From assembly GCA_033439265.1 (NCBI GenBank), contig JAVTVX010000026.1, forward strand, positions 2,717,501 through 2,781,500: a DNA stretch of 64,000 nt, written 5' to 3'. Below the pieces are notes generated by a model that saw nothing but the letters and a program-made list of their open reading frames with translations, searched no databases and had not been told where the DNA came from. This document shows positions 1-64,000 of this stretch, in pieces. The DNA comes from Dillenia suffruticosa. Taxonomy: Eukaryota > Streptophyta > Magnoliopsida > Dilleniales > Dilleniaceae. The position numbers and the translations under genes are program-made. Each line of letters opens with the position of its first letter. Position 1 is the stretch's first letter.

Positions 1-454
1 ATCCTAACAAGTTTTAAACTTTAGGGAATTAAGATGAATACTTTCTTCTCTAATACAACTGCACGAGGAGAAAAGGAAATACTATGAGATCGTAATACTT
101 TCCGGTCTTCCTCGAGCCATTTCGAAGACAAAAAAGAAGAAAATAATAATAACAATTAATAATAATAAATACCAGAAAGAGTATGAACCACATTTAAAAC
201 CAAAAACATCACTATCCATTCATGGAATTCTTAGAATACTGTTTTCTGAGACACTCTCCGTCATTATGCACGAAAAAAACACATTTCCAGATCAAAATTC
301 AAAAAGAAACAAAAACAGAACGACTAAAACAAAGGTGTAGATCGCAAGGTAAATCCGACTAAATGTTATTCGAATTCCTATTCTGAATATTAAAAAGTCT
401 CAAAAAGCAAAACGTTCGTTCGGAAATATAAGCCCCTTAACCCACAAAATGTTT
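1..454 (-). other. 3' untranslated/downstream flank of GAPC
   Basis: This stretch lies just after the GAPC stop codon on the minus strand and holds no recognisable coding sequence. It should contain the 3' UTR and poly(A) site. I see no canonical AATAAA on the minus strand here, so the exact 3' end is not placed. The upstream edge of the window cuts whatever follows. Confidence 0.5.
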
Positions 455-3169
<2,715 letters not shown>

Positions 3170-3250
3170 GATTGTAGATAGAGAGAAAGCGAACGGAAGT
3201 GATAAGAGAGAGAAATAGCAAGTGAAGTGGGGTTTGACGTGATGAAATGT

Positions 3251-3271
3251 AGGTTAGGGTTTGTATATATA
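3251..3271 (-). promoter_or_regulatory. GAPC core promoter: TATA box plus telo-box-like motif
   Basis: On the minus strand CTATATATAC lies about 95 bp upstream of the GAPC ATG. This suits a TATA box with a start site near 3235 and a 5' leader of about 65 nt. Just downstream, AAACCCTAACCT (3251-3262) contains AAACCCTA, the telo-box seen in many plant housekeeping promoters. Position and motif are seen; function is inferred. Confidence 0.6.
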
Positions 3272-3904
3272 GAGAGAAGAACAAACTAGGGGTGAAGTTG
3301 AACGGGGTGCGATCAGGGTTAGATGAGTGGTTTTCTTCATGTTCAACCTTTTTCTTAGGGAAAAAGAAAGGCAAGATTCTCTATCCGGTATTGCAATCCA
3401 GAATATCAACATAATTTTTTAATTAATTTCACTCTCCTTTTGAAGCAAGTGCATTCCCTTTCCCATACTTAATTTTCTATTCTTAATTTTACTAAAAAGA
3501 AATAATAACTAAATTTAAATTTTGGATGCACATAGGATGATATTTTAGGCTATTTATTATTTTTTAATTAATTGGGTGGGCGCTTCCATATACTTTAAAT
3601 CATTTTTTTGTCTCTTATTTTAGTAAATTTTTTTTATTTATTTTGTGTATCAATCCATATGAATTAATGTTTTTAGACGTAATTTTTTTAATTATTAATT
3701 TTTTAATGATAGAGCATATATTTTAGTAAAATTCTCTATTATTGTCTAAAAGTATTAGCATTTGGCTAGCTCCAAGAAAATATTGTGGGCTTTGCTCAAC
3801 TTTATTCTCCTTATAGGGGGTATCAAGCAAAATATTCAAAGATTCGAATGTGTATTAATGTTGTGGGCTTTGCTCAAAATATTCTCCTTACATTGTATTA
3901 AGCG
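3272..3904. other. AT-rich intergenic spacer with a small direct repeat
   Basis: Very AT-rich sequence upstream of GAPC. The upstream promoter region of GAPC lies here. A block with TGTGGGCTTTGCTCAA and ATTCTCCTTA occurs twice (about 3783-3812 and 3862-3891, 79 bp apart). No coding sequence is recognised. Confidence 0.6.
3783..3891. repeat. Direct repeat, 79-bp spacing
   Basis: Two near-identical blocks of about 30 bp sharing TGTGGGCTTTGCTCAA, then ATTCTCCTTA. GATTCGAATG recurs just after each, so the repeat looks like a decayed tandem duplication. Confidence 0.6.
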
Positions 3905-5409
3905 TGACAACCCGATTCGAATGCATTTCCCCCAAAATTTCCCTGATTTTTATTATTATTTTTTTTTTTTTAATATTATTATTATTATACATGGCCCGAA
4001 TGTACATTATCATAGGACTTGAGCCCATGGTCAGTAACCCATACAAATGAGACACAACCTATCTCACGCACGCACGCACCGACTACACCCTCCTCGTGAT
4101 CGACTGATCTATCACAGCACCTCCTCGATGCTCAGCATTGGGTTAGATAGGGGTAATATTGGATTTTCCAAAAAACATATAAGTAATATTTAGTAACTAG
4201 CAAGAGATCAGAATCCTAATCAATGAGGAAAGAAATCCTTCCTCAGCCCAAACTTTCTAAGTTCAAAGGATCCTAGATCTCTTGAAGATCTTTCTTGAAG
4301 GATCCTAAAATCTCGAAACATCTTGATAAGGAACTAGGATTTTGACATCTCGGAGGCATATAAAACTAAAACAAACAAGTTATAAATACATCACAAACAC
4401 AACTGGTAAGGTATGCACTCTCTAACTTAAGCGTTAGAGTCTTCCCGTTGGAGCACCCTCCGATTGTTCTTTGCAGGTCTGAATCAACAAGATCGACATG
4501 TGACCATCCAACTCGTTTGAGTCAGCAGAACCATTATCTGTGAAGTCAAACCTACCTCCAACAGATTGGTGTCATCCGTAGGAATAGATTAATTTCTCGA
4601 GTTCTTACCACCGTTCCTTTTTTACTATCATGGCATCAACCAAGTGAGAAAGGTCAACCATTAGTTTTGATGATGATGATCTAATAGGAGTCGACACCAA
4701 CCAAAACAATCCACTAACCATTACTGCTAGGATAGGGTCCTACCTATGAAAAGGACCTTTGTAGATGAAGGAGTAGATCGAAACCTCCTCTTTGGAATGT
4801 CTTCTAGCAAATGGTTTTGACCCATCTCATCTTCAATGCTTTGATAGATCCATAAAAGGGTCTATTGATAAATGTATACATCCTAAAGGCACCATCTCAC
4901 TTGTCATAACCTCAGGTGCGCCTCCTCATCATGCTACTACCAGAATCACCTTCCACGTGGTGAAACTTTTGTCCCCCCCTACAACGCCATCCTCATTCAT
5001 CCTAGTTTGGATGGTCTCAAAGTGCTACCCAGTGCAAGGCACAAGAAGATCAAGTTTAGGACACCTATAGGGGTCACGACACTTCAAAGTGACATCGACC
5101 TGTCGATTGTCCCCACCAACTGAACAAAGAAGGAAATTTACTCTGTAGAAACATTGGAACTTAGAGATGATATCAAATACCCATCCAAGCCTCAGCCTGG
5201 AGATAAAGTAATTGAAGTTCCTATCACAAATGTACCAAGACAAATAGTTCAAATTGGAGCCCACCTATCGATTCATCTCCAGAATACAATTGTGGACTGC
5301 CTTCGATGATACTCTAAAGTTTTCACATGATCCCCTGAAGATATGTCAGATATTCACCCGTTAGTCATAGTTCAGAAGTTAACCGTAGATGCCAGTTGTA
5401 AGTTGTTCA
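3905..5409 (+). mobile_element. Ty3 (Tat/Athila-like) retrotransposon fossil, partial
   Basis: A broken, partial Ty3-group LTR element. A candidate LTR runs about 3905-4562, beginning TGACAACCCG and ending CCAACA. The next bases, GATTGGTGTCATCCG, resemble the leader found after Tat-type LTRs. Downstream, about 4850-5080 resembles the protease region of Tat/Athila elements, and about 5280-5400 the start of reverse transcriptase. Most of the element is absent and the remnant carries many breaks, so it is old. The family call rests on the protease/RT flavour and the leader. Confidence 0.55.
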
Positions 5410-6283
5410 TGTGATAAGGTGGCGGCACCCCACTGAAATCTGGGCCAACGCCAATGAAGTGGTATTTTATAAAAAAATCGTGAAAAACCCCTTGACGAAT
5501 CCTACCTACGAACATTTGTAGGAAAACGGTTTTAGCAACCCCAAAGAAAATTTGGAAAACAAATGAAAATGGATTACTGATGAATGATTTATGTGTCATG
5601 AATAATTTATTCTGAAATTTGTTTCGTGCAATCGATTTTTATTATTGCATTGGAAATATACTATGATATACGTGTTTGGCACCACCACCCTCACTCCTTA
5701 GTCATGTTTAGCATGCCATTGCACTCCATTTACTGAATATTTTTATACTCGCCCATCATTTCAAATTTTTCAGAAGAAACTTAGATTGGAAGCGTAGACA
5801 TTACCTAGTGCCGTTGAAGAAAATATATTTTGTTGGCCCTCAATAGGTAATTGTCATGAGAATATTTCTTTTGGGAACTATACTATGTGATCTATGGAAG
5901 GAAATTTGTGTACATTTTGTTATGTTTGGATTTGACAAATATTTGCTTGATTTTCATTGAGCAAGTATTGTAAAATCTTTATCTTTATGATGTGGAATCT
6001 AGTTTTAAATTGTTTAAAAATTTCTTTTATAAGAAGTATTGCTTTCATTGGGACATTTAGATTATGTGGTGAATTTTGAGAATGTTTTGAATATGTGCAT
6101 TTATTTAAATACTTGATAATTGTTTGGATGACCCGGTTGGTCTAAGGATGGTTCAAATTATTTTAAAGTGTTTCGGATGTTAGAATGTCTTGCATTATCT
6201 CGAAACACAGAGTGGGGTTCACACGTGTTTTTGGGTTAAAGTGATGATTGTTACGTGCTCAACGGGAGGGTCAATGCGTGACA
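5410..6283 (-). mobile_element. LTR-like element H (minus orientation), related to the large-LTR family
   Basis: On the minus strand it begins TGTCACGCATTG at 6283, matching the TGTCACGC... head shared by several large LTRs in this window, and shares with the 57.8-kb element the block around GAATGTCTTGC and CACGTGTG. Its far end near 5410 is inferred. No target duplication is evident and no coding sequence is present. It looks like an old solo LTR or LTR piece. Confidence 0.45.
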
Positions 6284-6392
6284 CTTGCTTTGGATGAGAT
6301 TTTTTTGAGGAGATTAGTTTGGTCCATACGGAGAGTTTTCTTTTGAATTATAATTAAAACTCCACATAATCATCCCATTTGGAATTTTAAAC

Positions 6393-7977
6393 TTTAAACT
6401 GTTTTTGAATATTTTATATTTTGTATTGTTGGATTTTCTTCTGAATTGTGAAATTTTTGGAATTTAGAAATAGTCGGATTAACAATATGCATGCTTTCGA
6501 GACAGGGATGGACCGAGTGGGTCCTTTGGATGTTGTTGTGTTGTTTTGAAAACATGATGGATATTGATGAATACCTTGCATTATACCGGTATACGGACAA
6601 GAATTACTTGTATGCCAGAGTGATACGGTGGTTATCATGTATTCAATTCAAGGGCCAAGACGTGATAGAAGGGTTTGATTCATTCTTGATTAAATGATTG
6701 CTAAAAGGCTTCATGTAACGATCAGAAGATTCTATGTGTGTAAAAAGCATGTGCAGGAAAAGAGCCTTTATATTTCTCTCAGTATGTCATTTTACACTAG
6801 TGGAGAAAGAATTGGTTACGTCAAGACTGAAATCATTTGTTTTATGGATGGGTTAAGCAATAGAGCCATACTGAACCTAACAAAATCCCCCCTTTTTTAA
6901 TATCTTTAAGTCAAATCATACATTACTTGATTATTTCTCTTAATAAAGAAAACAACTGCAGAATGTCAATCCCTTGTGCTAAGCCTGTATATCTGCATAT
7001 CTGCAAGTGGTGTTATCCTAATTTTTGGGCATCACGAGTATGCTATAATAATCTTTTGGTATCACGCCCTGACTCCCTCGTTGAGCATGTAACAATCGTC
7101 GCATTATTTCGGTATACGGACACCATCTCCCCATATACCGAAATAGCGCAAGACATTCAACTTATTTAAAAACAATTCAAATATTACCTTAATGACCATC
7201 CTAGGTCATCCAGTATCAAAGGCATGCATTTTCACACAATTTAATGATCAATCCGATCCATCCCTGTACATACACACATACAAATGGGCCAACTCGGCCA
7301 TTCCAGAATTCTCATAAATTTACAATCTCAAATAGTTCAAAATTCACTATGAAGTGTCCAAATGTCCCAATTTAAATAATAAAAATTGTAAGAGAAGTTT
7401 TTAAATCAAGAAAAGACAAGTTCATTATCATAGGAGTATGGATTTCTCAAATACTTGCCTAAAGAAAGCTAAGCAAATATTTAACAAATCTAATCAAAAT
7501 AAAATATACAAAAATTTCCTTCCACGGATCATTCTACAGCAATTCAAAATAAAGTCTTCATTTCGAATACCTAACTATGTTCAGCAATTATCTTCTTCAG
7601 TCGGCTCCAAAATAATGTCTTCCGCCTAAGGTTCCTCTAAAAAAAATAAGAAGAGATGAGTGAGTATTTAAAATACCCAGTGAGTAGAGTGCAATTCCAT
7701 GCAATGCAAAAATAAAAAGTAAAAATGGTTATGCCAATAATCATATATAAAGTGTATTGCCATAAATGAAAACATTTGTATAAAACAGTTTATTTCAAAC
7801 CACTGTGACTCATGCGAACAAAACAAACAATTTACATACATTTTCCATAATTTTGGGATATGCCGAAATCATTATCCTACCAATAACCGTTGATAGGATT
7901 ACCAAGGGATCTTTTACTATTTTTTAAAAATCTCTTTCACCTTGACATTGGCCCGGAGCTCCGTGGAGTGCATCCAC
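6393..7977. repeat. Copy 1 of a 1.58-kb duplicated segment
   Basis: Nearly identical (by eye well over 90%) and in the same orientation to 35918-37502. Homology starts at TTTAAACTGTTTTTGAAT and ends at GAGTGCATCCAC. It includes part of one LTR-family sequence in minus orientation (around 6393-6620) and the first 0.9 kb of another in plus orientation (from 7060). A hairpin with arms ATTTCGGTATA is visible at about 7105-7145. Confidence 0.85.
7060..7977 (+). mobile_element. Truncated large LTR (copy of element G)
   Basis: Corresponds to the first ~920 bp of the LTR at 36584-39081, with the same flank TTTGG before it. It stops abruptly at 7977, where Ty3 pol sequence starts, so the rest was lost at that junction. 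No coding content. Confidence 0.6.
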
Positions 7978-10060
7978 TTTAGACCCATATAACTCATTTA
8001 AAAGCTCATCCATGTTAGAAATAGGATATCTGTCCTTTATGGTAAAATTGTTCAATTGTCTATAATCCATCCAAAACCTTCATGTGTTGTCCTTCTTCCT
8101 TACTAATAGCATTGGAGAACCAAAAGGACTTGTGTTGGTTCTGATGATGCCATTGCTAAGCATTTCCTCCACTTGTTTCTCAATTTCTACCTTCTATTAG
8201 TGGGAATACCTCTAAAGCTTGATTTTGAATGGTTGAGCCTCTAGTTTGAGAGGAATATGGTGATCATGTGATCTTTTTGGGGGTAGTGTTTTTGGTTCAA
8301 CAAAGATATCCTGAAATTGCTGAAATAGTTCTAAAGTTTGAGGAGGTATCAGATGAGGTACAGTTTATAATTTAGTCACAAGGTTAATGCTACTTTATAA
8401 TTGTTATTTCCTGAATTCTATGGTATCCTTTCCCTTAATGAACCTCATTATGGTATTCTTTGCATGACCCATTAACACCAATTCCCCACTATCGCTTGTG
8501 AGTTTAACTTAAAGTTGTTTAAAATTAAAGGTAATAGGACTGAAATTGTACATCCAGCTACACTTAAGATGATATCCCAACTCCCCAAACTAATTATCTT
8601 AAATCAAAAGAGAAATGGTATCCCTGTATGTTCCACTTTTTGCCTCTGACTTTGGTTTAACTATTTACTTTGCTCCCATCTACAAGAATGGCATGGAGTG
8701 ATTCATCTGCTTCAGATAGCATCTTGAGTTCCTCCACTAGCATTGATGAAACTATTGGAAATCCTAATATCCATTAGTATTATTACAATCATTCCTTTCC
8801 ATGATCCTCACAGTGCTATAGTTTTCTTATTTAAGGAATTAAAGAGAACACACAATGGTACCTCAACAGCTCCTTACATATGTTCTTCAATTTCCTTTGT
8901 TTCCTCGAGTTCTGCTCCTTCTTTCTCTTCAGCGGCTACAATGAGATTGAGGTTTTTTAGTTTACATTGGTGCCCCAGAACATATCTTTCCCCACATTTA
9001 GAGCATAAGTTGTTGATTCTTCTATATTGTTGTTCTTGGGAAGAGATTCTTGGTAGTCTATCTTCTGTGTAGGTCTCAGATTGCCCTGTTCTTCCCTTTT
9101 TCTAAGGATTCTTAAAGGAAGTGTTTACTTTTACCCATTTCTTGATTCCACTTTGTACTTCTCCTGGATCCCAATTCTTACTGAATTCACCTTTCCTTTA
9201 TTTAGAAAGCTTTAAAGCTTGCAGCTGCAAAGTTGTAATTTCAAAAACTTGAAATAAGGTAGTTGGTTTCAACATCCTTAGTATAGGTTTGATTTCCTCC
9301 TTCACTTCACTAATAAAGCTAGAGATAAAGTAGAATTCAGGGAGTTTTGGAATTCCATGCAGCATAATGGACCATAACTCTTCAAACCTTTCTTGGTATT
9401 TAGCCATTGTCCCGTGTTGCAGTCATTTGTCGAATTCCTCAATCTCATCTCGCACACACTTGGGCTCAAATTGTTGGCACAAAAGTTGGGAGAACTCATC
9501 CCAATCAACTTCTTTCTTGACCAACTTTAAGACTTGGAACCAAATTTTTGCTTTCCTCTCTAAATGCATCTTAATGGCATGTACCCATAGAGAAGTAGGA
9601 ACTTGGTGTATAGTAAGTAACTTATTGCACATTCGTAACCAAGCATGGGGATTCTCCCCATTAAAGAGAGGAAGTTCACTTTTTGTAGGAAGGGATAAGT
9701 TTCCACGACTTACCGGTTCTTACTTTTGTGTGTGAAGCACTGACTCCTTTCTAATTTTCCTTCTTGTGGAGTGGGCAGAAGGGTGATTTAGGGAGTATGT
9801 CAAATTCTTGATCTTCTTCTTCATTTCAGCTTGTTTTTCCAAGGCTGTTAATCCTTGTTTCCATATTTTCCATGAGAGCTTTGAATCTCTAGGATTGCAC
9901 CTCCATCTTCCTTTCGAATTCGATGTGAATTTCTTTTAGTTCGATGGAGATTTCCTATATTCAAGCTTCTTGCTTCTTAAGTTTTTCATCGATGGCCTTA
10001 ATCTGGTTCCATCAGCCATTTCTCTAGGAATTTTTTAGGTATTTTAGCCTAGAAACAAAA

Positions 10061-10072
10061 GCTCTAATACCA
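10061..10072 (-). other. Retroelement primer-binding site (initiator Met tRNA type)
   Basis: Minus-strand TGGTATTAGAGC lies a few bases inside the LTR boundary at 10078. It closely matches the TGGTATCAGAGC site that pairs with initiator Met tRNA in many plant LTR elements, and fixes the orientation of the 8-10.5 kb Ty3 piece. Confidence 0.7.
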
Positions 10073-10077
10073 ATTTT

Positions 10078-10543
10078 TGTTACAACCCAACCAGTTTAGA
10101 AAGAAGAAAATGGCTTTTTACAAGATGGAGTTAGTCAAGTATCGTGATAACAGTGGAGTGAGTTATGAATATCACTGCGAATACTGATGAGTTGAGTCAA
10201 TGGTGTTATAGATGGAATTGAATTGAGGCAGATGATAGTTATCTGATTGAAATCGGTTAAAAGAACGAGAGAGAGAGAGAGAAGGAGAGAGAACAAGAAA
10301 AGAAGAAGAGAAGTTTTACTATTTCATTCCCGTCAATTCTCTTCCTATACATCTCTTTTATACTCTTCCATCTTCGACTGTTCTGCTATCCCAACTACTT
10401 TTAGTTATTCTGTTGCTTCCACTGTTGCAACTAAATTAACATCTGCAACTAGATTTTGTTACAACCTGTACTAATAATTCTAACAACTAGTTTCTAACAA
10501 CTTCCTATTAGTTTTTCCAAAACGATTTTTTATTGTTACAACA
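10078..10543 (-). repeat. LTR (~466 bp) of the 8-10.5 kb Ty3 element
   Basis: Bounded on the plus strand by TGTTACAACCC and GTTACAACA, i.e. with short inverted ends TGTT...AACA. It sits next to the primer site and contains a purine-rich (GA)n tract near 10265-10320. No second LTR of this type is seen on the 7978 side. Confidence 0.6.
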
Positions 10544-11412
10544 TGTGACACTCATAATCGAATGCAGAGTATGGGTGGGGAGACCCATGTGCATCATCTT
10601 ATTGTCTATTTTGTCTTTTCTGTCTCTATTTCTGCTTCTTAGCTCTTTTCTTCTTCTCCTTTTTGTCTACTCGTCTAAAATTTGCTTCTCTACTATTCCT
10701 TTTCCAAATCTTTTCTTTGTCAGGATCATCTTATTCTTCTTTTCTTTATATCTGTTTCTATTGTCTTTCCCCTCCCTCTATACCTAATGTCTACCACTCT
10801 CTCCTTTTCTTTTTACTTCCGTCTTTCTTCTTTGAATTTCTACAAAAACTCCACACCTTTTTACTGAAATTGGCCGAAGCTACTTCTTATACCAACTTCA
10901 ACTCCTAAGCTGCCAAATACTGAAGCAATAATTAATTTTTCTGCTCAATTGGGAAAAGTTAACCCTTATAATCCTTTAGGGAGATCATAGTAGTTAAAAA
11001 CAAAAAACATAAAAAAATGCGACAGACCTTCCTAGGACATTGCGTAAAACGAAACGCCGTAATTAAGATGCATAGTTAAAATATATGTTTATATATATAA
11101 TAATTGTAAATATAATATGTTAAAACATTAAAACATATATAAGAACCCAAACTCTTTGTAACAATAAAGTACAACCACACCAAATAAATTCATATAAGAG
11201 TTATTGAACAACAAGTACCAGATAAAATAAAATGAAAAAAAAAAGGCAATAAAAAATGATGAAAACCCTAATTACTAATTATCTTCTTTTTCCAAAACAA
11301 CACAAACGAAAATTACTTTTTATCTTCATCGACATAGCAGCGCATTCAGGCGGATAGGAAGTGGACGTGCAGGCAAGTAGAAGAAAATTAAAAAGAAAAA
11401 AGACAGGAAGAG
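10544..11412. other. Unassigned spacer, pyrimidine-rich
   Basis: 10600-10870 is strongly pyrimidine-rich on the plus strand and opens chance ORFs. 10980-11280 is AT-rich. No protein family, RNA gene or element end is recognised. Confidence 0.5.
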
Positions 11413-11436
11413 TGTAACACTGACACTGCGGTGTCT

Positions 11437-11550
11437 GTAATATTGTACCATTTTCGAAATATATATATATAAATAAGATATTCTTCAATTTGTCGGTAAT
11501 ATTGTACCATTTTCAAAATATATATATATAAATAAGATATTCTTCAATTT
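11437..11550. repeat. 59-bp tandem duplication
   Basis: GTAATATTGTACCATTTTC followed by an (AT)n tract and AAGATATTCTTCAATTT occurs twice in direct tandem with a 59-bp period, near the terminus of LTR B. Confidence 0.85.
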
Positions 11551-11705
11551 ATTTATATAGAGAGAAATTTTATTTATTTAAATTGATTTTTGATTTTGGG
11601 GTATTTAGATTAAATTTTTTGTATATTTTAATTTGTCGAATTTGCGAATCGAAATAAATCTCGTTTTTACAAAAAATTTAAATTTTAATGAAATGTGGGT
11701 GTGAA

Positions 11706-11708
<3 letters not shown>

Positions 11709-11777
<69 letters not shown>
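11709..11777. repeat. (AT)n microsatellite
   Basis: An uninterrupted AT dinucleotide run of about 69 bp inside LTR B. Shorter (AT)n runs lie at about 13168-13187 and 32403-32438, the equivalent place in the family. Confidence 0.95.
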
Positions 11778-11781
<4 letters not shown>

Positions 11782-11820
11782 CAAACTAAAAACTAAAAAA
11801 AAAAAAACAGAGAGATAGAG

Positions 11821-11855
11821 GAGATGCTGCGTTTTGGAGTGAAACGCAGCACCTC
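11821..11855. other. Conserved hairpin in LTR B
   Basis: Arms GAGATGCTGCGTTT and AAACGCAGCACCTC pair with one mismatch around the 7-nt loop TGGAGTG. The same stem-loop occurs in elements E and F at the equivalent place. Confidence 0.75.
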
Positions 11856-12774
11856 CCCCCTTTTCCCAATTAGGATTGAAAACCCTAATTTTATTTCTCT
11901 CTCTCTCTCTTCCTCCGCCGCGATCGGTCGCTCGCCCCGCCACCTCTCTCCACCGCGAGCAACAGCACCCAACCACCGTCGTCGCGCCACTCTCCCTTTA
12001 TCTTCTTACTCTACCTCACTCACGGTCTCCCTCTCACTGTCGCTCGCTCTCTCTCTCTTCGGCTCGCCCTCCAACGCGATCCACCACCCTCCACCGCGAT
12101 CCGCCACCCTCCGCCGCTCTCTCTCCGCGAGCGCAATCCTCCCCTCCGCGAGCGCTCCACAACGCGATCTCCCTCGCGCGAGCACGCCACAGTACGTGAC
12201 CTCTCGCGAGCACGCCAGTACGTGACTACCTGCAGAAGCCACAGCGCACGACTGCAGCAGTTCCCTCTCCTTCCAGCGCGCACTAGCTCCGCAACAGCGT
12301 GCCAACCCGCGAGCACAACTACTCACGAGCGCGTGGCCTTCTCCCAAACGTGCCATAGCGCAACAGCGCGCAACTGCTGTCCCAGCACGCAGGCCCACAA
12401 GCCCGCAGGCCCACAAGCCCGCAAGCCCGCAAACCCGTAGGCCTGCAAGCCCGCGAGCCCACTGTAGCTTGTGAGCCCGCGACGGCCCATAAGCCCGCGA
12501 GCCTACGAACCTCTGCGCAGGTAACTAACTTAGGGTTTTGATCCTAATCTAAGTGTTTATGATCTAACTAATAAATCTTGTCTTGATAAGGAGTATTGTA
12601 GATTTTGGAGTGATCAAGAAGACATTCGGACGAAAGTCTGCGCTCCGAGAAAACCCTAGGTGAAAAAAGTTTCTTACCCATTTGATTTATTTGAATAAAT
12701 ATTAGGGTTAAGTTTAGAAAAGAGGAGAAATGGTTGGCATGCAGACGCTGCACACCCTGGGTGCTACGAAGGGC

Positions 12775-12920
12775 GCTACGCGCCCTGCACATGGACCCTG
12801 CACATGGGCACTACGTGCCCTACACATGAGCACTGCACGCCCTGCACATGGACCCTGCACATGGGCACTGCGCACCCTACACATGGGCACTGCACACCCT
12901 ACACATGGGCGCTGCGAGCT
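12775..12920. repeat. GC-rich minisatellite in LTR B
   Basis: Imperfect direct repeats built on CACATGGGCACTGC and CACCCTACACATGG, about 25-40 bp each. Element F carries related GC-rich repeats at 32690-32880. The chance ORFs across it are low-complexity. Confidence 0.7.
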
Positions 12921-13696
12921 GCACAGAGGAGCTCTAGACTGTGGCCCTGCTGGCCCTTGGGTGCGAGCGAGAGATTGGATTGGTGTAAACCCTGTGCGGG
13001 ATTGGTTGAGTACCAACACTTGAGTATTGTAGACATATTGTATGCATGAACAAAATATGAGGAATTATGTAGAGTTCTAAAGGATTCGAACTACGTGATT
13101 TGCATCATGTATTAGAAGTGATAGCCTATTTCCTATAACTGCGTAGGTTTGAAACTTGTTGATTTATATATATATATATATATATACACATTCATAGGTG
13201 TTGGGTGCCTTGATTTAGGAGAACATTTTTTTTTTCGCTTCGTGGCATTATTGGCGAGTACGCTACCCTCCCCCATACAGTGAATGAGATTTATTCAATG
13301 CCTTTGTTTAATATGTAAACCCTGTTTTACAACATTTTGATAAATGAGTATGATTTGTCGTGTGTTTGAAATGTTTTGACTGGTTTTGGAACTGACTTTT
13401 TGTGAACCGATGGAATGTCCAAAAATTGGGTTGAATTATGAAATTATGTATTCATGTGGTTGAAATGTATAATGTGTCATTTTACGCTATATATTGCATT
13501 TGGTTTGTGAACATAATTACGGCACATTCTTGATACGAGATTGATTTTGGTCTTGAGGGTTTTGGTATATATGTTCCGTAGCTATGAAGGACACCGTGAG
13601 ACGCGCTTGGGTGGTGTCCGGATATGCCTAGACCTGGGGTAATGTGTAAAAATTTTATGAAATTTACATTATGTATTGATATTCTAATTATTGTAA

Positions 13697-13940
13697 AATA
13701 ATGTTTAGGTGTATGTTTCAATTAAAGAAGAAAGTGCGAAATCTATTGTGCATTGAAGGTTCAATCTGTGAGGATTATATTATTGAAGAGATTTCAACAT
13801 TTTGCTCCTTTTATTTTGAATCACATATTGAAACAAAGTTTAATCAGTTCATCGAAATGATGATGGGGACCTGTGCAATCTATGGGGAGATTATCAATAT
13901 TTTCTATATCAAGTTGAACAATTGGGGAAAGTTATCGTAG
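13697..13940 (+). pseudogene. CACTA transposase remnant, DUF4218-like segment
   Basis: The translation contains KVRNLLCIEGSICEDYIIEE, then STFCSFYFESHIETKFNQ, a good match to the conserved DUF4218 stretch of plant TNP2-type CACTA transposases (known family pattern: KVRN...EGSICEAYI.EEISTFCS.YF). After that the reading leaves the conserved path, since the expected RNDDGG motif appears only out of frame, and a stop follows at 13938-13940. It lies directly after LTR B; the N-terminal part of the transposase is not present upstream. Confidence 0.75.
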
Positions 13941-14234
13941 ATTTCTATCTGAATCAGAATATAGGTTGCAGCTATATATTGTGTTATTGAATTGAGTTAA
14001 CTGAATTTATAGAGTAAGTTTACTAATAACCGTTTACATTTTACTTGTATTGGAGTTATTTAAGGGAATGACATGTTATATCCTTGTTTTGGGTAGGATA
14101 TTTGATGATGGTGTTAGACAACAACATTCCAAAATCACTAATGCTCAACTAGAGAAAATATGTGAATAACAATTTGGATTTTGGCTGAGGCAATATGTAT
14201 GTACACTATTATGATTCCGAACAATTACTCATTC

Positions 14235-14276
14235 GTGTATATATGTGTATATATGTGTATATATGTGTATATATGT
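14235..14276. repeat. (GTGTATATAT)4 minisatellite
   Basis: Four direct copies of a 10-bp unit between the two CACTA coding remnants. Confidence 0.9.
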
Positions 14277-14297
14277 ATTTGATTATTTACTTATACC

Positions 14298-15121
14298 ATG
14301 TTTATTTACATCCTTTATGAATGGGTAACATATGAGAGAAATTCAATAAATAAAAATGTGAGGGATATAATACAAGGGCCATCACGTTCAGTCAAATATT
14401 ATAAGGGATATTTTGTTAACGGTTTCAAGTTTCACACACTCGAGTATGGAATAGATAAATCAACAATAAATAGTGGTGTAAGTGTCAAAGAAAGTTGTTA
14501 CAATGATTTTGAGCGTGACTTCTATGGCATGTTGCTGGACATCATAAAGTTGGAATACTTTGGAATCGGCAACAGATTAGTGTTATTTAACTGCATTTGG
14601 TATGATGCTGAAAAAGGAGTAAGGATCCACCCTCGTCATGATCTTGTTGAAGTAATCATAAATCGAGACTGCATTCTAATGAGTTTTTTGTGTTAGCAAC
14701 ACAAGCACAATAAGTTTACTACACATCATACCCTTCTAAGAAGAGAGAGAGAACTGATTGGTGGGTTATATGTAAAACTAAGTCTCGAAGGTCAGCTAAT
14801 GGTTTTACACTTCCGATTGTAGCTGAGAGGTTTTATCAAGAAGATGAACCATCAATTCCTATAGTTGTTCATCGTATTACTGAACTTGATGATGCAAGGA
14901 TTCTAGTTGGTGGTGAGATGGAGGAGGTTAATCCCATTGAAGTACCCGAAGATGAAGATAACCCGTACCATTTCACTATGGAAATTGAAGAAGAAGAAGA
15001 AGAAGAAGAAGAAGAAGAAGAAGAAGAAGGAGGAGGAGGAGGAGGAGGAGAGGTGTCTTCTTTAGAGACGGAGCAAATCAAAGAAATTGACTCCGATGGT
15101 GATGACGATGACATGGATTGA
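14298..15121 (+). pseudogene. CACTA transposase remnant, DUF4216-like C-terminal segment with Glu-rich tail
   Basis: An ORF of 132 codons holds KYYKGYFVNGFKFHTLEYG, STINSGVSVKES, then DFYGMLLDIIKLEYFG and IWYDAEKGVRIHPRHDLVEV, the DUF4216 signature of CACTA transposases. It is interrupted at 14694-14696. The expected next motif (ATQAQ.VYYTSYP) follows at once in another frame, and the last frame runs through DWWVICKTKSR to a Glu-rich tail from a (GAA)n tract (14985-15030) and a Gly run, ending DDDDMD at 15121. At least two frame interruptions separate it from the DUF4218 piece, so it cannot make transposase. Confidence 0.85.
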
Positions 15122-18100
15122 CATATAGGTTGCATTAGTTTCATGTGCAGCTGCGAAACAAATGGGTTGTCCTTTTCCTTTCTCTTTTCTTCTTTCTTTC
15201 TTTTTTAAATCTCCCTATTTTGATTAAATATCTGCCCCCTGATTAAACAGTGACTTACTGAATATTACAATTTTCCCTGTTCATTAGATAATTTTATTTC
15301 TTCTTCTCTTAATATTATAAAGTAGTACAAATCATCTTTCTTGGCTTATATACTATATGGTCCAGTTTGTAGTACTTGATTTATCCACTAAAGTATATGT
15401 ACAATAGTGTTATGCATGGTCTTTTTATCCTTGCAGAAACAGTTTTGATGTCCAACTTAATAAATTCATGATATGGACCTTCTTATGTGCACTCCTTTTG
15501 TAACCATCTTTTGGCGAGTAAAGCCTGGCATAAATTCATAGATATATTTTTATTGGATTTAATTACAATCTGCATGTCAATTTCTTGGCATTGAATTTTG
15601 TGATTAATATTATCTTGGAGATGTATTGATAGAGAGTGAAAGGCCTTTTGAAGTCTAAAAATAGGAACCTTACATTTTATGCATATATGAGGATGATGTT
15701 AGTCGTTGGCAGCACAGTGATATGCATGATCAATTGGGAAATGTTTTGCTTTTATGTATGCCTTATGCGATACTACCTGCAACTATATCAATACACTGGT
15801 TTGCTTCCCACCACCTTCCAGTCTCCTGCTCACAGAAATAACTTCATTCAGGAAACGTCCTCTCTATGCATGGTCTCTCTCTCTGTATTGGGGGGGTAAA
15901 TGACCAGTGGGCCTCTTGTATAACCAAACCATGACTCGTGTGTGCTTGGGACCAGTAAATAGCACTGCTGGTTGTATGATAATTTTATCATGATTTGCTC
16001 GCCATGGAAAGTATGGAGATCTTGTTTTCAGTACCAAGTTGCTCTGCTGTATATATTTTCTTATTATGTTTTATCTTTCTTGTTGGCACTTTATTAATTT
16101 TACCTTAGTTGCCAGTTTAATGAGTAATTGAAACTAGGTATCTAGGTTTGCTTATCTCATTAGTTTGAAGGCCTTAAAATTTGTAGCCCTGCATTTCCTC
16201 TGGCTTTTCTTTACGATGCCAAATCATTGAAGCCCAATATTGAATCAATTATAGCATCAATACGAGATTATGATACAGGTCATGCTTGTTGGTTTCTTTC
16301 AATCTCCTGCTCATTTGCAATAAAATAAATAGATGAAACCACTGCATCCTTTGTTTTCCCCCCTTCATTTGCAATCTAATCGATGATGCCCTATTATGCA
16401 TGGATGCCCAATCTTGTTACCAATTACTTTTATGAAAAAGGAGTTTAACCTGGGTAGGAGTATATGCAGCCAAGGGTGGATAAATTTGAATTGTAGTTTC
16501 TGGCAATTTAGAGGTTCTTCATTTTTTAATTGCGATTATGGGCTTGAGCAAATAGTGTCCATTTCTTTCCTCTAGTAACAAGGTTGAGGCTTGCAGCAAT
16601 ATGAAGTTTCCTGCACAAAGGAGATTGCTGGTCTAATCCCTTTTATGTTTGTCTGGACAGAGAGGGATTCAAGGATCATAGTGGGGTAAATAGTAACCCT
16701 TTTATGCTGCACTAATCTACTGGCTACCATGATATTCTCACTAATCTACATATGTTTTCATTGATGTGCTTTACTTGCTTTCTCTTGATGTGCTTTACTT
16801 GCTTTCTCTTGATGTGCTTTACTTACCTAAACCTGTATTTGTTGTTTTCTACATCGTTAAGCAAGAAATATTGTTCATTGTGAGGTGATTATCTTGGTTC
16901 TATTAAGTGCTTGCACCTGTATGTTGTCCTTAGTGAACAAACCCTGGAATTAGAACAAAAAAATGGAAAATTCTTATGTCAATTCATTTATTTCTAGGGC
17001 CTGTATCTTGGTTCTAAGGCATCATTCATTTCTTCTGTGAAGTGATGAGCCACACCCAAACTTTCCACTGCATCATTCAAATTCAACTTTTCTAAGAGAT
17101 TATCCTCGGAAGATACGAGCATCCTCCTCACTTCTTCTTTGAGTCTCTCATATTATCTTTGCTCCTCATTATTGCTAGACTGCCAAAAAAAGAAACAACA
17201 GAAAAAGAAAAAGAATTCAGGTTTCACTATAAGATGTTGACACCGCTGGCTTTATTTGAGATTGGTTACTGGGCAGATGGGGGAAGCCAGCCTAATAGGT
17301 GGCCTCACTGTTTTGTACCTCTGACCCAATCATGGCAAAATAATGGGATACAAATGGTATACAAGAGGGAAGGGGCCTGTAAGCTTAAGTCCCATTGATA
17401 CTCCTTTTCCTTTGATCTCCGCCGGCTAAAAGCTTTTAAAAAATTAATTTGTTTATTTACATACACACCAGCACACCCAAATGAATGCAAATTCTGCCTC
17501 CCAAGAACTGTGACCTCTTGAAAATACTGTGATGATCTTTCTTTGCCCTCTAGGTTTTATTTGTAAGTTATGAAGGTCTTGATTTCCTTTCGTGGCTGCA
17601 AATCAGGAGGAGGAGACTTATCCAATTTATGACAATAAAGCATGAATAACATTTTCCTTTCATAGCAAGCAGATCAAATTGCAAGATTGCATTTGATATC
17701 TTAATAGCACAATAACGAAGTCCCTAAATTGTATTTATTAAATCTTCCAACATCAAGAAAAGTCAGGACATTATTTGGAAGAGAAATCAGGAATTTTCCC
17801 AAGAAACAGGGCTGCTTATTGAAAGTGCATGCTTCTGCTTGCTTAAGTTGTAGAACTTAATTACTTGGATACATTGACCGAAGAACTAGTACTCCATTTA
17901 GCATTATTATAGCATTATTACCGGAACACAACGTTGATCACATAAGTCATTAAGCGCAGCAAAAATTTACATAGCGAGACAAGATTCACCTTCAATATAT
18001 AATGCGTAGAAAGCGTCATGCAGAAGGAGATATTCTGACATGCTTGGCGCTGCAAGGAAGCGAGCAATGCAAGCAGTTGGTACAACAAATATAGCGGAAA

Positions 18101-18540
18101 CGAAAGCTCATCCACCTATGTTCTTGACATCGGCTGTTTGAGATGAAATAATTGATAAATATTGGAGCACAGCAAAATGGTAACAAAAGTCAAATACAAC
18201 AAAACAAAACCGGAATACAGAGAAAGATGGCGAAATTACAAAGCACACAGCCGATTCAATTCCGTTTGCGACACACATGAAGAGAATGGTTTGTTTTAAT
18301 ATCTTCATTTAAATTTGTTTTCATAATATTTTTTAAATTTGTTTTTATATCTTTGCGAAAGGACTAATAAATTTTTGTTGCTATAATTTCAAACTGAAGA
18401 AATCAACCGGTCAATTTCGTATCTCGAACTCTTTAATCGAACTCATGGTGTAATAAGTGAAAATGACAATTTGTTGACAAAAAATCTGAAGTAATTAATG
18501 TAAGAAAAATTCTTTTAAATTATTTTTGCATAACATTTAT
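15122..18540 (+). other. Non-coding interior of the CACTA element
   Basis: 3.4 kb with no recognisable protein family on either strand. Composition is intron-like (T-rich plus strand, many short ORFs only). It may be transposon intron/UTR, or captured host or older inserted sequence; nothing visible decides. A 24-bp tandem repeat lies at 16761-16827. Confidence 0.5.
16761..16827. repeat. 24-bp tandem repeat, 2.8 copies
   Basis: Unit TTGATGTGCTTTACTTGCTT plus TCTC, repeated twice exactly and then partially. Confidence 0.95.
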
Positions 18541-18840
18541 ACAAGAATTTATATGCTTATTGTAGGGCAAGTATAAACAACTGATTGAGGAAAAGTTTGG
18601 CTTAGATGGCACTTCTTAGCCATGCTTTGATGTCGGATCATGGTGTGAGGTCACTGGGGGTCCCATCAAGGGACGTTTATATGGTTTTGGAGAGAGACTT
18701 GATGACATACTTACAATAAATGGCAAGTAAAATGTTGGAAGCAGTGGAAAGCCGAGTAAGAGCGCGAACTCAAGCATAGCTTCGTGAGGTCCTCGCACAA
18801 ATCGATTTCGAACCAACACCACCTAGACTAGATAGCACAC
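18541..18840 (+). pseudogene. CACTA second-gene remnant (Transposase_24 / Ptta-En-Spm-like C-terminus)
   Basis: Plus-strand translation shows KYKQLIEEKFG, then CFDVGSWCEVTGG, GRLYGFGERLDDILTINGK, and in a second frame ESRVRARTQA and LREVLAQIDFEPTPP. This order is typical of the C-terminal part of plant Ptta/En-Spm proteins encoded beside the CACTA transposase. Several stops and at least one frame change are present. The product would be the accessory, TNPA-like protein; the exact subfamily is inferred. Confidence 0.6.
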
Positions 18841-19139
18841 TACCACCAGATTCTCATCCCCCCCCCCCTTTGAAACTTGTGATTTTTTTTCCCATACTTT
18901 GACTTTTATGGATTTTTCCGATTTGTAATTTCTTTGATACAGCTGTTTCATTTGAACAATGGACAGTGTAATTGCAATTTTTTAGTATTTTCTGCAACTA
19001 ATATAGTTGCTTTTATTTCCAAAGTTAAGTGTGTCAAACTAATATAGTTCCTAATATATAATAGGTTGAGTTAATTTCAGGTTTATAGGTTCATCGATTA
19101 TATTTTAGCTGTACAGTACAAGATTATGTCAATTACCGA

Positions 19140-19417
19140 TGAATTACCGAGAGAAAATTTCCCTCACAAACCAATCCGCCGATAATTCGTCACAAAAAGA
19201 TGAACATAATGTGTAAAATTAGTGACGGATTACCGACGGTTTAATTAACGACGGATAATATCCGTCACTAATCCACCACATAAGGTAACCAAATCACCAA
19301 CGGATTCCGACACATATATTAACGGCGCATATAGCCCTCGTAAATCCGTCGTAAATATTACTGATGGATCTATATCCCTCGGTAAGAATTAGCGTAGATG
19401 TTTTCACGCACAGATTT
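19140..19417. repeat. CACTA subterminal repeat zone (left of nested LTR A)
   Basis: Dense short motifs around GACGGA, TCCGTC, CCGACGG and CGTCGTAA in both orientations, the typical subterminal transposase-binding zone of CACTA elements. It continues after LTR A at 23173. Confidence 0.75.
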
Positions 19418-22400
19418 TGTCATACCCCGAACCGAGATTGTGAGCAGTCACTCGTTATCCTGAATGCTGGCTGTATTTTTACAGAAAATCGGGTAGAATC
19501 TCCCCACATATCGAAAGTTTCCCATATAGCAATCAACCCGCTACCTATACAATAGGGTCAACCCGGCCTCACAATACATAAATCAAATCTCAATATCAGA
19601 CCAACACATCCATACTGCACAATTCAAGACAACGCAAGGCTAATAAAACGAATTTCCACAGTTCTAACCATAAATCTCTACTGCCATGCCCCTGTCAAAG
19701 GCATAGACAGCCGTCGGTCACCCCTCTTGTAATTTAGAGGTGGCACCGAGCAGTCCTAAAGTACGCTTCTAGGACATGACACATTCCCAAGTAACATACA
19801 CAATGAATAGAAATTGTTTCAATGCAAGTGTTATGCAATGACATGAGAATTCCACAATTTAAATATCCATATTGGTACAGTCATCCCAGAATTATATAAT
19901 GATCATCAATAGACCTCCAAATAAATATACATCATCAATACAATTTTTAACTCACGAAATTATAACGAAAATATACATTAACTCCTCAATTCCAAATACT
20001 ATCTCTAAAATAAGAAGGGAATTGAGGAGTGAGTACTCTGGGAAAGAATGCTCAGTGCGTGAGTGGGTCAATGCAATCGTCTAATAAGAATTGTGAAACT
20101 GAAGTGTCAAAACGTAAGTATAAAGATCACATCATGCTTTTCATTTCAACAATATATCATTTGCACGCATTATCAAGTCAAATATACATCCAAAGTACTG
20201 TCTTTAAAAATCATAGAGCTGTCAGCCGAAAGTGTCCTGGCAGAGGTCTACCTCGACCTGCACCGGGGGTGTTATATGTAAATTTATTTGAAGTGTTCTC
20301 TACCTCGACGTTGGCGACAGTCCTCGTCCAGATACTAGACTTGAAGAGAGTATCCAAATCCTCCCCCTTTCCGGGTTCAACCTAATCAGTACCGTGTCGT
20401 TAATAAAATCAAGACAACTCGTGGGATACCCCAGGCCTAGGCATATCCGGACGACACCGAAGCGCCTCTCACGGTGTCCTTCGTAGCTACAGAACAATAC
20501 ATACCAAAGCCCTCAAGGCCAAAATCAATATCGTATCAAAAATATGTCATAATCAGGTTCACAAACCAAATGCAATATATAGTGTAAAATGGCACATTAT
20601 ACATTTCAACCACATGGATACATAATTTCATAATTCAACTCAATTTTTGGACACTCCATCGGTTCACAAAAAGTCAGTTCCAAGACCGGTCAAAATATTT
20701 CAAGCACACGACAATTCATGCTCATTTATCAAAATGCTGTAAAACAGGGTTTACATATTAAACAAAAGTATTGAAATAAATCCTACTCACAAACTCTGCA
20801 AGGTGCGTTACGAGAACGAACGCTCTAGGAGAGGCAATCAATCTCCCCTCGGACAATCAAGGAATATGTCACTACAAAAGCAACAATACAAAGAATTTAC
20901 ATAAATCTCCACTCACTATCTCATTACATTATCACCACACCACAATTCCCTCAAGACCCACATGCATTCTTGTACTCTAAAATCCATTGAAATGTATGCT
21001 CAAGGTCCCCAAACTCACTGCACTTATTTGGTTCCCATCTCATTCACATAAACACCCCTCATTGGTGCCACATTTTTGCACACATGCACCAACAATTCAG
21101 CATACACACCCCAAGCAAATTCATACATTTCACACTCCAAAATCCCTCCAATTTCCATGTCCAAGGGTCCAAAAATTTACTGCAAATAATTGAACAGAAT
21201 TTCTATCGAAATTTGTGACTACCTAGGTCCAAAATACTCTCATATGGTTGCTGAAAATTCTGCAATCTAGCCTAGGTTCATTCTCCACAAATTTGGACAC
21301 AAATTTGGGATTGAAACAATCCATTTTCTTATGCCAAAGTCCTGCACTCCTAAATTAAGTTAGGCCCATGTTTCTACTTCCTCCTAGGGTCATTTTAAAC
21401 ACCAAAGACAGTCCATTTAGAAAGCCCATCCAAAATTCCCCAATTTCCTCATTTTTTTCATCAATTTCGGCCCCCTCTTGTTCTCTAACAATCCAACCTT
21501 ATCATGGCATGAAATTTAAGTATGTAATGGACAAAGAGGAGAGGATATCACTTACCAACAATTTCTGGATGAAGATTAAAGGAAATGCAGAATTTTTTTT
21601 CTTGGATTTGGACTTCCAGCTCTTCAATTTCCACCAGGCAATCTTTGCCCTTTTGTCTCCATTCTTGGACCGGTTGTTGTGAGGTTTGAAGGAGGGTGTT
21701 TGAAGGTAGAAGGTAGACATGGTGTTGAATGTTTGAAGGTAGAAGCTGCCCATGATGGGAAGAAGAGGAGAAGAAGAAAGGCTCTCATGAAGGGTTCTCC
21801 ATGCTTCCTCCCACGGTTGTCTTGGCTCGAGAATAGAGAGATATTAAGGCTTTTTCTCTTCTCAAATGGCCCATTCTTCTTTCCTAATTGTATTTATGTC
21901 TTTTCTAAATTTTAATTTACACCCAACCCCCTAATCTTGGCTATCAATAAATTTTCAAGTCATGATCTCTCTCTCCACATGTTGCCACTTGTCATGATCT
22001 CACATTTCCCCATAAAGCACTTTCACACATTCCAAAGACATTAATTTCATGTCCTTTGAGTCTATCCACAAGTCTCCACTTTGACCCGAGACCGGTCAAA
22101 GTTACTATTCATTTTAAAATTTTTCTAAAATCGTACACTAGATGCAGGTTTTCGTTTTGAGTCCAGTGTCGTAGATCTCGTGCGAATATGAGATCGTTTG
22201 ACCATCCAAACGTCCTTCGGAGTGAAAGTGAGTACGATCGATCGAAATTCGACTTGGGTCTTGAAATTCATGAAATGTTGCTACAAGCTCTATTTTACGC
22301 GTAGAATCACAAAAATATAAGTCTCGGATGAAAATGAAACCGTTTGCTCGGACAAATTTCAATTCTGCCTAAAATTAAGATTTCTTCGACGAGAATTCTA

Positions 22401-23172
22401 GAGTTCCGAGCCTTCTCTGGGCCAACACTCTTCTGCCCAGAGCAATCATCTTTGAAACATATTTGGTACACGTAAATCCCATTGCATCAATTTCGCACGC
22501 GTAGATTTCATTTTGGCTCGGTCAATTTCCCTACATGCCAAGCAAATTTCGGGAATCTCTTAGAATTATGATTTGACTTAGGAAAATCATAACTTAGCCT
22601 GATTTTGGCTTCCTTGTGAAATTTCAGCAATTTTGCATGGCTAGAATTTAATTTAGCCCGATGGAAGTAATTTCTTCGCCTCCGAGCGAATGTGCACCGA
22701 GCATTTCCCAGTAAACGTATGAGAATTCCTAAAATTCGGGTTTGCTTAACCTTTTTAGTCAATTTGGCATGTGACATTTCATTAGAAATAAAATCGCACT
22801 TGTAAATCTCAAAATGGCCCGATGACCCTTCATTTTGGGTCCATGGTGTACTATTCGTGCTATCCCTGGGCTCAATTTCTGGCCCGACACGAAAATACGT
22901 GCAAGTAGCTTCACTGGCCAATTTCAATACTCTGAATCTAATGGAACTGATCCCGTGTAAAACTGAGATCGTTTGTTCGCTCGAATCCCACCTCGCCCGA
23001 GTTAGGGTTTTTGGGCACATTTTTCAAAACATGGAGTTAACGAGTGCGAAATTTAGATAGCGAAGCAGATCGCGAAAAATTTTGAGTGAATTTACTACTC
23101 AAAACATCACATATATAATTGTACATATACATGAATGGAGTACAGCACAATACACCGAGAGTCGGTGTTACA
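19418..23172 (+). mobile_element. Large LTR element A nested in the CACTA transposon
   Basis: Begins TGTCATACCCCGAACC and ends CGGTGTTACA (3755 bp, TG...CA). Flanks GATTT and AATTT match at 4 of 5 positions, fitting a 5-bp target duplication. Removing it restores continuity of the CACTA subterminal zone. The first ~1.4 kb closely resembles element F, while the last ~1 kb resembles element D. No gag/pol or paired LTR is found, so it looks like a solo LTR of a giant-LTR family or a coding-free derivative. Old to moderate age. Confidence 0.75.
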
Positions 23173-23274
23173 AATTTGGCGACGGAAATATCCGTCAGTG
23201 ATACATATTTGCAACAGATTTTTGTCCATCACAGATGGAATTTTCCATCGATGATACCTTCATTTCTAGTAGTG
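23173..23274 (+). repeat. CACTA right terminus and subterminal zone
   Basis: Contains GGCGACGGAAATATCCGTC and other inverted short motifs, and ends ATTTCTAGTAGTG, the CACTA terminal inverted repeat. Next bases are TAA. Confidence 0.85.
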
Positions 23275-23954
23275 TAAAATCTATACAATCAACCGAGTAT
23301 ATTTTTAGCCTCCAGACCTATCCAGAGCTCACACTCAAGCTCTCTATAACATATATTCAGACCCTAATAAATCTATTCAGACACAAACAAATCTACAAGA
23401 CGAACAACGATTTTGCAAAGTTTCATTAAAAGGTAGTCACATTTTTTTTTCATAAAAAAAATCACTCTGTTGTATTGGTTTCTGCTGACTTGTGTTGGGT
23501 TATACTGGGAATGAGTATTTGAAAAATTTTTAATTTTTTCGACTATAAATATAGGATGAATTAAATGACGGATGAGCGTTGTATCTGACCATGAAAAATC
23601 ACAACCATACTAAGAACAAGTTTAGTATGAAAAAACCCAATCATCCCAAAATGTTAACCCACGTTTAAAAATAAACAAATCATTTTTAATTTGAGATTTA
23701 ATATTAACATGCTACCAAGTAATTATCCGTTTTTAATTTTTTATTTTGAGCATTTATCAGAAAACATAGAGGTCCAGTATGCTATCAAGATATTTGGGAT
23801 TTAGAAAAAGAAAAGTGTATGATGGTCGAAATGAACAGATTAAATCAACTAATAAGAATCAATAGTAATCGATGGTACGATTTTTACCAGATTCTTTGTT
23901 TCTATGTCAGAGTGTATTCGATTGCTCCAATAAACTATAGAGGTTAGCGTGACA
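23275..23954. other. Unassigned AT-rich spacer
   Basis: Between the CACTA right end and element D. No coding family recognised. It continues after D at 30578 and may belong to the En/Spm-like remnant that resumes there. Confidence 0.45.
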
Positions 23955-26121
23955 TGTCACGCCCCGAACCGGGGTTATGAGCAGCCGTCTGTTGCCTTGG
24001 ATGCTGGCTCGGTTATTCTAGAAAATCGGACAGAAGCTCCTCATATTTCGGAGATCTCCCATATACAAATCAATCTGTATATTGAATGATCATCCTGCCA
24101 CATGAATAAATAGGCCAACCCGGCCTTACGACAATCAACCACATTCATTTCATATCAATCAATCCATACCATACAAACCAGGACAACGCAAAACTATCAC
24201 AACTACTAACAATCCTAACCACAAACCTCTACTGTCATACCCGCATCAAAGGCATGAACAATCGCTAGTTACCCCTCCTGTGATTTAGAGGTAGCACCGA
24301 GCGAACCTAGAGGACACTTCTAGAACATGACACGTTTCCCAAAGTAAATGTATACAATAGTACAGATCATGCCTCAATGTAATAGAATAGAATTGAGAGT
24401 TTTAATATGAAATACATAAATTTATATACAATCATCCCTTTTTATACACAATGGTCTATCTACAATCCCAATACGCAAATATACAATTTCATTTGGCAAA
24501 TCCTTCCCAATATCATATCAAGTACCTAATCAACAGTCTTGATCTCCAACAAAAGTCTTGTGCGCTGATAAGTCTCAACGCATCCCACTATAGCTATCTC
24601 TATACACAATAGGAATTAAGGGGTGAGTCTCAAGGAAGATACCCATTAAATGAGAGGGTGTGTATCATGTATTTAATGTGTCGGTGAAAAATAGAGTATC
24701 AAAATTTTCAATAATTCCACATATTGTAAGAAATTGTGTATAATGCTCAATTTATCATAAATCATTCTTTTTACATTCATTTCAAACATATATGCATCTA
24801 TGTTATCAAATCATGCTAGAATAGAGCGTGCCAAGATCAGTCCTGGCAAGGGTCGACCGCGACCAATGACAGGCACATCAAGGATTTTGTATACAATAGG
24901 TGTTAGACTACGGCGCATGATAACCCTCCCCCTTATGGGTTCAATCTAACTAGTAGTGTGTCGAATCATAATACATTTACCATTTTCCGATATCATGTGG
25001 GATACCATCCACAAAAGCGTATCGGATGCAAATATGGATCACCCTACACATGCATCCTTCATAGATACGGAATGAGATTTACCCATCACAAAGTTATCAT
25101 CATCATATGCTAAGACCCTCGGCCCATGTAAAATATTATCATCAAATCAATCACGTGTCATGCCATATTTCTCAAGCAGTGTCAATCATTTCCACAAGGA
25201 TGATTTCATAAAACATGTATAACTCAAATGCAATAGCACGGTTTCGTATTTTAAAACTCGTTTGGATGTATATATAACACGTATAAACATGTTTGTGGAT
25301 ACTCCATGAATTCACAAAAATATTTCATAATTTATTAAAAATTTCACATCACATATTCATTAAATAATGCTTGCGTCAGAAAACATTTTAAAATATGATA
25401 TTGTGCATCAGATACATAATATAATAAATCTCACTCACAGTATACGGGAGGGTATGCCACTCCCGGTACGAATCTCGAGACACACACAAAAATATGCTTC
25501 CCTCAATATCACCAACGAGACTCTATAAACATAATGTAAAACATGAGTCACTTAAGAGATCATATGATGCGTATATAATAATGTAAATGTGATACAACCC
25601 TAGTTATAGACAAATCTAGGGTTTTCAAGTTCTATTCTTGCGCCATTTTAGGGAATAGACCACAAGTTCCACAACAGGGGTCGGAATTGGGAAATTCCAA
25701 TTTCTATGGTTGGTTCACATAAAAACTCACACTTTTCGTGTTGAACTTATCTCCAAAATTTCTATGGAAGATTTCTTAAAGTTCACATTTTCAAACCAAT
25801 CCATCTTTCACTTTCTATTCTATCCTGTTATAACAAATTTCCCATATCTCACAATCTATTCATGAAAAGACTCTGATATTTGACTATGTTGGAGTTAGGA
25901 CAAATGCTACAACTTCTTAGTTGGGCACTCTGTCCGATTTCTAGTGTAAGTCCTTAAAATAGCACCATTTTACCCATATTACATTTTAAAAGTCTGTTCT
26001 AACCAATATTTAGCACAACCATCACAACCTTTAACACACAACTCCAAATTATCTGAACATTTTACAGTACCTAGAAGACACATAATCTTACATTTTTCAT
26101 GTTTTGGGTTTCTTCTAATTA

Positions 26122-28794
26122 TGTCACGCCTCGAACCGGGATCGTGAACAGCCGTCCGTTGTCCCTGGATGCCGACTGTATTTTTATAAAAAATCAGACA
26201 GAATCTCTCCATAAATCGGAGGTTTCCCATATACAATTTCACATGTATATCACATTCATCCTGTAAAATAAACAAATGGTCATCCCGGCCTCTCTAAAAT
26301 CAACAATTTCCACAGCTAACATTTAAAACAACGCAAGATTATAAGGTTTCTAGCAGTCCTTCCCAAGTAATATTCAAATACGTACAATCACCTCAATGTA
26401 AACGAAATATGAGAGTTTCACAATAAAATATATATAAATTATACAGTCATCCCAAAATAAGTATATGGCCAACTACGAACCTCAATGTCAAAATCTCGTA
26501 GGGTTGAAAATAAATTACGGAATTCATCTTTCAAATTTAAACTTAAATCTCATCGTCGTAAATCACCCAAATCCATCAAAATCTCTAAAATCTGAAGTAT
26601 CGCTCTAGCACAACAATAATCTTGTCTGAGGAGGGAAAAGAGAGGGGTGAGTATCATGAGAATATACCCAATGAGTGAGGGGAAAATGTCAAGTATAAAT
26701 AGTGTGGGTGAACCATTGGAGTGTCAAATAACAACATTTGAAACAAAAATTTACATTTCGCAGTAAAACATGATATGTTTAGCAATTTAAAATCATTAAA
26801 TCAATTACATGATAACAAGTATGTATGCATCCATTTAAAAATCAAATAATAGTAGAGCAAGTCAAAGATAATCCTGACAAAGGTCAACATGACCAAGGAC
26901 AAGCGAATTGGGGGTTTTATTATGCATAGGCTTTAAAACCGCTCTATATCCCGACGTTGGCCATGAGTTCGCTAGGGCTAGCTCATCATCGTGTATAGGA
27001 CCCCACCCGGTGCTAAACAGTGGCGTCACACACGTCCTCCCCCTATGTGAGTTCAACCGGATGCGCCTATAGCCCTTAGAATCAATAACGTTTGCGGATA
27101 CCTCCTGCAAAAACGTATCCGAGCAACCCGTGTCTTTACAAACGCCTTTCGTAGCTACAGAATCATCAATGTCATCATCATAGTATCACAAGGGCACAAC
27201 GTCCCAAGGCACAACGTCCCACAAGTAAAATCATATTATCGCATAACTAGTAGGCATCCAACCCACATAGTTCATCAAAGCATTTCAAATCTACGTGCCA
27301 ATACGTTTCATCAAATCATTTCAAAACAGCATATGAATGCATCAGTAGAAAAGAAAATTATCAATTTTTCAATTAATGGCACAATTTTTGTTTCATTTCA
27401 AACCATAGATGCATAGTCATCGTAAACATAATTTAAGACACTCCAATAATCACAAAACAAATTTGAAATTTAATATCATACGTCAAATCAATGCATATCA
27501 ACAGCATGTTTTATCGAAAACATGGCAAAAAATATGTTTTACTATTTTATGCAAGATATTAGCGTCCCACTCACTTATCTAGGGAGGGTGGTCACTCCCT
27601 ATTTTTCAAATCAATCCAATTGATTTCTCAAGTCTCCAAAAGACAAACCTAATCAAATCATCAAATTTTATATCAAACAAAACCCTAATAAGGGAATTTT
27701 AATTTTTCTTTCTAATTTAATATAACCTTAATTTACACAATCATTTCTAAATTCTCGTTTCATCAAATTTCGAATTATTTGGCTCACAAATGATCAAATT
27801 TCCAATATTTCTCTAATTTTTCTCGAATTTAACACATTTCCAAATAGATATATAACTTTCGATTTAAAATTCAACCTAAAATCAACAAAATTTATTCAAA
27901 CTTTGAAATGAGTGCGTTTCTCTCACCTAGGGTTCCTCGAGTTTCAAATCTAGCTGTCGTTCGTCCGTCAGATTGGTCTAAAACCTGTAATATTTCTAAA
28001 TTTGAACGATATTAGCAACAACTAAGTTTCTAACACCAAACCCTAGAACTTCAACCAAATCATAGCCATTACCAGTAGTGAAGATGTAGGTGAGCTCTCG
28101 AAGGGGAAACCCGGCTGCCGGCACGCGGGCCGTCTCGGGCTCGTGGGCCGACGGGCTGGCCCGCTCGTGGGCTCGCGGGCTCGCAGCCCGGCTTGCTGGC
28201 CGCAGTGGGCTTCACGAGCCACAGTGGGCTCACTGGTCAGTAGTGGGCTTCATGGCCTGGTGGGCTCAGGATCGCGCTTGCGAGTGGATCACACGCTGGA
28301 GCGCGCTCATACTGGTGCTAGGGCGCGCTCGCGTAGTGGGTCGTGCTGAGCGCGCTCACGCTCGTGCAGGGGTCGCGTAGGGGTCGCGCCCTGTGGACTG
28401 GAGCGCGCTCGTGCTCAGGCGCACCGTCATACGCAGGCGTGTTCCCGAGTAGGCGCGCGCTCGCACTGTGGAGCGCTCGAGTAAAAGGTTCAGCGCAGTG
28501 GCGCACTCGCGCGAGGAAGGAGGCGTTGCAGGCTAGCGCGCTCATGCGAGGAGGGAGGAGCAGTGGCGGTGGGTGGCGGAAGGGAGAGACCATGGCAGAG
28601 GAGAAGAGCAGCGGCGAAAGAAAAGAGAAAGAGAGAAAAAGAGAGAGAGAGAGAGAGAGAGAGAAAGGGGAAAGGGGAAAGGGAGAGAGAATTAGGGCTT
28701 AAAGCCCTAATTCAATTTGGGGGGAGAGTGCTGCATTTCACTCCAAAACGCAGCACCTCCTCTCTTTTTTCTTTTTTTTTTTTCCTATGTTACA
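26122..28794 (+). mobile_element. Large LTR element E nested in element D
   Basis: Starts TGTCACGCCTCGAACC and ends ATGTTACA (2673 bp), with a perfect 5-bp duplication AATTA at 26117-26121 and 28795-28799. Removing it rejoins D as one sequence. It contains a GC-rich island (28090-28600), a (GA)n tract and two hairpins near the end, like elements B and F. No gag/pol. As the inner element it is younger than D. Confidence 0.9.
28691..28756. other. Two conserved hairpins near the end of element E
   Basis: First, TTAGGGCTT A AAGCCCTAA (perfect 9-bp arms). Second, GTGCTGCATTT with loop CACTCCA and AAACGCAGCAC (28728-28756). Elements B and F carry the same pair in the same order. Confidence 0.75.
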
Positions 28795-31700
28795 AATTAT
28801 GCCTAGAAGGGGTCTGAAATTGACCACCAAAATCTCTGTTCAATTTTGGCCGAGAACCAGAATCTTTTCTGCACAGTTTTGGGAGATTTTATATAACTCT
28901 TGATTTCCTCAAGAAACTTGGCTGAACGTTTCACAGTAGGTCAATAAGGGGAAATCTACAACTTTTCATCTTTGAGGTTTTGTAACCAAGGGCTGGAAGG
29001 GGGTAATACAATGCTATTGTTTTTAGTGTTGGAAAATAAAGGACCCTCTCACGAGTTTCAGAAGAATGGCTGTAACGTTTGACACAGGGGTTGGATTGAG
29101 GTAATCCTTACCTCATTGGAAAGCTAAGACATGGGTCTACAATTCTTTCAACTAGCATAAGATCTGAATCTATCATGAAGGAACTTAGGTTAGTGTTGTT
29201 GCCGAAATCAGGGCAAAATGCAGGACTGAATAGGGAATTAGTGTATAACACCAAACTTTGAAAAATCATATAAACTCCATCTCTACTCAGAATGTAACGA
29301 TTGTTATCTCATTTTAAACCTCTGAACGTCTAGTTTTATGTGTAAAATTAAATTTGTCCTCGTGCAGAAAATGCTATAGCTAAAGCACTACAATCAGTTC
29401 AGAATGTTCAGATTTCAGAATTTCTGGTTTCCTCCTTGACTTCAAATTTCGGCCAACCCTAGTTTCCTAAGCAAACCTCCTCATTTTGACCCCAAATTAA
29501 GATATGTTATACTATGGAGTATGGAGGGTCTCATACTTGAAGATGGACAACTGGACTTGAAGCAAAACTTGGATCTCTCCTCTTGAACTCTTGGCTGTCC
29601 CTTTGTTCTTCACCAAGAAATCCTTCTCCGTTGGCCTTGCTTTTTGGATACGTTGGGGTTTCGGATATATAGAAATGATCTATGTAAAAGAAATTGGGTA
29701 GTGTGTAGGAAGATGTAGAGATTTCACCTTGGTAGTCCATGGCTCGGAGGAGGAAGAAAATGAGTTCTTGCTTCTTTAGAGCTTCACGTTTCTTTTGAAG
29801 AATGAAGAGAAAAATCTTTTAGCTTTTGTTTACAATTGATTAACCATGGTTTCCTCTAGGTGTAATTAGGATTAAACTCCACCAAAGGAGCATTTAATGT
29901 CCAACTACCAATCCAATCTAAGGCTCTCATTGTTCCTTTGACTTTTCAAATGAATCCTAGCCTTCCACCTCATTGGCACACTTCCCATAGTCATTAATTG
30001 TCTCCAAATTTACCCATTTGGTTCAGTTTTTCGCATTGAATCAAATAGAGTTGGTCTCGCATAAATCTGAGGTCATTTGGTAGCCCAAACGTCCCTCGAA
30101 GTGAACGAAATCCTCGTTCTGTCAAAATTTGACCTAGACCCCAAAATACGTGAAATCACACTACGGACTCCATTTTACATGTAGATTTCAAAAATATAGG
30201 TTTTTGGTGAAAACAGGACCGTTTGCTCTAACAAATTTTAATTCTGCCAAAAATTAAGGTTTTTCGGGTGAAAATTTTAGAGTACTGAGCATTTTTGCGC
30301 TACAGCTTGAATTTCACTTTCCCTCCTTGACACTTCCCTTTTAAAATGAATTTAGCATGTATATATTTCATGGCATCAAATTTGCACGTGTGGTTTTCAT
30401 TTTGGTTTAGTTACAAAGATTTTCGCTCTCGATAATTTAGTGGTACAATTTTTCGATCGATTTTGAAAACGGAAAAATTTCTTAGTGAATTTTGGGCCAT
30501 GAAAACATGATTGAAATCATATATATATCGAGGAGAGTACAATATGAAAGATACCGAAGTGTTGGTGTTACATGACATGCCAACAAAGTATAAAGATAAC
30601 ATGTGAGAGATTGTACAAGTATCCAGTTTTATTACTCAATGGCGTAGATGAGAAGTTAATATATCTAATTTTATTTATTACATATTTCTTTTATTTTAAT
30701 TGTAATGAAAGATTATTTTCAATCCACTCAGAAATGACACAATGAAATAAGTTATTGGAAATTTGTGTCACAAATGGAAAAGTTTTAAAAATACTCTGAA
30801 ATCAAAATGGTTTGATAATTCATTTGAAATATATAAACATATCAAGAGAATAGAAGATAAAAGAGTTGATCAAAATTGTCACACCCCGAACCGGGATTGT
30901 GAGCAGCCGCCCGTTGCCTGAATACCGACTGTATTTTTACAGAAAATCAGGCAGAATCTCCCCACATATCGGAGGTCTCCCATATAGTAATCAATCTACT
31001 ACCTGTACAATAGGACCAACCCGGCCTCACAATACATAAATCAAATCCCAATATTAGACCAACACATTCATACCGCACAATCCAGGACAACGCAAGGCTA
31101 ACAACACGAATTTCCACAGTCTTAACCACAGACCTCTACTGCCATACCCCGTCAAAGGCATGATAGCTGCCAGTCGCCCCTCCTGTGATTTAAAGGTGGC
31201 ACCGAGCAGTCCTAAAGTACACTTCTAGGACATGACACATTCCCAAGTAATATACACAATGAATAGAAATTGCATCAATACAAGTGTTATGCAATGATAT
31301 GAGAGTTCCACAATTTAAATATCCATATTTATACAGTCATCCCAGAATTATACAATGGTCATCTATAGATCTCAAAATACATATACATCATCAATACAAT
31401 TTTTTTAACTCATGAAATTATAGCGAAAATATACAATGACTCCTCAAGTCCAGACTAGATCTCCCAATGATACTAAGCGTCCTAAAAGCAATGCTCCTTG
31501 CCAAATACTATCTCTGATACAAGAAAGAAAATGAGGGGTGAGTACTCAGGGAAAGAATACTCAGTGAGTGAGTGGGTAAATGTAATCGTCTAATAAGAAT
31601 TGTGAAACTGGAGTGTCAAAGCGTAAGTATACAAATCATACTTCAAATCATCATGTTTTTCATTTCAACAATATATCATTTGCACACATTATCAAGTCAA

Positions 31701-32399
31701 ATATGCATCTAAAGCATTGTCATTAAAAATCATAGAGCTGCCAACTGAAAGTGTCCTACAGAGGTCTACCTCGACCTATGACAGGCGTACCGGGAGTGTT
31801 ATATATAAATTTATTTAAAGTGCTCTCTACCCCGGCATTGGCGACGGATCTCGTACAAGTGCTAGACTTGGAGAGAGTATCCAAATTCTCCCCCTTTTCG
31901 GGTTCAACCTGGTTAGTACTGTGTCGTTAATAAAATCAAGACAACTCGTAGGATACCCCAGGCCTAGGCATTTCCGGACGACACCTAAGCGCCTCTCACG
32001 GTGTCCTTCGTAGCTACGAAACAATACATAACAAAACCCTTAAGGCCAAAATCAATCTCGTATCAAGAATGTGCCGAAATCAGGTTCACAAACCAAATGC
32101 AATATATAACGTAAAATGGCACATTATACATTTCAACCACATTGATGCATATCATAATTCAACCCAATTTTTGGATACTCTATCGGTTCACAAAAAGTTA
32201 GTTCCAAAACCAGTCATAATATTTCAAGCACACGACAAATCATGGTCATTTATCAAAATGTAGTATAACAGGGTTTACATATTAAACAAAGGTATTGAAA
32301 TAAATTTCACTCACAGTTGGGGGAGGGTAGCACACTCCCCAATAATACCACGAAGTGAAGAAAAGTGTTCCCCTGACTCAAGGCATCCAACACCTATGA

Positions 32400-32441
<42 letters not shown>

Positions 32442-32689
32442 CAACAACTTCCAAACCTACGCAGTTATAGGAAATAGGCCATCACTTCTAATACACGTAT
32501 GCAAATCAGGTAGTTCGAATCCTTTAGAACCCTACCCTAATTCCTCATATTTTGTTCATGCATACAACAAGTCTACAAGACTCAAGTGTTGATACTCAAC
32601 CAATCCCGCACAGGGCTTACACCAATCAAATCTCTCGCTCACACCCAAGGGCCAGCAAGGCCACAGCCCAACGCTCCTCTATGCAGCGT

Positions 32690-32880
32690 GCAGCGCCCAC
32701 GTGCAGCTCGCGCAGTGCGCAGGGTGCGCAGCGCCCATGCGCAGGGTGCGCAGCGCCCATGCGCAGGGTGTGCAGGGTGCGCAGGGTGCGCAGCGCCCAT
32801 GTGCAGGTGGCGTAGTGCCCATGTGCAGGGCGCACAGCGCCTGTGTGCAAGGCGCACAGCGTCCTTTGCGCAGCACCCAG
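32690..32880. repeat. GC-rich minisatellite in LTR F
   Basis: Units of about 21-24 bp built on GCGCAGCGCCCATGCGCAGG. It opens long low-complexity ORFs on both strands that have no family match by eye. Confidence 0.85.
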
Positions 32881-33661
32881 GGATGCAGAACCTGCACACC
32901 AACCATTTCTCCTCACTTAACCCTAACATTCATTCAATTAAATCGAATGGGTAAGAAATTTTTTTCGCCTATGATTTTCTCGGAGCGCAAACCTTCGTCC
33001 GAATATCTTCTCGATCACTCCAAAATCTATAATACTCCCTATCAAGACAATCTTTATTAGTTAGGTCATAAATACTTAGAACAAAATCAAAATCCTGAGT
33101 CAGTTACCTACGCAGAGACTCGCAAGCTATCACGAGCTATCACAGGCTGCGGGCCGCAATGGGCTTCGCGGCCGCAATGGGTTCGCTGGCTGCGCGGGCT
33201 CGTGGGCTATCGTAGGCTGGTGGGCTCGCGGGCTCGTGGGCTCGTGGGCTGGTGGGTTGCACGCTAGTGGGCAGGCGCACGCTCGTGCGCAGGTGCTCTC
33301 CCGAGTAGGCCCACTCACGCTCGGGTGCACTCGTGCGGGGAAGCGCGCGTTGTGGTACGCTCGCACTCATGCAGGAAGGATCGTGCTGCGGCACACTCGC
33401 GAAGCTCGCGGCGGAGTGCAATCGAGAGGGAGGGAGACCGAGAGAGATAGAGAGAGAGTGAGCAGCAGAGAGAGAGAGAAATAGTGAGAGAGAGACCGTG
33501 AATGAGGTAGAGAGAGAAGAAGAAGATGGTGATGGTGGTGCGGTTGCTCGTGGTGGAGAGAGGTAGGGGGCGAGTGACCGATTGCGACGGAGGGAGAAGG
33601 CGCAGCCGCGGGAGGTGAAGAGTCAGGGAGAGAGAGAAAGAGGAAGAGAGAGAGAATCAAA

Positions 33662-33730
33662 ATTAGGGTTTCCAACCCTAATTGGGAAAAGGGGGGAGGT
33701 GCTGCGTTTCACTCCAAAATGTAGCATCTC
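33662..33730. other. Two conserved hairpins near the end of element F
   Basis: AATTAGGGTT TCC AACCCTAATT is a perfect 10-bp-arm hairpin (about 33661-33683). It is followed by arms GAGGTGCTGCGTTT / AAATGTAGCATCTC around loop CACTCCA (33696-33730), where the unlike positions are G-T pairs. Same order as in elements B and E. Confidence 0.75.
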
Positions 33731-34799
33731 CTCTCTCTCTCTCTCTCCTTTTTTTTTGTATTTATATATATATATGTCTTCACACCTACACTTCACTAAA
33801 ATTTAATTTTTTTGTAAAAACGGGGTTTATTTCGATTCGCAGATTCGACAAATTAAAATATATCAAAAATTTAATTTAAATACCCCAAAATCAAAAATCA
33901 ATTTAAATAAATAAAATTCCTCTCTATAAAATTAAATTACAGATACCGCAGTGTCGGTGTTGCACAAATCAATTTAGGGAGCTTGTTATTTTCTAGTTTA
34001 GTTATAAAGAAAAAGTAAAAGTTATCAATTTTTCTTACCAATACTTTATAATGCAATCCACTTGTTGTTTTAATATTATTTTCTCTGTGTTAGGAAATTA
34101 GTAAAAAAAATTCAAAATGTTGTGCAAAGTTGACTGAACCACATTACTTAGAATTGAAGTCATCTCATACATAAAAAGGTATAAATAATTCATATCTTAT
34201 TTTACTTGCAATTAATTTATTCACATAATACTTTAAAGTTGTTTATTTTTATCATTACGTATGACACAATCTAATAGGATGAAACCTTTTAAAACTAAAC
34301 TTTATATTATAAGTAGAATATGATTAGATGGCAGTTTAGTTTCTACAAAAGTATTAAAAGTTGTGGTACGGATGATTATGTTTCATATAATTCTAATTGA
34401 TATGTTTATAGGTTATTGAGCTTTGATTCACTTTACCTCTTACAGGAAATAATGAAGAGTGGAATGAAGGTTGTTGGCAGTAAAGAATGGCAAGTAAAAA
34501 GTTTGAATTTGTCTTGGGAAAGTGATATCGTATCTAAAGTTGAAGAACCTAATTTGATGGAAAGAGTCAAATATGTGAAAAAAGTTATAATTCTATCACA
34601 ACATATATCTGTGCATCCAACCAGACCTGAGAATGACGATATGACTATTATGATAGAATGATTAATGGAATAAAATCACAATCTTACTAATTTGGTGAGC
34701 AATACTCTTACGCATGTTGCTATGTATACTAGAAGTAGATAGAAAGATGAATTGATGAATCCGGTTAATAAAGCAAGACTTATTGTTGGTGTTCAAGTA

Positions 34800-35413
34800 C
34801 AAATGTAATTTCTTTGATTTTCAGTATAATATCTCTAATTGCACATTTGTCTTTGAATAACAATCCAAATTATTTGTATTATTAGGTTCTTCCAATACCA
34901 AATATTGGGAGTGTATATAGAAGCCAACCATCATCATTACTACCTGACTCCATCCTAAAAGTTAATATTTTCATTTACAACCATTTTTTACAATATTATT
35001 ATGTAATTATATTCAGTTCACTATTGGTTTTTATGAATAAATTAATATGAAAAATTGTGTATAAAGTTGATTACTGCTATTCAATTATTTACTTAATTTT
35101 GGAATTATCTGGTTTTGATGCTCAGATTGTGCCTTTAAATTGTGATGGTAATATTTTTTTATGATCAAAGTGAACATTTTTTGCTTGAGCATCTCAAAAA
35201 ACATGCAGTTGTGAGACATGCAATCTTTTTTTTTGTCTTATATGTACTAGTCATTTTACTTACGAATCAATATATCAATCATACTTGCATATTAATACAA
35301 TCCTTATTATGATTATATTATTTTTGTATTTTCTTTATTTTATAGTCTGTTAATTTACCTATAATAATTCAAATCTACAGCATCTTAAAAAACTGTTACT
35401 ATTGCTATCATGT
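34800..35413. other. AT-rich spacer, no gene seen
   Basis: Lies between the En/Spm-like remnant and the 42-bp array. Very AT-rich; no protein family recognised. Confidence 0.5.
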
Positions 35414-35845
35414 GATAACTAACAATAAAAGGCAGTAAATTGTCCTATCACTTGTACTAACCGACGATAAAATAATGTAACAGCTCCTAATACTTGTGGT
35501 AACCAATGAAAAAATATAGTAATTTTTCTAACACTTGCAGTAATCGATAATAAAAGGCAGTAAATTTTCGAAATACCTGTGGTAACCAATAATCAAAGAC
35601 AGTAACATTTCCTAACACTTACGACAATTGATGCTAAAAGATGGTAACATATCCTAATACATGTGATAACCGACGGTAAACAACAATAATATTTCGTAAT
35701 AGTTGTGATAATCGACAATAAAATATAGTAATATTTTCTAATACATGTAGTAACCGACGATAAAAGACAGTAATTTTTGTCAATACTTTTTAAATCAATG
35801 ATAAAAGATAGTAAATTTTATCAACGCTTTTCTAACCGTCGGTAT
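35414..35845. repeat. 42-bp tandem array, about ten degenerate copies
   Basis: Consecutive units of 40-43 bp follow the pattern TAACCGACGATAAAAGACAG then TAA, TTTTCCTAA, CACTTGTGG. The ACCGACGATAAA core resembles CACTA subterminal motifs, and the array lies downstream of the En/Spm-like remnant, so it may be that element's subterminal zone. No CACTA terminal repeat is seen beside it. Confidence 0.8.
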
Positions 35846-35917
35846 AAACTTAGGATATGCTCCAACGATAACCAAAATCTTCATGATAGACTTATCTCGA
35901 CCGGTGTTTACAGCATC

Positions 35918-37502
35918 TTTAAACTGTTTTTGAATCTTTTATATTTTGTATTGTTGGATTTTCTTTTGAATTGTGAAATTTTTGGAATTTAGAAATAGTC
36001 GGATTAACAATATGCATGCTTTCGAGAGAGGGATGGACCGAGTGGGTCCTTTGGATGTTGTAGTGTTGTTTTGAAAACATGATGGATATTGATGAATACC
36101 TTGCATTATACCGGTATACGGACAAGAATTACCTATATGCCAAAGTGATACAGTGGTTATCATGTATTCAATTCAAGGGTCAAGACGTGATAGAAGGGTT
36201 TGATTCATTGCTGATTGAATGATTGCTAAAAGGCTTCACATAATGATTAGAAGATTCTACGTGTGTAAAAAGCATGTACAGGAAAAGAGCCTTTATATTT
36301 CTCTCAGTATGTCATTTTACACTAGAGGAGAAAGAAATGGTTACGTCAGGACTGAAATCATTTGTTTTATGGATGGGTTGAGCAATAGAGCCATACTGAA
36401 CCTAACAAAATCCCCCCTTTTTTAATATATTTAAGTCAAATCACACATTACTTGATTATTTCACTTAATAAAGAAAACAACTGCAGAATGTCTATCCCTT
36501 GTGCTAAGCCTATATATCGCATATCTGCAAGTGGCGTTATCCTAATTTTTGGGCACCACGAGTGTGCTATAATAATCTTTTGGTGTCATGCACTGACTCT
36601 CTCGTTGAGCATATAACAATCGTCACATTATTTCGGTGTATGGACACCATTTCCCCATAAACCGAAATAGCGCAAGACATTCAACTTATTTAGAAACAAT
36701 TCAAATATTACCTTAATAACCATCCTAGGTCATCTTGTATCAAAGGCATGCATTTTCACACAATTTAATGATCAATCTGATCCATCCCTATTCACACACA
36801 CATACAAATGGACCCACTTGGCCATTCCAGAATTCTCATAAATTTACAATCTCAAATAGTTCAAAATTCACTATGAAGTGTCCAAATATCCCAATTTAAA
36901 TAATAAAAATTGTAAGAGAAGTTTTTAAATCAAGAAAAGACAAGTTCATTATCATAGGAGTATGGATTTCTCAAATACCTGCCTAAAGAAAGCTAAGCAA
37001 ATATTTAACAAATCCAATCAAAATAAAATATACAAAAAATTTCCTTCCACGGATCATTCTACAGCAATTGAAAATAAAGTCTTCATTTCAAATATCTAGC
37101 TATGTTCAGCAATTATCTTCTTCAGTCGGCTCCAAAATAATGTCTTCCGCCTAAGGTTCCTCTAAAAAAAATTAGAAGATGAGTGAGTATTTAAAATACC
37201 TAATAAGTAGAGTGCAATGGTATGCAATACATAAATAAAGAGTGAAAATAGTTATGCCAATAATCATATACAAAGTGCATTGCCATAAATGAAAACATTT
37301 GTATAAAACAGTTTATTTCAAACCACTATAACTCATACGAACAAAGCAAACAATTTACATACATTTTTCACAATTTTGGAATATGCAGAAATCATTATCC
37401 TACCAATAACCGTTAATAGGATCTGCCAAGGGATCTTTTACTATTTTTTAAAAATCTCTTTCACCTTGGCATTGGCCCGGAGCTCCGTGGAGTGCATCCA
37501 CG
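35918..37502. repeat. Copy 2 of the 1.58-kb duplicated segment
   Basis: Matches 6393-7977 in the same orientation. Here the LTR that starts inside it (36584) continues to a proper end at 39081, so this copy keeps the original arrangement and copy 1 is the truncated one. Confidence 0.85.
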
Positions 37503-39081
37503 TTATCACGGCGCCTTGAGAAGACTCTCCAACCCATCCACAACCAAGCCAAGTTTAACAGCCTAACAGCCTTGACCACACTGCCCCAATGGCCTAATCC
37601 GTGGCAAAACTTAGACTATAGCCATTTTCCAGCACCATATTACCGGAATTTAGTTTATAAATCAACTCAAACTCAAATTTCAATATAGAGCAATAATATA
37701 GTTTTCGCATGAGTATTTAATTGTAACATGATGCAAATAATTCAATAATTTAATACAAGAGTTATAGATTTATTCAAATTTTATTTGAAACACACCATAT
37801 TCAGAAAATATTATAAATCTAGTTCGAACTCATTCCAAAATTCAATTTATGAAATATAATTGAAATTATTTTACTCATTTATATGAAATAAAACCAACCA
37901 CTCACTTCAGGAGGGTATTCACTCCCTATACATTATCAGCTCCAAAGAAATCTCCTTTCAAGCTCCAATAGGTTGTCCTAAACCAACAATAACAATTTTT
38001 GGATCATTTCTCCTTAAATTCAAAGGTTTACAAATTTTTCTTAATTTTATTTAAACCCTAATTTTGAATATTTTCTTATTCTTGTTCTCATTTTATCAAT
38101 TTATTATCATTTATATCATTATAAAATCTATATTCACAATTCTCCTAGATTTTCCTATTTTACTCTCTTACTTAAAGGTCTGTTAGACTAACAACATGAC
38201 TTTAATATCTCACTAGAAGCAAAAGTACTATGATAAAGAAAAAGTTCAAGATGATATATAGGTGATCTTATATATATTTTAGAACGCACTCCAAAGAATC
38301 CATTTTAAAATAGTCCAACATATGAAAAATGGCTTATGCTGTCTATCCAACGTGATCAGCTTTTCTAATGAAAGATAATCACCTTATAATTATAGCAAAA
38401 ATGCACTGCTGAACTTAAATAAACAAGATAATATAGTAGCTTTCAGATCATATACTCAGGAAAAATAATAAGCTTTCAAAAAGAATTGACCAAATGAAGA
38501 TGAAGCTACGACTGGCATTTAAAACTCGCAAACCCCAGTCTTATCCTATGTTAAAAACAAAAGGCAATGGAACCCTTAACTCATGAAACATTGACAGATC
38601 TAGACAGCTATGGAAGCGTAATTTTTCCATTTTCATTTTTTCTCAAAATTTCACTATTCACAAACTTAGGATTTTTGATCTTCCTATGAAATTCCACCAA
38701 ATCTCAACAATAACATCCAATTTTAGTATTAAAGAAACTAAACCCAAGATTAAGAGTAAGAAAATAGCTCAATTTTGGAATTGGATTGGATTTTGAGGGT
38801 TAGGTTCCAAAAACCTTAGCTTTCTCTTCGTAGAACAAACTATAATTTTCCTTTAAATCTTCCCTTGCTTGAGTTTGATTGGGGTTTTGAACACTTGAGG
38901 GAGTGATTTTAGTAGAGGGAAAATTGATTTTTAAGAGAGAAATCAAAATGGGTGATGAGGGAAAGAAAATGTAGAGGGAGAGAGATGAGAGAGAGATGGG
39001 AGAGGGAGACGAGGGAGAGAATAAAACAAAAAAACTTAACTTTTCTTTTTCTTTCCTTTTTTTTCGTTTTTTGGTATTACA
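36584..39081 (+). mobile_element. Large LTR element G
   Basis: Starts TGTCATGCACTGAC and ends TTGGTATTACA (2498 bp). Flanks TTTGG and TCTGG agree at 4 of 5. It has the family's CACTCACTT...GGAGGGT...CACTCCC block near 37900 and a purine/pyrimidine-rich end. No coding domain. Ends and size fit the same family as A, D, E, F. Confidence 0.65.
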
Positions 39082-40334
<1,253 letters not shown>

Positions 40335-41215
40335 CTTAGGGTATTGGACACCTTCAGAGACTTTACAACGGCTTGAAAATTTGGGATGTGGTGCCTTGCT
40401 ATTCCTACGAGAGGGGATTCATAATTTGGCAAGAGAAGGGAGGTTAAGAAGGGAAAAGAAATGTAGAAACTAAAAATTAATTCACACGTCATTATATAAA
40501 TAAATTTAAATTATTACATCAAAACCAATTTTCTCAAATATGATCTCAGAATCTCATTATGGTCAGCATTCTTGTGTAGTAACAATACAAACCTTCGTAG
40601 TGTGTCGTATAATATTTTCACCGTTTCATGGTATGTCCTACAACACTAATTCTCTCCTTCTTTTGCAATACTTTTTATTAAAACTGTTATTGCAAAACGA
40701 AGTTTCAATCGAGAAAGAGAGATCCTAACACCTTTTTTATGAGAAATAGTAAAAATAATTGCATGGAAGTGGCATGATGTGACAGAATTACTTTCCGTGG
40801 TAACTAAATACAATGAAATGATGACAAATTCCATAGAGGTCAGCAAGCGTTCTCTCATCTTGGATCTATATCAGGTATCTTTCTGTGTCATACCACCTAT
40901 CAAATTTATATGATTAGACCCATTCCCATAAAAGATTTAAAAAAAAAAAAAAAAATTAACAATAATGCATGATTATTTAATAAAATAAAAATAATATTAA
41001 ACTAGAAATCAAATTCTTTATAATATATTAATTTCTTTTATTTAGAGTACTTTATAATAGAAGACTTGATTCAGGGAGACACACCCACTTCTTCTCTTAT
41101 TGATTTCAGATTTAGAAAAGAGAGAAAAAAAATCCAAAGCACAAGAGGACACATTCGAAAACATATACTGCATTTTTTATTATATTGGGATTGAAAAGTT
41201 GTCTCCTCCTTTATA
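40335..41215. other. Unassigned spacer downstream of the CAD fragment
   Basis: AT-rich; no coding family or RNA gene recognised. It may include 3' UTR sequence of the ancestral CAD gene near 41060-41215. Confidence 0.5.
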
Positions 41216-42052
41216 TCACTCTTGATCAAGCTTGCTTCCCATGACATCGACTACGAATCGAAATCGGACATCGTTCTTCTCCAACCTCTCTATAGCTTTG
41301 TTAACATAGTCCATCTTCACCACTTCAATCATTGATGTCAAGTTTTTCTCCCCGCAAAATTCAAGCATCTCCTCCATGTCCTTCATGCTTCCTATGAAGC
41401 TCCCGGTGATTGTCTTTCTTCCTATTATTAAATTAACAAATCCAAAAACATGAGTAATATATGTATCATTACTAATGAGCATTTATTACTAAAAAGATTT
41501 GATCAGTTTAAAGATGACATGCATCTTGGGGAGGTCAAGGCCCTATGTAAGGAAGGAAAAATATTACATGGGTAGGAAGAATAATAAATATTGAGAAAGT
41601 GAGAGGGGCTGACCTAGCAAAACCACAGGACTGAGGAACTGCAATGGTTGGTTAATCAAACCCATCAAAATCAACTTGCATCAAGCTTCAACAATGACAA
41701 ATAAGGTTCAAGAGGGTGGAAAACAGGAATAGTATCAATAATATAATCAAGGGAGTCAGCAGCCTCTTGCATTTTGGTGGCATCAGAGCTAACCAAGTAC
41801 TTTTGAGCCCCCAAATGTTCCATAGCTTCCTCTCTCTTCTTGTCCGATGAGCTTATGACCGTCACATGATGTCCCATAGCCTTAGCCATTTTCACACCCA
41901 TGTGTCCTACACCTCCAAGCCCCAGTATTCCTGCTCTCAAACCACTCTTTTTCAACCCTAAGTGGCTCAGTGGGCTATACGCCGTCACTCCCGCACATAG
42001 TAGTGGTGCTGCCTGCTCCGGGGCCATTCCTTCTGGGATTTTCGCCACAAAT
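41216..42052 (-). pseudogene. CAD: Cinnamyl alcohol dehydrogenase (CAD), 3' half only
   Basis: Two exons read on the minus strand: 42052-41614 and 41421-41216, with AG/GT sites at the boundaries. The first encodes [20 protein letters not shown], then the NADP-binding motif [17 protein letters not shown] and [17 protein letters not shown]. The second encodes [20 protein letters not shown] through [14 protein letters not shown] and a stop. This is the cofactor-binding C-terminal half of plant CAD, the zinc medium-chain dehydrogenase of the last monolignol step. Two faults mark it as a pseudogene. A one-base loss near 41679 (codon for Gly in the usual LLKLDGKLIL) shifts the frame inside the first exon. 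The N-terminal exons with both zinc-ligand sets (GVCHSD, GHE, four-Cys lobe) are absent upstream, where repeats follow. A functional gene split by a giant intron is unlikely, since no such exons are visible up to 49 kb. Confidence 0.88.
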
Positions 42053-43969
42053 CTAATGGAAAGGCAATTAGTACAATTGAATCCAATATATGCACAAAAA
42101 CACCGTGCATCATCTTGTTCCAGAGAATGAGTGTTAATTAATTTGATAAGAGTGTTAATTAATTCGATTCAAATTATATCAAATTAAAACTAAAATGATA
42201 TAATTAAAAAATTATATATTACGTGATTCAAGCACATTCGTTTGTTTCGCATCTCTCTTCCAACTTTTTAAGTCATTCTGATCATAAAACTTTAATAAAT
42301 CTCATGTTAGAACCAACGGTGGGACTTGATTAATTATTCAGGCCTAAATCTAAAGAAGGGACATTAGGTCAAATGTCAATATCACAGTAGAAATCTAATT
42401 GAAATCAAGTGTTACTAAGATTTGAATATAAAGTTAAATTATTATCTACTTTGTTGATAACAAAAATATGACAATTCTTAATGATGGATATAGAATTTCA
42501 AAATTTTAAAATAATACAGGATACTATTTTTACCTATTCATTCTTTACAAAATATTTGCAAATAGTAATATTCTTTTGTACCTATTTAATATATGACACA
42601 CTTTTACGTCTTAATGCTTGTAAGAAAAGAGAGTACAAAATCAAAATTTTAGCCAATAAACAACAAATTTGGTCCCACGCCTCTCATGGGCTTCTATGAA
42701 ACCATTTTGGGTCAAAGTTGGACTTGCATAATTTATACTAAATGCTCTATCAATTAATATTTAGGTTTTATCTAACTGTTTTGGCCTTGGTAAATTTAAC
42801 AAGATGACCTAGCAAACGAAATTAAACATGTAAGTCGTCCTGTCAACTAAACAAGTCGTCTAGTAAATTGAAAGATCTAACTTAAGGCGACTCATTATTT
42901 TTTTTATAAGAAGACCTCTGACTTGACAAAGCTACTCATGATAAAGACAAGTCTTCTTAACTCTCACATTCGAAATCTTGACAAGTAGACTTATACAACT
43001 ACCAAGGCGACTCAAGATTCAAATTATAAAGATAAATCTACTTATAGTCTCGATAAATCGACCTGTTGTATCTAACATTTATGTGTTCAGAAAATCTGGT
43101 GTGAATTTAATGTATTGTTCGCCTACTTCACTAAACACTGAAATGCATTCAATGGTGTCCAATGACTAAATCTATTTATCGATTATAAAATCAATTGAAG
43201 AATATAAGAGTATTGATTCACTCAAAGTCTGAAACAAATCTCATAACGTTATAAGCTCTGCTCTTTATTTTTAATCTGCAGCAATCTGAAAATTAAAAGC
43301 TTCACTTTGCCTCTTATTTTCTCTCTACTTATTGTGTAAAATTAGATCTATATCATTCTGAGTCTGTACGAAAGAAATTAGGAGAGATATCAGATTAGAT
43401 TTACTTGATCCTATGAAAATCAAGTCGAAATATTAGGGAAAATACTTGTATGGTTCACTTGCACCACGGGAAGCCAGTTTGTAATTTTTTGAATAGAATA
43501 GTGGATTCAAAAATTCAGATAAAATTTGGAAGTGGACGTACTCTAAGAAAGTGAAACCACTATAAATTGTGTATCTCAATTTTTCTTTAAATTCCTTTTG
43601 TTTATTTTTATAAATTGTTTTAAAAACTCCAAAATTAGTCAAAATTTGTAAATAATCTATTCACCTCCCTCTAGATTATCATATTTAGTATCAACAACCA
43701 CAAACAACTAAAATTTAATGATCTAGGGTAACCAATAACAAACGAATTCGAATTCTAATAATATGACTAAGGTTAAGCCATTTGATCAGCCATCGAGTAA
43801 TGGGCCTGTCACCTCACAATATGACTCGTCGCTTCAGCACAGCTTCCGGTTCTACTATTGCTTGCTTATTCAACCCATCAAAGGTAAGCTTGGCATGGTT
43901 CTTTGGTTTGGTCCCAACTTGTTTTTGAGTAGAGAGACAAGAAAAACTGAATGAACCTTGGATCTTTGT
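42053..43969. other. Non-coding stretch, possibly an old LTR at about 42740-43690
   Basis: No gene recognised. The 42.8-43.7 kb part ends TTCACCTCCCTCTAGATTATCA, close to the TTCACCCCCCTCTAG end of many Copia LTRs. It is followed by TTTAGTATCAACA, faintly like a Met-tRNA primer site. No pol sequence of that kind follows, and the left end is not placed. Confidence 0.3.
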
Positions 43970-46900
43970 GGCAACTTTAATCATATGCTACTTTTCCTAC
44001 TCTGGACAATACTGGGAATGGGCCATAGAACTTTGAAGATAATTTGATTTGTCTTCTAAGTTCAATAGACTGTTGTCTGTATGGTTGAAGTTTCAAGTAA
44101 ACTAAGTCTCCCACTTCAAACTCCCTTACAGTTCTTCTTTGATTAGCATAGGTTTTCATTCTGTTCTGAGCTCTGACAAAGTGGCCATGTAGTATTTGTA
44201 ACATAACTTGTCTGTTTTTAATAAAAGTCTCAATAGCAGGGATAATGGAATCCATGTAAAGGCCAAAAGAAATAATTCGGGGCTGATATCCATTCAAAGC
44301 TTCGAAAGGAGTCATCTGTATACTAGAGTTGAAGTTGGTGTTATACCATCATTCTACTAGGCTTAACCATTGTGACCAAACTCTTGGCCTATCTACAGCC
44401 ATGCACCTCAAATAACATTCAAGACATTGGTTCAATCTTTCGCTTTAACCATCGGTTTGTAGATGGTATGCACTAGTAAGCTACAGTTGTGTGCCAACCG
44501 ATCTGAACGTTCTTGTCGGTGTTGGTGAAGATTTTGTCCATGTCTGTTACAGTCGAATCTGGTAATCCATGAAGTCTGAAAACATTATCTACAAAGGATT
44601 GAACTATTATCTTTGCGGAATAGGGGTGTTGTAATGCCACAAAATGATCAAATTTTGTAAGTCTATCGACAACTACCAATATTGTGTCGTAACCATGTAA
44701 GTCTGGCAATCCTTCTATGAAATCTATATTGATCTAAGACCATGCTTGCGATGGAATAAGTAAAGGTTGAAGAAGACCTGGTTATGGTACATTTTCATGT
44801 TTGTTTCTTTGGCAAGTATCACACTTCCATACTAGTTTCACCACATCAGACTTCATTACAGGCCAATAAAATACAATTTTGTAAGTACACTGCTGCCCTG
44901 AATGTCCCCCCATGGCCGAGTGATGCATCTGTTGGATTATTCTTGACCTGAGCTGAGATCCTTTTCCTTACATAGATTTTCTTTCTGAATTTAAGGATGC
45001 CTCCCTAAAACTGATAATCTGTAATACTATCTAGAATTAAAGTGAGTTGGGCTATCAAGACCTGACACTCTTTGTTGCCTTCATAGCTTTAAGTAAACTC
45101 TCTCAATCATTCTGGTTGTACTAAGGACAGTGCCATTACCTCTCCTTCCTATGATTCCTCTGACAACAACCATTTTCTTGATAATGCATCAGCTACTTTA
45201 TTTTCAACCCCCTTTTAATATTGTATTTCATAGTCTAGGCCAAGTAATTTTGTGAGCTATTTGTATTGAAATGTGCTAGTCAATTTTTGCTCCAACAAGT
45301 ATTTCAATTTTTGGTGGTCAGTCCTAATGATTAAATGATATTCAATCAAATAATGTTTCCACTTTGTCACTTCCATCACCACAACCAACAACTCTTTCTC
45401 ATATATTGATAGTCCTTGGCTCCTAAGCCCTAAAGTCTTACTCAAATAGGCAATAGGTTGGCCTTCTTGCATCAGGATTGCTCTCCATCCTTTCGAGCAT
45501 GCATCAATCTCTATTATGAAGGGTTTAGAGATATCAAGCAATAGCATGACTAGTGCTGAAGTCATTGCCATTTTCAGTTGTTGGAATGCTTGTTTAGACT
45601 CATCATTCCAATAGAAACTATCTTTCTTACGAAGATCAGTTAGGGGTTTTGTTATGACTCCATAACCCCTGATAAACCTTCTATACTACTCTATCAGACC
45701 CAAAAACCCTAAGAGCTTTGACATTCTTTGGTGTTAGCCAATTCTGTATGCATCCAACCATTCAGACACTATGTACCACAAATATTCCACTTGTGTTTGT
45801 GCAAATGTGCATTTAGAGTGTTTAGCAAATAGCATGTGCTATTTCAGGATCAAAAATACTTCATTTAGGTTCTATGTATGAGTCGCCACATCAGAGCTAT
45901 ATATTAATATATCATCAAAGAACACTGGCACAATTTCCTGAGGTATAACTGGAAAATGTGGTTCATGAGTGACTGGAAGATGATGGGAGCATTAGTTAAA
46001 CCAAAAGGCATTACTAGAAATTCAAAATGGTCATGATGTATTTGAAAAATTTTTAGAAATGTCACCGGTCTGAACCCTAAACTGATGATATTCTACCCTT
46101 AAATCAATCTTAGAAAATACTTTAGACCCATGTAACTCATTTAAAAGCTCATCAATGTTTGAAATAGGGTATCTGTCATTTATGGTAAGATTGTTCAATT
46201 GTCTATAATCCATGCAAAACCTTCATGTGTTGTCCTTCTTCCTTACTAATAGCACTGGAGAACCAAAAGGACTTGTGTTGGTTCTGATGATGCCATTGCT
46301 GAGCATTTCCTCCACTTGTTTCTTAATTTCTACCTTCTGTGAGTGGGAATACCTCTAAAGCTTGATTTTGAATGGTTGAGCCTCTAGTTTGAGAGGAATA
46401 TGGTGATCATGTGATCTTTTTGGGGGCAGTGTTTTTGGTTCAACAAAAATATCCTGAAATTACTGAAGTAGTTCTAAAATTTGAGGAGGTATCCGATGAG
46501 GTACAGCTTCTAATTTAGTCACAAGGTTAATGCAGCTTTGCAATTGTTATTTCCTGAATTCTTTGGTATCCTTTCCCCTAATAAGCCTCATTATGGTATT
46601 CTTTGCGTGACCTATTAACACCATTCCCCACTATCGCTTATGAGTTTAACTTAAAGTTGTTTAAAATCAAAGGTAATATGACTAAAATTGTACATCCGGT
46701 CTATACCTAAGTGATGTCCCAACTCCCTAAACTAATTATCTTAAATCAAAAGAGAAATAGTATCCCTGTATGTTCTACTTTTCACCTCTGACTTTGGTGT
46801 AACTATTTACTTTGCTCCCGTCTACAAGAATGGCATGCAGTGGTTTATCTGCTTCAGATAGCATCTTGAGTTCCTCCACTAGCATATGGTTGATGAAACT

Positions 46901-47840
46901 ATTGGAAATCCCAATATCTACTAGAATTGTTACAATCATTCCTTTCCATGATCCTCACAGTGCTATAGTTTTCTTATTTAAGGAATTAAAGAGAACACAC
47001 AATGGTACCTCAACAGCTCCTTACATATGTTCTTCAATTTCCTTTGTTTCCTCGAGTTCTGCTCCTTCTTCCTCTTCAGCTGCTACAATGAGATTGAGGT
47101 TTTTTAGTTTACATTGATGCCCCAGAACATATCTTTCCCCACATTTAAAGCATAAGTTGTTGATTCTTCTATATTGTAGTTCTTGGCAAGAGATTCTTGG
47201 TAGTCTATCTTCTGTGTAGGACCCAGATTGCCCTGTTCTTCCCTTTTTCTGAGGATTCTTAAAGGAAGGGTTTACTTTTTTCCATTCTTGATTCCACTTT
47301 GTACTTCTCCCGGATCCCAATTCTTATTGAATTCACATTTCCTCTGTTTAAAAAGCTTTAAAGCTTGCTTCTGCAAAGTTGCAATTTCAAAAGCTTGAAA
47401 TAAGGAGTTAGTTTCAACATCCTTAGTATAGGTTTAATTTCCTCCCTCAATCCACTAATAAAGCTAGAGATAAAGTGGAACTTAGGGAGCTTGGGATTTC
47501 TATGCATCATAATAGACCATAACTCTTCAAACCTTTCTTGGTATTCAGCCATTGTCTTGTGTTGCAGTAATTTATCAAATTCCTCAATCTCATCACACAC
47601 TTGGGCTCAAATTATTGGCACAAAATTTGGGAGAACTCATCCCAATCAACTTCTTTCTTGACTAACTTTAAGACTTGGAACCAAATTTTTGCTTTCCCCT
47701 CTAAATGCATCTTAATGGCATCTACCCATAGAGAAGTAGGAACTTGGTGTATAGTAAGTAACTTATTGCACTTTCGTAACCAAGCATGGGGATTCTCCCC
47801 ATTAAAGAGAAGAAGTTCAATTTTTGTGGGAAGGATTAAC
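43970..47840 (-). mobile_element. Ty3 (chromovirus-like) retrotransposon fossil, gag-pol body
   Basis: Minus-strand internal region of a Ty3 element in the order gag (47840-47350), zinc knuckle (about 47130), protease zone, reverse transcriptase (about 46250-45650), RNase H (45571-45257), integrase zinc and core (about 44950-44470) and integrase C-terminus (44315-43977). The last has MTPFEALNGYQPR and the GPY-type KLSSKFYGPFPVL. No LTR is visible at either edge. It is clearly broken, with many breaks along gag and pol; an old copy. It shares its right part with the 8-10.5 kb piece. Confidence 0.9.
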
Positions 47841-49481
47841 AATTTATATGTGAGTTTCAATCCAAATAATTTATATGAGTTTCAATCCGATTCCCGATTC
47901 CTGATTCCCAGTTCCATATCTTTTAACCAAACACCACCTTAACTTTCCTAACTTCTTGTTTCGAATTCGGGAACTGGAGGGAGGGAATGGGAAGGAATGG
48001 AACAGAAGTCTCTGTTTGTGTTTGGGAGTTTTTGTCGATGGAGGAAAATAACTGTCCCATTCCCTTCCCTCCAGTCCCCGACACAATACATTAACATAGT
48101 TTCACAACAAAATCAGATAACCTTCAATCCCCTCCAACTCTTCAAAAACTTGTTCCCACTATTTTGTTGGGGACAGGAAAATCCGAGAGGAGGGTTCCAG
48201 ATTCTAATGAAAAAGTAAAATAAACCATATTTACCTTTCCTCCCCCTTCACTAATTTTTTAAACTAAACATGAAGAGGTAACGTTCCATGCCCACCCCTC
48301 TGATCCTCTCCCCTTACGAACCCTCCTATCTCTCCACCTCAAAACTCCCAAACAATACGGAAGTGACAAAAGCCTTGCTTTGCTCATGCAAGCGCCGTGC
48401 TTAGCGCCTTAGGCATGTGCCTAGCACCTTTGATAACAATAAGAGAGGATTAAAATGTTTCTATCATATGCAAACAAGAAAATGGAGAGAATAAAAACCA
48501 AATTGAAGTTTTCCTTCCACACTCATATGGATTTACTCTCCCCCAGAATGTAGGGAACCAGAGAGAGAAGCCCTTCTTTCCTCCCCCTCGTCTCTCGTGC
48601 TACCGCCACCCCTAAAATTTCCTCATATCACAATACAAGAACAACCTGGTACTTTCATATGGATTAATCCTCTTTAACCTACCTCTTCGTAAGCCAACAG
48701 CCCATAGATTCCATTTCCATTTTCAACAATAAAGAACCTATTGTCAAACAACTTCCATTAAACATTCTACAAAAAATTACTAGAAAACATAACAGAAAAC
48801 CAAAATTTAGAACAGTGTATCCAAGGAAAAATAATGTAAAACACTAATCAAATAACCCAAAAGTTGTCATCTCATCTCACAAACATCTTGCTCCCAACAT
48901 ATATCAAGACAAATAATAAATGTAGCCAAAGAGTCGACTACAGAGAAAATGAATCCAGTGTGACTCGGATAGAAAAGAATATGATGGTACATACTACAAA
49001 TTTCAACCAATAAAACTATACCAATTCAAATTCGATAGATCTGTTGTTCAAAGAACATGTATGGGTAGCATTTGTCAATCAAGATTCGATATTTTTATCA
49101 CTTTCATGTATTTCATAACCCTGAGAAACACAAACTCAAGAAATATTTCCTTTGATATGGAGCAGGAGGAGGAGGAGGCGGGGGAGAGAAAGAGAGAGCA
49201 ATTGCAAAATCCATCGAACCTAAAAATACATCTTGTTTCTTACATCTAAGTAAATATATCAGAATTTTTAATATTATCATATCTTTCGCTTATTTTTTTG
49301 AGAAACCAAACAAAACCCGAGTAAACCAATGTTCCAAATCTAGGGTTTTAAAAACCACCAAGAAAACTAAACCCAAAGAATTGAATATTCAATATTTGTA
49401 TTCGTAAGGATATTAATTATATTAGAAACTAACCAAAGTCTAATCGACACAAACAAAAAGCTAGGACTCAAAAATACCGAA
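47841..49481. other. Unassigned spacer with one strong inverted repeat
   Basis: No gene family recognised. A stem formed by GGGAACTGGAGGGAGGGAAT and its near-reverse ATTCCCTTCCCTCCAGTCCC lies at 47966-48081 with a loop of about 65 bp. It may be part of a small MITE, but target duplications were not identified. Confidence 0.5.
47966..48081. repeat. Inverted repeat (~25-bp arms), MITE-like
   Basis: Arms 47966-47991 and 48056-48081 pair over about 25 bp with one gap and one mismatch. The spacer contains TTTGTGTTTGGGAG. Element class is not assigned. Confidence 0.55.
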
Positions 49482-49490
49482 ACCCTAACA
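49482..49490. other. Left 9-bp target-site duplication of the MULE
   Basis: ACCCTAACA immediately before the left inverted end; exactly repeated at 58662-58670. Confidence 0.8.
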
Positions 49491-49660
49491 TGAGTTTTGT
49501 ACAAATTTAACCCCAAATTAAAAAAAAAAAAAGGAAAAAAAAGAAAAAAAAAATCTAAAACAACACAAAGGGGAAAATAATTCATTAGATAACCCATGAA
49601 TATCATGGGTTGAAGATGTGACATATGCGACAAAAGTATGTCACAAGTTGAAGACGCAAC
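49491..49660. repeat. MULE left terminal inverted repeat with stacked hairpins
   Basis: Aligns in reverse with 58485-58661. It includes perfect small hairpins AACCCATGA/TCATGGGTT (49591-49611) and GTGACATA/TATGTCAC (49618-49644), and TTGAAGACGCAA/TTGCGTCTTCAA (49648-49674) overlaps its edge. An A-rich run makes the outer part imperfect. Confidence 0.75.
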
Positions 49661-49706
49661 ATTTGCGTCTTCAACCCGCAACATATTCGTCTTCATAACA
49701 CACAAA

Positions 49707-49711
<5 letters not shown>

Positions 49712-49767
<56 letters not shown>
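49712..49767. repeat. (CT)n microsatellite
   Basis: 56 bp of CT repeats in the leader of the MULE. The Arg-Glu ORFs on the other strand are artefacts. Confidence 0.95.
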
Positions 49768-49773
<6 letters not shown>

Positions 49774-50489
49774 TCTTCCCTTTCTCTATTCGTCTCTTCT
49801 CTCTTCTCTCCTGCAACAAACCCTAACCCTAACCTTCTGCCATTGCAAAATCTGGCCACCATATGTGCATTCCAATGAAAGAAGCAACATCTAACGGCTT
49901 TATTGTACAACTCGCAACCTTCTACGATGATTCCTACAACCTTTTATGGCAATTCCTAAAAAAGTTTCTAAGGTATAATTTTCTCTTTATTTCTAATTAG
50001 TTCATTTCAAATGTTTAATTTGATAGTGAATGATATTTGTTGAATGATATATATTATGCTCACTAAATAGTTTTGTTGAGATTTTTGTATTAATTTAACT
50101 TTTAAGGTTTATTGAATATTTAGTACAAATTTGGAGTTTATGGTATAAATTTAGAGTTCATGGTATATTAACCATTTTATTAATTGTTCAATATTTAATT
50201 AATATAGATTAATATAAATTTAGTATATTTGTTGAATTGTTATAATTATAGATTTAAAATTTTAGGATTTGTTAAATATTTAGTATAAATTTAGGGTTTA
50301 GAGTATGATCATCATTTTATTAATTATTAGTTTTGTTGAATGCTTAATTAATATAAATTAATTTAAATTTTTATATTTGTTGAATTTTTGTTGAATTGTT
50401 ATAAGTTTATATTTAGTGTTCAAATTGCAAAAATTGGTTTCACATTGAATTAGATGTTAATGAATTATTTTTTATGTTAAGAAAAAATT

Positions 50490-53019
50490 GTGGATATGGT
50501 GAGATTGTTATGTTATAGTAACGATAAAATTGTGACGGGTGAGAATGAAATTTGTTATGACCGTAGTCCTACGAAATTGATTAGGCTAAAGAAGAATGTA
50601 AGTTTTAATGAATTGGTGACTATAAGATGTAAGGGTTTTCAAATAAATCGTATCACACAACACGTGGGAATTTTTCATCATTGTCTCGTTTCATATATAC
50701 AACATGATAATATATGATTTGAATTGGTTCTGATCAGTGATGATGACGATATTTTAAATTTGATGGAATTTGCGATGAATATGGGAGTGGGTACTACTCA
50801 TAAGTTGTACATAAAATCATACGATGGTGAATGTATGTGCAACAAAATTGTGATTATACGGATAATTATCCATATATCGAATCTCGAGTGGATTTTGTTT
50901 TCACAGAGTTGGATAACGATGTTGATGAGGAAGAAATGGCAAAAGAAAAGGCAGAAGACAAGAATGATGATGATGATGAAGATGATGATGGAGAAATTGC
51001 TAGTACTACCAATGAGTTAATGATCGGGCCCTCCTCAACCTCTACACCCATTGGGGGTGGTCAGGGATATGCCTATGGCTGAATAGACGACTCAATTCCC
51101 TTCATGACCACTACACCCAGAGGTGATAGTTATATGACTGAGTAAATTGTATATTGGCAAGCGATAGTTGAAATTTTAGCAATAAATTGAAAAATGGGAT
51201 GAGATTTGAAACGAAAGAATAGCTAATTCATACTATTAAAATATACCAAGTAGAGCACCACGATCAATTTCGGGTTAGGAAATCAACCCCTACACATTGT
51301 ACAACAATATATACTCAAAGGGATAAAGTTTGTAGGTAGAGGATGCATACTCGTAGAATAAGGCTAGTTGGCGCCTTTATAATTACTATTGTTGAGAGAC
51401 CGTATATATGTGTGAATGCTGGGTTGACATAGGATCATAAACAACTAGATTCAAATTTGATCATCTGACATTTTCTTAACTATATGAGGAAAGATCCCAA
51501 TGTCAAGTTTCTTTTCTCTGAACTATTATGACTAAGAGAACCATGTATGAGTTTCATGTAGAAGAGTTGGGCAGCAACAAGAAAGGCTACAAAGATGGTA
51601 TACGGGGATTGGGATGATTTTTACAAACAACTATCTTGGCTATTGGATGCAATAGTGCAAAGGAATCAAGGGACACAAATCAGCTGGAAGTTGGGTCCAC
51701 CAAATACAAATGGTGAAATAGTTTTTGAAACTTTATTTTGGACATTTGGTCCTAACATCATGGTTTTTAGGTGTTGTAGGCCATTGACAAGTATAGATGG
51801 GACTCACCTCTATGGAAACTATAAGCACAACTTGTTGATTGCCTGTAGTATGGACGGTGTGAATTATATTATCACGTTGGCATTCAGATTGATTGATGGA
51901 GAGTCAATTGCTTCGTGATCGTGATTTTTGAGCTGTGTGCAACAGCATGTTGTTGGAGATTAGAAGGGTCCCATTTGTTTAATTTCAGATCGACATAAAG
52001 GGATAGGAGCAACAATTATTAATCCAGAATTTGGATGTTCACCTCCAAATGTTGTATGACATTTTTGCATACGTCATATTATCAATAATTTCAATGCGCA
52101 CCACAAAAATCAAACTTGTAAGAGAGTTGCTACCATTGATGCATTACAACCACAATGTAAAAAATTTGATATATATATATATATATATATATGGCAAGGA
52201 TGAAGAGAAAAAAGAAAATGTTCCTAATTATTTTACAAATATTAGCCCTCAACAATGGGCTCTCTCTCACGATAGTGGCTTTCGTTTTTTGTATGTGACA
52301 ATAAATATACGTAAAAGTTATAATATCGTATTAAAAGGTGCAAGAAATATATATGTTTCTGCCTTGGTACAGTTAACTACTTTGAGACTTGATTGGGTGA
52401 GGTGAGAGCGTGAATGTCAAGAAGATAGCAGTACACAAAGAATGCCTCTGTCATGCTAGGGAGATGGATGAGTACGGCTAACCTCCACACGATTGTCTCT
52501 TTTAACAGGGAATATGAGATTTTTGATGTAGAAATAAACTATAGATAGACACGATATGGCCACAATGGGGTAGTAAACAGATTGAGAATGTGAGAGATAA
52601 ACATTGCGTATGCAGAAAATGGCAAACGTATAGAATTTTTTACTCTTATGCAATCGCTGTACTAACAGACGATGATTGATCTGCATATGATCATCAGGAA
52701 ATGGTATATATCAGAACACCAATTTAGAGTGTATGAGTATCGTTTCTTACCAGTGGGAAACCATTCAGGATGGCCTATGGGTTTGTACCCAACTATCATT
52801 CCCGATATATCATTTAGACATGAGAAAGGAAGATCTAGATCATCTCGATATCATAACAAGAGAGATCTTCGAGAATCATCCTCGTGAACATCATATGGAA
52901 GTTGTAGTGCAAAGGGTCACAATAGGAGGAGATGCACGATACAAATGAGGTATGGACTTTGTGGCAGACAAGAACACAATCAAAGATGTTGTCCAACTGC
53001 AGATGAATGATGTTTAATT
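50490..53019 (+). pseudogene. MuDR/MULE transposase remnant
   Basis: Plus strand. 50490-50717 encodes RLLCYSNDKIVTGENEICYD and SPTKLIRLKKNVSFNEL, the N-terminal segment usual in plant MULE transposases. It continues in shifted frames to a Glu/Asp-rich stretch near 50930-51010. 51595-51918 holds the catalytic core start: LFWTFGPNIMVFRCCRPLTS, then IDGTHLYGNYKHNLLIA (first Asp of the DDE triad at 51796) and LAFRLIDGESIAS. CLISDRHKGIGATI follows near 51985 (second Asp), then ALSHDSGFRFLYVT and VLKGARNIYVSALVQLT near 52255-52380. 52700-52850 resembles the SWIM-adjacent end (FLPVGNHSGWPMGLYPTIIP). 52895-53010 has two zinc-knuckle-like motifs, GSCSAKGHNRRRC and YGLCGRQEHNQRCC. Several stops and frame changes separate these parts. 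Confidence 0.9.
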
Positions 53020-53285
53020 GTATTTATATTTTATATGTAATTCTTGTATTTCTTTGTATATCAAATATTGTGTTTTTGTAAAATATTTAATGTACTTGGC
53101 ATACATTCAATGTACTAAGTGTTAATGTATTTCTTATTACACATTAACTGTTATCATATTTTAATAAATTTTTTTAATACATATCAATTGTTACTGTGTT
53201 GATGTACATTTCTAAGTATTTTTCTAAACATTTTTTCTTAATACACATTTCTAAATATTGATGTATTTTTCCTTCTTTGTATTAG

Positions 53286-54560
53286 ATGGATCCCAGACCT
53301 ACTCATCAGAGCATTCTACGTCTGGAACGAGGTTATCGTTCTTCCAGGATTTGGGATGGAGATGACAATTCATGGCTCATTTTTCGTAAACATAAGCAAA
53401 TATTATAGCGTTAAGACCATGGTCATATCAATGAGCGAGTTCTTCCCATCCTAGAATAGTCGGGGTTTTTAGGTGTCCCTCGATTGCACTTTGTTCAGTT
53501 GGAGTATCCCATCACAGCCCTAGTCGAAAAATGGAGACAAGAGACGTACATATTTCATATGCCCCACGGTGAGCTTACATCATATTACAGGATGTAGAGG
53601 CATTTTTAGTTTTACCTATACATGGGATTCCCATAGTAGGTTGGATGACAGGTATCTCGTGAGGTGATACATGTGAGAGTTATTAAATGTGAGATCTCCA
53701 TGTTCAGAGTTTAAGGGTTAAATTTTGAGTATGCCTTGGTTATCAAAGTTTTTTGGTGACTTGCTCGATAATGCAGATGATATACATATTTTACGATAGA
53801 TACGAGCGTACACCGTGTTACTAATCAGGGGTGTTTTATTTACTGATAAGATTAGATAATGTGTATATTTACGATATTTGTTAGTGTTAGAAGATTTAGC
53901 TTTGTCTAGTCATCATAGTTGGGGTTCTGTATGCTTGTTTTACTTGTATTGACAACTTTGTATAGCTACACATACAAACTCGCATGAGATAGGTGGGGCT
54001 CTTATCCTTTATAGATTCAGGCATGGGAGAGATTCTCTTATATAGCTCCCATTAAACGATTATTGCACATGCAGGAGGATGATCCATTTGTTTTGTAGTG
54101 GAAGGCAGATTTTGATACAACTATCCTCCCTATACACGTGGTGGCAATGTATAGGGAGGCATTTGATAGGCAAAGGATGGATAAGATCGTGCAGGTGTCA
54201 TACATTGATAAGGTATTTTCTTCCCTCCCTGACTATTGTCATGAGGAGATGGATATTTGGTGCGTTTACATACTACTTATCTGTTTAGTATTACAGAGAG
54301 TTACTTTCCGAATAAAGTAATCTATCAGTATAGAGGATTTTAATTTATTTCGATTCACTGTGATACTAAAGATTAACTCCCCAAGACTAGTACGTGTGGT
54401 CCACAGGAGACTGATTGATCGATTGAATATGCACGTTATGTAGACATTTGGACTCAGTGATACAACCATCTAGTTCCACTTGACACGTCGTATGGACTCG
54501 CCATCAATCCTGCCTACACTGCCTGATATCGTACCATCTCCCATAGATTCATTGGTTATC
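53286..54560 (+). pseudogene. Plant mobile domain (PMD, MAIN/MAIL1-like) remnant within the MULE
   Basis: Begins at an ATG with MDPRPTHQSILRLERGYRSS then RIWDGDDNSWLIFRKHKQ. Later frames give INERVLPILE, GFLGVPRLHFVQLEYPITAL, VEKWRQETYIFHMPHGELTS, and near 54138-54290 MYREAFDRQRMDKIVQVSYI followed by SLPDYCHEEMDIWCVYILLI. These follow, in order, the conserved path of the plant mobile domain (PF10536: ...I..LIER W R.ETHTFH.P.GE.T.TLQD...; later WRARVPLICF.IVE). PMD proteins occur as host genes (MAIN, MAIL1) and inside transposons. It lies 270 bp after the zinc knuckles on the same strand. Several stops and frame breaks make it non-functional here. Whether it was a second gene or part of one long transcript is not visible. 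Confidence 0.8.
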
Positions 54561-55011
54561 GAGGAGTTTGTTTAGGTTATGTAGTAAGTGTATAATTTTC
54601 TATTTTTCATTTATATCAATAATTTAGATTTATTAGTTTAACTAACATATATATAATTTTTTGTAGTGGGATATTACATCAAATTCGAGATTCTGAGAGC
54701 ATTGACGTGCATAGACTAGCGATTCAACCATTTTGGTCTTGGCAGATGACATAGCATATCTTTTAAAATCTAGACTGGCTAAAAGTAGTGATGAGAGAGG
54801 TGATGAGAACCGAGAACATGAACAACGCTGAAGGAGAGCACGTCCAAGGAGACCGCCACTATCTCAGCATCCATATTGCAGGACCTTCGAGTGATTATAT
54901 AAAGTTTTCATCTTTTTACACACCTGTATATGATAATTTCTCTCAGATTTTCAATCCATGGGATCCATAGAGGGGAGTTCGTCCCGATATTCATATAAAT
55001 AAGGGGTTGAC
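54561..55011 (+). other. MULE region after the PMD
   Basis: Degenerate continuation. A 60-codon ORF at 54788-54970 (ending NPWDP) lies on the same strand and may be the C-terminal tail of the PMD product, but no family feature supports this. Confidence 0.4.
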
Positions 55012-57907
55012 TATAACACCAAAAATTCGATATCAAAAAATTTTTACTAAATTTTTTGCTAAGTAATTGATTTTAACTCATCAATAAAAATTTTATAAAG
55101 TTTTATTTAAAGAAAAATAGGCTTCGGTGACGATTTGGGACAAATAAAACTTATTTGGAGTCAATTAAGTAAAGACTAGTAGGCTCGACCTATGATAAGG
55201 TGACTTGAAGTTCAAATTTTGAATTTTGGTTAAGCAAGGCCCCAATGACAAGTCAACTTGTGCCTCCAAAACACATAGGCAAGCCGCCTTGCCCCAATAA
55301 CAAGTCAACTTATACTTCCTGACTGTGTATCTATAAAGCCACTTGTGGCCGGCAGAAACCAATGCGCCAGATTTAAGTCACAGAGAAATATATCTGCAAT
55401 TAAGCAAGGTGACTTACCAAAGAAGTGAGATGACATGTGGGTTACAAAATATGAAATTTGGATTGTCTTGAGCTAATTTTGAGTCAACTTGAGGGGTCGA
55501 TGAAACAAAGAGTAAAGCAACTTGTTGGACAACAAGGGAACTTGGCCTTTGAAAACCTTAGACACATAAGGCGACTTATGCTATTTGTAAGTTGACTCAT
55601 GGGTGTGAAAAGGTGTGAAATGACAGAAAGAGATAACCAAATTTGAACAAAACATAAAAATAATGAGGCTCAAAATTAAGATTTCACACTCCACAATAAA
55701 AAGGGCTTAAACAAGTCTTCATTCTCATTTCTTCTCTCCCAAACTCACTCTCTATTATCTCTCTCGACTCTCATCTATCGACTCTCATTCTCCCTCTTGA
55801 TACTCTCTCACACTCTCAATCTCTCCCAAAATCAATTGTATCTCCCTCAAACCCACTCTATAAAACTTCCAAATCTTCAATCAATACTTGGATTGGGATT
55901 GATTTGAAGAAAGAAAACCTAGGGTTTGCGCAAAAGGAGAAAATTTAGAATTTTTGAAATCCAATATTCAAAATGCAATCAAAGCACGAAATTAAGGTAA
56001 TTTTTCCTTCCTTTTGATGGGTTTAGTTCCATTTCTCTTGAATTTGATTCTTAAACTTAGATTTGGGAAATTTGTTGAGAGAGAAAATTAAAGTTTTTGA
56101 CAACTTGATTCCATACGAAATTTGTGGAATTCTTTTGAGGTAATCTTGCTCTCTCAACCTAAATTTATGTTTTCTAGCATGAATTTAGATTATTAAATAT
56201 GGATTGTGAGATTTGACTTGGCAAAATTAAATCTATGGTTTATAAATGTGAGATTTGGGGAAATTATGTATGAAAATGGTATATATGTGCAAATGGTATG
56301 TAATTGATAAAATGAGAATATAGATTCATGGATTTTGAAAATTAAGATTTGTATTATATTTGGAGAAAACACATAAACCCAAATTTTAGATGTGGTTTAA
56401 CATTGAATTTATATTTATTGATTTAAGATAAACCAATTGGAATCCAAAAAGGGATTGTCTTGGAATGATTGTGAATTGGGAGTGTTTACCTTCTCAAGAG
56501 GTGAGTGATTTCATTATTTTATTTAAATAAGAAAATGATTTTATTAAATTTTGTGAGTGATTTCATGATTGTACTTAAATGAAAAAAATACTTTTATTGA
56601 ATTTTTTAAATGATTTTCAAAACTCAGATTTAAATGTTTTATTGTGTATGGAATATCTCAAAAATTAGATTTTGAATTTTTATACATCCTATATACTTTG
56701 TGAACAAATGTGTCATGTGAGTCTATTGATATTAAACATATCGATATGATAATTACCTTTGAGAAATTGTTAAAATTGATAGCACATAAATTGGATTTAT
56801 GAATTTGTGAAATTGTGCTATGATTGGCTTAGGATAAGAGTTTGAACCCCTATTAGATGACTAATCATTTCCCGCTACGAAACGACCTGACGGGGTAATG
56901 TAATGGGATGGAAGACCATGGGATGTGTCGTGCATGTATGATACGCCGAGGAACATGGGGTACATTCATGACTAGATATAGTGCCCACGGATATGGTTGG
57001 TAAACCATGGGATGTAACCGTACGTGTATGATATGTCGAGACATGTGGAGTACATTCATTGTTGGATATAGTGCCCATGGGTGTAGGATAATTGGACGCA
57101 CCTCGAATGAGAGTTCACAGATAATGTCAAGGATTGGGCACTTTTAAAATGTGAAAATTATTAAAACTCTTAGCGGTTCCACCCCCTTTGTTGGGAACAG
57201 TATTTTTGGTTTCCCGTGTTTGAAAATATGAAATTTGCGAATGCATATGAGTTTGAATTTTGATTATTGTGAATTATTATGATATTAAAAACAATATTTG
57301 AATTATTCATTTGTTCGATAAAATTGTGAATGACATGAGATTTGAACTATATGGACTTTTCATAGAGGAAGCTTAGTCAAGACTCGTGGATGCATAGTGC
57401 TAGACTAGTATAAAATTGTTTTACTGGACTTTTCCGGGTAATAGTTTTCATTTAGAATTGAAGTATTTGTAGACCCAAGTAGAGGCACAACGTTTAATTT
57501 TTTTGAAAACTTATTTTCTACTATATTTATTTTGGTTTGAAACTTGATGATGGTTTGCATACTTAAAATAAGAACCCTTTTTCTTTATTTTTTTGAATTT
57601 TCTTTGAGAATTATTTTAGAGAAATTTTATATGTATCTCTTGAGTAGGGATTTGTTTATATTTTATAAATTTGATTTAAACGTTTGGGTTGGCCGGACGC
57701 ATGCATATTTTAAGTAGGGATGGACCGGTTAGTCCTTTGATTGTGCGATAATTACTTGCTGATTTATTTTGTTGAATAAATTTATTTTTAAAAATAGGTG
57801 GATATTAGAATGTCTTGCGATATTTTGGAACATGAAGTGGGGTTTACATGTGTTTTTGGGTAATGTGGCAGCTGTCCCGTGCTCGACGGGCAGGTCGAGG
57901 CGTGACA
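55012..57907 (-). mobile_element. Large LTR element I nested in the MULE (minus orientation)
   Basis: On the minus strand it starts TGTCACGCCTCGACC at 57907 and ends at 55012 with GGTGTTATA (2896 bp). Flanks TTGAC and CTGAC agree at 4 of 5 bases. The head shares CCCGTCGAGCACGGGAC-type sequence and the GAATGTCTTGCGATATTTTG block with element H. It contains an 89-bp tandem duplication. No gag/pol. Confidence 0.7.
56915..57092. repeat. 89-bp tandem duplication in element I
   Basis: Two copies starting ACCATGGGATGT and ending ATATAGTGCCCA(C/T)GG, diverged in between (ATGATACGCCGAG against ATGATATGTCGAG). Confidence 0.85.
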
Positions 57908-58259
57908 CTGACACAGGTTGACCCATGTATATATGTCCCATCCACTTTTTATTGATACCCACCATGATAATATAGAACTCTATCAAATCATACAGATAAA
58001 TTATCTGAATTTAGTAGTTTATAATGATAGTATAGATATTAAGTTTGATTTAGGTGTTAGACTGTATAATAAGAGAAGAAAATGATGTTAAAATTTATGT
58101 GTTATGTATTTTATATATTTTATTATATTAATGAAAATTATATTTTATTATATGTTAGTTTTGTTGTGTATAGTTTGTTATATCTGATTTATTTTGTTTA
58201 TTGGTTTTGTTGTACTGTTGATAAATTGAGTTTATATATTGTTTATAAATTTAGGTAAA

Positions 58260-58440
58260 ACAATTGGTGTAATTTGGGTGTGAGAATGTTACTTTAATGT
58301 ATTGCTGAGAAGTTAAGAAATTTGCACGTAACAATTGATGTAATTTGAGTGTGAAAATGTTATGAAAATTTGACTTTATATATTGTTAGGAAATTTAATT
58401 GCAACAATTGGTATAATTTGAGTTTGAAATTTTGGTAATA
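58260..58440. repeat. ~72-bp subterminal repeats in the MULE
   Basis: ACAATTGGTGTAATTTGGGT and two relatives start at 58260, 58331 and 58404, each followed by similar T/G-rich sequence. They lie just inside the right inverted end. Confidence 0.7.
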
Positions 58441-58484
58441 TATGGATGTGAGTATAAGAGAATAGGTAAGAGAGTAAGAAGTAT

Positions 58485-58661
58485 ATTGCATTTTCAACTC
58501 GCGGCGTACTCTTGTCACAAGTTAAAAATATCACGAGTTAAAAATGTGAAATACTATTTTGCATTTTTTTTATGGGTTATGTAATGATTTTTTTTGTTTT
58601 TGGTTTAGCGCTGTTTTAGAAATTTTGTTTTAAAATTTGGGGTTGAATCAATGTAAAGCTG
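58485..58661. repeat. MULE right terminal inverted repeat
   Basis: Read in reverse it aligns with 49491-49660: CAGCTTTACA..., CAACCCCAAATT, TCTAAAACA, ATCATTACATAACCCAT, and an ACTTGTGACA block. It ends directly at the duplicated ACCCTAACA. Confidence 0.75.
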
Positions 58662-58904
58662 ACCCTAACACCATAAGAATGGATAAAAAAATCAAACCAA
58701 AATCCGAACCTGAGGGAAGTCACCGGAACCAGACCCGGCAGAGCTACCGGATGTATTACCGACTCGAACAGGGACATGTTAGATGACCCGCCGGAGTTTG
58801 ATTTCGAGATCTTCCTCTTCGATATTGGGAGCCGCTGTCGGCGATTGAGAAAACTGGTGTTGAGAACGATTTGACGAGTGAGGCCGGGGATTGAGAACGA
58901 GGAC
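58662..58904 (+). promoter_or_regulatory. Right MULE target duplication and PPR gene leader with two upstream ORFs
   Basis: 58662-58670 is ACCCTAACA, the right MULE target duplication. The remaining 234 bp up to the PPR start codon is GC-richer, leader-like sequence. Two upstream ATGs open short ORFs at 58751-58786 (11 codons) and 58776-58874 (32 codons), both closing before the main ATG. If the transcript starts upstream of 58751 these could lower translation. No clear TATA box is seen in the 234 bp, so transcription may start in MULE sequence. Confidence 0.5.
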
Positions 58905-61430
58905 ATGCTCCGCACCCCCTCATGGAAGAAAAAACTGGTGTTGCCCACGACTAGGGTCATCTCTACTTGCTCACTCTCACTCTCACTCTCAGACGCCAAG
59001 CGTCTCCACCAACACCTCCTTGTCCGGGGAGGCCTCACCGACTACTTTTCCACTGCTCAAGTCATCTCCACATACATAGCTTGCGATTCGCCTTCCCATG
59101 CTCACTCTGTTCTGGAACGCCTCCCTCCTTCTTCACCTGCTGTCTTCTGGTGGAACCTCCTCATCAGGAATGCCGTGCGCCGCTCTCTTCCTTATGATGC
59201 GCTCAATCTCTACTGTCGGATGCGTTCACTCGCCTGGAAACCTGACCACTTCACCTTTCCCTTTGTTCTCAAAGCCAGCAGTGAGCTTCCCTCCTACTTC
59301 CTAGGATCTTCGATTCATGCTACTCTTTTCGCAAGTGGGTTTGATGCCAATGTCTTTGTATGCAACGCAGTGGTGGCTATGTACGGTCGCTGTGGTGCTT
59401 TGGCTGGCGCAGCTCAGATGTTCGACGAAATGCGTCAGAGAGGTGTTTTTGATATTGTATCTTGGAACTCGATCATTGCTGCGTATGTGCAATGTGGTGA
59501 GTTTTGGAGGGGTTTGGATTTGTTTGGGAAAATAAAGGATAGTGTTGGTTTGTGCCCTGATGCTATTAGCCTTGTGAATCTACTTCCTGCTTGTGCTGGT
59601 GTTGGTGCGGCATTGCAGGGTAAAGAGGTACATGGGTTTGCTTTAAGGACCGGGCTTTTTGAGGATTTGTTTGTGGGTAATGCTTTAGTGGATATGTATG
59701 CCAAGTGTGAGATGATGGATGAGGCAAACAGAGTTTTCGAGAAGATGAAGGTTAAGGATGTGGTTTCTTGGAACACTATGGTTACTGGGTACTCACAGGT
59801 TGGTAGATTTGAAGATGCTCTAATTCTATTTAAAAGGATGCGGGACAATAATATTGAGTTGAATGTGATCACTTGGAGTGCCGTGATCGCTGGTTATGCT
59901 CAGAGGGGGCTTGGGCTTGAGGCAATGGATGTTTTTCGGAAAATGCAATTTTGCGGCTCTGTGCCAAATGTTGTTACTCTCGTTTCACTTCTTTCAGGTT
60001 GTGCTACGGTGGGAGCTTTGCTCCATGGCAAGGAGACTCATTGTTATGCCATTAAATGCATTTTGAACTTCCAAGGTAGCAATCCAGGTGACGATCTAAT
60101 GGTTATCAATGCTTTGGTGGACATGTATGCCAAGTGCAAGAGCTTTAAAATAGCCCATTATATGTTCAACAGAATAGTGCAAAAGGATAGGAATGTGGTG
60201 ACTTGGACTGTTATGATTGGTGGCTATGCTCAATATGGGGAGGCAAACGATGCATTAGAACTTTTCTACAAAATGTTGCATGCAAATAAGCCTATGATTC
60301 CTAATGCCTTTACTATATCTTGTGCTCTGATGGCTTGTGCTCGTTTGGGTGCACTACGGTCTGGTCAACAAATTCATGCTTATGTGTTGCGTAATCGCTA
60401 TGAGTCTGTTATGCTTTTTGTGGCCAATTGCCTCATAGACATGTATTCAAAGTCTGGAGATGTTGATTCAGCCAGATTAGTGTTTAACAGCATGCATCAT
60501 AGGAATGAGGTCTCATGGACGTCTATGATGACAGGCTATGGCATGCATGGCCGAGGTGAGGAAGCTCTTCAGATTTTTGATGGAATGAGGAAAACAGGTC
60601 TGCCAGTTGAAGCCGTAACTTTTGTTGTCGTTCTTTATGCTTGCAGCCATTCTGGACTGGTCGATGAAGGAATTAATTATTTCAACAACATGAGCAAAGA
60701 GTTTGGGATTGTTCCTGCTGTAGAACATTATGTTTGCATGGTTGACCTCTTAGGTCGTGCTGGTCGCTTGGATGAAGCAATGCAATTGATCAAGGAGATG
60801 CCTATGGAACCCAGTCCAGCTGTGTGGGTAGCCATGCTAAGTGCATGCAGGTTGCATGCCAATGTAGAACTTGGGGAATATGCTTCCAATCAGCTGTTGC
60901 AATTGCAGTCAGAAAATGATGGATCCTATACGCTGCTTTCAAACATATATGCTAGTGCCAGACGTTGGAAAGATGTGGCCAGAATAAGATCTTCGATGAA
61001 ATATGCAGGGATTAGGAAGAGACCTGGCTATAGTTGGGTGCAAGGGAAGAAAGGTACTGCATCATTTTTTGTTGGGGATAGGTCTCATCCTCAGTCTCCA
61101 CAAATATATGAGTTACTTGCTGACCTTTTACAGCGCATAAGAGCCATAGGATATAGACCAGACACAAGCTTTTCTCTGCACGATGTGGATGATGAGGAAA
61201 AGGGTGATCTTCTTCTTGAGCATAGTGAAAAGTTGGCTCTTGCCTATGGCATCCTCAATTCTTCTCCAGGTGCAACCATTCGGATCACCAAGAATTTGCG
61301 TGTTTGTGGTGATTGCCACAGTGCAATTACTTTCATTTCCAAGATCATTGACCACAAAATTATATTGAGGGATGCAAGCCGTTTTCATCATTTTGAGAAT
61401 GGATCTTGCTCATGCAAAGGCTACTGGTGA
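58905..61430 (+). CDS. Pentatricopeptide repeat protein, PLS class with E/E+ and DYW domain, At5g16860-like
   Basis: Single-exon ORF of 841 residues from the first in-frame ATG at 58905 (A/G at -3; a longer reading from 58878 would need a GTG start). PPR proteins of this class bind organellar RNA, and those with a DYW domain act in C-to-U editing. The N-terminus (MLRTPSWKKKLVLPTTRVIS) is basic and Ser/Thr-rich, fitting an organelle transit peptide; mitochondrion or plastid is undecided. Repeats with typical VFVCNAVVAMYGRCG, DVVSWNTMVTGYSQ and NVVTWTVMIGGYAQYGEAND blocks fill about residues 70-625. The E/E+ part follows. The DYW deaminase has HSE at 773-775, CGDCH at 801-805, CSC near 835-837 and ends GYW instead of DYW. 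Order and spacing closely follow Arabidopsis At5g16860, including the RNVVTWTVMIGGYAQ and GKETHCYAIK blocks. Intact; no frame break. A MULE lies 243 bp upstream. Confidence 0.96.
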   Translation: MLRTPSWKKKLVLPTTRVISTCSLSLSLSDAKRLHQHLLVRGGLTDYFSTAQVISTYIACDSPSHAHSVLERLPPSSPAVFWWNLLIRNAVRRSLPYDALNLYCRMRSLAWKPDHFTFPFVLKASSELPSYFLGSSIHATLFASGFDANVFVCNAVVAMYGRCGALAGAAQMFDEMRQRGVFDIVSWNSIIAAYVQCGEFWRGLDLFGKIKDSVGLCPDAISLVNLLPACAGVGAALQGKEVHGFALRTGLFEDLFVGNALVDMYAKCEMMDEANRVFEKMKVKDVVSWNTMVTGYSQVGRFEDALILFKRMRDNNIELNVITWSAVIAGYAQRGLGLEAMDVFRKMQFCGSVPNVVTLVSLLSGCATVGALLHGKETHCYAIKCILNFQGSNPGDDLMVINALVDMYAKCKSFKIAHYMFNRIVQKDRNVVTWTVMIGGYAQYGEANDALELFYKMLHANKPMIPNAFTISCALMACARLGALRSGQQIHAYVLRNRYESVMLFVANCLIDMYSKSGDVDSARLVFNSMHHRNEVSWTSMMTGYGMHGRGEEALQIFDGMRKTGLPVEAVTFVVVLYACSHSGLVDEGINYFNNMSKEFGIVPAVEHYVCMVDLLGRAGRLDEAMQLIKEMPMEPSPAVWVAMLSACRLHANVELGEYASNQLLQLQSENDGSYTLLSNIYASARRWKDVARIRSSMKYAGIRKRPGYSWVQGKKGTASFFVGDRSHPQSPQIYELLADLLQRIRAIGYRPDTSFSLHDVDDEEKGDLLLEHSEKLALAYGILNSSPGATIRITKNLRVCGDCHSAITFISKIIDHKIILRDASRFHHFENGSCSCKGYW

Positions 61431-63052
61431 TGAAACTGCGTCTTCAGCTGGCTTGTTGTATTCTGTACTGATTGCTCTGCGAGGTATTAGATAGTGCAGT
61501 TGTACACTGCTATGACATGAATCACGCCTCATCTGCCTCAGCCATTTATGCAGATTCTCCGTGAATACCAGAGTAAGGTTTCCTCTCTGAGATCATTGAG
61601 CATGAAACGATATTTAGGATTTTAGGCAATTCCACCTATCATTACCCGTATGGTAAATTCTTGTCCAATTAAGTCACTCTGCATTTTTTTATCTTGATTA
61701 TTTAATTCAGTTATATGAAACAGCCCCACATAATTTTGGTCAATTGCTGCTGAAGGATCAAAAGAAGGACACATCTATGACATCCACGGATCAGAATATG
61801 TAAGTTTCCAAAAAGAATTAAAGCATTTATTTTTTGCATAGTTTCTCAGTTGAGATGTAGCTGGTAAACTGGTTGGCTAATTAAACGATGGAGGTTTTGT
61901 GTTCCATCAGATCGCTGGTGTATCGGAGGCTTCCATTCTCTCGGCCAGGGAAAACAACATTTCGTATTTTCACTCATACATCATTCAGGAAGATTACTAG
62001 GACTTGTGAGTTGGGCATGCTGTGGGGACAACAATAAAGAGAGATGTTGAACAATGTGCCATTCATCTCTGAACTCATCATATGGTACTATTGCTGGTAG
62101 GCTTTTACTTTGACAATATATACTCTACTGCATATGTACCTAAATTCATGCATGTACATCACACCACTTGTTATTGTGTATTTGTTTGAGGATTGTAAAA
62201 TTATTTTTCTAATTCCAGTTTGTATGCTTTGATTAAAAATGGTATGAATTCAGAAACGTCCGATTGTCAAACATCCATATTATTTACATTTTCTACTATC
62301 ATTAGATGCTGATCTTGATTCTGGTGGCATTCATCCTGATCAAGTGTTAGTAGATTTGACTGATTGGAGCTTTCATGACGAGCTTTAAGGAGCATTTTAA
62401 CTGAGATCAGGAAAGCCTACACTGTTGGTGCTAGTTGTTTTCAATTGCATTACTGGTTTCATGTTTTCATTTATTTTCTCACAAAATATATATGGGAATT
62501 CTATTCCTTCAACATGACATGGAAGCTAGAGCTGATTTTTGCATAAGAATAACATTGAAGCCTTGTATATTCTCCAGAATTAACTGTTGTGATATGAACT
62601 TGTCTGTTTACTAGATTGCCTATTCCTGATTTCAAACTTTCAGGGCCTACTAATTCCATGGATTTTATTTCTTCTTGGTGAGAATGATGAAAATGACAAA
62701 TGCTTGTAAAAACAAAGAAGAGAACTACACAACAGAACAAGGGAAGTAGCACTAGATCACCAAATTGGATGGACAGGGATTCCTCTGCATCACACCGACC
62801 ACAATTTGCACTGGTGATCTCCCCTGCATCTCCTAGCGACAACACTGTACAATGTCAAAATTAACAGCCAGGACAATTTCAGAATTAGAGTTGTAAAATT
62901 CTACAAATTGCAAAATTGTCCTGCGTGAAACAATCCCACGTCTGTTTGGAATCTTAGAAAACTAGACTGGAGTTGTGACGGATGGCGTGCTCTCGTGCAA
63001 TTACACAAACATTTTTTTTTTGGTTCACCTTTGAGAAATAATTGGTTTGATA
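61431..63052. other. PPR 3' UTR and intergenic sequence
   Basis: No further coding family is recognised. The 3' UTR begins here; an AATAAA lies at about 62030, one possible poly(A) signal. The 114-codon minus-strand ORF at 62501-62845 has no recognisable domain or codon signature and is not called. Confidence 0.5.
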
Positions 63053-63247
63053 CAGATGACCCATAGGTGTAGCAATCGAATACTAGATTTTCATAATCAA
63101 GATCTCAAGTTCGAACTGTGGGAATAGAAATAGATGTATTGGGAGAGCAACCCCTTAATGAGTCCCACAGTATTTAGCTAGATTATCAGGTTAAATCTAG
63201 ATATAGATTGATGCCAAGTATCTATTAAAAAAAATAAAATAAAAGTT
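63053..63247 (+). mobile_element. Possible tRNA-derived SINE
   Basis: About 195 bp with a B-box-like AAGTTCGAACTGTGGG about 65 bp from the start, a plausible but weak A box (TAGGTGTAGCAATCG), and an A-rich tail (TTAAAAAAAATAAAATAAAA). Flanks TTGGTTTGAT and TTGGGTTGAT match at 9 of 10, fitting a target duplication. The family is not recognised. Confidence 0.4.
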
Positions 63248-64000
63248 TGGGTTGATGAGACTGTAGAACCGTGAAGCAAATAAGGAACCTTCTTTAGCGT
63301 AGAAGCATAGAATTAGGATTAGTGAGTGGAAACTTGAAAAAATGAGTTTGCACGTCATATGTTTGTCGGAATGCCTCTACGAGTTGCACTGCAATACTTT
63401 GTGGCTTTCTTTTTAGTGCTAAATTATGACAGCAAGCTATTGATATCTATATAGGAAATACTGAACTCTATGCCTTGTTCAAAAGCGCATCGGGGGAAAA
63501 GGAATTTGTTAATGATTTTAGTGCAAACTCCCCTTGTTCTTTTACTAATCTATCAACCCGAACTCACTAGGGCAGAAGCTAAGAGCAAGTTTGTAAGTTG
63601 TCTCCAATATTTACAAAAACTACTCGCTTTTACCAGTGAAAAGTTGGCTATCTACCCCAAGAAAATAGAGAGTACAAGATACTTGAAAAGGCTCAGAAAT
63701 AGTTGAACCAAGTGACATTGTGTTTATGTAACAACAAAGGGCTTGAGAGATAAGTGGATATGATTAAAGATTGGGTACAAGCCATAAGCGTCAACACTCA
63801 AAAGGTTTCGAGAGAGTTTGTCCGGAAAATCCCAATTTTGGTGTTGAGAAGGGGAAAAAAATTATTCTAATGTCAGGATCTTCCCAAAATTATTTCCAGT
63901 TTCGAGGGGTTTGATTTATCATGTTTACGGCATGCAGTTCTTATATAAATTATGACAAAATCAAATCTAATGAAAATTTTGAGGGGTTTGAGGGGTTGAT
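63248..64000. other. Unassigned right end of window
   Basis: No gene family recognised. A 78-codon ORF at 63470-63706 has no visible domain. The window ends in G/T-rich repeats of GAGGGGTTTGA. Confidence 0.4.

Follow-up and report, generated by a model that had tools for sequence, protein, structure and literature searches.

The window analysed here is a stretch of 64,000 nucleotides. Positions 49491-58661 hold one decayed Mutator-like element (MULE). It contains the remains of two genes on one strand, a MuDR-type transposase and a gene with a plant mobile domain (PMD), and this reading was confirmed with corrections. A transposase domain, a 9-bp duplication and terminal inverted repeats (TIRs) place it among the MULEs. 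It is not a Pack-MULE, defined as a captured fragment without its own transposase, as a transposase relic is present here and the gene is intact in sibling copies. The features are listed in Table 1.

Table 1. Features of the element and its immediate flanks (window positions)
Feature	Position	Strand	Basis
Whole MULE-PMD relic	49491..58661	+	First element base 49492 by sibling L041
Left target-site duplication ACCCTAACA	49482..49490	+	Identical to 58662-58670
Left TIR, degenerate	49491..49705	+	Aligns to right end; homologous to L041 left end
Transposase relic (PB1-like N-terminus, MULE domain, C-x-C of SWIM)	50487..53004	+	tblastn of young 848-aa transposase
PMD relic, main exon	53286..54583	+	PF10536 match, tblastn
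Relic of proposed PMD 3' intron, GTAAGT...TTGTAG	54584..54666	+	Same place as proposed 79-bp intron of young copy
Relic of last PMD exon	54667..54982	+	tblastn of young last exon; DNA colinear with young copy
TTGAC, left duplication of nested LTR	55007..55011	+	Right copy CTGAC 57908-57912, 4/5 match
Nested solo LTR, TATAACACC...GGCGTGACA, 2896 bp	55012..57907	+	LTR-type ends; missing from L041 and young copy
3' non-coding part and right TIR of MULE	57913..58661	+	Matches other loci; L041 73%
Right target-site duplication ACCCTAACA	58662..58670	+	Identical to 49482-49490

Ends and gene relics of the window copy

The sequence-only reading had described a perfect 9-bp target-site duplication (TSD). 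ACCCTAACA is exact at both flanks and the match stops at 9 bp, with no extension possible on either side. Sibling L041 starts GAGTTTTGTAC and finishes ACAAAACTC, and the homologous first base in the window is therefore 49492. From this base the duplication is ACCCTAACAT / ACCCTAACAC (9/10 match), or 9 bp and one additional T. The word is exact as claimed, but by alignment to L041 the duplication may be one of 10 bp with one mismatch.

ACCCTAACA is telomere-like and has a third copy in the window at 32920 (expectation 0.36 per window). Its three occurrences count against the element reading. At least three copies were found in 1/100 window shuffles, and random pairs of 40-bp window stretches had a common word of at least 9 at a frequency of 0.009. 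A chance origin of the duplication was rejected.

Long inverted repeats had also been said to fix the ends. They are approximately 200 bp long with a local alignment score of 47, compared to a mean of 16.8 (sd 2.9) in shuffles, none of 500 scoring as high. With random window stretches as the control the score was reached by 1/200 pairs. Together with the duplication the repeats do fix the ends. They are long but degenerate, and the ungapped arm at the ends is 26 nt (85%). The right part (57913..58661) matches 39 other scored places, which is a lower bound, and five of these reach 14 bp or less from the end.

The coding parts had been called decayed, as was found. The transposase relic has 18 stops in 830 codons and eight frame changes; over the 435 codons of the PMD main exon there are 14 stops and four frame changes. 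Profile searches placed the MULE domain (PF10551) on the plus strand at about 51787-52089 (39.2 bits, cut-off 27.6). The PMD (PF10536), also on the plus strand, exceeded its cut-off of 34.9 bits in two frames, with 38.1 and 39.6 bits. The third domain searched for, SWIM (PF04434), had no profile match in the window; its region has kept C-x-C and lost C-x-H. Both D motifs of the residues that we take to be catalytic (D, D, E) are retained, and the E motif NISESFN has become NIRKSYN. The window copy is dead and the broken E motif is no argument against MULE membership.

The nested LTR had been overlooked in the earlier reading. It is presumably Gypsy-like, and its end resembles window positions 6175-6285 (77%). 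L041 has no LTR at the place corresponding to 55012-57907. The MULE copy probably inserted some 0.24 kb upstream of a PPR-DYW gene. A retrotransposon would later have inserted into the relic and collapsed to the solo LTR.

Sibling copies in the same genome

A young family of 7,991 bp with TIRs of about 240 bp (about 240 bp in L024) is present in the same genome. Its open frames, in the order and strand seen in the window, are those of a transposase of 848 aa and of a PMD gene in two parts (435+180 aa). A young copy and the window are colinear over 5 kb at 70.5%, and up to young position 6547. The young last exon gave two weak tblastn pieces in the window at 54718-54982. Six young copies are identical to each other over 4,077 bp, which points to recent amplification in this genome. 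Exact 9-bp TSDs flank L024, L025 and L028 of five young copies inspected, and the right end of one, L021, was not located. L040 has a TSD only if its last bases are read as CACCC, with ATTCTCTTCT (10 bp) then on both sides. No TSD was seen at the ends of L041.

The young transposase matched the profiles DBD_Tnp_Mut (32.9 bits), MULE (58.6 bits) and SWIM (31.1 bits, cut-off 19.6), all above cut-off, as was the PMD at 293.6 bits. The PB1 profile score of this transposase was under the Pfam cut-off (15.6 vs 23.6 bits). The two frames are 229 bp apart. A 79-bp 3' intron in the PMD gene is proposed from GT-AG signals, and an acceptor-like TTTCAG lies directly before the ATG. No splice donor of at least 5/7 was found between young position 4100 and 60 bp before the PMD start.

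A total of 36 of 811 candidate loci were scored for their match to the window coding part (35 besides the window). Both genes were matched in 31/35, the transposase only in 3/35 and only the PMD start in 1/35. A second, divergent family has the transposase-PMD order as well. Its example, L042, has no Pfam MULE match, the transposase being identified by tblastn similarity alone.

Transposase and PMD had been claimed to lie inside one element on one strand. Both Pfam domains on the plus strand and siblings with both domains bear this out, and L041, which was read at both ends, ends as the window copy does. Alternatively, a MULE could have inserted next to an unrelated PMD derived from a host gene or from a Gypsy element. 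PMDs do occur in Gypsy elements and host genes too, and the LTR just downstream of the PMD is presumably Gypsy-like. However, that LTR was inserted later, being missing from L041, and siblings as well as the intact young family repeat the gene order. Two insertions have practically no chance of being correct and are refuted by the siblings that share this two-gene arrangement.

Selection and decay of the two genes

Between the window and the young copy dN/dS was 0.34 (0.28-0.42) for the transposase and 0.33 (0.25-0.44) for the PMD. The dS values were alike but unequal (0.63 and 0.79, respectively) and equal dS was dropped as an argument. Changes by codon position were counted on alignments stitched through frameshifts, using four relics that match the window well. 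Changes common to the four relics against the young copy were 18/17/70 at positions 1/2/3 of the transposase (p 4e-12 against flat) and 20/19/55 of the PMD (p 1.5e-6). Relic-private changes were not third-position biased, at 128/129/107 (p 0.28) and 93/87/74 (p 0.33). As far as aligned sequences can tell, these counts demonstrate that transposase and PMD alike were under purifying selection along the branch separating old from young subfamilies. The shared and not the private changes crowd at third positions and the PMD was therefore a selected gene of the element. The window copy is very probably an old copy, now dead, of a MULE that was autonomous and had two genes, both of them under selection while the family was mobile.

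Window-private changes did not differ significantly from flat (transposase 34/27/23, p 0.33; PMD 20/22/10, p 0.09), as expected for decay after landing, which is the most likely course by these counts. An earlier pairwise count, made before a frame correction, gave 107/100/101 and 51/43/42. C>T plus G>A made up 341/618 private changes. The copy would have been silenced and methylated after landing, and would then have decayed in place largely through C-to-T change.

The combination of decay and a perfect duplication had been taken to suggest that an already dead copy was mobilised in trans by another copy's transposase. The coding parts are indeed decayed, yet all 9 bp of the duplication match. 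The window shares 15 stops with the three other relics where 2.7 would be expected if codons were all alike, and across all pairs the relics share 39 stops against 27.9 expected from codon susceptibility. For the window, however, that expectation is 12.4 of the 15, several shared positions carry different stop triplets, and window-private changes are not significantly uneven across codon positions. Between pairs of relics the difference per codon position is 20-31%. With 10-13% decay per copy, about 7-13% of copies should retain a 9-bp TSD unchanged, a chance that is low but not remarkable. Mobilisation in trans is unlikely. Since copies cannot be dated singly, it is graded only as unsupported for the window copy on the present counts.

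Role and origin of the PMD gene

While the family was mobile, a DDE transposase would have cut at the TIRs and inserted the element with a 9-bp target duplication. The PMD protein would have come from a second frame further downstream, which has a start codon of its own and, judging from splice signals, a 3' intron. The PMD could instead be a passenger, a host gene captured as in Pack-MULEs and without function for the element. Two captures of PMD-C genes by MULEs are argued in the part of Ikeda et al. 2017 (PMC5418596) available, and 3/35 scored siblings have no PMD and 1/35 its start alone. Against this the PMD is constrained as the transposase is (dN/dS 0.33 vs 0.34), has the third-position excess between subfamilies (20/19/55), accompanies the transposase in 31/35 loci and recurs in the second divergent family. 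Constraint, excess and recurrence disfavour a passenger, which is very unlikely.

As a guide to membership in PMD clade C, the young MULE PMD was compared to other PMD loci of the genome. We take the names MAIN-like and PMD-B-like for two of these, and the PMD clade labels, as assumed. Identity was 45-46% to PB1-PMD loci, 34% to the MAIN-like locus and 25% to the PMD-B-like locus. A tree of seven PMD sequences, without named reference sequences, placed MULE PMDs beside a long PMD-B-like branch (support 0.82). It did not support a grouping of PB1-PMD with MULE sequences, and joined L033 with L035 at 0.48.

The element is a MULE-PMD, a kind already known from grasses and Amborella. PMD was first described with a rice MULE (Babu et al. 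2006, as cited in PMC5418596). In the text available of Ikeda et al. 2017 (PMC5418596), MULE-borne PMD-C is found in grasses and Amborella, as fusion proteins, and eudicot PMD-C is mainly genic. Those elements and the present one share a MULE transposase and a PMD in one DNA transposon with PF10536 on the same strand. Theirs encode fusion proteins, whereas the genomic sequence of the young copy shows two separate open frames with 229 bp between them. The host genome here has an AP3 C-terminus of core-eudicot type. No description of a MULE-PMD in eudicots was found in the accessible, openly licensed literature, and a core-eudicot family would widen the known range beyond grasses and Amborella. 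Whether MULE PMDs are captured baggage or useful to the element is left open in that part of Ikeda et al. 2017 (PMC5418596). In this genome, old relics that changed neutrally can be set against a family of nearly identical copies with open frames, and this pairing indicates that selection maintained the PMD together with the transposase. The same pairing offers material for testing this directly.

VANDALs are MULE-type elements, and their VANC belongs to another protein family. They carry VANC as anti-silencing proteins (Hosaka et al. 2017, PMC5735166, from partial text), and in both cases a transposon has an additional protein gene beside the transposase that possibly works alike. VANC is anti-silencing, whereas for the PMD this is putative and appears only as speculation in the available part of Ikeda et al. 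2017 (PMC5418596). MAIN and MAIL1 are host PMD genes acting in silencing, according to the available text of Nicolau et al. 2020 (PMC7156037). They have the PMD domain in common with the present protein, which is MULE-borne and 34% identical to the MAIN-like locus. MUSTANG-B genes share PB1, MuDR and MULE domains with the element but are domesticated, and no PMD is described for them in the portion of PMC8616336 at hand. Because related host PMD proteins act in transposon silencing, the most likely role, tentatively proposed, is that the PMD protein helps the element to counter host silencing or to be expressed. It may alternatively act in transposition itself.

More broadly, the PMD could be a standing second gene of the whole MULE lineage in a core eudicot, a counter-silencing factor that was also passed back to the host. 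This is doubtful; if true, MULE-host traffic would go both ways, beyond capture from host genes. MULE-PMD elements losing the transposase core would then give rise to PB1-PMD fusion genes, of which L033 would be one case and the single-copy L035 perhaps another. L035 has a PB1 profile score of 20.3 bits, under the cut-off of 23.6, and no PB1 match was listed for L033. L033, a candidate domesticated gene, has an open PB1-PMD frame without the transposase core that is present in its relative L042, and a search of 10 kb revealed no TIR. The dN/dS of its N-part, 0.82 (0.50-1.28), is not distinct from 1. Changes private to L033 show no more than a mild third-position bias (14/11/20 and 5/4/8).

The window element and its extent

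The sequence-only reading had described the window element as a MULE with relics of a transposase and a plant mobile domain (PMD) between target-site duplications (TSDs), and this bounded unit was borne out. ACCCTAACA was found on both sides. The inverted repeats directly inside the two copies scored 47 compared to a shuffle mean of 16.8, and 0 of 500 shuffles reached 47; as a control, 1 of 200 random window pairs reached this score. The profile search proposed for the two domains placed both of them on the plus strand between the ends and above the curated cut-offs, with PF10551 (MULE) at 39.2 bits and PF10536 (PMD) matched in two separate frames (38.1 and 39.6 bits). The right end, used to look for siblings, matched at least 39 loci besides the window (40 of 173 candidates scored). 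Five of the 39 had pieces reaching query positions 736-749 of 750 and the other 34 ended before 600. Complete ends are thus visible in few siblings, and those agree with the window.

L041, an old decayed copy in the same genome, begins with GAGTTTTGTAC and ends with ACAAAACTC. As the left junction of the window element reads ACCCTAACA-T-GAGTTTTGTAC, its first base is probably 49492. The duplication probably measures 10 bp, one of them mismatched, or else 9 bp plus an extra T. No TSD was found at L041.

The proposed extent held as one bounded element but a nested solo LTR had been missed (see table). The LTR is flanked by TTGAC on one side and CTGAC on the other. L041 is colinear with the window on both sides of the LTR and has 19 bp there compared to about 2.9 kb in the window. 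The right-end match lay 84-109 bp after the coding match in four loci: C26:7257 (the place of L041 itself), C2:6908, C1:22009 and C12:8106. C21:7996 has a deletion between the two matches. Because L041 and other loci lack the approximately 2.9 kb, the alignments indicate a window MULE of about 6.3 kb into which the solo LTR was inserted later.

Features of the window and of two PB1-PMD loci (L033, L035) in the same genome
Feature	Position	Size	Remarks
TSD, two copies	49482-49490 and 58662-58670		ACCCTAACA, flanking the window element
Window element	49491-58661		extent in the sequence-only reading
Solo LTR within MULE	55012-57907	2,896 bp	LTR-type ends TATAACACC...GGCGTGACA
PPR-DYW open frame	58875-61430	851 aa between stops	PPR, E, E+ and DYW domains
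Zinc-binding dehydrogenase frame	41671-42168 (-)		PF00107, 50.3 bits
Repeat pair	6392-7981 with 35917-37505		93-94%
Repeat pair	7976-9693 with 46119-47834		93-94%
Repeat pair	19417-20791 with 30876-32315		84%; the retrotransposon-like end TGTCACACCCCGAACCGGG (30877) is close to its start
Ends related to that at 30877	23955 and 26122		
PB1-PMD open frame	L033:3456-4589	378 aa	PB1-like N-part and PMD
PB1-PMD frames	L035:3559-6636		PB1-like domain and PMD

Selection and decay of the two genes

With the window coding part as query, both genes were matched in 31 of the 35 other loci scored (36 of 811 candidates scored, window included). Three loci matched the transposase only and one matched only the start of the PMD. 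The nearest relatives among the scored loci were 74-79% identical to the window across the main pieces. Compared to the young family, recently amplified copies with open frames (reference L024), the window transposase had a dS of 0.63 and a dN/dS of 0.34 (0.28-0.42). The corresponding PMD values were 0.79 and 0.33 (0.25-0.44).

Changes were counted by codon position in alignments stitched through frameshifts for four relics (the window, L041, L043 and L044), picked for their good match to the window. Changes common to the four relics relative to the young copy, which may fall on either side of the relic/young split, numbered 18/17/70 at positions 1/2/3 in the transposase (542 codons, p = 4e-12 against flat) and 20/19/55 in the PMD (370 codons, p = 1.5e-6). 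Relic-private changes numbered 128/129/107 (p = 0.28) and 93/87/74 (p = 0.33), respectively. Since the common changes crowd third positions and the private ones do not, the counts argue that transposase and PMD were both under selection while mobile and neutral after landing.

In the window copy, 18 of the 830 transposase codons are stops, as are 14 of the 435 PMD codons; its transposase has lost the third catalytic motif. C>T or G>A made up 341 of the 618 private changes of the four relics, a bias that would resemble that of methylated DNA. With the other three relics the window had 15 stops in common, compared to 2.7 expected with all codons alike and 12.4 expected from codon susceptibility. 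Over all relic pairs 39 stops were shared compared to 27.9 expected from susceptibility, so relics other than the window may share a dead ancestry.

The young family and PB1-PMD loci

The genome searched comprised 596 Mb in 37 contigs. At least 125 PMD matches were found (117 of 1,536 candidates scored), and the young left end matched at all 40 candidates scored of 697, a minimum count. Eighteen loci (L002-L017, L019 and L020), among them L006, the place of L024 itself, showed 98.2-100% identity to L024 along roughly 4.08 kb. L007, L008, L009, L010 and L014 were identical to it across 4,077 bp. The L024 element is 7,991 bp with terminal inverted repeats of about 240 bp. Exact 9-bp duplications were present at L024, L025 and L028. 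At L040 the right end is CACCC rather than CACTC, and the 10 bp ATTCTCTTCT is then repeated on both sides. The right end of L021 was looked for and not located.

The L024 transposase is 848 aa with DBD_Tnp_Mut, MULE and SWIM domains; a PB1-like domain scored below cut-off. Its PMD gene encodes 435 aa and a 180-aa last exon beyond a proposed 79-bp intron. Both frames were full length in 7 of 12 fetched loci (L021, L024, L025, L027, L028, L029 and L038), L034 had a full-length transposase only, and the transposase frames of L036, L037, L039 and L040 were shortened. The PMD match in these last four had no stop and was partial at L040 and L039. In L040, a young MULE-PMD copy, an internal deletion leaves the transposase frame truncated (645 aa between stops) and fused to the PMD part.

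In four relatives of L033 (C19:12843, C10:6216, C30:9643 and C18:10063) the PB1-like and PMD parts are 2.6-3.5 kb apart. L042 (C10:6216) has transposase-like sequence between them (tblastn E 9e-22); a Pfam search of L042 matched the PMD alone. L035 is single-copy, its 11 other matches being just 74-158 bp long, and neither a transposase core nor a TIR was found in it. In a four-sequence comparison the N-termini of L035 (E 8e-12) and L033 (E 1e-7) matched that of the MULE transposase. The PMDs of L033 and L035 shared 45-46% identity with that of the young MULE, compared to 34% and 25% for two loci which we take to be MAIN-like and PMD-B-like, respectively. A seven-sequence PMD tree, in which the MULE PMDs and the PMD-B-like branch lay next to each other (support 0.82), did not resolve the relation of PB1-PMD to MULE sequences. 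The L042 layout, the N-terminus matches and the PMD identities suggest that a PB1-PMD gene can remain when the transposase core is lost, with L033 as a candidate. Changes private to L033 had just a mild excess at third codon positions (14/11/20 and 5/4/8), too slight to indicate selection.

Published PMD elements, the AP3 marker and surroundings

MULEs with a PMD are already known. They were first described in rice (Babu 2006, as cited in PMC5418596), and PMD-MULE transposase fusions are reported from grasses and Amborella (PMC5418596). The same source proposes capture of the PMD from host genes and offers anti-silencing as speculation. PMD-C of eudicots is described as mainly genic (Nicolau et al., PMC7156037). 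Phased siRNAs are made from tea PMD genes (PMC10673657) and PMD proteins are named in the cupuassu genome paper (PMC11152179); the available portions of these two accounts name no MULE-PMD element.

One AP3-like exon, at a single place in the genome and AP3-like by eye, ends in ...GAGSDLTTFTLLE-stop, recognised by what we take to be the letters of the euAP3 motif. The reversed pattern also matched once, so the count by itself is not significant and the exon context and stop carry the weight. The euAP3 motif is given as a core-eudicot feature (PMC1513400).

The gap from the MULE end to the first ATG of the PPR-DYW frame is 244 bp. MULEs usually insert near gene starts. Elsewhere in the window, the repeats at 93-94% identity are probably pieces of recent elements.
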